Assembly: GCA_036898135.1 (NCBI GenBank)
Contig: CM072516.1
Coordinates: 58,799,676 to 58,863,675, forward strand
DNA: 64,000 nucleotides
Source of the DNA: Oncomelania hupensis
Lineage: Eukaryota > Mollusca > Gastropoda > Littorinimorpha > Pomatiopsidae
Direction: 5' to 3'
The notes beneath the pieces were generated by a model. It had not been told where the DNA came from and made no database searches. It saw only the letters and a list, made by a program, of their open reading frames with translations. Made by a program: the position numbers and the translations under genes. Positions 1 to 64,000 of this stretch are shown in pieces (position 1 is the first letter of the stretch; each line of letters opens with the position of its first letter).

Positions 1-1260
1 AAACAACAATTAAATGAAATAAAACAATATCTTACTTATGTCCCTATTGAATAAAGTTTAATCCGTTGTTTCTATTCAACTAAACCCGCTTTTGCATTTA
101 ATTTGGCCCCTTTTCGCCGGACTTGAGAAGTTTGATTTACATCTTTCGTGAACTAGTGTTTCTAGATCTTTTTTTAAACTAACTACCGTGCAGTTCAATT
201 GTTTGTTTTTTTTTAAATTACAATTTGCCAAGCCCGTCAAAATAACTGCAATTACTCAAGTATGATATCTACTTGTCTATTATTTAGACAACCAAAGTAA
301 ATTACCATACGCCAAGACCATCAAAATCACTGGCAGCCGCGTAATCGTGTTTAGACGCATCTTCAATGGAAATTAATTATCTAAGTTGTTTTTACTTCTT
401 CACAACGTTTAATAAGCGTTATATGAACATTACCACCCGCCATGTTCCTTTTTATATCATCAAATCTATGTTATTTTAATCTGAGTATAAAATCCACCCC
501 CGCTTACCTGATCAACGGATGACAAACGCAATGATGAGGTCGACGAAACAAAAACCTAAAAAAATAGCCGTGAGCAAGACTGATGAAGATGAGGGTTGCT
601 ACAACGTAGGAATAGTTTTACCAACAGCATCTGGGTTACTCTCGCAGAAACCTAAAATACGCACGCGTGGTCAGAAACTACAAGGACCTGCTTTAGGGAT
701 TTGCTTCTTGCTTTATTTAGCGGTATGACACCTGCCTGCCTCAGCAGCCGAAAGAGGATTATGTTATGCTCGATGTCTCAACGAATTCCCGATGAAGAGG
801 CAGATTGGATTCCGTGTGCTTATCTTCGACGTCAAAACGCCGGATTGACCGTACATGGCTACTTTAAGCATGCTTAACTATGAAATACAGTTAATAATGG
901 ATGAGAATTTGGTGTTGACATCCTTTGAGGCCAGCATATCATGTACTGAATCGTTGTCATTAATTAATACAAAAGAGCCTCGTCGACAGGATTGGAACGC
1001 AGAACTAGCGATAGTTATTCTGAACTGCACAACGTCATCGAAGCTGAAGGCACGGACAACTGTACGAGTCGCACGCAAAGTGCAGCAGTTAACTACCGCT
1101 TCTGCGCGAAATTATCGATCCGTTTGGAAATTGTTGGGTTTTCGTGATATAATTAAGTTCATGTTTGGTTTGAGTAAGATGAAGTTAACTTTACTCGTTT
1201 CAGGTATTTCTTTCATTAGATGGAGTAGCTCATGAAAGATACCTATATCTATTTTAGAGC
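1..1260. other. AT-rich sequence with no recognised gene
   Basis: Short open frames exist (519-728 and 855-1235 on the plus strand), but their translations show no motif I recognise, no clear splice context and no repeat support. I see nothing else to annotate here. Confidence 0.5.
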
Positions 1261-1265
1261 TAAAT

Positions 1266-1369
1266 AGTGGGTTCGAATCCTGACTTCAGCAAACTATTGT
1301 GTGATTGCGGGATATTACGGGCCAGCGCTTTGAGAAGCTTTCTGAGCTTGTAAGTGCGCTATATAAGAG
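1266..1369 (+). repeat. SINE fragment, tRNA-like B box plus 3' tail
   Basis: Contains a pol III B-box-like GGGTTCGAATCC followed by a tail with GGGCCAGCGCTTTGAGAAGC and ending near ATATAAG. The same arrangement occurs inverted at 13826-14000, and the tail resembles that of the longer SINE B copies at 30387 and 61866. It is a short, probably dead copy. Confidence 0.6.
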
Positions 1370-1434
1370 AAATCTCTTTCTTTCTAAATATACAACAAGA
1401 TGGCAAGCCATTCAAATGTATTTCCAGACACTCG

Positions 1435-1520
1435 CACGCTCACACACGCACTCACACACACACACATGTGTGTGTGTGTGTGTGTGTGTGTGGGTGTGTG
1501 TGTGTTAGTGTGTGTGTGAC
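1435..1520. repeat. (CA)n(TG)n compound microsatellite
   Basis: A CA run passes directly into a TG run, making the block self-complementary. Open frames across it on both strands are by-products of the repeat. Confidence 0.95.
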
Positions 1521-2409
1521 TTGGAGAAATAAAATCTGTTAACTGGCAGCAATACCTCATTTTAGGGAGCGGCTGACAGTGCTTGTTGCAATCAAGATTG
1601 AACTCAAGCATCCCAAGATGATAACTTGCTACATCAAGAGCACTGTCACACCGTCAACATCTGTGGAAGACAATACTACGTTTCTACATGATATATATAT
1701 AGCCGGTGGCCATGAAGTGTAGCAAAAGTTACGCACAGTTCGTCACTGACTCAGTTTTCTGTAGCGCTCCCGCTAACCCTACCACCCACCACCCTCTCTA
1801 GTTTATCTTCTACATCACCGACCCTCTCCCTCCTCTTCTGATACCCCTCTTCCCTTTCTCCCACCCTCCGCATCCATCCCTGTAGATTTTCTTCAATAAT
1901 CCAAATTGATTAAGCCTATTCCTTCTCCTGCTACCAAAAGCCTTCCCTACTTTTTTTTTTTTTTTAAAATTACCCCAGACCCGCCTGCCCAGATCCTCCC
2001 CCTCCCGCCCACTCCACAACTTTCTCCTGATCCTCTCTAGTGACGTCATTGACTTCGATTACGTCAACTGGATCTGTCCTTGAGAAGCTGCAAACATCAT
2101 CATTTTTTTCGTGTCAAGGTAGTATACAGCCTCTGTCACCTCCCCTGTTGACATGTAATGACGTAGTTTGAACTGTACTTGTATCAAACTATAGTAGGCT
2201 TATAACTTTCACCTCACTGTCTACGACGCATTGCAATGGATAGGCCGCGTCAGCGTTATGGGAACACGTTGACGCACGAACGCACGTAAGTTACAGAGCA
2301 GAGGAGACGAGAGGGATGGGGTGAAAGGATTGGAGGAATCAAAGGGAAGGAGATTGGATGTGGTTGCGCTCGTGATGGGGATGTTGGGATAAGAGGTGGG
2401 AATATGATT

Positions 2410-2442
<33 letters not shown>

Positions 2443-2639
2443 GTAGTTCGTGTTTTTAAACAAAAAGAGCTTTCCTTAGAAAGAGACTAGGATTTCAAAC
2501 ACAATCTAAAAAACAAAACAAACATGTTTACATTGAAAGTCGGGCCATCATTATGCAACTTGCAAGTGTGGAGGACACACTGTCATCCTCTGATCGCCAT
2601 CACACGATCATTAAAGGGGGAGGAGATAGAGTAGGAAGA
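1521..2639. other. Non-coding, no gene recognised
   Basis: Holds a poly-T tract near 1950, a (TTG)n run at about 2410-2442 and low-complexity purine-rich sequence. The Gln-run frame on the minus strand comes from the (TTG)n repeat. Confidence 0.6.
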
Positions 2640-2805
2640 AAGAGAAAGAGAGAGAGAGATTGATTGATTGATTGATTGAGTGATCATTTATTCAAAATAG
2701 GCCATAGCCTCTATTGAGGGGAGAGAGAGAGAGAGGGGGGGGGGCAGAGAGGCAGAGACGGACAGGGTGAGAAAGACAAGAACGACACAAAAGAGAGGGA
2801 CAGAC

Positions 2806-2891
<86 letters not shown>

Positions 2892-2917
2892 CATTACATG
2901 GTTATTGCTTTAGGTCC

Positions 2918-2951
<34 letters not shown>

Positions 2952-2955
2952 AGGA
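2640..2955. repeat. Long interrupted (GA)n microsatellite
   Basis: GA repeats with G-rich and (GATT)n interruptions. At 2888-2919 a 32 bp piece matching the extreme 3' end of RepX (minus orientation, with an ATTACATTACAT tail) sits inside the GA run, so a truncated RepX insertion appears to have landed in the microsatellite. Confidence 0.85.
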
Positions 2956-3580
2956 AGCAGTGCATGGAAAAACACATTCGGAATCACAGAACGATACGAG
3001 AGCTAAGAGGAAAGACTTCAATGATACATCCGTTATTATTCATATAATCTTGATACGGCTAAAAGTGATTGCATACCGAATTATTCAATCGATCGTCGCA
3101 ACTCTCTTCTCTCTTTTTCTCCCACCCTCCTTCTTCAAGCGTTAAAACTTCCCCACCCCCCACCTCTCACCATACACACACACCTACTCTCTCTCCCTCC
3201 CCCCTCTCTCTCTCTCTCCATCTCTCTCCTGCCAATAAACTTTAGCAAAGAAACTGAAAGCACGGACTTGCATATTATCGATTTTTTTTAAAAATATAGA
3301 CGGATGTTTTAAACTATCTGATTTGATGCTAGGAGTTGAATATACACGACATTTGCCTATAAACGTAATTGGAAAATAAGAGATTTAAAAAAAAAAACAA
3401 CTATGTACGATATGGGGGAAATTAGTTTTTTTAGGCTGCGGTATATTGGCCGCTTTAGTGTCCAGCACTTGATCTTTCTTAGAACAAGCTATGTTCAACC
3501 GTAAACATGTTTTACAGGTAATCTCGCGTCTCTAATATTTCGATACTGACTTCTTTTTTTTTTTTTAAATCATTGAGGAC
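2956..3580. other. AT-rich, no gene recognised
   Basis: Contains pyrimidine-rich and CT microsatellite segments around 3105-3235. No coding sequence is supported. Confidence 0.5.
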
Positions 3581-3589
3581 ATCCAGTAA

Positions 3590-5205
3590 ACTCTTACATC
3601 CAACATAGGCTACAACAATATGGTCTTCAAGTATTTTTCCTTCCGTACAACAAAAACAAGAAAGTAAGACATTTTCTTGCTTGCGTTCAACAAACAACGC
3701 ACTGTAGGCCTGATTTTCTCGCATATTACGCACAGGAAGCGTCAAAGTACGCACTTTCCTTGCGTACCACAAATAACGGAGTAAGCTTACAAGTATGTTG
3801 CTCTTAAAAAAAAGAAAAAAAAGAAAAGAGGAAGAACAAATGTGCGATCGTAGGTTCTAATTGCTTATAAAATACAATTCAACACAACTTTATTGCCTCG
3901 AAGAAAGGATAGGCAAAAGACAACTGCGTACGTAGGTCTACATACGCATTTATTTTAGCGAATATGCGAGCGTATTTCTTGCTTAAATCTACAACATACA
4001 ACAAAATATAGCAACGAAGAGGGAGTTGTTTTCTTCTTTCTTTCTTTTTATTTTTTTTTCTTTTTCTGGGCAAATGACAACTGCGTACGTAGGTCTAAAT
4101 ACGCATTCATTTCAGCGAACATCCTTGCGTACTTCTTGCGTAGACCTACAATGTACAACAAAATATTACCTCGAAGAAGGTGTTTTCTTGCGGACAACAA
4201 ACATTTGAGTACAGGCGTATTTATTTCTTGCGTATATGTATACCTACAACAAGCGTTAATATAGCCTACTTGGGTCCGTAATCAGAAAAGTCAATACCAT
4301 CTGGTAATTTACCATGAGGAGAGGGTTAAAATCTTGACCTTCCCCGGGTTTGGATTTGCCTGGTATTCAGAGAAGTTGTAACTGCCCTGCCACTCGGCCA
4401 AACGGCTGATAATTTTACCGACTCTACCCCCCATCCGGTAACTCGTGTTCTTGCCGAGGTAAAATAGGCGAATGCAATTGTATTCGCAATGATTTTGCAT
4501 CGGAGACGAAGGAACAGCGTCTTTCGGGACAGATGAAATCCTCTAAATATACAAGATGGTATAGAACATTTCATGAAATTACATTTCGAAGAATCGACAT
4601 CGTGCGAATTGTGGTTGAAGTATGAGAGGAGTGGTAACATACGAACCGGCATCGTCACTTCTTCCTTCACTGCAACTGTGTTTAGCACTAGGTTTCCAGT
4701 TCTATTTATCCTTGTGTCAGGTAAAATTGCCGTAAAATACTTTCTTTTTGATGGTAAATTATTGACCAAAGCGAAGTACGAAAGTAAAATGTCTTTGGTT
4801 TCCTCTTTCAATTCTAATTAAAGGAAATATTTTTTATGGGAAAAAGTTGATTTTTCCTTCGTGTGATCCGTCGTCTGCCATGAAAGCTGTTGTGGCGTTG
4901 TCATCGAAGAGCGCATGCATAAAAGATGGGGATTCAAAGTTAGCTCGAGGTAGGGACCATGCGTCAGGTAGGCCTTTTTGAATACCGAGCTAAGTTTACC
5001 GGCAGTTTTCTCCAACCCTGAGGTAAGATAAAACTACCGCAAGGTCTATACCTTGAGACAAATAACTTATGGAAGGGTTGCAAGCGGGTCTTTCTGAATA
5101 TCGACCCAAAGGTCGCACATGCGCATTCATTTCAGCGAACTTGCGTACTTATTTTTTGCGTAGACGTAGACCTACAACATTTAACCACAATATAGCCTAC
5201 TACTT
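3590..5205. repeat. Degenerate repeat cluster with TGCGTACGTAGGTCTA motif
   Basis: Related units recur near 3650-3780, 3893-4030, 4070-4200, 4205-4265 and 5105-5205. The core includes ACAACTGCGTACGTAGGTCT, TTCTTGCGTA and CCTACAAC. Units at 3915 and 4075 are clearly homologous over more than 100 bp. Spacing is irregular, so this is a decayed tandem or dispersed family and not a clean satellite. No coding function is seen. Confidence 0.65.
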
Positions 5206-5267
5206 GTTACAGCGCACGACAGAACAGGCAATGGACTTTGGTTTTACAAGTCCCTCCCCCCCCCCAC

Positions 5268-5271
5268 ATAA

Positions 5272-5307
<36 letters not shown>

Positions 5308-5372
5308 TTACACACACCCACACCCACACCCACACACCTACACTCACACACACACCCACACACACACGCATC
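5268..5372. repeat. (CA)n microsatellite
   Basis: CA repeat with sporadic interruptions. A second CA-rich stretch follows at 5725-5862 after unremarkable sequence. Confidence 0.95.
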
Positions 5373-6085
5373 TTTCGCACTTTCAATGTTTGCCTGGGAA
5401 ATCTTGCGTCATATGTGTTTTTCGCGACGCCATCCAGACCTATCGATCGACAGAAAGACAATTAAGCCTATATTCCGTCAGTCAGTCGATGTAGACAATC
5501 TATAGGAAACTCAACAACAAAGATGTTAAAATAATAAAAAATCAAGCAGGATGCGTGTAGGAGGAGGTGGGAGGAGAGGGTAGATGGAGGAATGGGAGGG
5601 TTTACAGCATACAAGAACTCCTTTGGCCATTTTATTAAATTGAAGATTTGCTCATTCGAGAACGCACGCACGACACCAACACTCGTGCACTAATACACCG
5701 CGAGCGCAAACTCAGCTTTTGCGCACGGACAAACACACACACATGCACACACACAACCACATACACACCACACACAACAACAATACAACCATACGCAGCA
5801 CACATTCAGACACAAACACACACACACCCACACCATACACACCCCACACAAACACACAATCCATCAAAATGTTGGTTTAAGCCTGAACTGGTTATCGCCT
5901 GCCCTTGCTGACGTCAACAGGCATTACGTAATGCTGATAGTTTAGAAAGTAACAAACAAACACAAACTTTGGCTGCACTTTTAATGCCTGCACTTTGTCA
6001 ACTTCATTTAAACTGTATGTGAGCACAAGTTTATTTAAAAAAACAACAACACATAAGCAAACAAATAATGTAGAAAAGAGGTAAA

Positions 6086-6148
<63 letters not shown>

Positions 6149-6158
6149 CACTACTAAA
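6086..6158. repeat. (CTA)n trinucleotide repeat
   Basis: About 20 CTA units in a row. The poly-Ser frame on the minus strand is a by-product. Confidence 0.95.
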
Positions 6159-6214
6159 AGTAATAATAATCATAATGGAAACCAAGACAAGATGTCAGTA
6201 TCAAACACCTCGCC

Positions 6215-6376
6215 TCCACACATCTACACACATACAAACACCCCCACAAACACGCACGCACACACATACACGTACGTACACATAATGATACACTCACACA
6301 TGTACATTAAAATGGATGCACACACACACGCAGAAACACACACGCAAACACACACACACAACAATCCCCACACACA

Positions 6377-6433
<57 letters not shown>

Positions 6434-6445
6434 GTACACCAGAAC
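6215..6445. repeat. CA-rich region with (CT)n block
   Basis: CACA-rich sequence with a pure CT run at about 6379-6413 between CA runs. No gene. Confidence 0.9.
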
Positions 6446-6674
6446 ACAAGTACCGAAATTGATGTTAGACATTTAAAGTTTTAGTTTATTCTCAAATGTT
6501 TATATTTATAACGTAAAACGTTACCGCCGACTCTGTGTGTGTGTGGGGGGGGGGGGGGGTGTGCGCGCGCGCGTGTTGTAGGGAGGTGTGTTTGTGCATG
6601 TGGTAGGGAGGGGTGTTTGGAGTGGGGAAGTAAGCAAATAACAGCTTCAGGCGAAACAACAACAAGCAACGGAG

Positions 6675-6790
6675 GACAGCGCCTTTGATCTCAACAGTGC
6701 GCAGGTTAAAAGGGCCTTAAGATCATGTACCTCAGTCAAGTCCCCCTATACGCTTATGTGTCCGGGGACGGTATTCTACCCACTGAACTG
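6675..6790 (+). repeat. RepY dispersed repeat fragment
   Basis: Ends with AAGTCCCCCTATACGC and TATGTGTCCGGGGACG, also seen at 22078-22195, 29205-29325 and (short) 43366-43405. It looks like the 3' end of an interspersed element of unknown class. Confidence 0.6.
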
Positions 6791-6801
6791 AACTACCTCA
6801 G

Positions 6802-7055
6802 CGTCATATACAGATCCTTTTTTTTATTTCACAGTGAATGTTGCCCCATTTGCCAAAAAAAAACAAACTTTCAAAAGAATACTTTTGATATACATCGATG
6901 AAATTTGTGCGTTTATGTTGTGCGTATTTAGATGATTGTAAAAGTAGCACCGCAGCGAAAGTGTGTAAATCACATTATGCACAGTGCACGTTTACAAGCG
7001 TACTAAGAAGGAACAGAAGCCCAAACTTCGAAGGTTTAACGGTAGGTTTGAGCAA
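6802..7055 (+). repeat. RepZ dispersed repeat, copy 1
   Basis: Homologous to 37008-37270. Both copies contain CAGCGTCA, an A/T-rich segment with TTCACAGT, a GATATA-ATCGAT motif, then GGCACCGCAGCGAA or its variant and a terminal GGTTTGAG. Divergence is high, so this is an old family. Class unknown. Confidence 0.55.
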
Positions 7056-7117
7056 TGATAAACTATGAAAACATTTTTCATTGCGACAACAATGCAATTT
7101 GTCAAGCAAACTCATTG

Positions 7118-7235
7118 TCACGTACACACGCACACACACACACACGCACACACACACACCCACACACACACACAATCCTCCCCCACACACTCACACACGC
7201 ATATATACACACACATCGACACACACACATTATAA
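7118..7235. repeat. (CA)n microsatellite
   Basis: CA repeats with CCCACA interruptions. The overlapping His/Thr-rich frames are by-products. Confidence 0.95.
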
Positions 7236-7507
7236 ACATCCTTATAAGCTGGCCCTTTTAAAAAAAATCCATTTTGAAATTACCAAAAAAAAAGAAAAAA
7301 AAAACAGCAACCAACCAACAAACAAAAATAAACAGGAAAGCATTCTTGACGATGAAAAACACGTGGAATAATTGAATTTGTGTTTAGAAGGGAGGTTGCG
7401 TCATACATATTAATCAAGGACAAGGGTTTAAAAAGACGTGCAAACCAATTATAAGATGGATCAGAACGAAAACCTTACTACGCCCCAAGTAATAATGTTA
7501 TAAGCAT

Positions 7508-7955
7508 TCTTCTTCTTGTTGTTTTACTCCTTGTTCCTCTTGTTGTGTTCATACTCCTTCTTCTTCTTCTTGTTGTTCTTCTTCTTCTTCTTGTTCTACT
7601 TCTTGTTCTTCTTCTTGTTCTACACCTTGTTTTCTTGTTCTACTTCTTGTTCTACTCCTCGTTCTTCTTTTTGTTCTACTCAATTTTCTTCTTGTTGATG
7701 TTCTTCTTGTTCTACTTCTTGTTCCTCTTGTTGTGTTTTTACTCCTTGTTGTTGTTGGTCTTGTTGTTGTTGTTTATTACTCCTTCTTCTTCTTGTTCTT
7801 CTTCTTGTTCTACTCCTTCTTCTTATTGTTCTACTCCTTGTTCTTCTTGTATTTCTACTCCTTGTTCTTCTTTATGATGTTCGTCTTGTTGATGTTCTTC
7901 TCGTTGATGTTCTTGTTGTTCTACTCCTTGTTGTTCTTTCTTTCTTTCTTTTTTT

Positions 7956-7992
<37 letters not shown>

Positions 7993-8037
7993 TTCTTCTT
8001 CTTCTTCTTCTTCTTCTTGCCCCTCTTATTCTCGTTC
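7508..8037. repeat. 530 bp TTC/TTG pyrimidine-rich tract
   Basis: Continuous CTT, GTT and TCTAC trimer-like units ending in (CTTT)n and (TTC)n. The overlapping Leu/Phe-rich frames lack any non-repeat codons and are rejected as genes. Confidence 0.9.
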
Positions 8038-8382
8038 TCTTCGTTTTCTACGCCTAATCTTTCCAACTCTTCTTCAACATTATCGTTCGTTTAATCTTCC
8101 TCCTTCATCTGTTCATCATGCTCCCTTCACTTTCTTTCTTTTTTGTATTCCTCCTTAACTTTTCATCATTCTCTTTGTTATCCTCCTCCACTTCATCTTC
8201 ATTCTCCTTAATCTCCAGGAAATGAAATGTTGAAAAAATCAACAATTTAAGACGAGCACATGCCAACTTTTCATAAGATTAATCTAAACTTCTAGTCGGG
8301 AGTCATCTAATTGTCCATTTGTTTAAGGTAAAAAACAACAACGAACAAACATGAGAATTTAAGGAAACTAGATTATACACAT

Positions 8383-8424
8383 TAGAAGAAGAAGAAGAAG
8401 AAGAAGAAGAAGAAGAAGAAGAAG

Positions 8425-8477
<53 letters not shown>

Positions 8478-8580
8478 AAGAAGAACAAGTACAAGAAATG
8501 AGATGTTAGAAGAAGAAGAAGAAGAAGAAGAAGAAGAAGAAGAAGAAGAAGAAGAAGAAGAAGAAGAAGAAGAAGAAGAC
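8383..8580. repeat. (GAA)n-(CAA)n-(GAA)n compound repeat
   Basis: A GAA run, then a CAA run of similar length, a 40 bp spacer, then a second GAA run of about 70 bp. Such purine tracts can form triplex DNA. Confidence 0.95.
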
Positions 8581-8864
8581 ATTGCATGGCATGGCACTGC
8601 AGGGTCAAGGTTGGAGACGTGCAGCCTCTTCGAGCCTGGTTATTGACTTCAGTGTGAGCAGTGGAAAGCACAGAGAACGAAACAGTGCACAAAGCACACC
8701 CTTGCTCACCGATGTATACCGTACCTGGCACTATTTAGAACCGAGAAAGGCAAACCCAGCGTCCTACGAGAAAGATTAATTTAGTGCCGCCCTTGTGAAG
8801 CTGACCCTGACAACAAAGGGTAGGGTGGGCGTGATGGGGGTGGAAGGTGATGAGGAGGAGTGTG

Positions 8865-9238
8865 TACATTACATTACATTACGTTACATTACATGATTAT
8901 TGCTTTAGGTCCAGCGAACTCTTCCGAGCCAAATCAGGACCGGACAACCCCCGATCCGCATAAAAGATCTGCTGAAACCACCCTAGAGGTAAAACTGAAA
9001 GCTCTCCACCAGCCAGTCACTTTACAATAAAGACATCCCACGCAGGGGACGCTGAGGTTATACTCTAATTTATCGAACCCCCGTTTACAAAAACAAAATA
9101 GATTACAAACATGATTATAAATTATCAACAAAACACATACATATAAAATGCCTACATTGCTAAATAATAACATCAGAGGAAGCCCTAGTGACCACCTGGC
9201 AGAAATCGTCCAATATTCCCAAGCTGATCCGACAGACC
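8865..9238 (-). repeat. RepX interspersed repeat, near full 3' portion
   Basis: Minus-strand copy of the repeat also at 28147-28714 and 31545-31795/33308-33697. It reads from GGTCTGTCGGATC through a conserved AT-rich body to the 3' end CGGAAGAGTTCGCTGGACC and an (ATGTAA)n tail. A 3' microsatellite tail, 5' truncation and target-site duplications at other copies indicate reverse-transcribed mobility. The body holds a conserved ~75-100 codon frame with CKRGFDKLEY. Confidence 0.75.
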
Positions 9239-9470
9239 GCACAGTGGATAGGGCGCTGGTTTCCTATGCCGATGGTTGCGAGTTCGAATTCCGCATGGGG
9301 CGAACTTACGTGACTTAGGTATGAGAGTTTTCAGGATATCGAGGGTTTTCCGGGTACTCCGGTTTCCTCGTTCCATTCAATGATGGTTGGTACTGGATGC
9401 AGCGCAGTCAATCTAAATGTTAAAATTAAAACTTGATTTCTCCTCTGCCTTCTGTAAGAGCGACCTCTTT
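9239..9470 (+). repeat. SINE A, diverged copy
   Basis: tRNA-like head with A-box region CGCACAGTGGATAGG and B box GAGTTCGAATTCC, followed by the SINE A body (GTGACTTAGG, GGGTTTTCCGGGTACTCCGG, CAATGATGG). It abuts the RepX copy on its left. The altered B box suggests it is inactive. Confidence 0.75.
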
Positions 9471-10520
9471 GAGTTCGACTGAATAAAAGACACGTGACAG
9501 CATCAGTATTAGTATTAATCATCTTATACCTTTCAGTGCCTTCAGTTGTTAAGATTCGCTTCTTTACTTCAAACTTCACAACGTAATTATGCTCTCAGAC
9601 GATAAACTTAAAATGAGCCTGATCTCAAATGCTCATTAATTACACTAAGAAGCATAATGATAAAAGAGTACAATAAACCAAATTATTATGGTAAAAGCTC
9701 TTTGTGGCGCGTAAATAGCTTAAAAAGACATTGAGTTCGCGGCCCGAATAATAGCAAAGGGGTCCATGATACAGCCAATAAGCTTCACCCGATGCCTTTG
9801 GCTCCACGATACTCTCTTGGGGGGTAATTCACAACAGCGCCTTGAAATATATTGGTCACGTTTGGCTGTGTTTTGCCTGTGTCCGCTGGCGTCTACATTC
9901 TGCGGTGGTCAGCCATTCCCTCCTATAGTAGACGACGTTTCGTTTAGAATCAAATATCACAAATGTTAGACACAAGCAAATAGTAATCTCTCCCTTTACG
10001 TGAATTATACATTTTATATGAGTTTTCTCGCAATTTCGATATCGACGCCAGAGGCACTTTAATAATAAATAAATGTGTTTTTTTTTCATACAAATTCACA
10101 CCGCACCCAATCCAATATACAGCAAATTCAACCTACAAATGTAATTCATCTGAAACGTAAGTGCTTATTTCCTCGTCCACAAACCATTGCACAGTACGAT
10201 GCAAAACAAACTCATTTCAAAAGTTTATAAGACCACGACTTCCGTATCAGTTGATTCATGCTACACGGATTATTCTGTATGCACCTGCAATTTTCCATTT
10301 TCAGATAGACGTTTTTAGACTTTAGAATGTTTTATTGAATACAGCAATTCGCTCATATCAATGGGATGGGGAATACAATGGGAATATTAAGAATAAATAG
10401 ATCAATCAAAACAACAACCAAACCCCATCTATTTTGCATGCCGATTATGAATATAGTTGTTCATAAAGACTAATAATTAAAATATATCTCATTCACATTA
10501 CTGTGCAGATCCAAATTCAA
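9471..10520. other. AT-rich, no gene recognised
   Basis: Short open frames have no recognisable motifs. I see no repeat or RNA gene in this stretch. Confidence 0.5.
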
Positions 10521-10523
10521 TTT

Positions 10524-10524
<1 letters not shown>

Positions 10525-10594
<70 letters not shown>

Positions 10595-10665
10595 GACAGA
10601 GACAGAGACGGAGAGTGAGACAGAGGGAGACACAGAGAGTGAGACAGAGGGAGACAGAGAGAGAT
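10525..10665. repeat. (GA)n and (CAGA)n microsatellite
   Basis: GA run passing into CAGA tetramers and GAGACA units. Ser/Leu/Cys frames on the minus strand are by-products. Confidence 0.95.
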
Positions 10666-11161
10666 GGCATTAACAAACAAACTGACAGGAGGACAGACAG
10701 ACGGTCGCATGCACGGATAGGTAAAGACAGGCATGTCTTCAACGTCGAAACAACAACAACAACAACAGGAGGAGCGTACAGACTTACCCGGCTTCATTCT
10801 ACGCCAGCGTTCGCCCTTGACCTCCTTTCGCACCGTCAAAACAGAAGTGTTTCTAGGGTGAGGCGATCCGCGGTAGCGCAGAGATTGGTGTAGAAGGCTA
10901 CATATTAGCAACAAACAAATACAACCCCCCCCCCCCCCCCCTCCTCCCCATAAAAAAAAATTCGTGCTTATAAATTGTTGGGAGGCAACAAACAGTACAT
11001 ATATTGGTGTGTGTAGTTGTGGGTGTGTGGGTGGAGGTGGTGGTGATGGAAAAGAGAGTGAAAGTTAAAGAATGGGGAGGGGCTCGTGTAAGAAAGAGTG
11101 TGCATGTGCGTGTATGTGTGAGAGAGAGTGAGAGGGAGTGAAAGAGAGAGAGAGAGAGAGA

Positions 11162-11195
<34 letters not shown>

Positions 11196-11198
11196 GTG

Positions 11199-11288
11199 AG
11201 ATAAGATAAGATAAGATAAGATAAGATAAGATAAGATAAGATAAGATAAGATAAGATAAGATAAGATAAGATAAGATAAGATAAGATA
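11199..11288. repeat. (GATAA)n array, probable LINE 3' tail
   Basis: About 18 uninterrupted GATAA pentamers. On the minus strand this is (TTATC)n placed directly after the 3' end of the LINE fragment at 11289-11963, where CR1/L2-type elements typically carry short tandem tails. It is best read as an expanded element tail. Confidence 0.85.
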
Positions 11289-11963
11289 CAATTTTATTTT
11301 GCAAGGGTAAAAGAATGAGCACTGGGTGGGTTTTTTTTTTACATCTTGCCCTTGGGGCTTTAACAATAACTATTAAATACAACTCAAGGTTATAACATTC
11401 ACATCATGGAACAATAACAAAAAAAAACAAAGTCATCATTAGATAAAATCCTTTTCAAACAATTGAAATCAAATTAATGTTGTTAATATCAACCAACAAC
11501 ATTAACAATTAATGTGTATTTCATTTTTTATGAGTTTTAAGAGACTTGTTCTAAATGATGAAAATTTAGATGCTGGAATGAGGAGATCTTCAGGAAAGTT
11601 ATTCTACAAAGTGGAACCGGAATAAGCTAGACTAATTTTGAAGAAATCAATTCTTGGAATTGGAACATTTAATTTTGTGGACGATCTGGCAGTTTTTTTT
11701 TTTTTAAACAGAAGAAAGATAGGAAAGGTGCATTGCCAGAAAGGACCTTGTGAATGAAAACACCTTTAATAATTTTTAGTCTGTCGATAAGAGGTGGAAT
11801 ATTGATCCGTTTATAGTCATCTGGAGAGATTTTTTTTAAAAGAATAACTTGTTTAATGGCACGTTTGTGAATTTTAATTAAAGGCTTCATTGCATTGCCA
11901 CTAGCAGAATCCCAAATAGTAGAGGAATAATCAATAAATGATTGAATATGACCGGAATAAAAC
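11289..11963 (-). pseudogene. 5'-truncated LINE, C-terminal end of ORF2 reverse transcriptase
   Basis: The minus-strand translation runs from about 11963 through SFIDYSSTIWDSAS, KPLIKIHKRAIKQVIL and FIHKVLSGNAPFLSF to RIDFFKISLAYSGSTL, where an in-frame TAG replaces the expected Trp codon, and then ASKFSSFRTSL near 11545. These are thumb/C-terminal motifs of CR1/L2/Jockey-group reverse transcriptases (family assignment from memory of the domain). The palm domain is absent because the copy is 5' truncated at the (GA)n block from 11964. The 3' UTR leads into the (TTATC)n tail. A T-tract at 11694-11705 may include a length change. Not functional. Confidence 0.75.
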
Positions 11964-11992
11964 AGAGAGAGAGAGAGAGAGAAAGAAAGAGA

Positions 11993-12063
<71 letters not shown>
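11964..12063. repeat. (GA)n microsatellite
   Basis: GA run with rare AAAG and CAGA interruptions, directly at the 5' truncation point of the LINE fragment. Confidence 0.95.
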
Positions 12064-12065
<2 letters not shown>

Positions 12066-12616
12066 CGACAGACAGAAAGACAGAGGCATACAGAGAGGCA
12101 GAGACGGAGAAGGAGCGAGAATGTATGTGTGTGTATGTGTGTGCGTGGGTGGGTGTGTGTGTCGTGAATGTAGAACAGAGTTCGATAGTAGGGTAGGGGA
12201 CGGAGGAGGCAAGGGGCGTGTGTGAGAGCGACGGTGGGAGGGGAGGGAGGAGTAGGCCATGGCCAGAGGTGATCGATGGCATGTGTATCAGTAACGCAGT
12301 GTTACCTGTTCTCTTATGACTGTTGTAGTTGATGTCACCGTAGTTGTATCGGTCAGATCGCTGTGTCATATTTTGAGGGCAAGGACTGTAAGGTGAACGA
12401 ACCTTTAACAGAGAGAAGCGAAAGCAATAAAAAGGATTGTTTATTTGGTGTCTTCGTCCCAAACAATCCTTTAACTTATGCAAACAGCGCCAAAATCGTA
12501 AAAGTGGCGAAACATGGAATTTTTCGTCAAGGCGAAATAAAAATATGGCTGTTACAGACCACAGGGTAAAAGGCCGGAGGGTAGGTGGGAGAAAGAGAGA
12601 GGCCCGGGGAGAGAAA

Positions 12617-12617
12617 G

Positions 12618-12699
<82 letters not shown>

Positions 12700-12776
12700 A
12701 TTCGTCTCATCACGTAATAATATTGTGCACTTGTGGTTATTGTGAAAAGGAATGAATGTATAATGAGCTTGTTTAC

Positions 12777-12821
<45 letters not shown>

Positions 12822-12822
12822 A
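12617..12822. repeat. (GA)n at 12617-12698 and (GT)n at 12779-12821
   Basis: Two pure dinucleotide runs separated by 80 bp of ordinary sequence. Nothing else is recognised in 12100-12870. Confidence 0.95.
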
Positions 12823-12869
12823 ATCTTTATTACGGGACACATCTCTAGGCGTTGTTTCACTAGTTTCAG

Positions 12870-13165
12870 CCTCGTTTCACCTTGAGAAAGATTTATAAAT
12901 AAACTGGAAAGCTGTCTGAAGGCTCGCTAGGTTGCTGGAATACAATTTTTCCCCCTTTTCTGCCCGTGTGTTTGTATGTAGATTATAGTCACACGACACT
13001 TTCGCATATAGGTGACTACTGGACCGATTTATACTGACACCAGCGGGCCAGTTGTTGGTAAAGGGGAAAATAATATGATCACACGTTGACCAATCCGGGA
13101 TTCGAACCAGCGACCTTTCGGTTACTAGCAAGACGCTCTTACCAACTGAGCTACCCGGCCCCACA
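12870..13165 (-). repeat. tRNA-derived SINE (third type)
   Basis: On the minus strand the head reads GGGTAGCTCAGTTGGTAAGA (A box in context) and GCTGGTTCGAATCCCGG (B box), followed by a non-tRNA body. The anticodon stem and acceptor stem pair only imperfectly, and unrelated sequence continues for about 210 bp, so this is a SINE with a tRNA-like (possibly Thr-like) head and not a working tRNA gene. Confidence 0.7.
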
Positions 13166-13825
13166 TGCCCGTGTGTGTGTTACACTCGGTTCGATGATGG
13201 TGTTTTTCTATCAGTATCTGATTCAGCCCCGATGCTTGAATTCCTGATAGTTGTGTAACTCAGATTCGTTTATTCACGCAACCCGTCCAAACAGCATACA
13301 AGTCACAAAGTCCACGTATGAAGTTTTCCGCTTTTATTCAGCACACATCAACAACTGCATACAATTCTCAATTCCACTCAACAACTTTCACAGCAGCTCT
13401 CAGTTTCACTATCAACAACAATCTCTCAACAACAGTGCGGCACACAATTTTATAATCTCTCTCTCTTCCGGAAGAATTTCGAACAATGTAGAAATGACGC
13501 ACTGCCACCAATCGAATAAAAGATCGTCATCACTGACTTACGTCATACATTATTATTTCTCCTTCTGGAACGACCTCTTGCTTCGACATGTATCGGGAAA
13601 TTTCTATAGAAAGTAAACACTCAGATCCAGAAACTTCTACAGTAATATCGACCAAAGCAAATTATCAACGTTATACAAAGCCTCTCCTAACAACAATGCA
13701 AACTCAAATCAAAGGTAAATAAACTCCATTATTGAATACTTTGCAAATCAAAACGATTAGATCTATCGTACACGCTTCCGACATACTTTCGTTCGCGTTT
13801 CAACGTAACAGTGTGCTAAAAGCGC
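13166..13825. other. No gene recognised
   Basis: Frame 13251-13616 has no recognisable motif. Composition is unremarkable and no repeat is evident. Confidence 0.45.
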
Positions 13826-14000
13826 CTGTTCTTATACAGCGCACTTACAAACTCGTAGAGCTTCTCAAGGCGCTGGCCACTAATATCCAGCATGCACAAC
13901 AAACAAAAAAAACACACACACACAAGTTTGGTGAAGTCAAGATTTGAACCCACGCCGCGCAAGACGCACGATCACAAGCCTTGCGCCCTGAACCGCGAAG
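13826..14000 (-). repeat. SINE fragment, inverted copy of the 1266-1369 type
   Basis: The minus strand has a tRNA-like head with GTGGGTTCAAATCTTGACTTC and a tail with GGCCAGCGCCTTGAGAAGC and GTAAGTGCGC, matching 1266-1369 in order and orientation. Confidence 0.65.
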
Positions 14001-14040
14001 CTATTCCTTCCAAATACTGTACTTGGTGGAGTTAGTAACA

Positions 14041-14290
14041 GCAGGGGTGGTCTGGCCGCACATATTTCTTTGGCGAACGTCGCGGGTTCGAACCCCTCAT
14101 GGGACCAACTTACATGACTTAGGTACCAGACTTTTCAGGACGCCGAGGGTTGTCTCCGAGTACTCCGGTTTGCTCTCTCTCTCTCTCTTCAATAATTTTA
14201 CTGGAAGCAGTCCATCTAAGTTTGGTAAATAAGAAAAGATCGCTGCCCGTAGAGTTCGATGGCAGAAAATGGGCGTTGTAGCATCCTGTT
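14041..14290 (+). repeat. SINE A, diverged copy
   Basis: B box CGGGTTCGAACCCC followed by CTTACATGACTTAGGTACCA and the SINE A body. The A-box part is poorly conserved. Confidence 0.7.
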
Positions 14291-14319
14291 ATATTTATCA
14301 TCCTCATCATCATCATGGA

Positions 14320-14565
14320 GTTAAACCCTCTTAACTATTAACCACCACGCCCTTCACCCTTGGAGTTATACTGGGACAGGTCTAGAATAGCCCCCTCCTC
14401 CAACACTAAATAAACACTGAGAAGGGGAGTTAAACTCGAACAGGTCCAGAAAGGCCCCGCCACCCGCCCCTTGCCCTCCCCCCTCCGCCCCCTTGCCCTC
14501 CCCCACCCCCTCCCGCCTTTCAACACACTCATAAAATGCAGAGGAACATAGAAGAGAAGTTAGAA
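14320..14565 (-). repeat. Degenerate tandem repeat, inverted relative to 15404-16400
   Basis: On the minus strand this reads ACCTGTCCCAGTATAACTCC and GTTCGAGTTTAACTCCCC, the same unit found in direct orientation at 15404-16400. A LINE with a nested SINE lies between the two arms. Confidence 0.65.
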
Positions 14566-14599
14566 GTTAAAAGTTAAACTAAAACAGCCTCTCCACACA

Positions 14600-15170
14600 A
14601 ACTCACATATATACCCAGCCCATCACAAACAACGAAGTCCGACAAACCCATCACACAGGCCATTGGACAACATGATGACATGCTCACAATGGTGAAAAAA
14701 CGAAAACTCCGATGGTATGGCCACGTCAACAGAGCATCAGGTCTTGCAAAGACCATCCTGCAAGGCACGGTGTAAGGAGGCAGAAGAAGAGGGAGACCTC
14801 GTGGCGCAGTGGATAAGTCGCCGGTTTCCTATGCCGAAGGTTGCGGGTTCGATTCCCGCAAGGGGCGAACATATGTGACTTAGGTACCAGACTATTGAGG
14901 ACACCGAGGGTTTTCTCCGGGCACTCCGGTTTCCTCCCTCCCTTCAATAATGGTACTGGATGCAGTCAATACACAATTTTCAAAACTAGAAATTCGATTT
15001 TTTTTCGTCTTCCAATAGCGATCTCCCTGCCTTTACACCATCTGTTTGAGTGATGGATGTGTATTTGTTGTGTGTGTGAGGGTGGATGAGACAGGTGAGC
15101 GTGTATGTTGATACAGATCGCCGCGCTTTGAGCCTGATTGATTTGGGGAAAGGCGCGTACATAGCATCCT

Positions 15171-15247
<77 letters not shown>

Positions 15248-15403
15248 TAAAAAGAGGGGGGAGGACAACATTCGACAATGGACTGGTTTGACACTGAACG
15301 AAGCCATGAGGGTTACTGAGAACAGAGAAAGATGGAGTACGCTGGTTAAACGATCATCTGTGGTGCCCCAACGACCTCTGAGTTACGGGATAGGATAGGA
15401 TAG
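14600..15403 (+). pseudogene. LINE reverse transcriptase 3' fragment (copy 1), split by a SINE
   Basis: 14604-14799 matches the C-terminal coding part of the LINE family seen at 23860, 31796, 34521, 37705 and 46253 (codons for KKRKLRWYGHV, then GGRRRGR). The sequence is broken by a SINE A insertion at 14800-15248 and resumes at 15249 with the GRTTFDNGL-type region and the 3' end, finishing in GGGATAGGATAGGATAG. In-frame stops and small indels show it is dead. The order of events is LINE first, SINE second. Confidence 0.85.
14800..15248 (+). repeat. SINE A nested in LINE copy 1
   Basis: Complete unit: head with TCGTGGCGCAGTGGATAAG (A box TGGCGCAGTGG), GCGGGTTCGATTCCCGC (B box), an unrelated body and a long (ATT)n tail at 15172-15246. 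Pol III boxes match consensus, so the head could still be transcribed. No clear target-site duplication is seen. Confidence 0.9.
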
Positions 15404-16400
15404 TGTTTTATAGGTGTTCCTGGATGCTCTTCTGAATCTGGCCTTCTTCTTAACCTGTCCCAGTTTAACTCTCTTTCGTATCAGTTTAACTCCCTTTTAG
15501 TGTTTTTTAGGGGTGTGGAGGAGGCTATTCTAAACCTGTCCCAGTGTAACTCCTCTGTAATGTTTTATTGAGGTATTGAGGTGTGTGTGAGGGGAGGGGG
15601 GGGATATTCTTGACCTGTCCCAGTTTAACTCCCCTTAGTTTTCATAGAGGGATGGGGTGGAGGTAGTGTTCAGTACCTGCCCCACTTTAACTCCTCTGTA
15701 GTGTTTTATAGTTGTGTGTGTGGAGGGGGAGGGGAGGGAGCTTTCTGAATCTGACCCAGTTTAATTCCCTGATATATTTTAACTGTGTGTTTAGGGTTGG
15801 TGGCTGTTTTGGCCCTGTCCCAGTTTAACTCCCCTGTACTGTTCCCTCTTTAACTTCCCTATAGTGTATTATGGAGATGGGGGAGTGGGAGGGGGGATAG
15901 TTCTGAACCTGTGCCAGTTAACCTCTCGTGTTACGTTTTCTAAGAAAGCTAGGGGTTGTTCTGGACTTGTCCCAGTTTAACTCCCCTGTTTAGCTTTTGT
16001 GCATTTAGTGTGCGTTTGGCTGACATGGACCTGTCCCAGTTTAACTCCCCTGTCGTGTTTTATAGGGGGCTGTGGACCTATGCCAGCTTAACTCTAGTTT
16101 TTAATTGGAGTTAGGGGTATGTTTTGGACTTGTTCTAGTTTTACTCCCTGTAGCGCTTTATAGGTGTGTTGAGGTGGGAGTTGTTCGGTCCCTGTCTCAG
16201 TTGAACTCCCATGTGGCCTGTTTTGGACTAGTCTTTGTTAAACTCTCATATTGTGTAGGGAGGGGGTTGTTCTTGACCTGTTTTGTTTTAATTCCCGAAT
16301 GACTGGTTGTTTTGAGTAGAAGTGTATCGGTTATACTGGTGGAGGCTGATTTTGGAATACTAGGGGGTCCATTCTGGGCCATAACCAGACTAACGGGGAG
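15404..16400 (+). repeat. Degenerate tandem repeat array, ~14 units
   Basis: Units spaced roughly 45-80 bp share CCTGTCCCAGTTTAACTCCC followed by CTGTAGTGTTTTATAGG and a G-rich stretch. Clear cores lie near 15465, 15530, 15612, 15677, 15808, 15963 and 16030; later units are more decayed. No coding content. Confidence 0.8.
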
Positions 16401-17340
16401 TTAATTTGGGCATGGACTGAAACTACTCCTGGGAGTAAAAGTGGTGAGGGAGTCATTTCAGCAGGTCACACCGGCTATACCAATACACCCAGAAGGCACT
16501 TGTCCCCTACCCACCGCGCACACACACACGCACACACACACCCACACACACACCCATACACACACACACAAGTGCGCGCTGTCGCCCAGGATTGTGCTCA
16601 GTTGTACCTGAATATTATCAATAAGGACAATTATTAATTACTAGTGGTTTTGTACCCTGGCAAGCCAGGGTACACAGGTGCTGTTTAAAATGTAGACAGA
16701 GAGACAACTGTTGTCTGCGAGTTTCATTTGGACGATTTTGCCTTGGCTTCTAAAAGTATCTTCATTTATTATTTTATTTTTATGTTTTTGGGAAAAAAAT
16801 AGGGTTGGTGCAAAATGTACAGGGTCGGTCAGGTGACCGTAAACGGACATTTTTTTTCTTTGGCCTAAGTGCTGCACATAGGAATAAAAAAAGTAAATAT
16901 TTTAGTGCATTACTCAAACATGAACCTACACTCTGTTCTGCAGTACATTGCAATTATCATTTTAAATTAAAATAGTTAAATGCATTGCTCGAACAGGTAC
17001 CTTTACTCTGTTTTGCAGTGCTTCATCATTCGACCCCTGCAAGCAAACTATTGCAATCATTTCAGTGCATTGCTATTGGCAACGGCACGTTCTTGACAGG
17101 GGTTGAATCGGAAGTGCGTGGAATGAGGCTATTGCAGTTTGTGGACATTTTGTTTATTTATTTATCTCAGAAACGGTTAAACGTTCGGGAAGGAAATGTC
17201 GGCTATAACGATTTTGCGGGTTTTGAGCGCACAGCAGGCCGATCCGCAGCGCCCAGCACCTGCCCAGATCAGCGTCCATACCGGACAAACTTTACAGTAG
17301 AGGCGAAGAAGGACTTCCGGCTAAGCAATTTATATATATA
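16401..17340. other. No gene recognised; short CA run and SINE B scrap
   Basis: A CA run lies at 16519-16571, then CGCCCAGGATTGTGCTCAGT at about 16583 matches an internal part of SINE B. The frame at 16985-17359 shows no recognisable domain. Confidence 0.5.
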
Positions 17341-17344
17341 TTTT

Positions 17345-17460
17345 AGATACTTCCAGTAAAGACGTAAACTGTCAGTAAATACGTACACTAGTAAAGACAT
17401 ACATTTACACTAAAGGCGTACACTTACAATAAAGGCGTACACTTATAATAAAGAGAGATA
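17345..17460 (+). repeat. Short tandem repeat, ~20-22 bp units
   Basis: Units like TAAAGGCGTACACTTACA recur about five times with drift. Related GATGTACA-containing pieces lie further right to 17740. Confidence 0.7.
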
Positions 17461-18079
17461 TACCGTTTAATGGCCTCCCATCAAGTGTACATCACTCAAT
17501 AATGATGTACACTTTCTTTAAGTGAGATAAGCATAAGACTGTCATCGAAATTATTAAAAGTGATTCTCACTACCTACAGATATTTTGCATAACACTTGCA
17601 TAAAAAAGATAATGTAATTCAATAAAGATGTACTGTACACTTTGCCTTCGGAAATATACGAGGCCTGCCACCAAAGCCTTTAAAGGTGAGTATCACGCAA
17701 TAAAGATGTACGAGCGTGTTCACTCGCCTTAAGTCAGATAAACACACACTATCTGCAATCAATCTTCTAAATGTCCTACCTGTCAAAGGTTTTACTGGCG
17801 ATCGGACATTGACTCGAGGAAATAGGTGGACACTAGTTTACAGCGCAAGACGTTTAATGTATACGGTCAATGCCCTGAGAGGCCCATATCCGTGACTTGC
17901 AGTAAGTCCCGCTACGAGTATACACACAGACCGAGTTGAGTGCGCAGTAGTTAGATAATAGTGAGAGAGGGAACTTTGGCAAGTACTCTTCATGGCCCGT
18001 TTAACCGTTCTAAATCCTGGTATCGTTTTATCTCTTTACAGTTAACATCTTTGACCTGTGAGGAAAGAGAAGGAGGAGG

Positions 18080-18102
18080 AAGAGAAGAAGAAGAAGAAGA
18101 AG

Positions 18103-18134
<32 letters not shown>

Positions 18135-18425
18135 GCATCAATTTTTATTCATCAGACTAACATAATGATTAATTTATACGGTCCATTTAATTTCATTAAA
18201 TATATTTTAAATATATTTTAAATATATTTTATTAAATATATTTTAAACTTAGAAGAAGAAGAAGAAGAAGAAGAAGAAGAAGAAGAAGAAGAAGAACAAG
18301 AACAAGAAGAAGAACAAGAAGAAGAACAAGAACAAGAAGAAGAACAAGAACAAGAAGAAGAACAAGAACAAGAAGAACAAGAAGAACAAGAACAAGAACA
18401 AGGACAAGAACAAGAAGAGATTGTG
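18080..18425. repeat. (GAA)n, (GTT)n and (GAACAA)n compound repeats
   Basis: GAA then GTT at 18080-18135, an AT-rich spacer with three ATATATTTTAAAT-like units, then GAA followed by mixed GAA/CAA units at 18249-18418. Frames across it are by-products. Confidence 0.9.
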
Positions 18426-18811
18426 AGTTGCACGCACGCCCGAACATTCCGTTCTGTTTGCAAGTCTTTTGCATTTATACCTCCCGCCTTCCCCTAGCCC
18501 TTGCATTCCCCACTCTCTTATAACACCCCCCCCCCCAACCCCCCCTACATCCATCCTGTTTTTTTGATCCCACGCTCTTGTCCGCACATGCATACACGCA
18601 CACACACACGCGCGCGCATACATACACATGCACCCGGACACACGCACACACAAACACACATACACACGTGCGGGCGCGCGCATGAGTACATGCGCACACG
18701 CAACACTTTAATAAGGGAAGCGAAATGTGTCATCATGGATCTCCATTTAAATCGTATCGTCTTGATAAATGCTTTGAGCATGAACTTATTACTTCGTGGA
18801 TACCTGTGCTA

Positions 18812-18876
<65 letters not shown>
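18812..18876. repeat. (CAT)n trinucleotide repeat
   Basis: About 21 uninterrupted CAT units. Ser, His or Ile runs in the translations come from this repeat. Confidence 0.95.
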
Positions 18877-19508
18877 TAATATTTAAACACCACAAAATCC
18901 CAAAAAGCAAAACTTAAACAAGCGAGAATAGAAAGGCTTTCTGGCGGTTTTTACGCATGCATTGTCACGATTCCCTAGCACGTGTGTGAGCTTGCGTTGG
19001 TGTTTACGTGTGTTTAGGTGCAATATTCTGCACGTTACAAGTGTCATTGTGTCCACTTTCTTTCAAGCCCTTTCTACCAAAAAAAAATAAAATAAAATAA
19101 AAATAAAATAAAATAACATTTTACTATTGCCTATTGTTTACTGTAATGTTTTTATATTAATGGCTTGTAGCAAAAACAAAAACGTTCTTAAGTTTTATTT
19201 TTATGTAAACTCCACCAAAACCAGTACAAACAATACACAACAACTCAGACTATATTATACCACGGAGGACTATCGAGAAAGCACTCAGCATTACCTCACA
19301 CCCTCTAAACCCGTACTACACTCCAGCTCCCACTCCAGCCTAACAGAGCAGGTAGATAAGATAGGTAATTGGCTTACTTACACACATGTACACACTTCTA
19401 TGTTGTACAGCACTTTAAAACAAAAAGGACCTGGTTTATCTGATAGCCGACGGAACGCTTGACATTGATTTTAGCATTCATTAAATGGTCATACACATAA
19501 TTAATCAG

Positions 19509-19682
<174 letters not shown>

Positions 19683-19744
19683 TATACCCCCTTGCTTTTG
19701 GGTACCCCCACTATAATTACATGTAAATTATCACTTGTAGACGG

Positions 19745-19860
19745 ACCGCTAACCCTAACCCTAACCCGTTTCGAGCGCACTGCCTTACCCTAATCGTCGA
19801 GGCACTGCCTTACCCTAATCGTCGAGGCACTGCGCTTACCCTAAGATCGTTTTCTGGGAG
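19745..19860. repeat. Short telomere-like repeats and GTCGAGGCACTGC repeats
   Basis: CTAACCCTAACCCTAACCC (three TTAGGG-type units on the other strand) is followed by three units containing CTTACCCTAA with TCGTCGAGGCACTGC spacers. Far too short for a telomere; an interstitial scrap. Confidence 0.7.
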
Positions 19861-19866
19861 CCGCCT

Positions 19867-19905
19867 TGGATCCGGGGACCCAGCTGGGTCCCCAGATCCA
19901 AAGCC
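19867..19905. repeat. GC-rich palindrome
   Basis: GGGGACCCAGCTGGGTCCCC is a perfect 20 bp palindrome. Flanks TTGGATC and GATCCAA extend it to near 36 bp with one mispaired step. It sits midway between two (TA)n blocks. Confidence 0.85.
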
Positions 19906-19963
19906 GGGTACCCAAATGACCGGCTGGTGACTTTTAAGGTGCCCAGAAGCAATGGTTTATAAG

Positions 19964-20085
<122 letters not shown>

Positions 20086-20339
20086 TCTCATACTACCTGG
20101 TTTCTGGCAACACGTGCATGTTACGCGACCTTACTTGTGTCAACATGGATAGGAAAGTGTCAACATTGAAATGTTGTCAGAAAACGGGTACACTTTTTTT
20201 GCTGTTTTGGATTACATGGGACATAAATCGTGTTTTTTTGACATGTTGACAAAAACCTGTAATATGAATGCAGTTAGTTCCCTTGCTACACTCTGTCGTG
20301 CTTCTGAGGATCCATATTAAGTTTTGATGAGACAGGCTA

Positions 20340-20422
20340 AGACTGAATCAGAATGAGAGCACGCGCTGTGAAGTGACGTCTTGTCTGTGATGTGTGACGT
20401 TGCACGAAGACACTTTCTCAAA
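20340..20422 (+). promoter_or_regulatory. CRE-type promoter region of the 20.4 kb gene
   Basis: TGACGTCT at 20374-20381 and TGACGT at 20395-20400 lie 20-50 bp upstream of an ATG in strong context. These resemble CREB/ATF sites. A homologous copy with three TGACGT motifs lies at 21755-21840. Confidence 0.5.
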
Positions 20423-23400
20423 ATGGCGGAGCTCAAATCGGTGAGTGGATATGTCTTTTGTAAATACTTATCAACGTTTAATTTGTTTTGAAATAACTTT
20501 AATAGTACGTAAAGCTCTGCTCCATAGTCTGCTCTCTTCACTTCTGACTTTTACGACCCTCCTGGCGCTCTTGTCTCATCTCTGTGGCCGCTTTGTGCGC
20601 TCCATATCACCGTCATCGCTACCTTCAGACTCAATCAATGCATTTCCTCCTTCTGAAAGTTGTGTATAATGTATATCAAAATGTAAGTAGGACGTTTAGA
20701 CTTTAGTTGGTTTTCAGCCTCGGGGATGCGGTTTTATTGTAGGTATATTTTCTGTCAGTACAAGTTGTTTTGTGTGGTGTTTGAATATATATCAAGTATT
20801 TTATTTTTTAGCCGAGATGGTGTGTGTATTATGTTCTTGACCATATACATTGAGTACAGTGATTCTTAATTACATATATAATAGAAAGGTCCCCGACTAT
20901 GACTGTTGAATATGAGTTTCTCGGGCGTTATGATTGCTTGGGGGAGTACATTTTTAGTTCAGCGCATCGAGTTACAATAGACTGAGACTCAAGTTGTTGG
21001 GTGGTGAGTTTCTCGGGCGTTATGATTGATTGGGGGAGTATATTTTTAGTTCAGCGCATCGAGTTACAATAGACTGAGACTCAAGTTGTTGGGTGGTGAG
21101 TTTCTCGGGCGTTATGATTGATTTGGGGAGTACATTTTTAATTCAGCGCATCGAGTTACAATATTGATTGATTGATTTATTGTTGCTTTAGGTCCAGCGG
21201 ACTCTTCCGAGCCAAATCAGGACCGGATCGAGTTACAATAGACTGAGACTCAAGTTGTTGGTTGATGAGTTTCTCGGGCGTTATGATTGATTGGGGGAGT
21301 ACATTTTTAGTTCAGCGCATCGTGTTACAATAGACTGAGACTCAAGTTGTTGGGTGGTGAGTTTCTCGGGCGTTATGATTGATAGGGGGAATACATTTTT
21401 AGTAATCATATTTGGTAATGTGGTCATTGTAACTCAGGAGGGAGAGTCAGCATGTATGTTACTTGATATATTGAATGGAGATGGTTTATATGTTTTGTTT
21501 GTTCGGTTTTCTTTTCCAGAATAAAGGATATTTCATGTGGGGTTTGGGGTGCGGATTCAAGATGTGGAGTTAAGGGGAAGGGGATAGGAATGGAGATAGG
21601 GGGCAGAATATTTGATAGTTACGTTATAGAGTTTAATTTTTATGCTGTTCAGTGTTTATACTGTTCAGTGTTTAGGGTATGCGAGTTCTTTGTTGCAATT
21701 GAGCCTCATTTCGGCGAGAAGGGGTGCCTTTTCGTCGAAAGGGGGAAGAATGTAAGGGTGAATCAGAAAGAGAGCACGCGCTGTGTTTAGGAAATGACGT
21801 CTTGTCTGTGATGTGACGTGCTGTGTGACGTTTGTGTGTGTCTGTTGGTTTACCTTCTCCCCAGAGAGCACGAAGACAGTGACTGGACTGTGGACACTGA
21901 CGGTGGACAAAGACAGTAGTTAGTTAGGTTAGACAGGTATGTTTGGAGTACAGAAGCGTTGTAAGTATGGTTTGTTATATTTGCAGTGAATGAGAGTGTG
22001 AAAGAAGGTGCAGGCAGAGGCGAGATTGGTGATACCCATGTTGCGTGTGGTGTGTGGTGGCGTTGTGTATCTTACAGTTGTAGCACCGCTCCTTTTACAC
22101 GTGCCATTCTACTGCATATTGACTTCTTATAACAACGGCCTCCCTTCAACCAAGTCCCCTATGCGCTAATGTGTCCGGGGACGTTAATCTAACAAACGTG
22201 AACGTGCAGGAATGCATTATATACTATGTAGCCATTCTTGCGTTGTAGTTGCACTTCAGTTTTGTAAAATATGAAGTTATAGTAAAAATTGACTTGTTAC
22301 AATTTGCCATTAATTTTTGGGAAATGCGTATTAAATATTAATATTGTAATGTTACTATGGTAAATATTGCCCCAATTAGAATTCCATAATCGTATAACGC
22401 ATTGTCTAAAGCAGTGTCGACATCCTGTCTGTACATGTCGATCCTCTTGTCTGCTGTATCAACATAAAGTTTTGCATGGAAAATACACTACAGGCTGTCA
22501 ACAATTGTCGACCTTGGCATTGTGAGGGTTAAATCAGAAAAGAAATATTACTTTTTTTTTAGATCTAAATGTCTAATCTGGCTGGGCATTGAATGCTCAA
22601 ATTTGAGATTTGTTGACTGGCTGTTGTATCTAATTTCTCTCAATATATTTTTAAATCGTTGAAGTCATTATAGACGTATATCTGGTTGTTTATTTTCTTA
22701 TGTTTAAACAGCGAGTTCCGAGGATAAAGTAGCAGCCTAGCTGGAAACATTACCGTTAGCCCGCAAAAAAGCAGCGCATCGGTCTGTTTCCACTGCCCCA
22801 TCTCAAACTGGTAGTGTACACTTTTTAGTGTTGTCAATTGGACCTGAGTTTGATCATCAGTAAATTATTTTCAGACTTTTACAAACACCTGTTATAATAG
22901 TGTACATAATGTTAATGCAATAACAGTAAGTCAAATGAAACATAAGCTGGCTGTTGTAGTATAGTCAAAGTTCAGCGCATTAACGGAGCAAGAAGCTTCT
23001 TCTGCTCTGATCCTCAGTCATGGAATTCCTTATATGTTATACAGTATGCTATACTTCCAACATTTAAAAAAAGGCAGTTGAAAATCTGTTTGTTTTTTCA
23101 AAGAGTATTTTATGTTACAGTTTCTGATCAGATAGCAGGCTCATCGATTTGTTTTTCAATTGTTGTAATAATTAATAATAATTTTGACTAGTTAAAAACA
23201 GGTAACTTTTTTTTTTTGGGGGGGGGGGGGGTGGGAGGGGGGGAGGAGGAGAGGGGAAGGGTGATGTGTTTCCAGCATGTGTGTATGGATTCTTCTGACT
23301 GGTTTTAAATTGAAATGTTTGTTTTTCTTGTAACCGGTCAAAATATTCAGTTATTATTATATTTATTATTATTATTATAATTATTATTTTTTTATAAATA

Positions 23401-26400
23401 ATTTTTTTTAAAATTTATTATTTATTTTTAAAATTTAATTAATTTATTTATTTTTTTATAATAGTTCTCGTTATTTGAAAACAGCAAGTCTACCGTACAT
23501 CTAGATGGGAGGCAAACAGATTTAAATTTTAATGTAAATCACTTGTCAGTCTTGTAAGTTTTTTGTTTTTTTTCTTTTCTGATGTACTGTGTAAATTGTT
23601 TTTAACAGCGAGTCCTAAGGAGAAAGTCGCAACAGTGTTGGAAACATCACATGAAGGGGACTGTACATGAGGCAGCATCATCATCTCTTTCCCCTAGCTC
23701 TGCTCTATCTTCAGTTGGTAAGGAGGTCAAATTTTCTTTAATGTATATGTACTTTAACTGACACTTATACTTTTTTCTCTCCATGTACATGTATTTTCGA
23801 TTAACTAAAACAAAGGTAACTGCACAGAACTGGAGGTAATGTTTTACTCTTTACAAAAATCAACAATGACATTCGAAAAGGCATGCGCACAGCAAAGGAG
23901 GACTGGATAGAAGATCAATGCCAGGAAATAGAGAACAATCTTAACAAATACAACAGCAAGAAGGTCTACAAGACTCTAAAGCGGCTGACAAGTGTTAAAC
24001 AGCCCAAGGTCTCCACGATCCAAAGCAAGTCTAGCATGTACCTTCAGCCTAATCAGCCATCCCAGCAAGGTCCTCCTGAAAATAATACTCAACAGGTTGA
24101 AACCCAAGCAGGTTCAGGGCAGGGCGAAGTACCACTGAACAGATTTTCAACCTCAGAGTAATCTGTGAGAAATACCTACAGCACCAACAACATATATACC
24201 ATGTGTTTGTAGACTTCAAAAAGGCGTTTGACCGAGTCTGGCATCATCGCATGCAGCTTTGTGGGCAACAATGAGAGTGTACAACATCAGCCCTAAAATT
24301 ATTGAAGTCATCAAACGCCCGTATGACAAGGCTAGCAGTGCAGCCCTCTACAACAGCGCCATCGGAAACTGGTTCAGAACAACCATCGGTGTGCGTCAGG
24401 GATGCCTACTCTCTCCAACACTTTTCAGCATCTTCCTAGAGCGCATCATTTCAAATGCCCTTGCAGATCACGAAGGCACAGTCAGCATAGGGGGAAGAGC
24501 AATCTCCAACCTTCGTTTTGCGGATGACATTGATGGATTAGCTGAAGAGGAACAAGAACTTGAACAGCTGGTACAGAGGCTTGACACCCCCTCCAGAGCC
24601 TATGGAATGGAAGCAGAGAAGACCAAAATGATGACCAACAACACCAATGGCATCAACACAGACATCAAAGTCCAAGACCAATCCCTCAACACAGTGCATA
24701 GCTTCAACTATTTAGGAGCCATTGTATCAGACATTGGATCCCGAGAGGAAGTCCTCTCCAGGATCGCACAAACAACTGCTGCCCTGGCGAGGTTGAAGCC
24801 CATTTGGAAAGACAGGACCATCAGTCTACATTCCAAGGTAAGACTGCTGCGCTCTGTTGTCATCTCCATCTTCCTACACGCTTGCGAAATATGGACCCTC
24901 ACAGCAGATCTACAACGAAGAATACAAAGCAGTGAGATGAGGTGCTACAGAAGACTTCTGGGCATTTCCTATACCCAGCACATAACCAACGACGAAGTCC
25001 GACAGACCATCACACAAGCCATTGGACAACATGATGACCTGCTCACAATGGTGACAAAAACGGAAACTTCGATGGTATGGCCACGTCACCAGATCATTAG
25101 GTCTTGCAAAGACCATCCTGCAAGGCACAGTGCAAGGAGGTAGAAGAAGAGGGAGACCGAAAAAGAGGTGGGAGGACAACATTCGAGAATGTACTGGTTT
25201 GACACTGAGCGAAACAATCAGGGTTCCTGAGGACTGGGAAAGATGGATTACGCTGGTTAAACGATCATCTGTGGTGCCCCTACGACCTCCTAGTTACGGG
25301 ATAGGATAGGATATATTACAACGCTTAATATTAATGTGCTTTGAAACCGCACTGTTTCTGTATTCGTTTTGATTTATGATGTTATAAGCCACAAATTTTG
25401 TTTCAAAATTGTCTTCTCATTTCCATCTAAATGCTTTAAATGTAGCCCCTTTTATGAACTTGGCAAACAAATTTATCTGAAATTCGGTAAAAGGAAAAAA
25501 GCTTAAGACATCCTGATACTATCATACTAACAAAACATTCCGACGTCTGCAATTCTGAAAATCAAAATGTGTATTCTAAAAATTGAGTGGAGTAATGTTG
25601 TTTGTTTTACATTTGCTCTTTGGTTTCTTTGGTAGATGATGACAATAAATCAAGCTCTGGATGGACCAGTGTTGGAGAGCAAATTGATTCTGGTAAGTCA
25701 TCACATCGGTTATTGAAAAAAATCAGCACTGTTTTTCTCTTGTCAAGAGCAAGAACATGGATCAATCTTTCCCAAAATGGCAACTGAAACCATTCGTACA
25801 TTTTTGTTTGAGAAGGAACATAAGTTTTTTCAAAATTCTGACGATCCTGGATTTTGTAGATGTTTGTCTGCTAAACTATTGAGTACTCATTGAGGCGCCT
25901 GTGCTCAGTTAAAAGTGATCTTTACAACAGTACAGTAAAGTATGTTTTTACAAATGTTAAAGCGCCATTTTAATCTGTCCAAAGAGTATCTATGTTTGAA
26001 CCACTGATCTGAAAATAGTTTCAACTTAATGCCACGGTTAAAAGAAGGTGAATCAGTTTCAGTGGTCGATGCTAGTGTCAAAACTAAGTGCCGTTGGCCA
26101 TGGTTAAACAAACAGAATATCACAATAGAGCGAGTTTGTTGTATGAAGTTAAGCCGTCCGAGTCTTCTGTATTGTTGGGTCTGCAGTTTGTGTTGACTAT
26201 TGCCCCCGTTCTGTGCAAGACATCGTGCAACACACCTATATGAACCAATTTCCAAGACATATTAACCTGAACTTTTCTTTAAATAAAAACTGGAACTGAC
26301 TGCTTTTTGTTACACATGTCTTTGTTTCTCAGATGTTATGTACACATAACTTATTTTATTATATAAATGTGTTAGTTAAATAGCAATCTTTAACCTCCTG

Positions 26401-26848
26401 ATTTAAACAGAACATTTTGCTTTACAATATTGAATATATATGTTTAAAATAAATAATTGCTGGCCCCTTCTAATTCCCTAGGTTTTAGGATTTATGCGTG
26501 TGTGTGCTAGAATTTGAAACCACAAAACATTGTGAACTTTAAACTAAATTGCCCCTGATCCCTCTGCATAGCATAATGATCAACAAAATGATCTCTTTTA
26601 TGAAAATATTCTTACCAGTGAGTAGCCTCACTACATTCTCTTTCAATGTTCCTTTTCAAGACTCTACTGCTTACATGTATATTGTCTCAAATTCTGTCGT
26701 TTTTTCATATTGCCGAGGTTCGTAATCGAATCCTAAAAGGCGGGTGGAGTATTAATGACACTTTGGGTCAAATACATGGGTTTTGTGTGTGTGTGCAGTT
26801 GAACATGCCAAAGCTGGGACTGGGAAAAGAAAATACGTCCTTGACTAG
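20423..26848 (+). CDS. Putative four-exon gene with C-X2-C motif beyond an early stop
   Basis: Model: exon 1 20423-20440 (MAELKS, ATG with A at -3 and G at +4, donor GTGAGT); exon 2 23609-23717 (acceptor TTTTTAACAG, codes RVLRRKSQQCWKHHM...SSALSSV, donor GTAAGG, phase 0 to 1); exon 3 25636-25692 (DDDNKSSSGWTSVGEQIDS, donor GTAAGT, phase 1 to 1); exon 4 from 26799 (acceptor GTGTGTGTGCAG, VEHAKAGTGKRKYVLD, stop TAG at 26846). All phases fit and every joined codon is open. Immediately after the stop the same frame continues KQYCIFCNKGQLALPN, a Cys-X2-Cys motif reminiscent of the zinc-finger-like N-termini of invertebrate proteins linked to Crypton-type recombinases. So the stop may be a disabling mutation. 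The exon structure is seen in the sequence; the family idea is weak inference. A LINE lies in intron 2. Confidence 0.45.
20914..21403 (+). repeat. 92 bp tandem repeat, ~4.5 units
   Basis: Units start at 20914, 21006, 21098, 21267 and 21359, each with GAGTTTCTCGGGCGTTATGA. Spacing is exactly 92 bp except for the third unit, which is longer by 77 bp because of a RepX insertion plus its 13 bp target duplication. Lies in the first intron of the putative gene. Confidence 0.95.
21163..21226 (-). mobile_element. 64 bp truncated RepX insertion with 13 bp TSD
   Basis: The RepX 3' end with an (AATC)n-type tail interrupts one 92 bp unit and is flanked by perfect 13 bp copies of ATCGAGTTACAAT (21150-21162 and 21227-21239). 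The empty-site sequence is present in neighbouring units, so both the insertion and its TSD are certain. This shows RepX moves by target-primed reverse transcription. Confidence 0.95.
21755..21945 (+). promoter_or_regulatory. Second copy of the CRE-containing region
   Basis: Shares GAGAGCACGCGCTGTG, TGACGTCTTGTCTGTGATGT and a GCACGAAGACA segment with 20340-20415 in the same orientation. It has three TGACGT motifs and ends at AGACAG followed by GTATGT, a possible donor. May act as an alternative promoter and noncoding first exon, or be only a segmental duplication. Confidence 0.4.
22078..22195 (+). repeat. RepY dispersed repeat
   Basis: Homologous to 29205-29325 from a GTTGTAGCA-type start through GACTTCTTAT and AAGTCCCCTATGCGC to TGTCCGGGGACGTTAATCTA. 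Confidence 0.7.
22712..22810 (+). pseudogene. Decayed duplicate of exon 2
   Basis: Preceded by TTTAAACAG and beginning CGAGTTCCGAGGATAAAGT, it matches exon 2 at 23609 (CGAGTCCTAAGGAGAAAGT, then TGGAAACAT in both). Translation in the exon 2 phase gives RVPRIK, stop, QPSWKHYR, stop, so it cannot be used as exon 2 is. A GTAGTG follows the end. It is probably an old tandem exon duplication. Confidence 0.6.
23860..25317 (+). pseudogene. LINE reverse transcriptase fragment (copy 2)
   Basis: Begins with a pre-RT segment (DIRKGMRTAKEDWIEDQ near 23870), then an internal deletion, a frameshift near 24250, and a long open stretch at 24259-25143 with RT motifs VRQGCLLSPTLF, RFADDIDGL (catalytic Asp pair intact) and LGAIVSDIGS. 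The frame breaks again near 25060. The 3' end reads GTTACGGGATAGGATAGG, the family's GGATA-repeat tail. Endonuclease is absent, so it is not autonomous. It lies in an intron of the putative 20.4 kb gene in the same orientation. Confidence 0.85.
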
Positions 26849-27060
26849 AAGCAATACTGCATCTTCTGCAACAAAGGACAACTGGCTCTCCCAAACATTT
26901 TCTTATGTGATACAGACACAGAATTTACCATCTTGTCTTGATGCCTGCTGTGTGGGTGGGGTTGATTTAGCAAGATTGTCATCTTCAAACACAGAACAAT
27001 CTGGGGTTTCTCCACTGTCAATTTTGGCAAGCAATCTTCCAACTTTGGTGATCTCAGTGG
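25318..27060. other. Intronic and flanking AT-rich sequence
   Basis: Apart from exons 3 and 4 of the putative gene I see no coding sequence or repeat here. Confidence 0.4.
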
Positions 27061-27067
27061 TACTTTC

Positions 27068-27068
<1 letters not shown>

Positions 27069-27123
<55 letters not shown>
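27069..27123. repeat. (ATA)n trinucleotide repeat
   Basis: About 18 units, followed by TATCGCGCAAATCTCA resembling SINE tails of the kind ending in TATAGCGC. Confidence 0.95.
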
Positions 27124-27125
<2 letters not shown>

Positions 27126-27569
27126 ATGGTACTTATATCGCGCAAATCTCACATTGTGACTCATTGCGCACCCACTCGCATTCATCCATTGTACATCCTG
27201 TCATTACAACACATATGGCATACTATTACAATGAAATAAAAACAACAATGCAGGCGATAGTACTCTTTTTCAATGTTCAGAGAGTGGCCCATGTGATTTG
27301 CTAGCAATTTCTGCTCATTGGGTGACAAATCAAACAGTTGAGTGATTGTAGCTCCATACTTTCTGCATTTCGTCGATGTGATCAACTCTGGCTTCCGTAG
27401 CCCAATATCTGATGTGAGTATCCAGGTAACCGTTCACAGACTTAGATGCAAAGAAAAATGGATTCGATACAGGTATAGCTACATCAGTCATCATTTCAAG
27501 AAGAATGTACAGAGATTCTTTCACCTGGGGAGGCAGGGAGTAAGGGGGGCTCACACGGATTAGTTAGTT

Positions 27570-28146
27570 CTTCATTTTAAGCCCTAGTGCTCCCGTTTCT
27601 CCTGTGAGGTCGTTTATCGCCCCCCCCCCCCCTCCCGCCCCCTCCTCCTTCGACAGTTGATGGTTCGGGTGCATTGCCGCACCCCACAGTCAAAGAGACC
27701 GCTAGGGATTCGAACCCTTAAGTGACAGGTTCTGCGCCTCCCGATGACAGTAGAGATCCTGGGCTGCCTTACTCAGGCTCGAAGGCTTGGCGGAGAGACT
27801 TGTTCACACACCGTGGCTGGGCTTGTCGTTACGGTTCATAGCTTGGCTGTGGGAAATCCGTCTTCTCCCGGTCACACAGCCAGTTCACAGTCCGACTCCA
27901 AGGCCCCTGCCTCGAGCCCAAATAGTACGCGGGACGGAATGTCGTAGACCCCCCCCCTCCCCGCACCCCGGCTCTGGCTCCCCTGTGGAAATAGCGGAGC
28001 ATTCCTTTCCTAAGGGACGCCGTCTGTCCGTTTCCGAATTTATTAATCGGCATGATAAGCCCATAGCGGAGTTTGTCTCCATCTACAACCAGCGTTCGGC
28101 TAAAGATGTAGTCTATACATTACGGCTGAGACTCAAGTCCGTTTTA
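27570..28146. other. GC-richer unclassified sequence upstream of RepX
   Basis: Locally GC-rich with C-tracts at 27619 and 27950. Contains GGGATTCGAACCCTTAAG, a B-box-like inverted motif. It may belong to a longer form of RepX, but no second copy in the window confirms that. Confidence 0.4.
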
Positions 28147-28714
28147 CCCCCGTTGGGGTGCCGGGGGTTTCAGTATAAATAGTATCCTCACTTTCTGGAA
28201 ATTTAGTGCTTTAAATTCCCACTGTCGTTGTCTTTCTCATTTGCTCTAGTCTTTCTCATTCCTGCTCTGTTCTATCAATCTTCTATACTATCTTCTTCTT
28301 CGCTAGACCAGTCATCTACTTTTTTTTTTGAAAAACTTTCCGGGACAACACGCCTTATTTGTGTATGAGGTCTGTTGGATCAGCTTGGGAATATTGGACG
28401 CTTTCTGCCAGGTGGTAGATGTTATTATTTAGCAATGTATGCATTTTATATGTATGTGTTTTGTTGATAATTTATAATGATGTTTGTATTCTATTTTGTT
28501 TTTGTAAACGGGTGTTCGATAAATTAGAGTACAGCCTCAGCGTCCCCTGCGTGGGATGTCTTTATTGTAAAGTGACTGGCTTGTGGAGAGCGTTCAGTTT
28601 TACCACTAGGGTTGTTTCAGCAGATTTTTTATGCGGATCAGGGGTTGTCCGGTCCTGATTTGGCTCGGAAGAGTCCGCTGGACCTAAAGCAATAATCATG
28701 TAATGTAATGTAAA
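28147..28714 (+). repeat. RepX interspersed repeat, longest copy
   Basis: Runs from the GTTGGGGTGCCGGGGG region through AGTATAAATAGTATCC, GGTCTGTTGGATCAGCTTGG and a conserved body to GGTCCTGATTTGGCTCGGAA and an ATGTAATGTAATGTAA tail. It encodes a minus-stop-free frame from 28365 to 28658 that resembles frames in the other two long copies. Class unknown; LINE 3' end or SINE-like. Confidence 0.75.
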
Positions 28715-29204
28715 GTCCCTTTTGACGGAGGCTGCTCTCAAGTCTATGGGCGTGGTAATCCGAGACAATCCTGACCCAGTGGTGGGACCGGATCCTACCT
28801 AAACTGGCCTTCCCGCGTGCCCGCTGGCTGCCGCTCTGGTTCAAGCTTGATCTGGTGCAGTTTTCTTTTTAACCCGCTTTTAATCTTACTCGGACGTGTT
28901 TTATCATTAATTTTAGATTAAACTTCTATAATTTGATTGTTTTTATATAATATAGGCCCTATACTGTTCCGTGCAATAACCCGGCAGACCTGGTCTGTCT
29001 TCATATAAAAATTATTTTATCTCTCCTTAGACATTAAATAATCCGCTCACTCTGCCCTCCTAGTCGCCCTTTGGCCCTCCTCCCTCCCTCTGCTATACCT
29101 TTGGCGGCCTTGTCTTGGCGTCCCTTTTGCCACCCTTGTCACATCTTCACTCTACATTATTGACGCCGTCTTCCTTCCGATTCAACGCATCTTCCTGCTG
29201 GTTG

Positions 29205-29325
29205 TTGTAGCAGCTTTTGCGCTCCTTCTTCATTTGACTCCATTCTGCAAAACGACTTCTTATTACATCGGCCCTCGTTCATCCAAGTCCCCTATATGCT
29301 TATGTGTCTGGGGACGTTAATCTAC
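29205..29325 (+). repeat. RepY dispersed repeat
   Basis: Second good copy of the family at 22078-22195, ending TGTCTGGGGACGTTAATCTA. Confidence 0.7.
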
Positions 29326-29734
29326 TTGCCTGACTGCCTGCCTAACCTCAGTGGGGAATTGCCTAACAACAGACAGGAAAGGCCAAATAATTTGGCAATT
29401 GCCTTACTAGGGTTTAGGCAGAAATTGCCTTACAGACAGAAATTGCTGTACAGGTGAAGATATTTGTAGATTAGTTATTGCCAAGAATACGTTTGTATGA
29501 ATATGTGTTTACTGATGGCAGGCATGTGTTCACGCTTTCCTGATGTGTGCTACATTTTCTTGCTTAATCACATAAGGCACAAATTGTCTAATGTACATGA
29601 AGTATGGTTGGCGGTTCTCCACCTGTCATTATGTACAATGGTATGTAGTATGCATTGCAGTTTTGCTATACTAGACAACCACTTACTACCAACATCATCG
29701 TCTGGGTTTGCTGTCAGTTCCCCCCCCCCCCCCC

Positions 29735-30045
29735 CCCCCCCCCCGTTCATTTCCTCCCCGGTCATTTCCTCCCGTCAATTTCCCACCTGGTCAATTCCCC
29801 CCCAGGAAACTTACTCCCCGGTTATTTCCCCCCGTTCTCAACTTCATCCCCATAGTCACTTCCCCCCATTTTTTTTACTCCCTGGTTATTTCCCCCCGTA
29901 ATCAACTTCAGCCCCATAGTCACTCCCCCCCCCCCCCCCCATTTTTTTTACTACCCGGTTATTTTCCCTTGTTATTAATTTCATCCTCAAAGTCACTTCC
30001 CCCATTTTTTTACTCCCCATTTATTCCTCACTCTCATTCCCATCT
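29735..30045 (-). repeat. Left arm of a low-complexity inverted repeat
   Basis: C-rich units such as GGTCATTTCCTCCC, GGTTATTTCCCCCC and CAACTTCATCCCC correspond to the reverse complement of 30895-31150. Pro-rich frames here are by-products. Confidence 0.75.
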
Positions 30046-30386
30046 CAATTAAAATATTGTTGTTAGTTGTGTTGACATTTTTTTAGGGATCACTGAAAAT
30101 CACTGAAAATGAACATAGCTCACTGTACTCACTATTTCTGTCTCCAATTTCTCATTTCTATTCACATTTTCAAAAGTCATTGCTTCAAAATCGCAACAAT
30201 ATGGCAGAGGTGACACACATAGAAATTGGTACATTCATGACATCGACAAAAGGCAAGACAATGATTGCGGACACTATCAGAAGCCATTAGCAGGAAACAA
30301 ATAACGTTTGAAATATGAGTTCCACCATGACACAAAATGCAAGGCAGCAGTGCACGTGATGGTAGTGTTACTTATTGTATTAGTAG

Positions 30387-30812
30387 TGAGGCACGGTGGC
30401 CTAAAGGTAGAGCTTTGGCTTGCGGATCTGAAGGTCCCGGGTTCGAGCCCAGGCCGGGGCATTGTGTTGTGTCCTTGGGAAAGGCACTTTACTCTGTTTC
30501 CTACTCCTTCGGATGAGAGTATAAACCGAGGTCTAGTCTGTGTCGCATACATTCCACCATAACGGACTTTAAAGATCCTGACGCTCATGTCCTAGACGGG
30601 TGAGTGCCGGTGACAAGAACACACCCAGCATGCACTTAGGTCCTTCTCCCCATCCCTGGCTGCCCAGGATTGTGCTCAGTTGTACGGGCGTCAGACCATG
30701 CGCCCAAAGGCTGCGGGTGGGCGTCTCGGGCGGCTTGAGTTAGATCCTGTATCGGCCAGCGCCTTGAGCAGCTCTTGAGCTGGTAAAGCGCAATATAAGA
30801 ACGATTAGTAAT
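30387..30812 (+). repeat. SINE B, full-length copy
   Basis: tRNA-like head with A box TGGCCTAAAGG and B box GGGTTCGAGCCC, body with GATCCTGACGCTCATGTC and GGATTGTGCTCAGTTGTAC, tail with CGGCCAGCGCCTTGAGCAGC and GCGCAATATAAGAAC. About 420 bp; closely related to 61866-62280. It sits between the two arms of the inverted repeat. Confidence 0.85.
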
Positions 30813-30894
30813 AGTAATACCGGGTGCTAATACGCGCTTTACATCGAATGATATCAAACTCAAAGAGCGGCGACCTATACCAACACATACACGC

Positions 30895-31150
30895 TCACGA
30901 GGATGAAATTACGACAGGGGGGAATTTTGTGGGGAGGAAAATCCTGGGGGCACATAATCCCGGGGATGAAATTGTGACAGGGGGGAATTTTCTCGGGAGG
31001 ATAAGTCCTAGGGGGAAATAACCCTGGGGATGAAATTGCGACAGGGGGGAATTTGCTCGGGAGGATCTATCCCAGGGAGGAAATGATCTGGGGGGAAATG
31101 ACCGGGGGGAAATGACCGGGGAGGAAATCACTGGGGAGGAAATGACCGGA
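30895..31150 (+). repeat. Right arm of the low-complexity inverted repeat
   Basis: G-rich units such as GGGGATGAAATTGCGACAGG and GGGGAGGAAATGACCGG, inverted relative to 29735-30045. Confidence 0.75.
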
Positions 31151-31544
31151 TACCCATCGTCTGTGGAGTTTTGATATATGCTTCAGATGTGTTGGCTTCC
31201 AATCATTGCCTATATATATGCAGTTTTCCATGTTTGAGAATTGCTATTTTGGAGACGTTTATAAACATTTTGAAGAAAAACTGTTCAAATGAATCATTGC
31301 TTATCTGAAGTTGTTTGTTGTTGTTGTTGTTTTAAAGTGAAGCAACGTGTGTTCATTTATGTGTGTACTGATGTGACAGTGACAGATCATAGATGTGAGA
31401 CAAGTTTCATGCTTCCCTGATGAGGGACCACGGTTTCTTGCCTTCTGATGTACATGTAATGTCTTACAAAACATTTGTATGTGTATGTTTTCTAAAGGTA
31501 TTATGGAGACATTTAATGTGCAAGTGTGATTGTTTTCGGAACAC

Positions 31545-31795
31545 CCCAGTTGGAGTGCTGGGGGGAGGGGGAGGAAAGGGGGGGGGGGGTCAGTATAAAT
31601 AGTATCCCCACTTTCTGGAAATTTAGTGCTTTAAATTCCCACTGTCGCTGTCTTTCTCCTTTGTTCTTTCTCATTTCTACTCTGTTCTCTATCAATCTAC
31701 TATACTATCTTCTTCTTTGCTTGACCAGTCACCTACCTTTTTTCGTGAAACTCTTCCGGGACAAAACTCCTCATTTGTGTGTGGTCTGTTGGATC
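31545..31795 (+). repeat. RepX, left part split by a LINE
   Basis: Matches 28147-28385 up to GGTCTGTTGGATC, where the LINE tail begins. The continuation is at 33308. Confidence 0.85.
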
Positions 31796-33307
31796 CTATC
31801 CTATCCTATCCTGTCCCGTAACCCGAAGGTCGTAGGGGCACCACAGATGATCGTTTAACCAGCATACTCCATCTTTCTCTGTCCTCAGCAGCCCTGATGG
31901 CTTCGCTGTGTCAAACCAGTCCATTCTCGAATGTTGTCCCCCCACCTCCCCTTCGGTCTCCCTCCTCCTCCACCTCCCTGCACCGTACCTTGCAGAATAG
32001 TCTTTGCAAGGCCTGATGATCCGGCGACGTGGCCACACCATCGGAGCCTCCGTTTCCCCACCACTGCTAGCGAGCCATCGTGTTGTCCAACGGCCTGCGC
32101 GATGGCCTGTCGGACCCCGTCGCTGGCGACGTGTTGGGTACAGGAAATGCCCAGAAGTCCTCTGCAGCACCCCATCTCCATGCCTTGCACTCCTCGCTGG
32201 AGATCCGCCGCGAGGGTCCATGCCTCGCAAGCACATAGGAAGACGGAGACGACAAGGGAGCGCAGCAGTCCCACCTCGGAATGCAGACCGACGGCCCCGT
32301 CTCTCCAAATGGGCCCCAGCCCCGTCAGGGCAGTAGCCGCCCGCGCGACCCCGGAGAGGACCCCACGCCGGGACCCACCGTCCGACACAACGGCTCCCAA
32401 ACATCCGAAGCCACGCACCGCGCCGAGGGACCGGCCCCGGACCCCGATGTCCGCACCGACGCCACCGGTGCCGCCGGCCACCACCCTGGTCCTCTCTGCA
32501 CCCACCTCCACCCCACAGGCTCCGGAGGTGGTGTCAAGCCTCTGCACCAGCCGCCCAAGCTCCCGCTCCTCTCCAACCAATCCATCGACGCCATCTGCAA
32601 AACGAAGACCGGAGACCGCCCCACCCCCCACGCCGACCGCGCCCCCATGGTCCGCAAGAGCATCCGACACGATGCGCTCCAGGAAGATGCCGAAGAGTGC
32701 CGGAGAGAGCAGGCACCCCCGACGCACACCGACCGCTGCTCCGAACCAGCCCCCGACGGCGCCGCCGCGGAGGACCGCACCGGCAGCCCCGCCACACAGG
32801 TCCCCGATGACTTCAACAACTGTAGGGCTGACGCCGTACACCCCCACCGTTGCCCACAGAGCCGCACGCCAGACTCGGCCAAACGCCCCCCCCGAAGTCC
32901 ACGAACACACGACACAGATGCCGCTGGTGCCGCAGGCATCTCCCACAGACCACTCTGAGGCCGAAAATCTGCCCAGCGGCACCCCGCCCCGCCCCGAATC
33001 CCGCCTGCCCTTCAGCCACGACCTGCCCAGCCCGGGGCCTCAACCCGCTGAGCACTACCTCCAGGAGGACCCCGCCGGGATAGCCGACGAGGCCGACGGT
33101 CCGGCAACCCTCACACTCCCGAAGGCCACTCTCCCCGGGAAGAGTGACGACAAGCGACCGGGTCCACGGCACAGGCCACCCCCCACCCCGCCAGATCCCG
33201 CCACAGACAACGGCGAGGGCATCAACCATCGCCTCTCCCCCCGCCTGCAGCAGCCCCGCGGGCATGCCGTCCACCCCCGCCGACCTCCCCCTCCCCAGCG
33301 CTTGCAC
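31796..33307 (-). pseudogene. A-to-G hypermutated LINE reverse transcriptase copy (copy 3)
   Basis: Minus-strand copy of the local LINE family, 3' tail (GGATA)n at the left, 5' truncated at 33307. An uninterrupted 365-codon frame spans 32982-31885 and a preceding segment is open from 33307. Domain order is intact (SAGVDGMPAGL, FVDFGGGVW, VRRGCLLSPALF, RFADGVDGL, LGAVVSDGGS, LRWCGHVAG), but almost all differences from siblings are A to G on the sense strand: Lys to Gly/Arg, Asn to Gly/Ser, Ile to Val, Thr to Ala, Tyr to Cys. The catalytic FADD has become FADG, so the enzyme is dead. A-to-G change cannot create stop codons, which explains why both strands stay open; the 558-codon plus-strand frame at 31931-33607 is an artefact. 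The last ~130 bp near the tail is almost unedited. Confidence 0.9.
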
Positions 33308-33697
33308 TATTGGACGCTTTCTGCCAGGTGGTCACTGGGGCTTCCTATGATGTTATTATTTGGCAATGTAGGCATTTTATATGTATGTGTTTTGTTGGTA
33401 TTTTATAATGATGTTTATATTCTATTTTGTTTTTGTAAACGGGGGTTCGATAAATTAGAGTATAGCCTCAGCGCCCCATGCGTGGGATGTCTTTATTGTA
33501 AAGTGACCGGCTGGTGGAGTGCCTTCAGTCTTACCACTAGGGTTGTTTCGGCAGATCTTTTATGCGGATCAGGGGCGAGTTCTCTTTCAGCGAAGTTGTG
33601 GTCTTGATTTTGTGGATCTGGTTCGGCTACACTTGTCCTGATTTGGCTCGGAAGAGTCCGCTGGACCTAAAGCAATAATCATGTAATATAATGTAAT
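33308..33697 (+). repeat. RepX, right part after the LINE insertion
   Basis: Resumes at TATTGGACGCTTTCTGCC and continues to CTGGACCTAAAGCAATAATC and the ATGTAATATAATGTAA tail. About 12 bp of RepX between the two halves (GCTTGGGAA region) is missing, so the LINE insertion was accompanied by a small deletion. It also has a ~55 bp insertion near 33575-33640 relative to 28630. Confidence 0.85.
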
Positions 33698-33699
33698 CC

Positions 33700-34410
33700 G
33701 TGTGAGTGAAGTGAGATAAATATAATTTATTTTCATTATCATAAAAGTTATTAAAAAAATTTAATTCTTTTAATACTTTTATATTTTTATGCTATTGACT
33801 CATTTTGAAAAAATGTTGAATGTTCCCTTGATCTCATGATTTTGGAAGCCATTTTGGATTTTCATAATTACTTAATAATTTTTGCCTAAAGTTCTGAGCT
33901 TATTTTGTAATTGTTCTAAAGCTTTTACAATGGATGATATTCATTACATTATATGTTTGGCTTATTTGATTTATAACTGTAAAGTTTTGCATTTGTCATT
34001 AATTCAAGTATCATCTTCATGTTGTTCATAATTTTTTTTTTATTCAATTTTAAAAATTCTGTTTAGCCTTGGTCTTTATTGTTTATTTATAGAGGGTTGC
34101 TTGCATGATCAATTGCTTGATTGATGATGTAAATCTCATGCAAACTCTGAATAAAATCAAATCATCCCAACCAAGTGTTCGTCTTATTGGACAAAGACTG
34201 CGCGATATCACTTTCTACTTTTAATCACTCATATGCACACACCCTGCAGCATTTATAATGTATTATTATTTAGATAACAAAAAAAACCAATTCTTTTAGT
34301 ACAAACAAATTGCCATAGCTTTTGGGCTTAAGTAATAACATCTTTGACTTTGACAAATAAATACATGTTTTTTTTTTTTTCTTACTTTTGTTATAATTGT
34401 TTTGATCATG
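33700..34410. other. AT-rich, no gene recognised
   Basis: Strongly AT-rich with no open frame of note. Nothing to annotate. Confidence 0.5.
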
Positions 34411-34411
34411 T

Positions 34412-34477
<66 letters not shown>
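34412..34477. repeat. (CT)n microsatellite
   Basis: About 32 CT units. Confidence 0.95.
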
Positions 34478-34485
<8 letters not shown>

Positions 34486-34520
34486 TAATTGTATGTGAAG
34501 TGAAAAATACCACAGCAAAC

Positions 34521-35153
34521 TATCCTATCGTATCCTATCCTATCCGGTAACTCGGAGGTCGTAGGGGCACCACAGATGATCGTTTAACCAGCGTACTCCA
34601 TCTTTTCCTGTCCTCAGCAACCCTGATTGTTTTGCTCAGTGTCAAACCAGTCCATTCTCGAATGTTGTCTTCCCACCTCTTTTTCGGTCTCCCTCTTCTT
34701 CTACCTCCTTGCACTGTGCCTTGCAGGAAGGTCTTTGCAAGACCTGATGATCTGGTAACGTGGCCATACCATCGGAGTTTCCGTTTTTTTCACCACTGTG
34801 AGCAGGCCATCGTGTTGTCCAATGGCATGTGTGATGGTCTGTCGGACTTCGTCGTTGGTGATGTGCTGGGTATAGGAAATGCCCAGAAGTCTTCTGTAGC
34901 ACCTCATCTCAATGCTTTGTATTCTTCGTTGTAGATCTGCTGTGAGGGTCCATGTTTTGCAAGCATATAGGAAGATGGACATGGGAGCGCAACAGCCTTA
35001 CCATGGAATGTAGACTGATGGTCCTGTCTTTCCACATTGGCATCAACCTCGCCAGGGCAGCAGTTGTTTGTGCCATCCTGGAGAGGACTTCCTGTCGGGA
35101 CCCATAGTCTGATACAATGGCTCCTAAACATTTGAAGCTATGCACTGTGTTGA
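34521..35153 (-). pseudogene. LINE 3' fragment (copy 4a), left arm of inverted pair
   Basis: Starts with the reversed tail TATCCTATCC and codes on the minus strand for the RT C-terminal region (SFKCLGAIVSD, RTISLHSMVRLL, RRLLGISYTQHITNDEV), with frameshifts near 34990 and 34800. It joins 35152 head-to-head at a 2 bp microhomology. Confidence 0.85.
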
Positions 35154-35998
35154 AGGCACAGTCAGCATTGGGAAAAGAGCAATCTCCAGCCTTCGTTTTG
35201 CGGATGGCATTGATGGATTGGCTGGAGAGGAGCAAGAACTTGAACAGCTGGTACAGAGGCTTGACACCACCTCCAGAGCCTATGGAATAGAAATAAGTGC
35301 AGAGAAGACCAAAATTAATTATGACCAACAACACCAATGGCATCAACACGGACATCAAAGTCCAAGGCCAATCCCTCAACACAGTGCTTAGCTTAAAATA
35401 TTTAGGAGCCATTGTATCAGACAATGGGTCCCGACAGGAAGTCCTCTACAGTATCGCACAAACAACTGCTGCCCTGGCGAGGTTGAAGCCAATGTGGAAA
35501 GACAGGATCATCAGCTTACATTCCAAGGTAAGACTGCTGCGCTCCCTTGTCATCTCCATCTTCCTATATGATTGCGAAACATGGACCCTCACAGCAGATC
35601 TACAACGAAGAATACAAAGCATGGGGATGAGGTGCTACAGAATACTTCTGGGCATTTCCTATACCCAGCACATCACCAACGACGAAGTCCGACAGACCAT
35701 CACACAAGCCATTGGACAACACGATGACCTGCTCACAGTGGTGAAAAAACGGAAACTCCGATGGTATGGCCACGTTACCAGATCATCAGGTCTTGCAAAG
35801 ACCATCCTGCAAGCACAGAGCAAGGAGGTAGAAGAAGAGGGAGACCAAAAAAGAGGTGGGAGGACAACATTCGAGAATGGACTGGTTTGACAATGAGCGA
35901 AACAATCAGGGTTTTTGAGGGCAGGGAAAGATGGATTACGCTGGTTAAACGATTATATGTGGTGCCCCTACGACCTCCGAGTTAGGGGATAGGATAGG
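35152..35998 (+). pseudogene. LINE 3' fragment (copy 4b), right arm of inverted pair
   Basis: Begins in the RT palm (GTVSIGKRAISSLRFADGIDG; the FADD motif has become FADG here by one change) and runs to the family tail GGGGATAGGATAGG. Frameshift near 35310. The final ~630 bp is the inverted complement of 34521-35153, so a transcript through both arms would fold into a long hairpin with a ~210 nt loop. Confidence 0.85.
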
Positions 35999-36609
35999 TA
36001 TTAATGTATGTACTATTATTACTGCGATTATTTGAGAAGGGAGATGTAGCAGATCTTGACTTGGAACTGTATGTGTGTGTTTTATTTCCATGTGCGTCAT
36101 GGTGTTTATTTTACGTCATTGTATGTAGGAAGTGTGACGTAGGAAGAAAGAAGGAGAAGAAAAATAAAAAAAACGAATCAGCTAGCAAGCTGCCGTCTTC
36201 ACGGTCTTTTACAGTTTGAATGCATATCTTCCACAGTTCCAAGAACATGTTTCATTTTATTTTTAAAAAAATATTGTTACGTATTTATAATGACAGTTGT
36301 CCATAGATTAATCTTAAATGTATTTGTTCAATCAGCATGCCCGTTATAAATATATAAATATATATAGTGTATATGAGTCGCATAACCGTTTTTTGACGAC
36401 ATATGTCACAGACAGGGTGTTTTGGCAACCTGTTTGTTTCTCAAATTTCTCGAGGTGTAATATATATATTTTTAATATTGACCCATATTTATAATCACAG
36501 ATGTCCATTTAACAGTCTGACATCAAATTTGATTTTATATGACCAGTAGAAATAGGTGTTGCCAGAAAACGGTGCCAGAACACATGTCGCGGTAAACCAT
36601 GTATTATGC

Positions 36610-36770
<161 letters not shown>

Positions 36771-36921
36771 CCTACGTGTGTTTGTTTGTGCGTGTGTGTG
36801 TGCGTGCGTGTGTGTGTGTGTGTGACGTCTCACCACTGTCGCAAAAACACATGCACACCCACAGTATTTCCGTCTGTCTGTCTCTGTCTTTCTCTCTCTA
36901 TCTGTCTCTCTTTCTAGCACG

Positions 36922-36954
<33 letters not shown>

Positions 36955-37007
36955 GCACACGCTGCGGTGAATGGTGATTCCTTACAGGAACTAACTTTTA
37001 CACATTT

Positions 37008-37270
37008 CAGCGTCACGGATCCTTTTAAAATTCACAGTAAGGGTTGCCCCTCTAAAATAAATTGTGGGTAAAAAATATAGCAAACAAAACAACCTATACT
37101 AACCGTATGGTTTTGATATAAATCGATCCACTCTTTCGTTTATGAGTATATTAAAAGCATTATCCATGATAATTCTAAAAACGGCACCGCAGCGAAGTGT
37201 GTGGCACAGCACAGTTGTTTGTTTATAAGCAAGGAAGATTGCCGACTGTCCCTAAACTAGGCGGTTTGAG
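37008..37270 (+). repeat. RepZ dispersed repeat, copy 2
   Basis: Homologous to 6802-7055; shares CAGCGTCA, GATATAAATCGAT and GCACCGCAGCGAA in the same order. Confidence 0.55.
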
Positions 37271-37704
37271 TAACGAGTGCACATTATGTCGTTCATTAAT
37301 GGGACAAAGATGCACATTCCACGAAAAATAACCCAAATTCCTTGAGACCCAGGCCGATAAAATAATAATATGATCAGCTGTGAAGCTATTCTGAAGAAAA
37401 TGTGAAGTATTGTTTTTTATGAACTATTGTGATTGGATTGTAGAAGAATCCATTGTTTGAAAGAAGTACGGTAAATAGTGTAAATACCGTATTTATTCAT
37501 GTAATTTTTATGTGGTGATACAGTTTATAATTATGATGCCATGTTGTATTCCTTCATATGTGAAGATATGGGGCTGAAATAGAAATGTAATTCAGTTGTA
37601 TAATTTATACTAATGATGAATGAATGTGTAGTAAATCTGTTATAAATTGAGAGTGAGCTTTGATTATAAAGTTTGGTTCATAGCCACTTGTGATGTAGGC
37701 TACA

Positions 37705-38621
37705 CAGGGATGCCTACGCTCTCCAACACTCTTCAAAATTTTCCAGGAGCGCGTCATATCAAATGCCCTTGCAGATTACGAAGGCACAGTCAGCATAGGA
37801 CGTAGAACAAACTCCAATCTCCGTTTTGCAGATGACATTAATGGATTGGTTGGAGAGGAACAAGAACTTGGACAGCTGGTACAAAGGCTTGACATTACCT
37901 CCAGAGCCTTTGGATTGGAAATAGGTGCAGAGAAGATCAAAATGATGACCAACAACGCCAATGGCATCAACACGGACATCAAAGTGAAGGCCAGTTCCTC
38001 AACACGGTATATAGCTTCAAATATTTAGGAGCCTTTGTATCAGACAATGGGTCCCGACAGGAAGTCTTCTCCAAGATCGCACAAGCAACTGCTACCCTGA
38101 CAATGTTGAAGCCCATTTGGAAAGACTGACCATCAGTCTACATTCCATGGCAAGGCTGCTGTGCTCCCTTGTCATCTCCATCTTCCTATATGCTTTCGAA
38201 ACATGGACTCTCACAGCATATCTACAACGAAGAATAAAAAGCATGGAGATGAGGTGCTACAGAAGACGTCTGGGCATTTCCTATACCCAGCACAGCAGCA
38301 ACGACGAAGTCCGACAGACCATCACACAAGCCATTGGACAACACGATGACCTGCTCACAGTGGTGAAGAAACGGAAACTCCGATGGTATGGCTACGTCAC
38401 CAGAGCATCAGGTCTTGCAAAGACCATCCTGCAAGGCACGGTGCAAGGAGGCAGAAGAAGAGGGAGACAGAAAAAGAGGTGGGAGGACAACATTCAAGAA
38501 TGAACTGGACTGACACTGAGCGAAGCCATGAGGGTAGCTGAGGACAGAGAAAAATGGAGTACGCTGGTTAAACGATCATCTGTGGTCCCCAACGACCTTC
38601 GAGTTACGGGAGTAGGATATA
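37705..38621 (+). pseudogene. 5'-truncated LINE reverse transcriptase (copy 5)
   Basis: Starts inside the RT domain at CAGGGATGCCTACGCTC, includes RFADDINGL near 37820, has several frameshifts (for example near 37985 and 38128) and an open C-terminal stretch at 38117-38503 with KKRKLRWYGYVTR. The tail is degenerate (GGGAGTAGGATATA). Confidence 0.85.
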
Positions 38622-38627
38622 CCTGAT

Positions 38628-38705
38628 CGGGCGGCTTGAACTAGATCCTGTATTTGGTAGCGCCTTGAGCAGGTTGTGAGCTAAAAAAGTGCGATATTAA
38701 AGGAA
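38628..38705 (+). repeat. SINE B 3' tail fragment
   Basis: Matches the end of SINE B (GGGCGGCTTGAACTAGATCC, GCGCCTTGAGCAGG, AAAGTGCGATATTAAAGGAA) directly downstream of LINE copy 5. Confidence 0.7.
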
Positions 38706-39540
38706 CTGTTACACGAAAAATAATAATAACTGCAATATAAAAACAACTCATAAATTATTATCTTTGAATAAATCTTCTTACCCACAAACACCCCCCTCAC
38801 ACTCCATGTCCTCTTCTTACACTGTCATTTCATTATTGGGCGTATGCTAGGTTAACATGAACTCTTTCTAGGGCAATTTTATCGGGCCAGTTAATTACAA
38901 CAAGCATGGCTATAACATGTAAGTGGTCCCTGGAAATAACGGTGTCAAGGTAAACGTAAAGGTGTTTCCTTAACTTTTGGGTCGTTGGAAGAGACAGGCG
39001 TTTAATAATTGGGACCTCTCTTTTTTCTGGGCCAGATTAAATTATTGTTTGCTGATTATCTGCTCTCTCTGTCCACCTAACCTTTTCTTCTCCCCGGTTC
39101 TAAACAACAGCCAGGTACCCATACAAGGCTGGGTGAACCGGACTGTGTTGTGCGCTTGCTTCATTTGTTGTTTTGTTCAGTGGTGGCACCCAACCAGGTT
39201 ACAAACCAGTCCCATCGAGGTCGTAACTGCACTGCGCTCGACGCTGCTTAACACAACATTTGCATCGTGCGCCCAAACGACTTCGCTATTGCTCCACCCC
39301 ACCACCCGAATTATTTTTAAATTTCCAAAACAAATTTTGTTAGTTTGCAACTCAATAGCTCTACCCAGACCTGTTCACCCCTACCAATGCCAGTCAGGAG
39401 TAAGCAGATTGTCTGTCAGGAGTTTCATCTGTCTGTCAGGAGTACAGTACTGGAATACATTTTTTTGAGAGATTGAGAAAACAGAAAACAAAAAGACAGT
39501 TAAATTTACTACAAAACACACCAAAAAGTAAATTTGAAAA
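38706..39540. other. No gene recognised
   Basis: The 163-codon frame at 38977-39468 has no recognisable domain and an unremarkable composition. Confidence 0.45.
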
Positions 39541-39545
39541 AGCAT

Positions 39546-39776
39546 TCACTTATTTATTGCTTTAGCAATAAACGAGCTTATTGTGCGTTGGTTAGCCTGC
39601 TCTTGTTGCAAATGCTTGTGTCTACCACAGTTCACGTGCATTTCAATGTCATTTCTACCGCCGTGCGCAACGCTGAAGTCAAGTTTGCAAATTTTGCAGT
39701 AAGCATAGTTTTCAGACCTAAGCATTCCACTTCTGCGTATGAAGCATCTTCCTTTTGGGTGGTGTTTGTCCACCAT
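39546..39776 (-). pseudogene. Zinc-finger N-terminal fragment of hAT-like transposase or ZNF862-like protein
   Basis: The 76-codon minus-strand frame contains ENYAYCKICKLDFSVAHGG, then RNDIEMHVNCGRHKH and RTISSF. The order Cys-X2-Cys, FSxxHGGxND, His-X5-His, then TxSSF is typical of the BED/TTF-like zinc fingers at the start of hAT-derived and ZNF862-like proteins. The frame stops after AINK with no transposase core downstream, so it is a remnant. Family assignment is from memory of the motif. Confidence 0.55.
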
Positions 39777-41240
39777 CTTCTATTCTGCGGTTTTTCTTTT
39801 CGGTATCGCGAACAGACGGGTCACTTCGAAAACATGCACAAATGCTCGATCACACACGAAACAAAGTGCGAGAGCCGGAAATCGAAACTTGTACAGGAAA
39901 TTTCAGTTTTTGTCTTATTACGGAAAACTTATGAAACGGAAGAAAGAGCGTCTTACTCGCGTTTGAAACCGGAGTTTTTGTTCTCAAAACGGATAAGCGG
40001 ATTTTTACACTCAAAACGGAGAAAATCCGGTCAAACCGGAGGACTCTACTCTACTAGACTCTACCCATAATTTGAATTCAAAGCAGAGGCATGTATAACT
40101 ATCAAATTAATTTTCCCATGTAAATTGTTAGCAAACATCAAAACAACTCTTTTTGTGTGTGTGTGTAGTTTGCAACTCGACCGTTCTATTATTATTTGAA
40201 TACAAAGCAAAGGCAATGTAATGGCCTACGATTATAGAAACAATACAGAGGTATAAAGTTCACGTCGTTCTCATCTAGTTTAGATCAGTCCATTTCCAAT
40301 GTACAGATAAGCCCCCAAGAAAAGGTCTTTAACCTGAGTAAGCCAATACCACATATAAACAGAAAATAATGTGTCTGCAACTGACATGATACCACTGTCT
40401 ATTCATAGAAACGTACATTTTAATCGATCATGTACTTTCCGCCTTCCTTCTACAGAACGGTCCATTCTATTGCTGATAATCAGATACATTTTATGTACAT
40501 GTAGTTAGTTTGCCACTTTAAACCGTTGTCTATACACAAACCCGTAAAATTGTATCAATTACTTTGTTTTTCACTTAGGTCAGTCGTGGATAGAAATCTC
40601 AACTAACTTTAACAGAGAGTCGTGTGACTTCCCAAGTTCAATTACTTGAACAAAAAACATTAGTTTGCAATACGATACTCGCAGCCTAATTGTACAACAC
40701 TATACGATTTCACCGACTAATTCCTCTGCACTTGCTTGTAGGTCAGTCTTTACGTACCACGAATGGTTTTTACCTACCCAAAGTAGGTCATGCTTGCCCT
40801 GCCGCATAATAGTGACTGCTCGCGTGCACTCTCGCAGACGACGCATATGGCACCTGTGTATTTTTATCTCTCGTTTGACACAGTTTTAGCAAGGGGAAGT
40901 AAGCTTACTTCGTGTACGGACGTCATTTCTGTCCTTGACACCATTTTTGACACCAGCATAATTTGTATGTCAGTAACGGTCATTCGTCTAGATAGGCTGA
41001 CGTTTCGCCATCTGGGAAGCAAAGCAATGGATTAGGCTTGGGGGCCTATCTTATCCGTACGACTATTTCACGACTACTTTACTTGTTTACGTAGTAGTAC
41101 TGTAGTGCATATGCGACCTACCAGAAAATTGATAGTCTTAGTAAAGTTACATTTAATTAATAATTAGGGCAACGGTATACAATGATGCATCTGGTTTAGA
41201 ATAGAGGTGGGGGGAGGGGATGGATGTGAATGCCAATGCG
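39777..41240. other. No gene recognised
   Basis: Open frames at 39534-40070 (overlapping the zinc-finger remnant on the other strand), 40665-40889 and 40790-41035 show no motif I recognise. No repeat is evident. Confidence 0.45.
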
Positions 41241-41259
41241 GAAGAAGAAAAAGGAGCGC

Positions 41260-41366
41260 GAATGCTGAAGAAGAAGAAGATGATGATGAAGATCAAGGAA
41301 GAGGAGTAGAAAGACTAAGAAGACGAGGAAGAGGCAGAAAAAAGAGAAGAATTTTAATGTCTGTGA

Positions 41367-41416
<50 letters not shown>

Positions 41417-41528
41417 TAGTAGAAGCAGTAGTAGTAGTAGTGGAAGTAGTAATAGTAGTAGTAGTAACAGTAGTAGTAGTTGGATGCTGAAGAAGATGAA
41501 GAAGAAGAAGAAGTAGTAGTAGTAGTTT

Positions 41529-41580
<52 letters not shown>

Positions 41581-41600
41581 CGTAGTAGTAGTAGTAGTGG
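41260..41600. repeat. (GAA)n and (GTA)n compound repeats
   Basis: GAA-rich and GTA runs, the last one (about 41530-41598) running directly into the SINE A head at 41604. Confidence 0.95.
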
Positions 41601-41603
41601 GGT

Positions 41604-42239
41604 GGCCTCGTGGCGCAGTGGATAAGTCGCTGGTTTCCTATGCCGAAGGTCGCGGGTTCGATTCCCGCAAGGGGCAAACGTATGTGACTTAGGTACGAGA
41701 CTATTGAGGTCACCGAGGGTTTTCTCCGGGCACTCCGGTTTCCTCCCTCCCTTCAATAATGGTACAGGACGCAGTCAATATAAAAATTTCAAAAATAAAA
41801 ATTAGATTTTCTTTCCGTCTTCTAATAGCGATCTCCCTGCCTTTACACCACCTGTTTGAGTGATGGCCTCGTGGCGCAGTGGATAAGTCGCTGGTTTCCT
41901 ATGCCGAAGGTCGCGGGTTCGATTCCCGCAAGGGGCAAACGTATGTGACTTAGGTACGAGACTATTGAGGTCACCGAGGGTTTTCTCCGGGCACTCCGGT
42001 TTCCTCCCTCCCTTCAATAATGGTACAGGACGCAGTCAATATAAAAATTTCAAAAATAAAAATTAGATTTTCTTTCCGTCTTCTAATAGCGATCTCCCTG
42101 CCTTTACACCACCTGTTTGAGTGATGGATGTGTATTTGGTGTGTGAGGGTGGAAGAGACAGGTGAGCGTGTATGTTGGTATAGATCGCCGCGCTTTGAGC
42201 CTGAATGATTTGGGGAAAGGCGCGTATAGCATCCTGTAT
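41604..42239 (+). repeat. Dimeric SINE A with 261 bp tandem duplication
   Basis: Two copies of the first 261 bp of SINE A (41604-41864 and 41865-42125) lie head to tail and read as identical, each with A box TGGCGCAGTGG and B box GGTTCGATTCCC. Only the second continues into the 3' part and ends at an (AGT)n run at 42244-42284. The first unit was cut at CTGTTTGAGTGAT. Confidence 0.9.
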
Positions 42240-42245
42240 TATTAT

Positions 42246-42285
<40 letters not shown>

Positions 42286-43620
42286 TGGCTGTGGACAAAA
42301 ACTAAGAACAACAACAAAACAACAACACAAAAAAAGAACAACAACAACAACAAAGCAACAACAAAAACAACACAACGAGGAGAATGAAGGAGGAAGAAAA
42401 AGGTTGTAGCTAACACGCATTAACAATGTACTCTTACAGGTATAATAGATCAGTCGCTCAGGTAGCTACAGTTGTACGTGACCATCCTCTTTATTTTCAA
42501 AGAATTTGTCTCATGAATGGCTGGTCAGTCGACTGCGCAATGAAAAGTCATAATTATATTAGTATCCCCCCTCCTGCCAAACTAATAGATTGATTAAGCA
42601 GTTGCCATAAATAATGATGTTGTGACATGTAATTAGGTCAAGCAGATCCCTTTCTCTCTCTCTACCATCCACTTCACCCCAAACATCCTTGCACCTCATT
42701 CCCCCCACACCTCCTCATCATGATATCAACATTGTGGTAGAGACAATACAATACATTCAAATCAAATGATATTCCGCAAGATAGAATTTATAAGAAGACA
42801 CATGCACAGACAGTGAACATGGTTTGTTTTGATTTAGCTGTAGTGCAAGTACTGTTTGCGTCAAAGGTCACGTGCCATCATGCTGAAGCGAATACAGACA
42901 TGTTCTTGTCGATAGCAAAAGATGCCGCTCCATCAAAATTCACCTCTGTTGGTACTCCGCACATTTCACAAAATATTCGCAGAAGTCTATTATTGTTGCG
43001 TATTACACACAGGAATGGCGAAATAATGTCCATGTCTCGCAGTTATGTTGATAGCTAAACGCACACTCTTCCACACGGCTTGGTCACGCAAGCAGCAGCT
43101 AACTCTTCAATCTAGGAACACACTTTTGGACTCGATTCCCCCACATTTGCATATAATACGACTTTGTCTTGTCCAACGAATGCATTCTTTATTTTTGTAT
43201 TACTTTTTATTACATGTTCTACAAATCGTTCATTAATTTATGGGACGGTTTAAATACGCTAATTAATGTACCTATTGTCTGGCATTATGCATTGGGAGGT
43301 GTGGACGTGTCAGGAAAATACTTTAGTAGGCTTACGGCTGCAGGGTGAACCCCGTCTATTTTTAGTACGGGCGAAAGTGTCCGGGGACGTTAATCTACAC
43401 AACCAACCAACCAGAATGACTGATGAATTTAATGTGTTTGAACAGCACGTCTAGTATGGTCAGGTGCGTGCATGTGTGTAGATAGTGTGGTTAAAAAAAT
43501 GTGTGGATGCATTATGTCTTGTATGCTCTGATCAATGGGCGAATGAAACATGTTTTATGTTCTTGCCAGTGTGCGGTCACGGGCGATGATGCTAGACTGC
43601 ATAAAGCGGATGCAGACTTG
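42286..43620. other. No gene recognised; short RepY scrap
   Basis: 43366-43405 carries the RepY terminal motif TGTCCGGGGACGTTAATCTA. Other frames show no motif I recognise. Confidence 0.45.
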
Positions 43621-43626
43621 TTCAGG

Positions 43627-43644
43627 ATGTGTGTGTGTGTGTGT

Positions 43645-43706
<62 letters not shown>

Positions 43707-43717
43707 ATCGTCCTTCC

Positions 43718-43754
<37 letters not shown>

Positions 43755-43757
43755 TCC
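43627..43757. repeat. (GT)n and (CAT)n microsatellites
   Basis: GT run at 43627-43704, then CAT run at 43720-43754. Confidence 0.95.
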
Positions 43758-44139
43758 ACCATCACCAATTTTTTTTTCACCACTATTTTCTTGACACCGC
43801 TTCCGTGCACACAAGTGTTCCACCGTACGAACTTTGTCTACATATCCATCCAACTGTTAAACAAACGTTCATAATAATGTATCTTGGGTTGTCTTAATTT
43901 TGTCTCTCCTGCAATTGTTTTCAATTGGGGACTTTGAGCATTTTATTACTTTATTGTTGCTTCGTTATAAACTATGAATTTTTCAACTTTTACTGAGCGA
44001 ATGTTTGTAACTGCCTTTTCTTACACAATGATTGCAATTTGTTATAGTACTATCGGCGAAGCATGCCTTAATTTCTCTGTTTCAGATGATGAAGTATTAG
44101 TGAATTTAATCTTGAATCTTCCGCTTCACTCCCATCAGT

Positions 44140-44368
44140 ACCTTCAATAATGGTACAGGACGCAGTCAATATAAAAATTTCAAAAATAAAAATTCGATTT
44201 TCTTCCGTCTTCTAATAGCGATCTCCCTGCCTTTACACCACCTGTTTGAGTGATGAATGTGTATTTGGTGTGTGTGAGGGTGGATGAGACAGGTGAGCGT
44301 GTATGTTGGTATAGATCGCCGCGCTTTGAGCCTGATTGATTTGGGGAAAGGCGCGTATACAGCATCCT

Positions 44369-44442
<74 letters not shown>

Positions 44443-44443
44443 T
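44140..44443 (+). repeat. SINE A, 5'-truncated copy with (ATT)n tail
   Basis: Starts at CCTTCAATAATGGTACAGGA inside the SINE A body, lacks the tRNA-like head, and ends in (ATT)n at 44372-44443. Confidence 0.85.
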
Positions 44444-44840
44444 ATTATCAATCATTCAACGAATCATCGTCATCATCATCGTCAGTGTCTTTGCCTCCTT
44501 CTTTCTCGTCCTGTGTTTTCTGCTTCTCCTTATTTATCCTTCCTCCTATCCTACTCTTCGCTCCTTCCGTTTAACCCGTGTTTCACCTTCTTTTTTTTTT
44601 TGCCTCCTCATCATCCGAAGTTATCTCCCCTGATGTCTAGACAGAAGGTTTGTGGATCATTTTTCATATTCTCTATATCTGTTAAAATATTCCTAGTGAA
44701 GTAAACCGTTCTTGCTCTGCATGAAGATGGTGGGGGTTAGGGCGCATGGGGTGGGTGTGGAGGGTGGTAGAGGTTTATTTCCCTTATGGAAATATCTCGC
44801 AGGACACGCAACGTTTAGTGAAATCGGGGATATGGATCTC

Positions 44841-45621
44841 CCTAAAGCCCTAGCTTAACTGGCCGAGACAAACCCGAACCTTGTCTCGGCGAGACACCCG
44901 AGACAGTCTCGGCGAGACACCCGAACCATCCTTGCCCTTAACTAGGCTCGGCGAGCAATCCGAGACAGGATCGGCGAGAACTTCGAGACGTGTCTCGCCG
45001 TGTCGCGGGCCGGCCTTTTGTCTTGCCGTTCGTGCGCAGCAAACCTGCCCGAGACACTATTTTGTTTTGCTGAAAAATCTATCTATGGCAATGACAACTG
45101 ATCTAAAGAAATACTACAACACTTAAAATAAGTAGGTGCACCAAATCCAAACTTAATTTAGACTAGAGAACAGTGAAAATACTGAATCAGTAAAAATAAT
45201 AAATCATTGAATAGCCACTGAGCTGTTCAGCCAACTCTTGCACCAGTGCATGAAATGCACTTTGCTGGTGCCTTTGTAACACATAGGAAAGTGTTGCCTT
45301 TTGCTTTCTTTCTCTTTCTGCTGCCCCTTCGTTCTCGCTTAGGACATACAGCGCTAGAACAACGCCAAAATCTTCTGCAGTTTTCAATTCACGATCGAAG
45401 GCCGCCATTGTTGCTAACGTAACTTTGTCAGGTATGTCAGTTTCGACGCAGCTAAAAATAGACCCAGTTCAGAAACGAAAGAGCTCGCCGTGACGCCCGA
45501 TCTCCTGTCTCGTCTCGGCTGGTCTCGGGAAGACCCAATTAAGAATAAAACCGCATTTTTGACCTTTGGTTCGCCGAGACAAGGTTCGGTTTGTCTCGCC
45601 CAGTTAAGCTAGGGCTTTAGG
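44841..45621. mobile_element. PIF/Harbinger-like element with ~50 bp terminal inverted repeats
   Basis: Left end CCTAAAGCCCTAGCTTAACT (44841) and right end (reverse complement from 45621) match for about 50 bp with one mismatch and one indel. Internal sequence near each end is rich in GTCTCGGCGAGAC-type units. It holds the N-terminus of a Harbinger-type transposase on the minus strand (45187-45408) and no DDE core, so it is non-autonomous. No convincing target-site duplication is visible next to the outermost matching bases. Confidence 0.7.
45187..45408 (-). pseudogene. N-terminal fragment of a HARBI1/ALP1-like transposase
   Basis: 73 codons from ATG in good context (CAACAATGGCGG). It begins MAAFDRELKT, then LALYVLSENEG, ERERKQKAT and LQRHQQSAFHALVQEL. 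The Arg/Lys-rich stretch followed by LQRRxxxGAYxxLVxEL is characteristic of the N-termini of animal PIF/Harbinger nucleases. The frame then diverges and stops, before any catalytic residues. Confidence 0.6.
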
Positions 45622-46031
45622 AACATCCCGGATCAAGGCTAGAATTATGATAAAGTATATCCCTACGATAATTTTACACCTTTCCGTGGAACTATATTAA
45701 TTATTAATTAATTTTGCTTTTGTGTGCCCTGTATACCTCACATGTAGAATATTGTTGGTTTGTTATTAAACCGTTTTGTTAAAACCAAATTGTGTTTTAC
45801 CTTACAGAACCTCCCAATTTTGGTTGGCATGCTTGGCTTTAATGAATAGCAGCTTTTCTGTTAATTCTAAGGACAAAAATTGCTCGTAATAATTCCACTG
45901 GACCCTAATGTTTCCGAAAATTAACAAAGGTATTTTTAAAAAATGATACGTGGATTCTTAGACAGAATTTTTAAACTATTCTCGTGGAATAATCATCAAC
46001 GTAAAATTCGTATCTCGACAGGTAACAGATT

Positions 46032-46151
<120 letters not shown>

Positions 46152-46252
46152 AACGGTTAGGCTGATCCAAAATTAGTTTACAAAAATACACTTATTATTA
46201 TATGGTAAGTCGGAATCTCATTTTTTTTTCGTTTAATAAATTTAAAACATTC

Positions 46253-47384
46253 GAAAAATACCTACAGCACCAACAACATCTATATCATGTGTTTGTAGAC
46301 TTCAAGAAAGCGTTTGACCGAGTCTGGCATGCAGCTATGTGGGCAACCATGAGAGTGTACAACATCAGCCTTAAAATAATTGAAGTCATCAAAAGCCTGT
46401 ACGACAAGGCTACCAGTGCAGCCCTCCACAACAGCGCCGTAGGAACCTTGTTCGGCGTGCGTCAAGGATGCCTACTCTCTCCAATACTCTTCAACATCTT
46501 CCTAGACGCATCATGTCAGATGCCCTTGCAGATCACGAAGGCACAGTAGTATAGGGGGAAGAGCAATCTCCAAACTCCGTTTTGCGGATTACATTGATGG
46601 ATTGGTTGGAGAGGAACAAGAACTTGAACAGCTTGGTACAGAGGCTTGACACCACCTCCAGAGCTTATGGAATGGAAATAAGTGCAGAGAAGACCAAAAT
46701 GATGACCAACAAAACTAATGGCATCAACAGTTACACGGACATAAAGTCCAAGGCCAATCCCTCAACACAGTGCATAGCTTCAAATATTTAGGAGCTACTG
46801 TATCAGATAATGGGTCACGACAGGAAGTTCTCTCCAGGATCGCACAAACAACTGCGGCCCTGACAAGGTTGAAGCACATTTGAAAAGACAGGACCATCAG
46901 TCTACATTCCAAAATAAGCCTGCTGCGCTCCCTTGTCATCTCCTTCTTCCTATACGCTTGCGAAACATAAGCCCTCACATGAGATCTATAACGAAGAATA
47001 CAAAGCATTGGAATGAGGTGCTACAAAAGACTTCTGGGCATTACCCAGCGTATCACCAGCAACGAAGACCGACAGACCATCACACAAGCCTTTAGACCAC
47101 ACGATGATATGCTCACAATGGTGAAGAAACGGAAACTCCGATGGTATGGCCGCGTCACCAGAGCATCAGGCCTTGCAATGAACATCCTGCAAGGCACGGT
47201 GCAAGGAGGAAGAAGATGAGGGAGACAGAAAAAGAGATGGGAGGACAACATTCACGAATGGACTGGCTTGACACTGAGCGAAGCCATGAGGGTCGCTGAG
47301 GACAGAGAAAGCTGGAGTACGCTGGTTGAACGATCATCTGTGGTGCCCCAACCATCTTTGAGTTAGGGGATAGGATAGGATAGG
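46253..47384 (+). pseudogene. 5'-truncated LINE reverse transcriptase (copy 6)
   Basis: Begins EKYLQHQQHLYHVFVDFKKA and AFDRVWHAAMWATM, then RT motifs VRQGCLLSPILF. A deletion after the LSPILF block shifts the frame and FADD is broken (FADY). Several stops follow. C-terminal motif KKRKLRWYGRVTRA near 47120, tail GGGGATAGGATAGGATAGG. It serves as a useful unedited reference for copy 3. Confidence 0.85.
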
Positions 47385-47534
47385 TTTGGATAAACACAAA
47401 TGTTCGCCTTATTTGAAACAGTTTGGCCAAGTATACTATAAAAGACATCAAACACTACTTTGTATCTCAATATAACGTTATTTCATACTTATTAGGAATA
47501 ACCAGCATAAATCCGATGCCATCATTTTCTAGGG

Positions 47535-47780
47535 GTAAACTGGAGTGTATGGTAGCACAGTTTATAGGATGCTGGTTTTCTAAGCCGATGTTCGCGGGTT
47601 CGATCCCAACATGGGCCGATCTTGCATGACTTAGGTACGAAACCTTTCCAGTTTTATTTTTTCCGGGTACTACGATTTCCTCTCTCTCTTCAATAATGGC
47701 ATTGGATGCGGTCAATCTCTTCAGATCGCCGCGATTTGTAACTCGATTGAAGACGAAGCGCATGATAGCATCCTGGAGAA

Positions 47781-47785
<5 letters not shown>
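47535..47785 (+). repeat. SINE A-like diverged copy
   Basis: tRNA-like head with GGTAGCACAGTTTATAGGAT and GCGGGTTCGATCCCAAC, body with GCATGACTTAGGTACGA and CTTCAATAATGGCATTGGAT, then (AAT)n tail. Confidence 0.75.
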
Positions 47786-47849
<64 letters not shown>

Positions 47850-47865
47850 TCTTATGATGATAATT

Positions 47866-47931
<66 letters not shown>

Positions 47932-47932
47932 C

Positions 47933-47998
<66 letters not shown>
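47782..47998. repeat. (AAT)n / (ATT)n inverted microsatellite pair
   Basis: An AAT run (47784-47849), a ~20 bp spacer, then ATT runs (47870-47930 and 47937-47998). The two are complementary and can form a long hairpin. Confidence 0.95.
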
Positions 47999-48000
<2 letters not shown>

Positions 48001-48084
48001 GAATTGTTAAATTGAATTGAATAATTGCTTAGTTTAACCCTGTATTCTTATTACTGATGGGATTGTTCGCGTTACCAATGTGAA

Positions 48085-48152
48085 TTAGATTAGATCAGAT
48101 CTTCAATGTTTATAGTGTCCAGCGGACTGCAAAGAGTCGAATCAGGACCACA
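48085..48152 (-). repeat. RepX-related variant fragment
   Basis: Contains GTCCAGCGGACTGCAAAGAG and CGAATCAGGACC, a sibling of the RepX 3' end with GCAAAGAG in place of CTCTTCCGAG. Confidence 0.6.
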
Positions 48153-48419
48153 AAAAAGTATTCAAAATCAGACTAGAACACTAACATAAAAAATATGATA
48201 AAAGATGTACATAAAACTAGCATTACGAATGAAATTTAACCAAGTATGCAAACAAGATGATATGACCTATATGCAATGAAAATAAACCAACATCAGATTT
48301 TTTTTTTTAAGTTAAAGTTTTGACCATTACACATTTTAAAACGGAATGGAACCAAAATATCTCGTGATTATGTTTATATATAATTTCGCCATTCTTTCAA
48401 GGAGAGAAGGAAGAAAGGA

Positions 48420-48868
48420 AGGAGAAGGAGAAGAAGAAGGAGGAGGATGAGGAGGATGAGAAGAAGAAGAAGAAGAAGAAGAAGAAGAAGAAGAAGAAGA
48501 AGAAGAAGAAGAAGAAGAAGAAGAAGAAGAAGAAGAAGAAGAAGACAACAAAAATAAAACTATGTCAAATATTAGTTATTGCTACAGGGTCCAGCGGACT
48601 GCAAAGAAGAAGAAGAAGAAGAAGAAGAAGAAGAAGAAGAAGAAGACAACAAAAATAAAACTATGTCAAATATTAGTTATTGCTACAGGGTCCAGCGGAC
48701 TGCAAAGAAGAAGAAGAAGAAGAAGAAGAAGAAGAAGAAGAAGAAGAAGAAGAAGAAGAAGAAGAAGAAGAAGAAGAAGAAGAAGAAGACAACAAAAATA
48801 AAACTATGTCAAATATTAGTTATTCATTGCTTACAGGGTCCAGCGGACTGCAAAGAGCCGAATCAGGA
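48420..48868. repeat. (GAA)n array with thrice-repeated RepX-variant spacer
   Basis: Three GAA blocks are each followed by nearly identical ~60 bp spacers (48543-48605, 48645-48707, 48788-48855) with ACAACAAAAATAAAACTATG and GGGTCCAGCGGACTGCAAAG. Lys, Arg, Glu or Ser homopolymer frames are by-products. Confidence 0.95.
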
Positions 48869-51050
48869 AGGAGGAACATGTGTGAGGCGAGCAAGAATGA
48901 GTTCTAGTGAAGAGTGAGCGAGCGACCGAGAGTGAGAGAAACGCAGATAAAGGGACGAAAAGGCACACAGAATAAACTCCAAATATCAATTGCATTATAT
49001 TGCCATGTTTTGTTTATTCCAAAACAATCCACCAATCGTACACATGATGTAGACAACAAACCAAGCCCTCTATTCCCCCACCCACCACCCCCCCCCCCAA
49101 AAAAAAATATCAGCATTGAATTAATTATTAATATTGTTTCATGTTCAATGATATTACATATTGAGCAGCAAAACCCGCTGCGGTAGTGAACGCTTTTTAT
49201 TTTGTTATTGTTAAACTTTCAATTCCTGAGAAAGGTACCGTAGCTACCGATGAACGAATTTGATCATAACATGTGCAAATACAAATGCATTGTTAGTTAG
49301 CATGATGGCAAAAGGACGTCAGTAATAAGGACAGGCAAAATTAATTATCTCATGTAATCAGTTTTCGTCATACTATCCAATCATCTACGAACATTAAGAT
49401 TATTAATCTTGGCTGTTTTCACAAACAAACATTAGTGAGAAACCGATATATGGTTTTGACATGTACAAAATAGATCCAAATGAACTTTTTTTGATTATCA
49501 TTAGTATACGTTGTTCATATCGTTCATTTTACATGTATGATTCTACTATAATACTACCTCTTTCACTAACACTGATCAAACATCACACAAAAAAATGATG
49601 ATGACAAAAAGTGAACATCAATTCATGAACATATAAATTTAACATTGTAAACGTAATTAAATATCTCTTACATATATATCTCTCTCCTTAAAATACGAGC
49701 AATGACATTTTGATATTCCGACGGCAAATTTATATGAGCTTGAGACTTGCTGAATGATGGTATTAAAAGATGTATTACACATTCATGTGACAAAGTGGCG
49801 AAAAAAATCGGTAGTAAAAAAAACATTCATTTGTATCATTATGAAACGATATGATATGAGAATATGATACATTTTATCATATGGTTTCTATATATATGTA
49901 CATCTGTAATATTTTTTCAACGTGAATCGGCGCGAGATTGCAGGTGGGTGGTTTTGGAGAATGGATTTTCCAGCGTACATTAAACAAGACGGAAAGACCA
50001 GAACAAAAGGTTTGTTGAAGTAAGGCAAGTATTGCGCGTGACTTTGAAAACAAAAGAGTAAGGGATCGGAAATCAAACCAGAGTTAGCGAAACGGTAAAG
50101 GGACTAGTGAGCAAAGACTCTTAAGGTACTACTACTCAGAAGCGAGTGAAAGACTCTTCGGAGACTAAGGATGAGTATATACCGACTGTTTTAATTGACC
50201 AACTAACCCACAGACCGAAAGAGAGTAAGAATGACGTTGAAGTGCATGAAGACTCTTTTCAAGAGTTTACTACTCAATGGTCTCCACGAAGTGTCATACA
50301 TTACATACGACCACGTGGGAGTAGTCCACAGAAGAGGTGGTTACAATCCCTTTTGGATTTCTCTCGTCTTTTGGCTATTCAATCTTACAATCACTTTTTT
50401 AAAAACTTATCTCTTACCTTATAACTAACTATGTTATACCAACTTATCAGTTCTAATTCATGTCACGGCATCAAAGGATTTATCCAGTGCCGGACCAACA
50501 TGATTCAACAAAGAAGCAAGAAATATTTCTTCTATTCTATCATAACTTTGAAGGCATCGTATGGAACAGCTAAGGGGACATTGTCCCTATAAAGCGGTGG
50601 TTCAATTTTCTGAACACAGTCCAAATGGCTGAAAACATTACTGAGGTGTTTTACACAAGATCTATAAACAACTACTACTGCACACGTTGAAAGCATCGAG
50701 GCATTCGTATTTTGTGGAAAATGTTTTTTTTTTCAACAATCAAAACAGAATTGGCATGCACATTACAATTTTGTTTAAATCGCAACCTCTCTGTGGAGTA
50801 CAAGTAAAACAAAACAGAATTACAAATATGCATGCTCATAGGCCTGATAAAATCTATACAGGAATGTAATATTGTGAAACAAAGGAATAAAATCTACTAA
50901 GCACAAAACAAAACTAAGGATGATATCAATTTAAAACGATTCGTTGGGCCTTTGCAAAGCTAAATTGTGTATGTCCAACGAACGTTTCATGAGCAATACA
51001 TACTATGTGTCATACTTTAAAATCTACCGCTAATAAAAGTGTTTAAGACC

Positions 51051-51122
<72 letters not shown>

Positions 51123-52400
51123 GCTTTTAAGGCTATTATAGAATTATTTCCTGACTTTTCCTGAGGTGTAATCATAGTAAATGCTGATACATAAAAAGTT
51201 GAACTTCATTCAATGGAACTAAAAAGTTACTGTAAATAATTCATGACTAAAAAATATAAAACTATCAAACTACTTCAACTTTAAAACGGTGCAAATAACG
51301 TTGCATTTCGTCAGTCAAATTATCTCTCTTTAAGTAACACTTAAAAGCCAGATTTATACAAATACGTTTAAGGACACTGTGACTGTGCACGTTTCTGCAG
51401 GCACTTTTCAAGCACAATACAACATATATACGCCCAGCTGCACTGATTTGAATACACTTTGTTATCACACAGTCGCAAAGAAAAGATCCCAATAAACCAT
51501 CTTCGTGATAATAAGGCTCTGTTGTAATATGACCTATTTCCTGCTAATCAGAATAGGGGTAGGGACTATGTACATTGCAAATCGTTATTATTTAAACGGG
51601 GGGAATTTTTGTGAGAGAAACAAGTAGTGACAGAAGTTTCATACAGCAAACAAAACGATCTCAGTTTCACTGTTTGAAAACATTCACAGAAGAGTTTTTT
51701 TGTTTCATTCACAGACCTCCAAAACACTTTCAAGAAAAACAAGCTGGTCCCTCCTCAAAGGTTAATTTGAGCTTGATTCACGTTTATAACGGAACAAACT
51801 ATGTACATTGACAAATCATCATACATTGTATTGCATAAAACAGCCAGATTTAATGGCCTGACTGTTTTGTTTTGTTTTGAAGTATTGTTTTGCACATGGC
51901 CCACATAAATACTTGGTCAACATGAGACGGATAATGTCGAATAAAGAATAAAAGTTCACAACAAGGCGCCCATGACAAGACATGAAAATTCTTGACTCTA
52001 CAGTCAGACCACTCTTAACCTTGTCTCTCTGACTTTGTCCACCAGTAGCAATCAAAATACTGATCGGCTGCACGATTGTCACCTTCAGACACTCCTGAAT
52101 TTGTCATGGTCATTTACTAGAGAAAACAAAATGTTGCCAGAATATGAAAAATGCCACACAACGAATGACACAACTGTCCGTGCTTTGAAGAACACGCACA
52201 TCCGCAGTAAGGGGTTTTGGGGTGCTTGTTGATAAAACTAAGAGAGATTCAGTCACAGTTTATACATCCACATCGTTGATGATGATTACAGATGATAAAA
52301 AGTTTCAAATGGCTCGATACGAATTTGAGAAAAAAATGAACACTGACGGTTAGTTTGTCGACCTTTTCAAGTCTCTCGCTGTTTGATAAAGCGGTAATGC
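48869..52400. other. AT-rich intergenic sequence, no gene recognised
   Basis: Contains an (ATT)n run at 51054-51121. Frames at 50146-50424, 51265-51492 and 51819-52082 show no recognisable motif. May include 3' flanking sequence of the SOX-type gene. Confidence 0.45.
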
Positions 52401-52402
52401 AG

Positions 52403-52408
52403 TTTATT
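52403..52408 (-). terminator. Candidate poly(A) signal of the SOX-type gene
   Basis: AATAAA on the minus strand about 310 bp beyond the stop codon at 52722. Later signals cannot be excluded. Confidence 0.4.
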
Positions 52409-52719
52409 CGTATTGCGTGCCTACACAACGTAGATTTCGTTGACTTTATGATCCACGGCGGGAAAAAAAAGTATTTCAGTACTTTCACCTTGTACCCTTA
52501 CACACTCGGAATGCCCCCGAAAAGCCCAAAACGACAAGTGGGCTCAACAACATGCCTTGTCGTTTTCAACACATTCTTGTTATCACACCGTGTCCAGCAC
52601 ACTCAGTCCTCGACTGCAGCCAACACTGTCATCATCACATCCCAGTCCATCACAGGCACAACGATCAAAGCAAGTGGTCCAGTCACAGTTCAAACACACA
52701 CCATTCAAAGTCTATAAAG

Positions 52720-52993
52720 TCATTCGAAGATGTCTTCGGGGGGATATTCCGAGATGGGGCCCAGCATCGTAAAGTCATTGTTGAGCAGGTCGAGCTGGAC
52801 TGCTGGCTCGGGATTGGGTTCAATTTTGACTTGCAGGAGATGATTCTGCACGTCGTGGAGATGGTTCTGCGGTGCGTCGTTCATAGGTTCGAACACCAAG
52901 GGGTCGGCAGTGTTTAGTAAGGAGAGGTAGTCTGACATGTCTATATGTTGCAAGATGGTCGGGTCGGGCAGCTCCTGTGTCCTGCTGCTGAGT
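52720..52993 (-). CDS. Terminal exon of the SOX-type gene (acidic C-terminus)
   Basis: The frame reads ELPDPTILQHIDMSDYLSLL, then LVFEPMNDAPQNHLHD, LLQVKIEPNPEPAVQLDLL and ends PPEDIFE with TGA at 52722-52720. It is acidic and Leu/Pro-rich, like a transactivation domain. The best-looking acceptor (TGCTTTCAG before 52993) gives a phase 2 start, whereas exon 1 ends in phase 0; the alternative ACACAG before 52974 is in phase but has a weak pyrimidine tract. So either that acceptor is used or an internal exon is missing from this model; a candidate lies near 53934-54020 (GDYGFDKEGAEANEIS). Confidence 0.6.
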
Positions 52994-53337
52994 CTGAAAG
53001 CACACCACAAGAAACGTCCGATAAGAAACCATGCAAAATAGTCTTCAAATATTCATGACACCGACGTATATGAAACGTAAATTAACCGACGAATATTGAA
53101 ATTGCATGTGAAGTCAAAGATAAGCCATCCAGAACTGTTGACATTATTGCTAAAAGAACGCCCAGATTCATACCAATCTTAAATCTTTTGTTTAACTACA
53201 CACTGCCAAAGGTAGGAAAGTCTTTATTTCATCTCTATGCTTCCACCGTACATTTTCGCATGTCCGCGAAAGGTAAGCCTACACCTAGACTTCGCTACAA
53301 GTCAAAGTTTTAAACGCAACATAAACCAAGATCCTTA

Positions 53338-53384
53338 ACATTAGGTTCGAACTCCAAGGGGTCGGCATCGTTTAACCCGGAGAA
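53338..53384 (-). pseudogene. Decayed duplicate of part of the terminal exon
   Basis: GGTTCGAACTCCAAGGGGTC in the intron matches GGTTCGAACACCAAGGGGTC in the terminal exon (about 52886). Minus-strand translation gives LNDADPLEFEP, against LNTADPLVFEP in the exon. Confidence 0.6.
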
Positions 53385-53524
53385 TATTAAATGTTGGTGT
53401 GTGTTAACTAGGTTAACCGTTAATTATTCACGAGTTTTCCTCGTTTTGTTTTATAGCTAAGTTGTTCCGTATTCATTTAAGCACCTAGTGCCAAGTTTAG
53501 ATTAGGCTAATACAGCATCATCAT

Positions 53525-53527
<3 letters not shown>

Positions 53528-53600
<73 letters not shown>
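53528..53600. repeat. (AAT)n in the SOX-type gene intron
   Basis: About 24 AAT units. Confidence 0.95.
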
Positions 53601-53601
<1 letters not shown>

Positions 53602-54196
53602 TATTTGAAGTAGTATTCATTCTTGACCCACTGACTTCAATTTGCTAGTGTGATTACAGCTAGATTTAACACCGGGCGGACGATTGAACAGATTCTGAGA
53701 TAGGGATAGATTTTGTACACAATGTGACGGATAATAATAAGAATACGAGACCGAAATTTACGTAGCAACTTAGTCCAGTTGTTAGCATAGTTTCGTCCGG
53801 GATAAATAACACCTCAAGAATATTTATGTACAGAACTGTTCAGTCTCAGAATCTATTAAGTTAGCCGAACTAGTTTACCGTTATACGCAGATAGCATTCA
53901 TTACAATGTGTAAGAATATCTTGCTGATTTCATTCGCTTCGGCACCTTCCTTATCAAACCCATAATCTCCAAGCATCTTTAAAGGAGATTCAGATTTATG
54001 GTCAAAAGTCACTAAAGGCGATGATAGCACAGGTACAAGCCAAACACACACACACAAACAAACCAACAACTGAAACACATGCAATCGTTAATAAACATTT
54101 AGTTTAACTGTTTCAAACGCAATGCCTTTCAACTTTTGAACGCACATTTCCAAACTACTAGGTTATTATTCTAAATAATACAAACCATTCTCGTAC

Positions 54197-55348
54197 CTGC
54201 TCTGGCAGACCGTTCAGACGGGAGGTGGGGGCATCGACGACGATGCCACCAGAAATCTTGAAGCGTTGTTGAAGACGCGCCAGAGATATCTCTGTCGCGG
54301 ACGCAGCATCAATGACCAGCGCTCTGGTCGGCATTGACGCTGGGACCGAAAGGTCAACATGGTCACTGTCCCCTGACAAAGAAGGCGCGTAGATGGGGGC
54401 GTCGTAGGTATCAGCCACCGATGACGGAGACGGAGGCAATTGCTCCGTGTTTTTGGCTTTCTTGATTCTGCTGCCGCCAGACTTTCTGGAACGGCTAGCT
54501 CGCGGCTTCGCGTCCTGGGCTTTGGACGTGGGCTTGCTGATACGGCCGCTTTCAGTGGTAACTTCGGACGCTTTGGTCTTCTTGTTCTTGCGCGGACGAT
54601 ATTTGTAGTCCGGGTATTGAAGCTTGTGAAGCTCTTTCAGATCTTCCGCCTTATTCTTCCAGTATTGTTGTTTGTCGGGCTCCAAACCTTTCCAAATTTT
54701 AGCAGAGTATTTTGAGATTTGCGCATTATGAAGGTTGGGGTTGGCTTCGCGGAGATCGTTGCGCATCTTTGTGGCGAAAAGCATAAAGGCGTTCATTGGC
54801 CTTCTGACGTGGTCGTTCTTGGGTGCCTTCCTAGGCTTTGTCACGTCGGTGTAAGGAGTGGTGGACTTTTCTAGAATGTCGCTAGCGTCCATGTCCATAT
54901 GATTGCTGTTCATGTACTGCGTGTGCTGCATGATCGTATCGGGATCCTCCAAGTCCTCCACATGAATCTTGCGGGCATCGACTGCTGCTTCAGGAACACG
55001 ACTAGACAGCTCTGTATCGTGTGAGAAGTTGCTGCACGTGCTGATGCCATCGTCCAGATTCTTCCCCACGGAAAAACACATCGAACTTGGGATTGCATAT
55101 TTTGCCATAAACTGCATTTCCATCGATGAATGCAGCATCTGTGTTGGTCTCCGACCATCAGTTTGTCTCTCACTGCTTGTTTCAAGAAAGTTGAAGACGC
55201 TGAAATCCGCAGGCCCAGGACTGGGAGAGTCTACACTACTAGGCTGACCTGGACTGTTTGTTTCTGACATGTCAGTATGGAAGGGGCTGCTGCCTGTGGA
55301 ATTACGAGACATAGGCCGTCGCTCCATTGCGGGATATGACGCATACAT
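54197..55348 (-). CDS. SOX-type HMG-box transcription factor, first coding exon
   Basis: A 384-codon exon starting MYASYPAMERRPM (ATG at 55348, A at -3; a second ATG seven codons on has a strong context) and ending at a consensus donor CAG|GTACGA (54197/54196) in phase 0. The N-terminal part is Ser/Pro/Met-rich. Residues ~179-256 form one HMG box: HVRRPMNAFMLFATKMR, NPNLHNAQISKYSAKIW, KELHKLQYPDYKYRPRKNKK. HVxRPMNAFM, NAxIS and YPDYKYRPR are SOX signatures, but LFATKM replaces the usual VWSRGQ, so this is a divergent member; I do not assign a SOX group. A Lys/Arg-rich nuclear localisation-like tail follows. It is expected to bind and bend AT-rich DNA in the nucleus. Frame upstream of 55348 lacks another ATG. 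Confidence 0.85.
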
Positions 55349-55437
55349 TGTAGTATAGGAAAACTCAAAAAGTTTTTCAACTAAAAAAACAGTCAAGTTA
55401 TCAAGCACAGCAACAGTAGAAAATAGTCCCAGTGTCG

Positions 55438-55579
55438 TCAATCACAAACTTTTTCAGTCACAGAATAATCTGCCTTGGAAAACTCCACACTTGCTACATA
55501 ATAGCTGAACACTGCCACAGTATACATGTATGAAGTCCAGTTTGGGCTTTTCCCTTTTCAGTACTGCAGAAAAGGACAT
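55438..55579 (-). promoter_or_regulatory. Two overlapping upstream ORFs in the SOX-type 5' leader
   Basis: uORF1 starts at 55579 and stops at 55454 (41 codons); uORF2 starts at 55527 and stops at 55438 (29 codons, another frame). Both end before the main ATG at 55348. If the leader begins near 55625 both are in the mRNA and could limit translation. Confidence 0.55.
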
Positions 55580-55644
55580 CAACTCTTAAGTACTCTCCAA
55601 AAGTTTGAGACAGCAGACGGTGTACTACTGCCAAGCGCGGAGAG

Positions 55645-55690
55645 TGTGACCTATATATACCGTCACCCAGTTTCTATGTCAGCCAATCGT
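55645..55690 (-). promoter_or_regulatory. Core promoter of the SOX-type gene
   Basis: TATATATAG on the minus strand at 55651-55659 is a TATA box about 300 bp upstream of the start codon, with an inverted CCAAT (ATTGG on the minus strand) at 55683-55687. Transcription is predicted to start near 55625. Confidence 0.65.
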
Positions 55691-55865
55691 TGTAGCCCCG
55701 TCTCGCCACTATCCATAGCCCCCACGCGAGTGAGACAGTTCGAGCAAGCGTAGTATTGGAGCGAGAGTAAATCTGACATGGTCCCCGCGACTGCGCTCAC
55801 TGCTTTTATCTCCACTATTCTTCTAGCAGCCACCATAAAGCGAACTCATAAGGCAGACACACATA

Positions 55866-55882
55866 CGAGAGAGAGAGAGAGG

Positions 55883-55955
<73 letters not shown>

Positions 55956-55968
55956 AGAGAGAGAAGTA
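55866..55968. repeat. (GA)n microsatellite upstream of the SOX-type promoter
   Basis: Interrupted GA run 200-300 bp upstream of the TATA box. Length variation there could affect promoter activity. Confidence 0.9.
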
Positions 55969-56193
55969 GAGTTAGTAGAAAAGTTCAGAACGTCTCTCTT
56001 TTCCCGTGGTCAGTGAACAATGCTACAACTTTTTAAGAAGAAGATAGTCTATAATAATACAAGAAGTCTTGGCGCGCTCTTTCTTCAGTCAAACTCAAAG
56101 CACGGCGATCTGAAAAGATCGCTATTTCTCAAGGCGAAAAATACATCTTTTTTTTTTAAATTTAGATTGCATCATTACTGAAGTTGCGATGAT

Positions 56194-56296
56194 TGAAGAA
56201 GAAGAAGAAGAAGAAGAAGATGAAGAAGAAGAAGAAGAAGAAGAAGAAGAAGAAGAAGAAGAAGAAGAAGAAGAAGAAGAAGAAGAAGAAGAAGAA
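56194..56296. repeat. (GAA)n repeat
   Basis: GAA run of ~100 bp, followed by CAACAA, then GATGAT/GTTGTT and CT, CTT repeats to 56565. Confidence 0.95.
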
Positions 56297-56859
56297 AAAT
56301 AAGAAAATGAACAAAAACAACAACAAGAAAGAAGAAGTAGACGAAAAACACCAACACCAACAATGCCACTAACAACTTCGATAAACAAGAGGGACAATAG
56401 ACAACGACGACGACGACGATGATGATGATGTTGTTGTTGTTGTTGATGATGGATGACGATGATGATGAGGATAATGATGATTTGTTTCTTCGGTGCACCA
56501 TCCTTTTTTACATCTCTCTCTCTCTCTCTCTCTACCTCTTCTTCTTCTTCTTCTTCTTCTTCTGGTATTTCAGTCGCAAGACGAATACAGCATATATAAT
56601 ATCAGTCATTCCTTTAACACGCTTCATCGTGATGATGAGAATAGCGCAGGTATCCGCAGGTGAAGTTCAACTGTTGATTTGGTTGGTTGGTTGTTTTATT
56701 AACGTATTCTGTATGGAAACGCACACACATTATCAATGTATCAAACACAATATTAAAATAGATACATAACTAAAGCAGTAATTCGTGAATCTCTGAAAAA
56801 GTAAATAGTTACATTTTACATTCCTCACCTTCTTAGTAATTCGTTAACACACTCGCTTA

Positions 56860-56911
56860 CACACGCACACACACACACACCCAGCCGCACACACCCACAC
56901 ACACCCAGGCA

Positions 56912-56948
<37 letters not shown>
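56860..56948. repeat. (CA)n microsatellite
   Basis: CA run with CCCACA interruptions. Confidence 0.95.
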
Positions 56949-56952
<4 letters not shown>

Positions 56953-57249
56953 AGCGTTCAGCTGTAGTTTCCCGTCGTTAATGCATTCGGGCGCATGTAT
57001 GTCCTCGTCAACAATGCGTTATCAGCTGCAAGTGGGTCAAGCAAGCAGATCAATAACTGGACGCTAATAAATTTGTGTCAGAGCTATCGATTCCTGCTGA
57101 CCTCTTTACTGTCCACTGGCCGCTTTCTCTCTCAACCGCTTACAGTGGGCGGGTGGGTATTTTTATTTCCAGACCCACTAAACGTGGTATAAAAACGGGG
57201 GCACCGCGACCAAATTTTAAAAATGGGTCACGATTACATGTCAAGCGTA

Positions 57250-57325
57250 ATAATAATAATGGACATTTATATAGCGCTATTACTTGTCTTTTTATAGACG
57301 AACGCATAGCGCTTTACATGAAAAG
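57250..57325 (+). repeat. Short SINE-like tail fragment
   Basis: GGACATTTATATAGCGCTAT, then ACGCATAGCGCTTTACATG; this pair of AGCGC motifs is typical of a repeat family common in marine invertebrates (from memory). A relative lies at 61384. Confidence 0.5.
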
Positions 57326-57588
57326 AAAGAAACAAACATGAAACAACTTACAATATTGCATTAGAAATTATACAATGAAAAAAAAACATACACACACACA
57401 CACAAAATAAAAAAAAATGCGTACCTCTATGCATGTTGAGAGGGCTTACGTATAAGAACTGCTTCACAGTTTGAGGCTGAAGTTGTTTATATATTATATT
57501 TTCTCTGTCTGTCGGTCTGTTTGTCTTTGTCTCTCATGACAGGTTGTAAGGTTATGCAATTCCTAAAACCTTTATCCAATTAAAGTTT

Positions 57589-57594
<6 letters not shown>

Positions 57595-57654
<60 letters not shown>

Positions 57655-57691
57655 CTCTCTCTTTCTCTCTGTTGTTTTTCTACCCCCAACC

Positions 57692-57731
<40 letters not shown>

Positions 57732-57760
57732 TTCTCTGTTATATATCTCCCTTGTTCTTT
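57595..57760. repeat. (CT)n microsatellite
   Basis: CT run at 57593-57648 continuing as CTTTCT-type units. Confidence 0.95.
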
Positions 57761-58079
57761 ATCTCTCTCTTTCTTCTCCCTTCTTCCTCCTTCACCCACC
57801 CTCTTTCCTAATATACCTGTTAACAAAAGGTTGCACCACTATTGGCTTTCTGTCAGCTCCAGTGGAAGTGAAAACGGCTAGACGTATTTACATGAACCAC
57901 AAATTCCACTCGGACCTACACTTTTTAAACGTAGAAAACTCCGACGCTATTAATAGGTTCTATTGGTAGTGCTCTTTTGGATTACATGTGTCTGTACTCT
58001 TTCTAAAATGTAATTGGAAGTGGAGTTGAATTAATCTCCGTTACTGCTAGCGTTTATTGTAAGAATTCTCTCTCTGTGG

Positions 58080-58945
58080 CTTGTCTTTCATTGTCCCTTC
58101 GTCTGCCTGTCTCTCTGTCTGTCTGTCTGGCTGTCTTCTTTTATTTATCCATCTTCCTCTCAATCTCTTTTGGGAGGGTTATCTTTCCGTGTGTCTGTCT
58201 CTCTTCTTGTTCTGTCTCTTCTTGTTTTGTCTCTCTTCTTGTTCTGTCTCTCTTCTTCTGTTTCTCTGTCACTGTCTCTCTTCTCCTGTCTCTCTGTCAC
58301 TGTCTCCCTTCTCCTGTCTCTCTTCTTGTGTTTCTCTGTCTCTGTCTCTCTTCTTGTGTTTCTCTGTCTCTGTCTCTCTTCTTCTGTCTCTCTGTCTCTG
58401 TCTCTCTTCTTCTGCCTCTCTCTGTCTCTCTGCCTCTGTCTCTCTTCTTCTGTCTCTCTGCCTCTGTCTCTCTTCTTCTGTCTCTCTGCCTCTGTCTCTC
58501 TTCTTCTGTCTCTCTTCTTCTGTCTCTCTGTCTCTCTTCTTCTGTCTCTCTGCCTCTGTCTCTCTTCTTCTGTCTCTCTGCCTCTGTCTCTCTTCTTCCT
58601 TCTCTCTGTCTCTCTTTTTCTACCTCTCTCTCTGCCTCTCTTCTTCTGTCTCGATGTCTCTGTCTCTCTTCTTCTGTCTCTCTTTTTCTGCCTCTCTCTC
58701 TCTCTCTGCCTCTCTTCTTCTGTCTCTCTGTCTCTGTCTCTCTTTTTCTACCTCTCTCTCTCTTCTTCTGTCTCTCTGTCTCTCTTCTTCTGTCTCTCTG
58801 TCTCTGTTCTTCTGCATCTCTGTCTCTATCTCTCTTCTTCTGCCTCTGTCTCTCTTCTTCTGTCTCTGTCTCTCTGTTTCTCTTCTTCTGTGTCTCTGTC
58901 TCTTACGTAATCTTTGTCTGTCTCTGTCTGCCTGCCTCTCTCTCG
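58080..58945. repeat. ~870 bp pyrimidine minisatellite
   Basis: Almost purely pyrimidine plus G, built of TCTCTTCTTCTGTCTCTCTG-type units of variable length. All three plus-strand frames stay open for 240-300 codons because the units contain no stop, not because of coding. Homopurine/homopyrimidine symmetry could permit triplex formation. Confidence 0.95.
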
Positions 58946-59369
58946 TGTTATCCTGGTTTTAGTGTTACTGTTATTGCAATTTATTGATACACTTTTTCTG
59001 TTGGAGACTCCTGGCACTGTGACAAGGTCTAACTGATATACATATGGCTCCTCATTAGCTCGAGACTTACTTTTTGCGAGCATACATTATTTTGCATGCT
59101 TCATTGTTATGTTCGGAGCTTTTTATTAGGGCAAAGTTATTGTACATTATTATGCGAAATCACGGTAAGACCATTCCGGTAGAGATTATTGGAATGTTGT
59201 AATAAATGAAGAATATTTTCTTTTTTAAAAAAAAAACACGTTATATGACAGCTGTATGATATAATCTCTTCCTCGCTATCTATGTCTGGCTGGCTGTATT
59301 TTTATTTATTTTTCTGTCTGTCTGTCTCTCTATGTCCCTTGATCTCGAGAGTAGCTTTCTGTCTCCTGT

Positions 59370-59426
59370 CGGTCCTGATTTGGCTCAGAAGAGTCCGCTG
59401 GACCTAAAGCAACAATCAGTCAGTCA
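59370..59426 (+). mobile_element. 57 bp truncated RepX insertion with 9 bp TSD
   Basis: RepX 3' end CGGTCCTGATTTGGCTCAGA to AAAGCAACAATC plus a (CAGT)n tail, flanked by GTCTCCTGT at 59361-59369 and 59427-59435. Confidence 0.85.
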
Positions 59427-59463
59427 GTCTCCTGTGTCTGCTCCTCTCTATATATCATTCTGC

Positions 59464-59467
<4 letters not shown>

Positions 59468-59505
<38 letters not shown>

Positions 59506-59518
59506 GTGTGTGTGTATT

Positions 59519-59560
<42 letters not shown>
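59468..59560. repeat. (TG)n and (GA)n microsatellites
   Basis: TG run at 59468-59517 then GA run at 59522-59560. Confidence 0.95.
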
Positions 59561-59564
<4 letters not shown>

Positions 59565-60128
59565 ACAGAAGCAGCACTACTGCACGATACCGCTGAGTCA
59601 TCGAGGATTCAGTGAAGGGAGCGTCGCCCTCGGTGACCCACTCTCCGTTTAGCTTACAGTACTATCTGAGCTTACAGTACTTTCTGAAATACATTAGACA
59701 GGTGGGGGGAGGAGGGCTGATGTATGTATAATGAGGAAAGATGTCTCGCCAAACGAAATGGAACCGGAGCTAGATCTAGCGAGATCCATTTGGACATATG
59801 CCTAATCATGGGAAGAAGAATAAGTAAATGATAGGGGGAAAAAAACCAACAACTTTGTGTGCCTTAAAAACGCATTTATGAGGTAAAACGGTTGGAAGAA
59901 TGTATACAACATGGCCTTTGGTGAACACTCCTTCAGTGGGCTAAGCTGTTATGACAACTGAAAGAAAGAGTCGTATAAAATGTCACCTCCGGACGGACGC
60001 CGGACACTGGACGGACGCCGTAAGGACGGACAAAGCCCAAAACAATATATCCCGCGCTAAGTTTAACTTTAAAAACACACACACACACACACACAATGAG
60101 GTTTAGTGTGCTGCACATGCATGCATTC

Positions 60129-60180
60129 CATCGCACGGATTTCAAAGATCCTGACGCTCATGTCTTAGACGGGTGAGTGG
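60129..60180 (+). repeat. SINE B internal fragment
   Basis: AAAGATCCTGACGCTCATGT and TTAGACGGGTGAGTGG match SINE B positions near 30570. Confidence 0.7.
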
Positions 60181-60339
60181 CAGAATTCACACACACGCAC
60201 ACACGCATATCCACACACCCACCCCATAGACCCAGCATGTCCTATAGATACTATTTCCCTCTCCTCTTGGTTGGAGCTGTACTTGCAACTGCCGCCCTTT
60301 AAATCTAAAATGCGTACGACTTTAGATAGCGAAAGAACC

Positions 60340-61150
60340 TTGGAGTGTAACTTCTGCATTCAACATTGAAGTGTAACTTCTGCATTTAATATTGGAGTGT
60401 AACTTCTGCATATAATATTGGAGTGTAACTTCTGCATTTAATATTGGAGTGTAACTTCTGCATTCAACATTGGAGTGTAACTTCTGCATTTAATATTGGA
60501 GTGTAACTTCTGCATTCAACATTGGAATGTAACTTCTGCATTCAACATTGAAGTGTAACTTCTGCATTCAACATTGGAGTGTAACTTCTGCATTCAACAT
60601 TGAAGTGTAACTTCTGCATTCAACATTGGAGTGTAACTTCTGCATTCAACATTGAAGTGTGACTTCTGCATTTAATATTGGAGTGTAACTTCTGCATTCA
60701 ACATTGGAGTGTAACTTCTGCATTCAACATTGAAGTGTAACTTCTGCATTCAACATTGAAGTGTAACTTCTGCATTCAACATTGAAGTGTAACTTCTACA
60801 TTCAACATTGGAGTGTAACTTCTGCATTTAATACTGGAGTGTAACTTCTGCATTCAACATTGAAGTGTAACTTCTGCATTCAACACTGAAGTGTAATTTC
60901 TGCATTCAACATTGGAGTGTAACTTCTGCATTCAACATTGGAGTGTAACTTCTGCATTCAACATTGAAGTGTAACTTCTGATTCAACATTGGAGTGTAAC
61001 TTCTGCATTCAACATTGAAGTGTAACTTCTGCATTCAACATTGGAGTGTAACTTCTGCATTCAACATTGGAGTGTAACTTCTGCATTCAACATTGGAGTG
61101 TAACTTCTGCATTCAACATTGGAGTGTAACTTCTGCATTTAATATTGGAG
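60340..61150 (+). repeat. 26 bp minisatellite, ~31 units
   Basis: Unit core GTGTAACTTCTGCATT plus CAACATTGGA or variants, at a strict 26 bp period. Two variable sites (TTGGAG/TTGAAG and TTCAACAT/TTTAATAT) are mixed along the array. There are no unique spacers, so it is not a CRISPR array. Confidence 0.97.
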
Positions 61151-61383
61151 GTGCGGCAAAGAGGAACATAACCAATCCAAGGGAAGAGGTGGGGGAGCGA
61201 GGAGAGGAGGATAGGGGGGGGGGTGAGGTGATAGAGACCTAAATCAATACTGAACCACCGGAACAACCATACTGCTAAAATGGACACTGTTACCACGTCC
61301 ACTAAAGGGACTCCAACATTGGGTCATCGATGTGTCAGGCGAACGCTCTCTACCACTGAAGATATGGCAATGAGTAACAAATA

Positions 61384-61720
61384 TGATGATGATGATGTAG
61401 ACTTGTATAGCGCAGGTATCCACGATTACAAGGTTCATGCTCATTGCGCTTGTGGAGAGGAAACAAGAGATTAAGATGTGGCCATCAGACAAAAACTATG
61501 TACAGCTGATTTCTTAAACGTTTATTTGGTAGATGTGAAAAAGAGCGTTTTCAAGGCTCTCTTAAAAACCGCCACAGAGTTGGATTGTTTCAAGGTCATG
61601 GGAAGACCATTCCATAGCATTGGAGCTGTGTTGGAGAAGGCCCGATAGCCAAATGTTTTCTTATTGGTGTTGCCAGACTTCACACTTGGAAGTCTTAACC
61701 GTTGTTGTGAGGAAGAACGA
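61384..61720 (+). repeat. Dispersed repeat with TATAGCGC and GTTTTCAAGGC motifs
   Basis: Starts TAGACTTGTATAGCGCAGGT, then GCTCATTGCGCTTG, GAGCGTTTTCAAGGCTCTCT and TTCCATAGCATTGGAGCTGT. This order matches a widespread marine-invertebrate interspersed repeat known to me; only short relatives occur in the window. Confidence 0.5.
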
Positions 61721-61865
61721 AGACAACGTTGGGGTTTGTGTCAATAGTGTCAACGTCGAGGTCAATACTACAATAATACAAAATAACACTATATTACAAT
61801 GAGTTGAAGCAAGGGGGGGGGGTAATTTAGTGGAAGAGGGTGTAATCGGAGAGTTGGGAAGTTGG

Positions 61866-62276
61866 GAGGCACGGTGGCCTAATGGTAGAGCTTTGGCTTG
61901 CGGATCTGAAGGTCCCGGGTTCGAGCCCAGGCCGGGGCATTGTGTTGTGTCCTTGAGAAAGGCACTTTACTCCCGTTTCCTACTCCTTCGGATGAGAGTA
62001 TAAAGCGAGGTCTAGTCTGCGTCGCATACATTCCATCATAACCGACTTTAAAGATCCTGACGCTCATGTCCTAGACGGGTGAGTGCCGGTAACCAGAACA
62101 CACCCAGCATGCACTAGGTTCTTCTCCCCCATCCCTGGCTGCCAAGGATTGTGCTCAGTTGTCTGGTGCGTTATTACGATGCGCCCAAAAGCTGCAAGTT
62201 GGCGCCTCGGGCGGCTTGAGTTAGATCCTGTATCGGCCAGCGCCTTGAGACGCCAAGTACGGTGACATATGTGCGC

Positions 62277-62340
<64 letters not shown>

Positions 62341-62345
62341 TTAAT
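61866..62345 (+). repeat. SINE B, full-length copy with (ATA)n tail
   Basis: Head GGCACGGTGGCCTAATGGTA and CCCGGGTTCGAGCCCAGG, body closely matching 30387-30812, ending in GTGCGCTATAATAATAATAA. Both pol III boxes are intact. Confidence 0.9.
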
Positions 62346-62699
62346 AAAATGGGAGTTGGAAGAGAGGGGTCACAGACATCAAGGGTTCCGTTTATGAAGC
62401 CTGAAGGATGAAGCCTTCAAAACAAGCACGTCCGTTTGACATTGATGATGATTTATGAATTATATTGCAGTTAAACTTTATCTCAAGTCCCATATCATCT
62501 GGTCCACTTCGTTTAGGCTCACGACCGTCTCAGCTTCAGTCTTGGCACGAGACTTTAGCTTCAGCTTTAGTTTGCCAGAGGAAATCGCCGTTGCTATGAC
62601 AATAATATAGAAACTTCACTCAGTCTCCTGATTTCTGTCTTCAGACCCCTTTAACTTCGTTTACATAATATTAATAGCATTTGCCCTTCAGAAAAATAG

Positions 62700-62995
62700 C
62701 TTACATACAAACCTCGCCATTTTTGCAGTGTCTGCTTTGAACTCGCTGTTTGAAACAAGAATAGTGCAAAGTAGGCTTGTTCTGAGGCGAAACTTGCGCT
62801 CTTGCGAACTGTGACGGGAAGAAGAGCGCGATTTGGCATGCTGGGTCCGTGCAATTCTCGCTGTACTCAATGTAAGCGGACAGTGACGTCACGGGCAGGT
62901 GTGGGCGACCTGCTGTCAACTTTTGGGTGGCACGCGCCCCTCGTGCAGCTGTCGGGGGAGACGACCAATGACAGGCGAGCATGGCACGAGGCAAA
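62700..62995. promoter_or_regulatory. Candidate bidirectional CRE promoter with possible first exons
   Basis: A perfect CRE, TGACGTCA, lies at 62884-62891 and GACCAATGA at 62962. On the minus strand an ATG at 62720 (AAAAATGGCGAGG) opens a 16 nt coding piece followed by the donor GTAAGC. On the plus strand an ATG at 62981 in strong context opens 37 codons starting MARGKEIRYHQTYR. No downstream exons were identified for either, so both are speculative. Confidence 0.3.
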
Positions 62996-63296
62996 GAGAT
63001 TAGGTACCACCAGACGTACAGAGCTGTATTGTATACGTGTTCATGTGGAAGGAAGGACAGCAACGGACGGGGAGAGAGGAAATGGGGAAGATGAAGGCGA
63101 GGGGGTGTGAAGGGGGGAGGGGATAGGATGGAGGGGTGAGGGGGGGGGGCGGAGAAGTAAAGCTTACAATAAACGTGTAGAAAAGGCTGGAAGGATGGCA
63201 GAAACCGAGTAAGGGGGTGGGTGATGGTGAGGGGGAGAGATGATAATAGAGTAAAAGGAAGACGGGATTGGAGTGGAGAAAGAGAGTGAGAAAGAC

Positions 63297-63459
63297 GAAC
63301 GAGAGAGAGATTAAGAGAGAGAGGATGGAGAGAGAGAGATTTGGAGGATGGAGAGGGAGATAAGTGAGGGAGAAAAAAAATCCCTTACAATCAATGTTAG
63401 GAGAGAGGGATAAGAAATAGAAATAAAGAAGAGAGAGAGACAGAGACAGGGAGCATGAA

Positions 63460-63533
<74 letters not shown>

Positions 63534-63623
63534 GAAAGTGTAGGGTGGGAAGGGACGAAGGGGAAAAAGGAAGGTAAGCAGAAGCCGGGGGATGTAGAGA
63601 ATGAAAGAAGGGGGGTTGTGGGA

Positions 63624-63681
<58 letters not shown>

Positions 63682-63690
63682 AGGGGCGAG
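63297..63690. repeat. GA-rich region with long (GA)n blocks
   Basis: Pure GA runs at about 63465-63531 and 63625-63680 in purine-rich sequence. No gene is recognised from 63100 to 64000. Confidence 0.9.
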
Positions 63691-64000
63691 GGACAGAAGT
63701 CTTGTGTTGGGGTGGGGGAGCGTTATTAAGGATTGGAGAGAAGAAAAAAAAAAGATGGCTTACCTGGACTAACTAATTATATGGGGGGGTTACTATGGCG
63801 TGTGGATGAAAGATCTCTTTCAGTGCTTGGTGAAGGGAAAGTGTGCTATAGGGTCCAAAATGAAAGAGTCAGATTGTCACCAATGTTTTGTTCAATTTTG
63901 TGGTGACAATGAGTCTTCTTGGGAAATTGCATTGTTGTTTCATTAAACACTACGATAATCATAATGGCCAATCGCTGGTCAAACCGACCGGTAAGTTAGT

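Follow-up and report, generated by a model that had tools for sequence, protein, structure and literature searches.

A LINE insertion in the genome of Oncomelania hupensis, here designated H, is very probably the DNA record of one LINE RNA that was hyperedited by ADAR, reverse-transcribed and fixed in the genome. It occupies positions 31796 to 33299 on the minus strand of the window (the whole 64,000-nt stretch of DNA that was analyzed) as a 5'-truncated insertion of 1504 nt with a (GGATA)n tail. Compared with L036, a young copy from elsewhere in the genome, 289 of its 486 A positions have become G, while all other substitutions come to just 18 in 1518 sites. By type, there are 289 A>G, 2 A>C, no A>T, 5 G>A, 5 C>T, 5 T>C and 1 G>T. 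Ordinary divergence, which would have to account for the 289 A>G changes with so few others beside them, is rejected on these counts, in line with the initial annotation, which had judged the change too dense for it. The same annotation had set aside APOBEC-type and RIP-type change, and rightly so, as the direction is wrong for both: clustered G>A on the sense strand and clustered C>T are each represented by only 5 sites.

The one-way change had been described as running through about 1.37 kb (31938 to 33307), with a 60-nt comparison as its example, and both descriptions were reproduced. Between the minus strand of 32761-32820 and the plus strand of 46376-46435, 17 of 21 A positions read G, one reads T and three are kept; the remaining differences are one G>A and two C>T. 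Over the full span, 193 of 309 A sites in the majority sequence of the other window copies are G in H, alongside 3 A>C, 1 A>T, 5/222 G>A, 8/247 C>T and 6/186 T>C. Against L036, the span has 442 A, of which 289 are G, 151 are kept and 2 are C. The limits are now refined to the insert itself, with changes from 33296 to 31940. When H is divided into 60-nt bins, the changed fraction is 0.44 to 1.0 in the body, 0.2 and 0.32 in two bins reaching 31921, and then 0.

Seven other LINE fragments in the window serve as comparison copies, and none has an A>G bias: each compared with the rest, they show 1 to 12 A>G and 5 to 16 G>A. Those on the plus strand are C1 (24040 to 25313), C2 (46253 to 47383), C3 (37705 to 38619), C4 (35151 to 36001), C6 (14610 to 14798) and the short fragment C7 (15249 to 15303), while C5 (34524 to 35156) lies on the minus strand, head to head with C4, to which it forms an inverted arm of 628 bp at 93% identity. 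Similarity between H and fragment C1 rises from 74% to 94% once A and G are merged. A thresholded scan of the window for pairs with one-way change returned H, plus pairs among 2.7-3.0, 7.5-8.6, 18.3 and 63.0-63.7 kb that resemble simple repeats. The CpG observed/expected ratio outside H is 0.72.

Other features of the window include a 427-aa open frame with an HMG box (54158 to 55441, minus strand; Pfam HMG_box, 1.5e-18), which may be a divergent gene of the SOX type. Three tRNA-Arg(CCT)-like predictions (14796 to 14867, 41605 to 41676 and 41866 to 41937) may be tRNA-derived SINEs rather than tRNA genes. The sequence at 58076 to 58987 is a simple repeat, CT-rich and strongly skewed, in which several reading frames stay open for about 250 to 300 codons.

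The boundaries of H were set by alignment of the LINE family and by comparison of both junctions with an empty site, a paralogous copy of the target repeat without the LINE (28163 to 28713, minus strand) that aligns to the flanks of H. At the 5' join, about 12 nt can be aligned to the LINE as well. The A-to-G changed stretch (31940 to 33296, minus strand), delimited by the 289 changes against L036 and the changed fraction per bin, begins with an A within 4 nt of the 5' junction and ends inside the LINE. The final 144 nt of the insert, tail included (31796 to 31939, minus strand), have no A>G change at all, with none of 28 A sites changed relative to the majority of the window copies and 42 A retained against L036. 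Both flanks are parts of one other repeat, read on the same strand, and stand at background level: A>G is 4/123 and 5/126 against two paralogues in the 5' flank (33300 to 33700), and 6/91 against a paralogue in the 3' flank (31578 to 31795). With the flanks at background and no A changed 3' of 31940, the change is confined to the LINE and stops before the LINE's 3' end.

H begins about 1.84 kb into the 3.36-kb L036, hence its 5' truncation, and shares the (GGATA)n 3' tail with fragments C1 and C2. No target-site duplication was found when H was compared with the empty paralogue, and one target base is missing. Some LINE insertions lack such a duplication; its absence here weighs against a typical insertion, not against the identity of H as LINE sequence. 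Reverse transcriptase homology, by which the element is recognized as a LINE, is present in fragment C1, which matches the RVT_1 profile at 4.6e-12. The score of H (4.1e-4, 20.5 bits) is below the cut-off of 29.6, as expected after editing. The LINE is presumably RTE-like. Named relatives of its protein come from tube worms, a sea slug, a sea spider, a crab, fish and amphioxus. In IMG/VR and GTDB contigs, no relative of the LINE was confirmed.

To establish how H relates to the rest of the genome, the O. hupensis assembly (1.45 Gb, 428 contigs) was searched with it, and 40 places out of 14,435 candidates were scored. H is not single copy: 24 of the 40 places are H itself or copies at 97 to 100% identity (20 whole, 4 in two pieces), so that at least 24 exist in the genome and its G positions are shared at no fewer than 23 other places. 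The initial annotation had named a GC-rich LINE subfamily with these same G positions as the finding that would overturn its reading, and the sharing itself is thus real, but the copies are not an autonomous subfamily. The 20 whole copies (L005 to L024) carry the flanks of H, 19 of them on both sides and L013 on essentially one, which makes them duplicates of one insertion inside a larger element. The reverse transcriptase of H is ruined, with FADD changed to FADG, and 30 of 85 residues that are invariant in 12 family members are altered, compared with 0 to 11 in leave-one-out controls. By codon position, the changed fraction is 0.70, 0.59 and 0.59; the third is not favored, and there is no mark of selection. 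A GC-rich subfamily shaped by ordinary divergence, biased gene conversion or selection would explain the many near-identical places, yet it is contradicted by the shared flanks, by the damage to the protein, by the codon positions and by the 18 other changes set against 289 A>G, and we give it very little credence.

The larger element is a multicopy carrier at 20043 to 36754, about 16.7 kb long, in which H and fragments C1, C4 and C5 are passengers. Copies of fragment C1 occur within about 5 to 10 kb of many H copies. Homology to a carrier copy on contig C7, compared outside 25.9-30.4 kb of the window, stops near both ends, and the approximate limits fall in (TA)n and (GA)n tracts. The carrier has direct repeats near 20912-21403 as well as several LINE fragments; no transposase was recognized by eye in its long frames. 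Among the 20 H copies, 273 of the 289 changed sites are G in every one, and per-site rates of later change are 0.18% for A>G, 0.17% for G>A, 0.15% for C>T and 0.56% for T>C, indicating that the spread of the carrier added no A>G surplus over G>A. The commonest change among these copies (L006 to L024 together with H itself at 31796 to 33299 of the window) is T>C on the sense strand, with 34 cells. That edited cDNA entered the assembly as an artefact of library or assembly is next to impossible, given that H stands at 24 or more places on many contigs, that the 20 compared copies pass without a break into flanking DNA and each bear their own scattered mutations, and that the insertion has a matching empty site.

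All 16 of the scored places that are not H (L025 to L040) were compared with L036. Ten carry A>G patches, at positions that differ from copy to copy, with 41 to 269 A>G against 4 to 19 G>A. The other six (L032 and L035 to L039) show no A>G surplus, five of them having 4 to 10 A>G and the sixth, L036, being the standard. L025 has 154 A>G among 1018 A (26 other changes); almost all of its A>G lie in the 3' half of the 3.2-kb stretch compared, with the final 250 nt spared. L026 has 269 of 733 (68 other changes) and is accompanied by L027 with 87 of 436 (14 others), L028 with 97 of 505 (36 others), L029 with 41 of 1051 (46 others) and L031 with 68 of 373 (22 others). Four further copies look like an older subfamily: L030, with 216 of 1051 (93 others), mostly 5' and in the middle; L033, with 61 of 1051 (96 others) and one main patch of 300 to 400 nt; L034, with 64 of 1052 (89 others) in several patches; and L040, with 88 of 521 (47 others). 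As these four have 47 to 96 other changes and an excess of A>G in common, part of their A>G is probably inherited, but the patches and the A>G surplus remain beside their G>A counts of 11, 19, 13 and 10, respectively.

Edited sites are shared somewhat more often than expected. Over 55 pairs of copies, 1,877 shared sites were observed against 1,602 expected within 5' class and 130-nt bin, and 978 against 874 when the four older copies are left out. Ten of the 55 pairs reach z >= 3, five of them within the older four and one being H with L025 (134 against 122). Descent of one patch would give near-complete sharing, and the fractions of 0.14 to 0.67 between non-H copies therefore argue against it; for H alone, the high edit rate makes descent hard to judge. 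The edited copies are mostly separate events with site preferences, and the modest surplus fits preferences beyond the 5' base, plus descent in the older group. In the last 150 nt of the 11 edited copies, 28 of 439 A cells are changed, 9 of 41 in L027, so that this end is spared in most copies, not strictly. The differing patches suggest RNA duplexes of varying extent, which may have come from antisense LINE RNA or from inverted pairs like C5 and C4, and the sparing of the 3' end in most copies suggests that the reverse transcriptase would take up an RNA only if its 3' end is readable.

As a variant of the ADAR reading, reverse transcriptase may have switched between edited and unedited LINE RNA, in which case position 31940 would be a template switch and not the end of a duplex. 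The sharp-ended patches inside long copies such as L025 and L033 would suit such mosaics. In H itself, by contrast, the changed fraction falls stepwise (0.48, 0.2, 0.32, 0) and not at one point, and the mostly spared 3' end recurs in other copies. We regard template switching as rather unlikely.

The bases flanking each changed A carry a signature of their own. The initial annotation had noted avoidance of a 5' G in a short segment, and the whole stretch bears this out: A is changed in 26 of 74 cases after G and in 160 of 223 after other bases (Fisher P = 3e-8; block permutation P = 5e-5). By 5' neighbor, the changed fraction in H is 0.81 after A, 0.76 after T, 0.62 after C and 0.29 after G (P = 8e-17). 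The base at offset -2 also matters (P = 0.001), and the 3' neighbor has no significant effect in H alone (P = 0.65). Pooling the 11 edited copies, restricted to bins with at least 15% A>G, gives 564/981 (0.57) after A, 163/309 (0.53) after T, 369/1083 (0.34) after C and 155/812 (0.19) after G. A 5' G is avoided in each of the 11 copies, with P values from 8e-17 to 0.045. On double-stranded RNA, ADAR is known for the order A or T over C over G at the 5' side, and this is the order found both in H and in the pooled copies. On the 3' side, G ranks highest in the pool (405/860, 0.47; others 0.34 to 0.38), and among triplets AAG is best (211/326) and GAT worst (16/123). This 3' G differs from the 3' A preference that PMC5625713, in the part considered here, reports for hyperediting in invertebrates.

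First-strand cDNA copies the RNA, and A>G on the sense strand accordingly points to inosine in the LINE RNA or else to deamination of the second DNA strand. In the latter case, a DNA adenine deaminase (ADAT2/3, a TadA-like enzyme, or ADAR acting on DNA) would have edited the sense strand during or after integration, for which there is a possible precedent in amphioxus, whose ADAT2/3 is reported to deaminate DNA in PMC10354150. The sense strand would likewise read A>G. Against this, the changes start at the LINE junction with the flanks at background, several copies have sharp-ended internal patches, and the 5' order is that generally known for ADAR on double-stranded RNA; ADAR on first-strand cDNA would yield T>C on the sense strand, for which H has only the five sites. 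On account of the patches and the neighbor order, deamination of the DNA is most improbable. Direction, density, 5' neighbor, strand and confinement to a retrotransposon all fit ADAR acting on the sense RNA before reverse transcription, as had been proposed at the outset. The comparison suggested along with that proposal, of other copies, all 12 substitution types, flanking bases and a genome search, likewise came out in favor of ADAR.

Genes for such an enzyme are present. The ADAR deaminase profile PF02137 gave 18 matches above cut-off at five places in the genome (contig:position C7:7.82M, C7:45.0M, C9:58.95M, C11:44.85M and C15:39.13M; L041 to L046) and none in 14 control genomes. One of these places reads TAPCGDARIF and GERLLTMSCSDK; we take the APCGDAR-type sequence and GERLLTMSCSDK to be ADAR motifs. 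In L044, a LINE fragment lies close to the ADAR domain exon. From the neighbor preference and the presence of these genes, we infer that the enzyme was probably ADAR rather than a look-alike.

A source of double-stranded LINE RNA can be proposed within the window. In C5 (minus strand) and C4 (plus strand), LINE 3' parts stand head to head over 34524 to 36001, and a transcript across them might form a long hairpin that would be a candidate ADAR substrate and source of LINE double-stranded RNA. Editing of H through pairing with its neighbor C4 was considered and rejected, as C4 spans the unchanged 3' end of H and not its changed 5' half.

We propose that a sense LINE transcript paired with antisense LINE RNA over most of its length and that host ADAR would then have deaminated some 60% of its adenosines while leaving most of those behind a G. 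The 3' end of the RNA would have escaped editing; the LINE reverse transcriptase would need such an unedited end to start target-primed reverse transcription. The enzyme, supplied by an intact element or made before editing, would have copied inosine as if it were G, and a repeat would thereby have received a 5'-truncated insertion, presumably in the germ line. The locus would later have joined the larger element, which may have moved as DNA, and H would thereby have been copied to at least 24 places.

The LINE family is very abundant. A 35-nt LINE word in which R replaces every A has 15,217 matches in the genome, and the reversed word, used as a control, has none. Several copies (L035 to L039) are about 99% identical, which indicates that the LINE was recently active. 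Among the first 100 of the word matches, all from the first 8 Mb of contig C1, 93 have no A>G, 7 have one and none has more, implying that heavily edited copies are a small minority. The 16 non-H places were chosen by similarity to H, and the proportion of 10 in 16 therefore overstates the frequency of editing.

The bias also recurs among proteins related to that of H. A search with the H protein finds relatives with the same bias; between P0192 and P0166, 54 of 56 residue differences are reachable by A>G and none by G>A. In all, 7 of 277 related database proteins (P0192, P0209, P0193, P0211, P0129, P0157 and P0121) score for A>G-only change, and none of the 277 reaches the score in any of the 11 other directions. 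Since stop codons are lost through A>G, an edited copy has a better chance of being predicted as a protein than a copy changed otherwise; part of the protein set was also found with edited queries. The seven show that the bias recurs in related LINE families, which need not belong to another species.

Dense one-way change confined to repeats has parallels. RIP of fungi is such a case; the likeness lies in the dense one-way change in repeats, and RIP makes C>T, of which H has five. APOBEC3 editing of retrotransposons and endogenous retroviruses, as treated in the portion of PMC2873906 considered here, likewise leaves clustered one-way changes made by a host deaminase, but as G>A on the sense strand, for which H has 5 sites against its 289 A>G. 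That portion counts A>G clusters in retrotransposon DNA as a comparison for G>A (49 against 114, mouse IAP) and assigns RNA editing only to RNA traces. Closer to H are the ADAR-hypermutated retroviruses. ADAR-type A>G hypermutation is described in part of PMC8586724 for avian leukosis virus, RAV-1 and HTLV-2/STLV-3, and in part of PMC8025556 for three BLV proviruses that have at least seven changes within about 70 bp. In both these viruses and H, clustered A>G is found in a reverse-transcribed element and attributed to ADAR acting on its RNA. From what the two sources give, the retroviral cases are proviruses of infectious viruses, in cell culture or somatic, whereas H is a LINE in a genome assembly with 289 changes in 1.36 kb and further patched insertions in the same genome. 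The hyperediting of repeat RNA in metazoans that PMC5625713 describes in the part considered shares the change type, the 5' G depletion and the repeat targets with H, but it was found in RNA reads, and the result in H lies in the genome. Suppression of L1 and Alu by ADAR1 is reported as independent of editing in the portion of PMC5974252 considered.

The initial annotation knew of no description of such change. This is too broad, as ADAR hypermutation of retroviruses is on record, and it stands for LINEs: in a search of the open-licence PMC literature by titles and abstract openings, no report of ADAR-edited LINE copies fixed in a genome was found. There is thus a retroviral precedent, and the LINE case is new as far as the searched literature goes.

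A-to-I editing is generally regarded as altering RNA alone, and the edited LINE copies point to a route from RNA editing to inherited DNA. They would constitute a fossil record from which the strength of germ line editing, its motif and the extent of the duplexes could be read without RNA, and with 15,217 matches to one LINE word the question becomes countable in this genome. The spared 3' end amounts to a testable statement on what the LINE reverse transcriptase needs. Beyond the single event in H, we lean toward a wider role for ADAR as a germ line mutator here and perhaps in other lineages, in which duplexed LINE RNAs would be hyperedited, those with a readable 3' end would still be retrotransposed, and the editing would repeatedly be written into the genome and then spread with the copies as passengers of other mobile elements. 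If this is true, the route would be a counterpart for A>G of what APOBEC3 does with G>A, and the 3' end that most copies retain unedited would delimit the smallest signal in the RNA that the LINE reverse transcriptase has to recognize.
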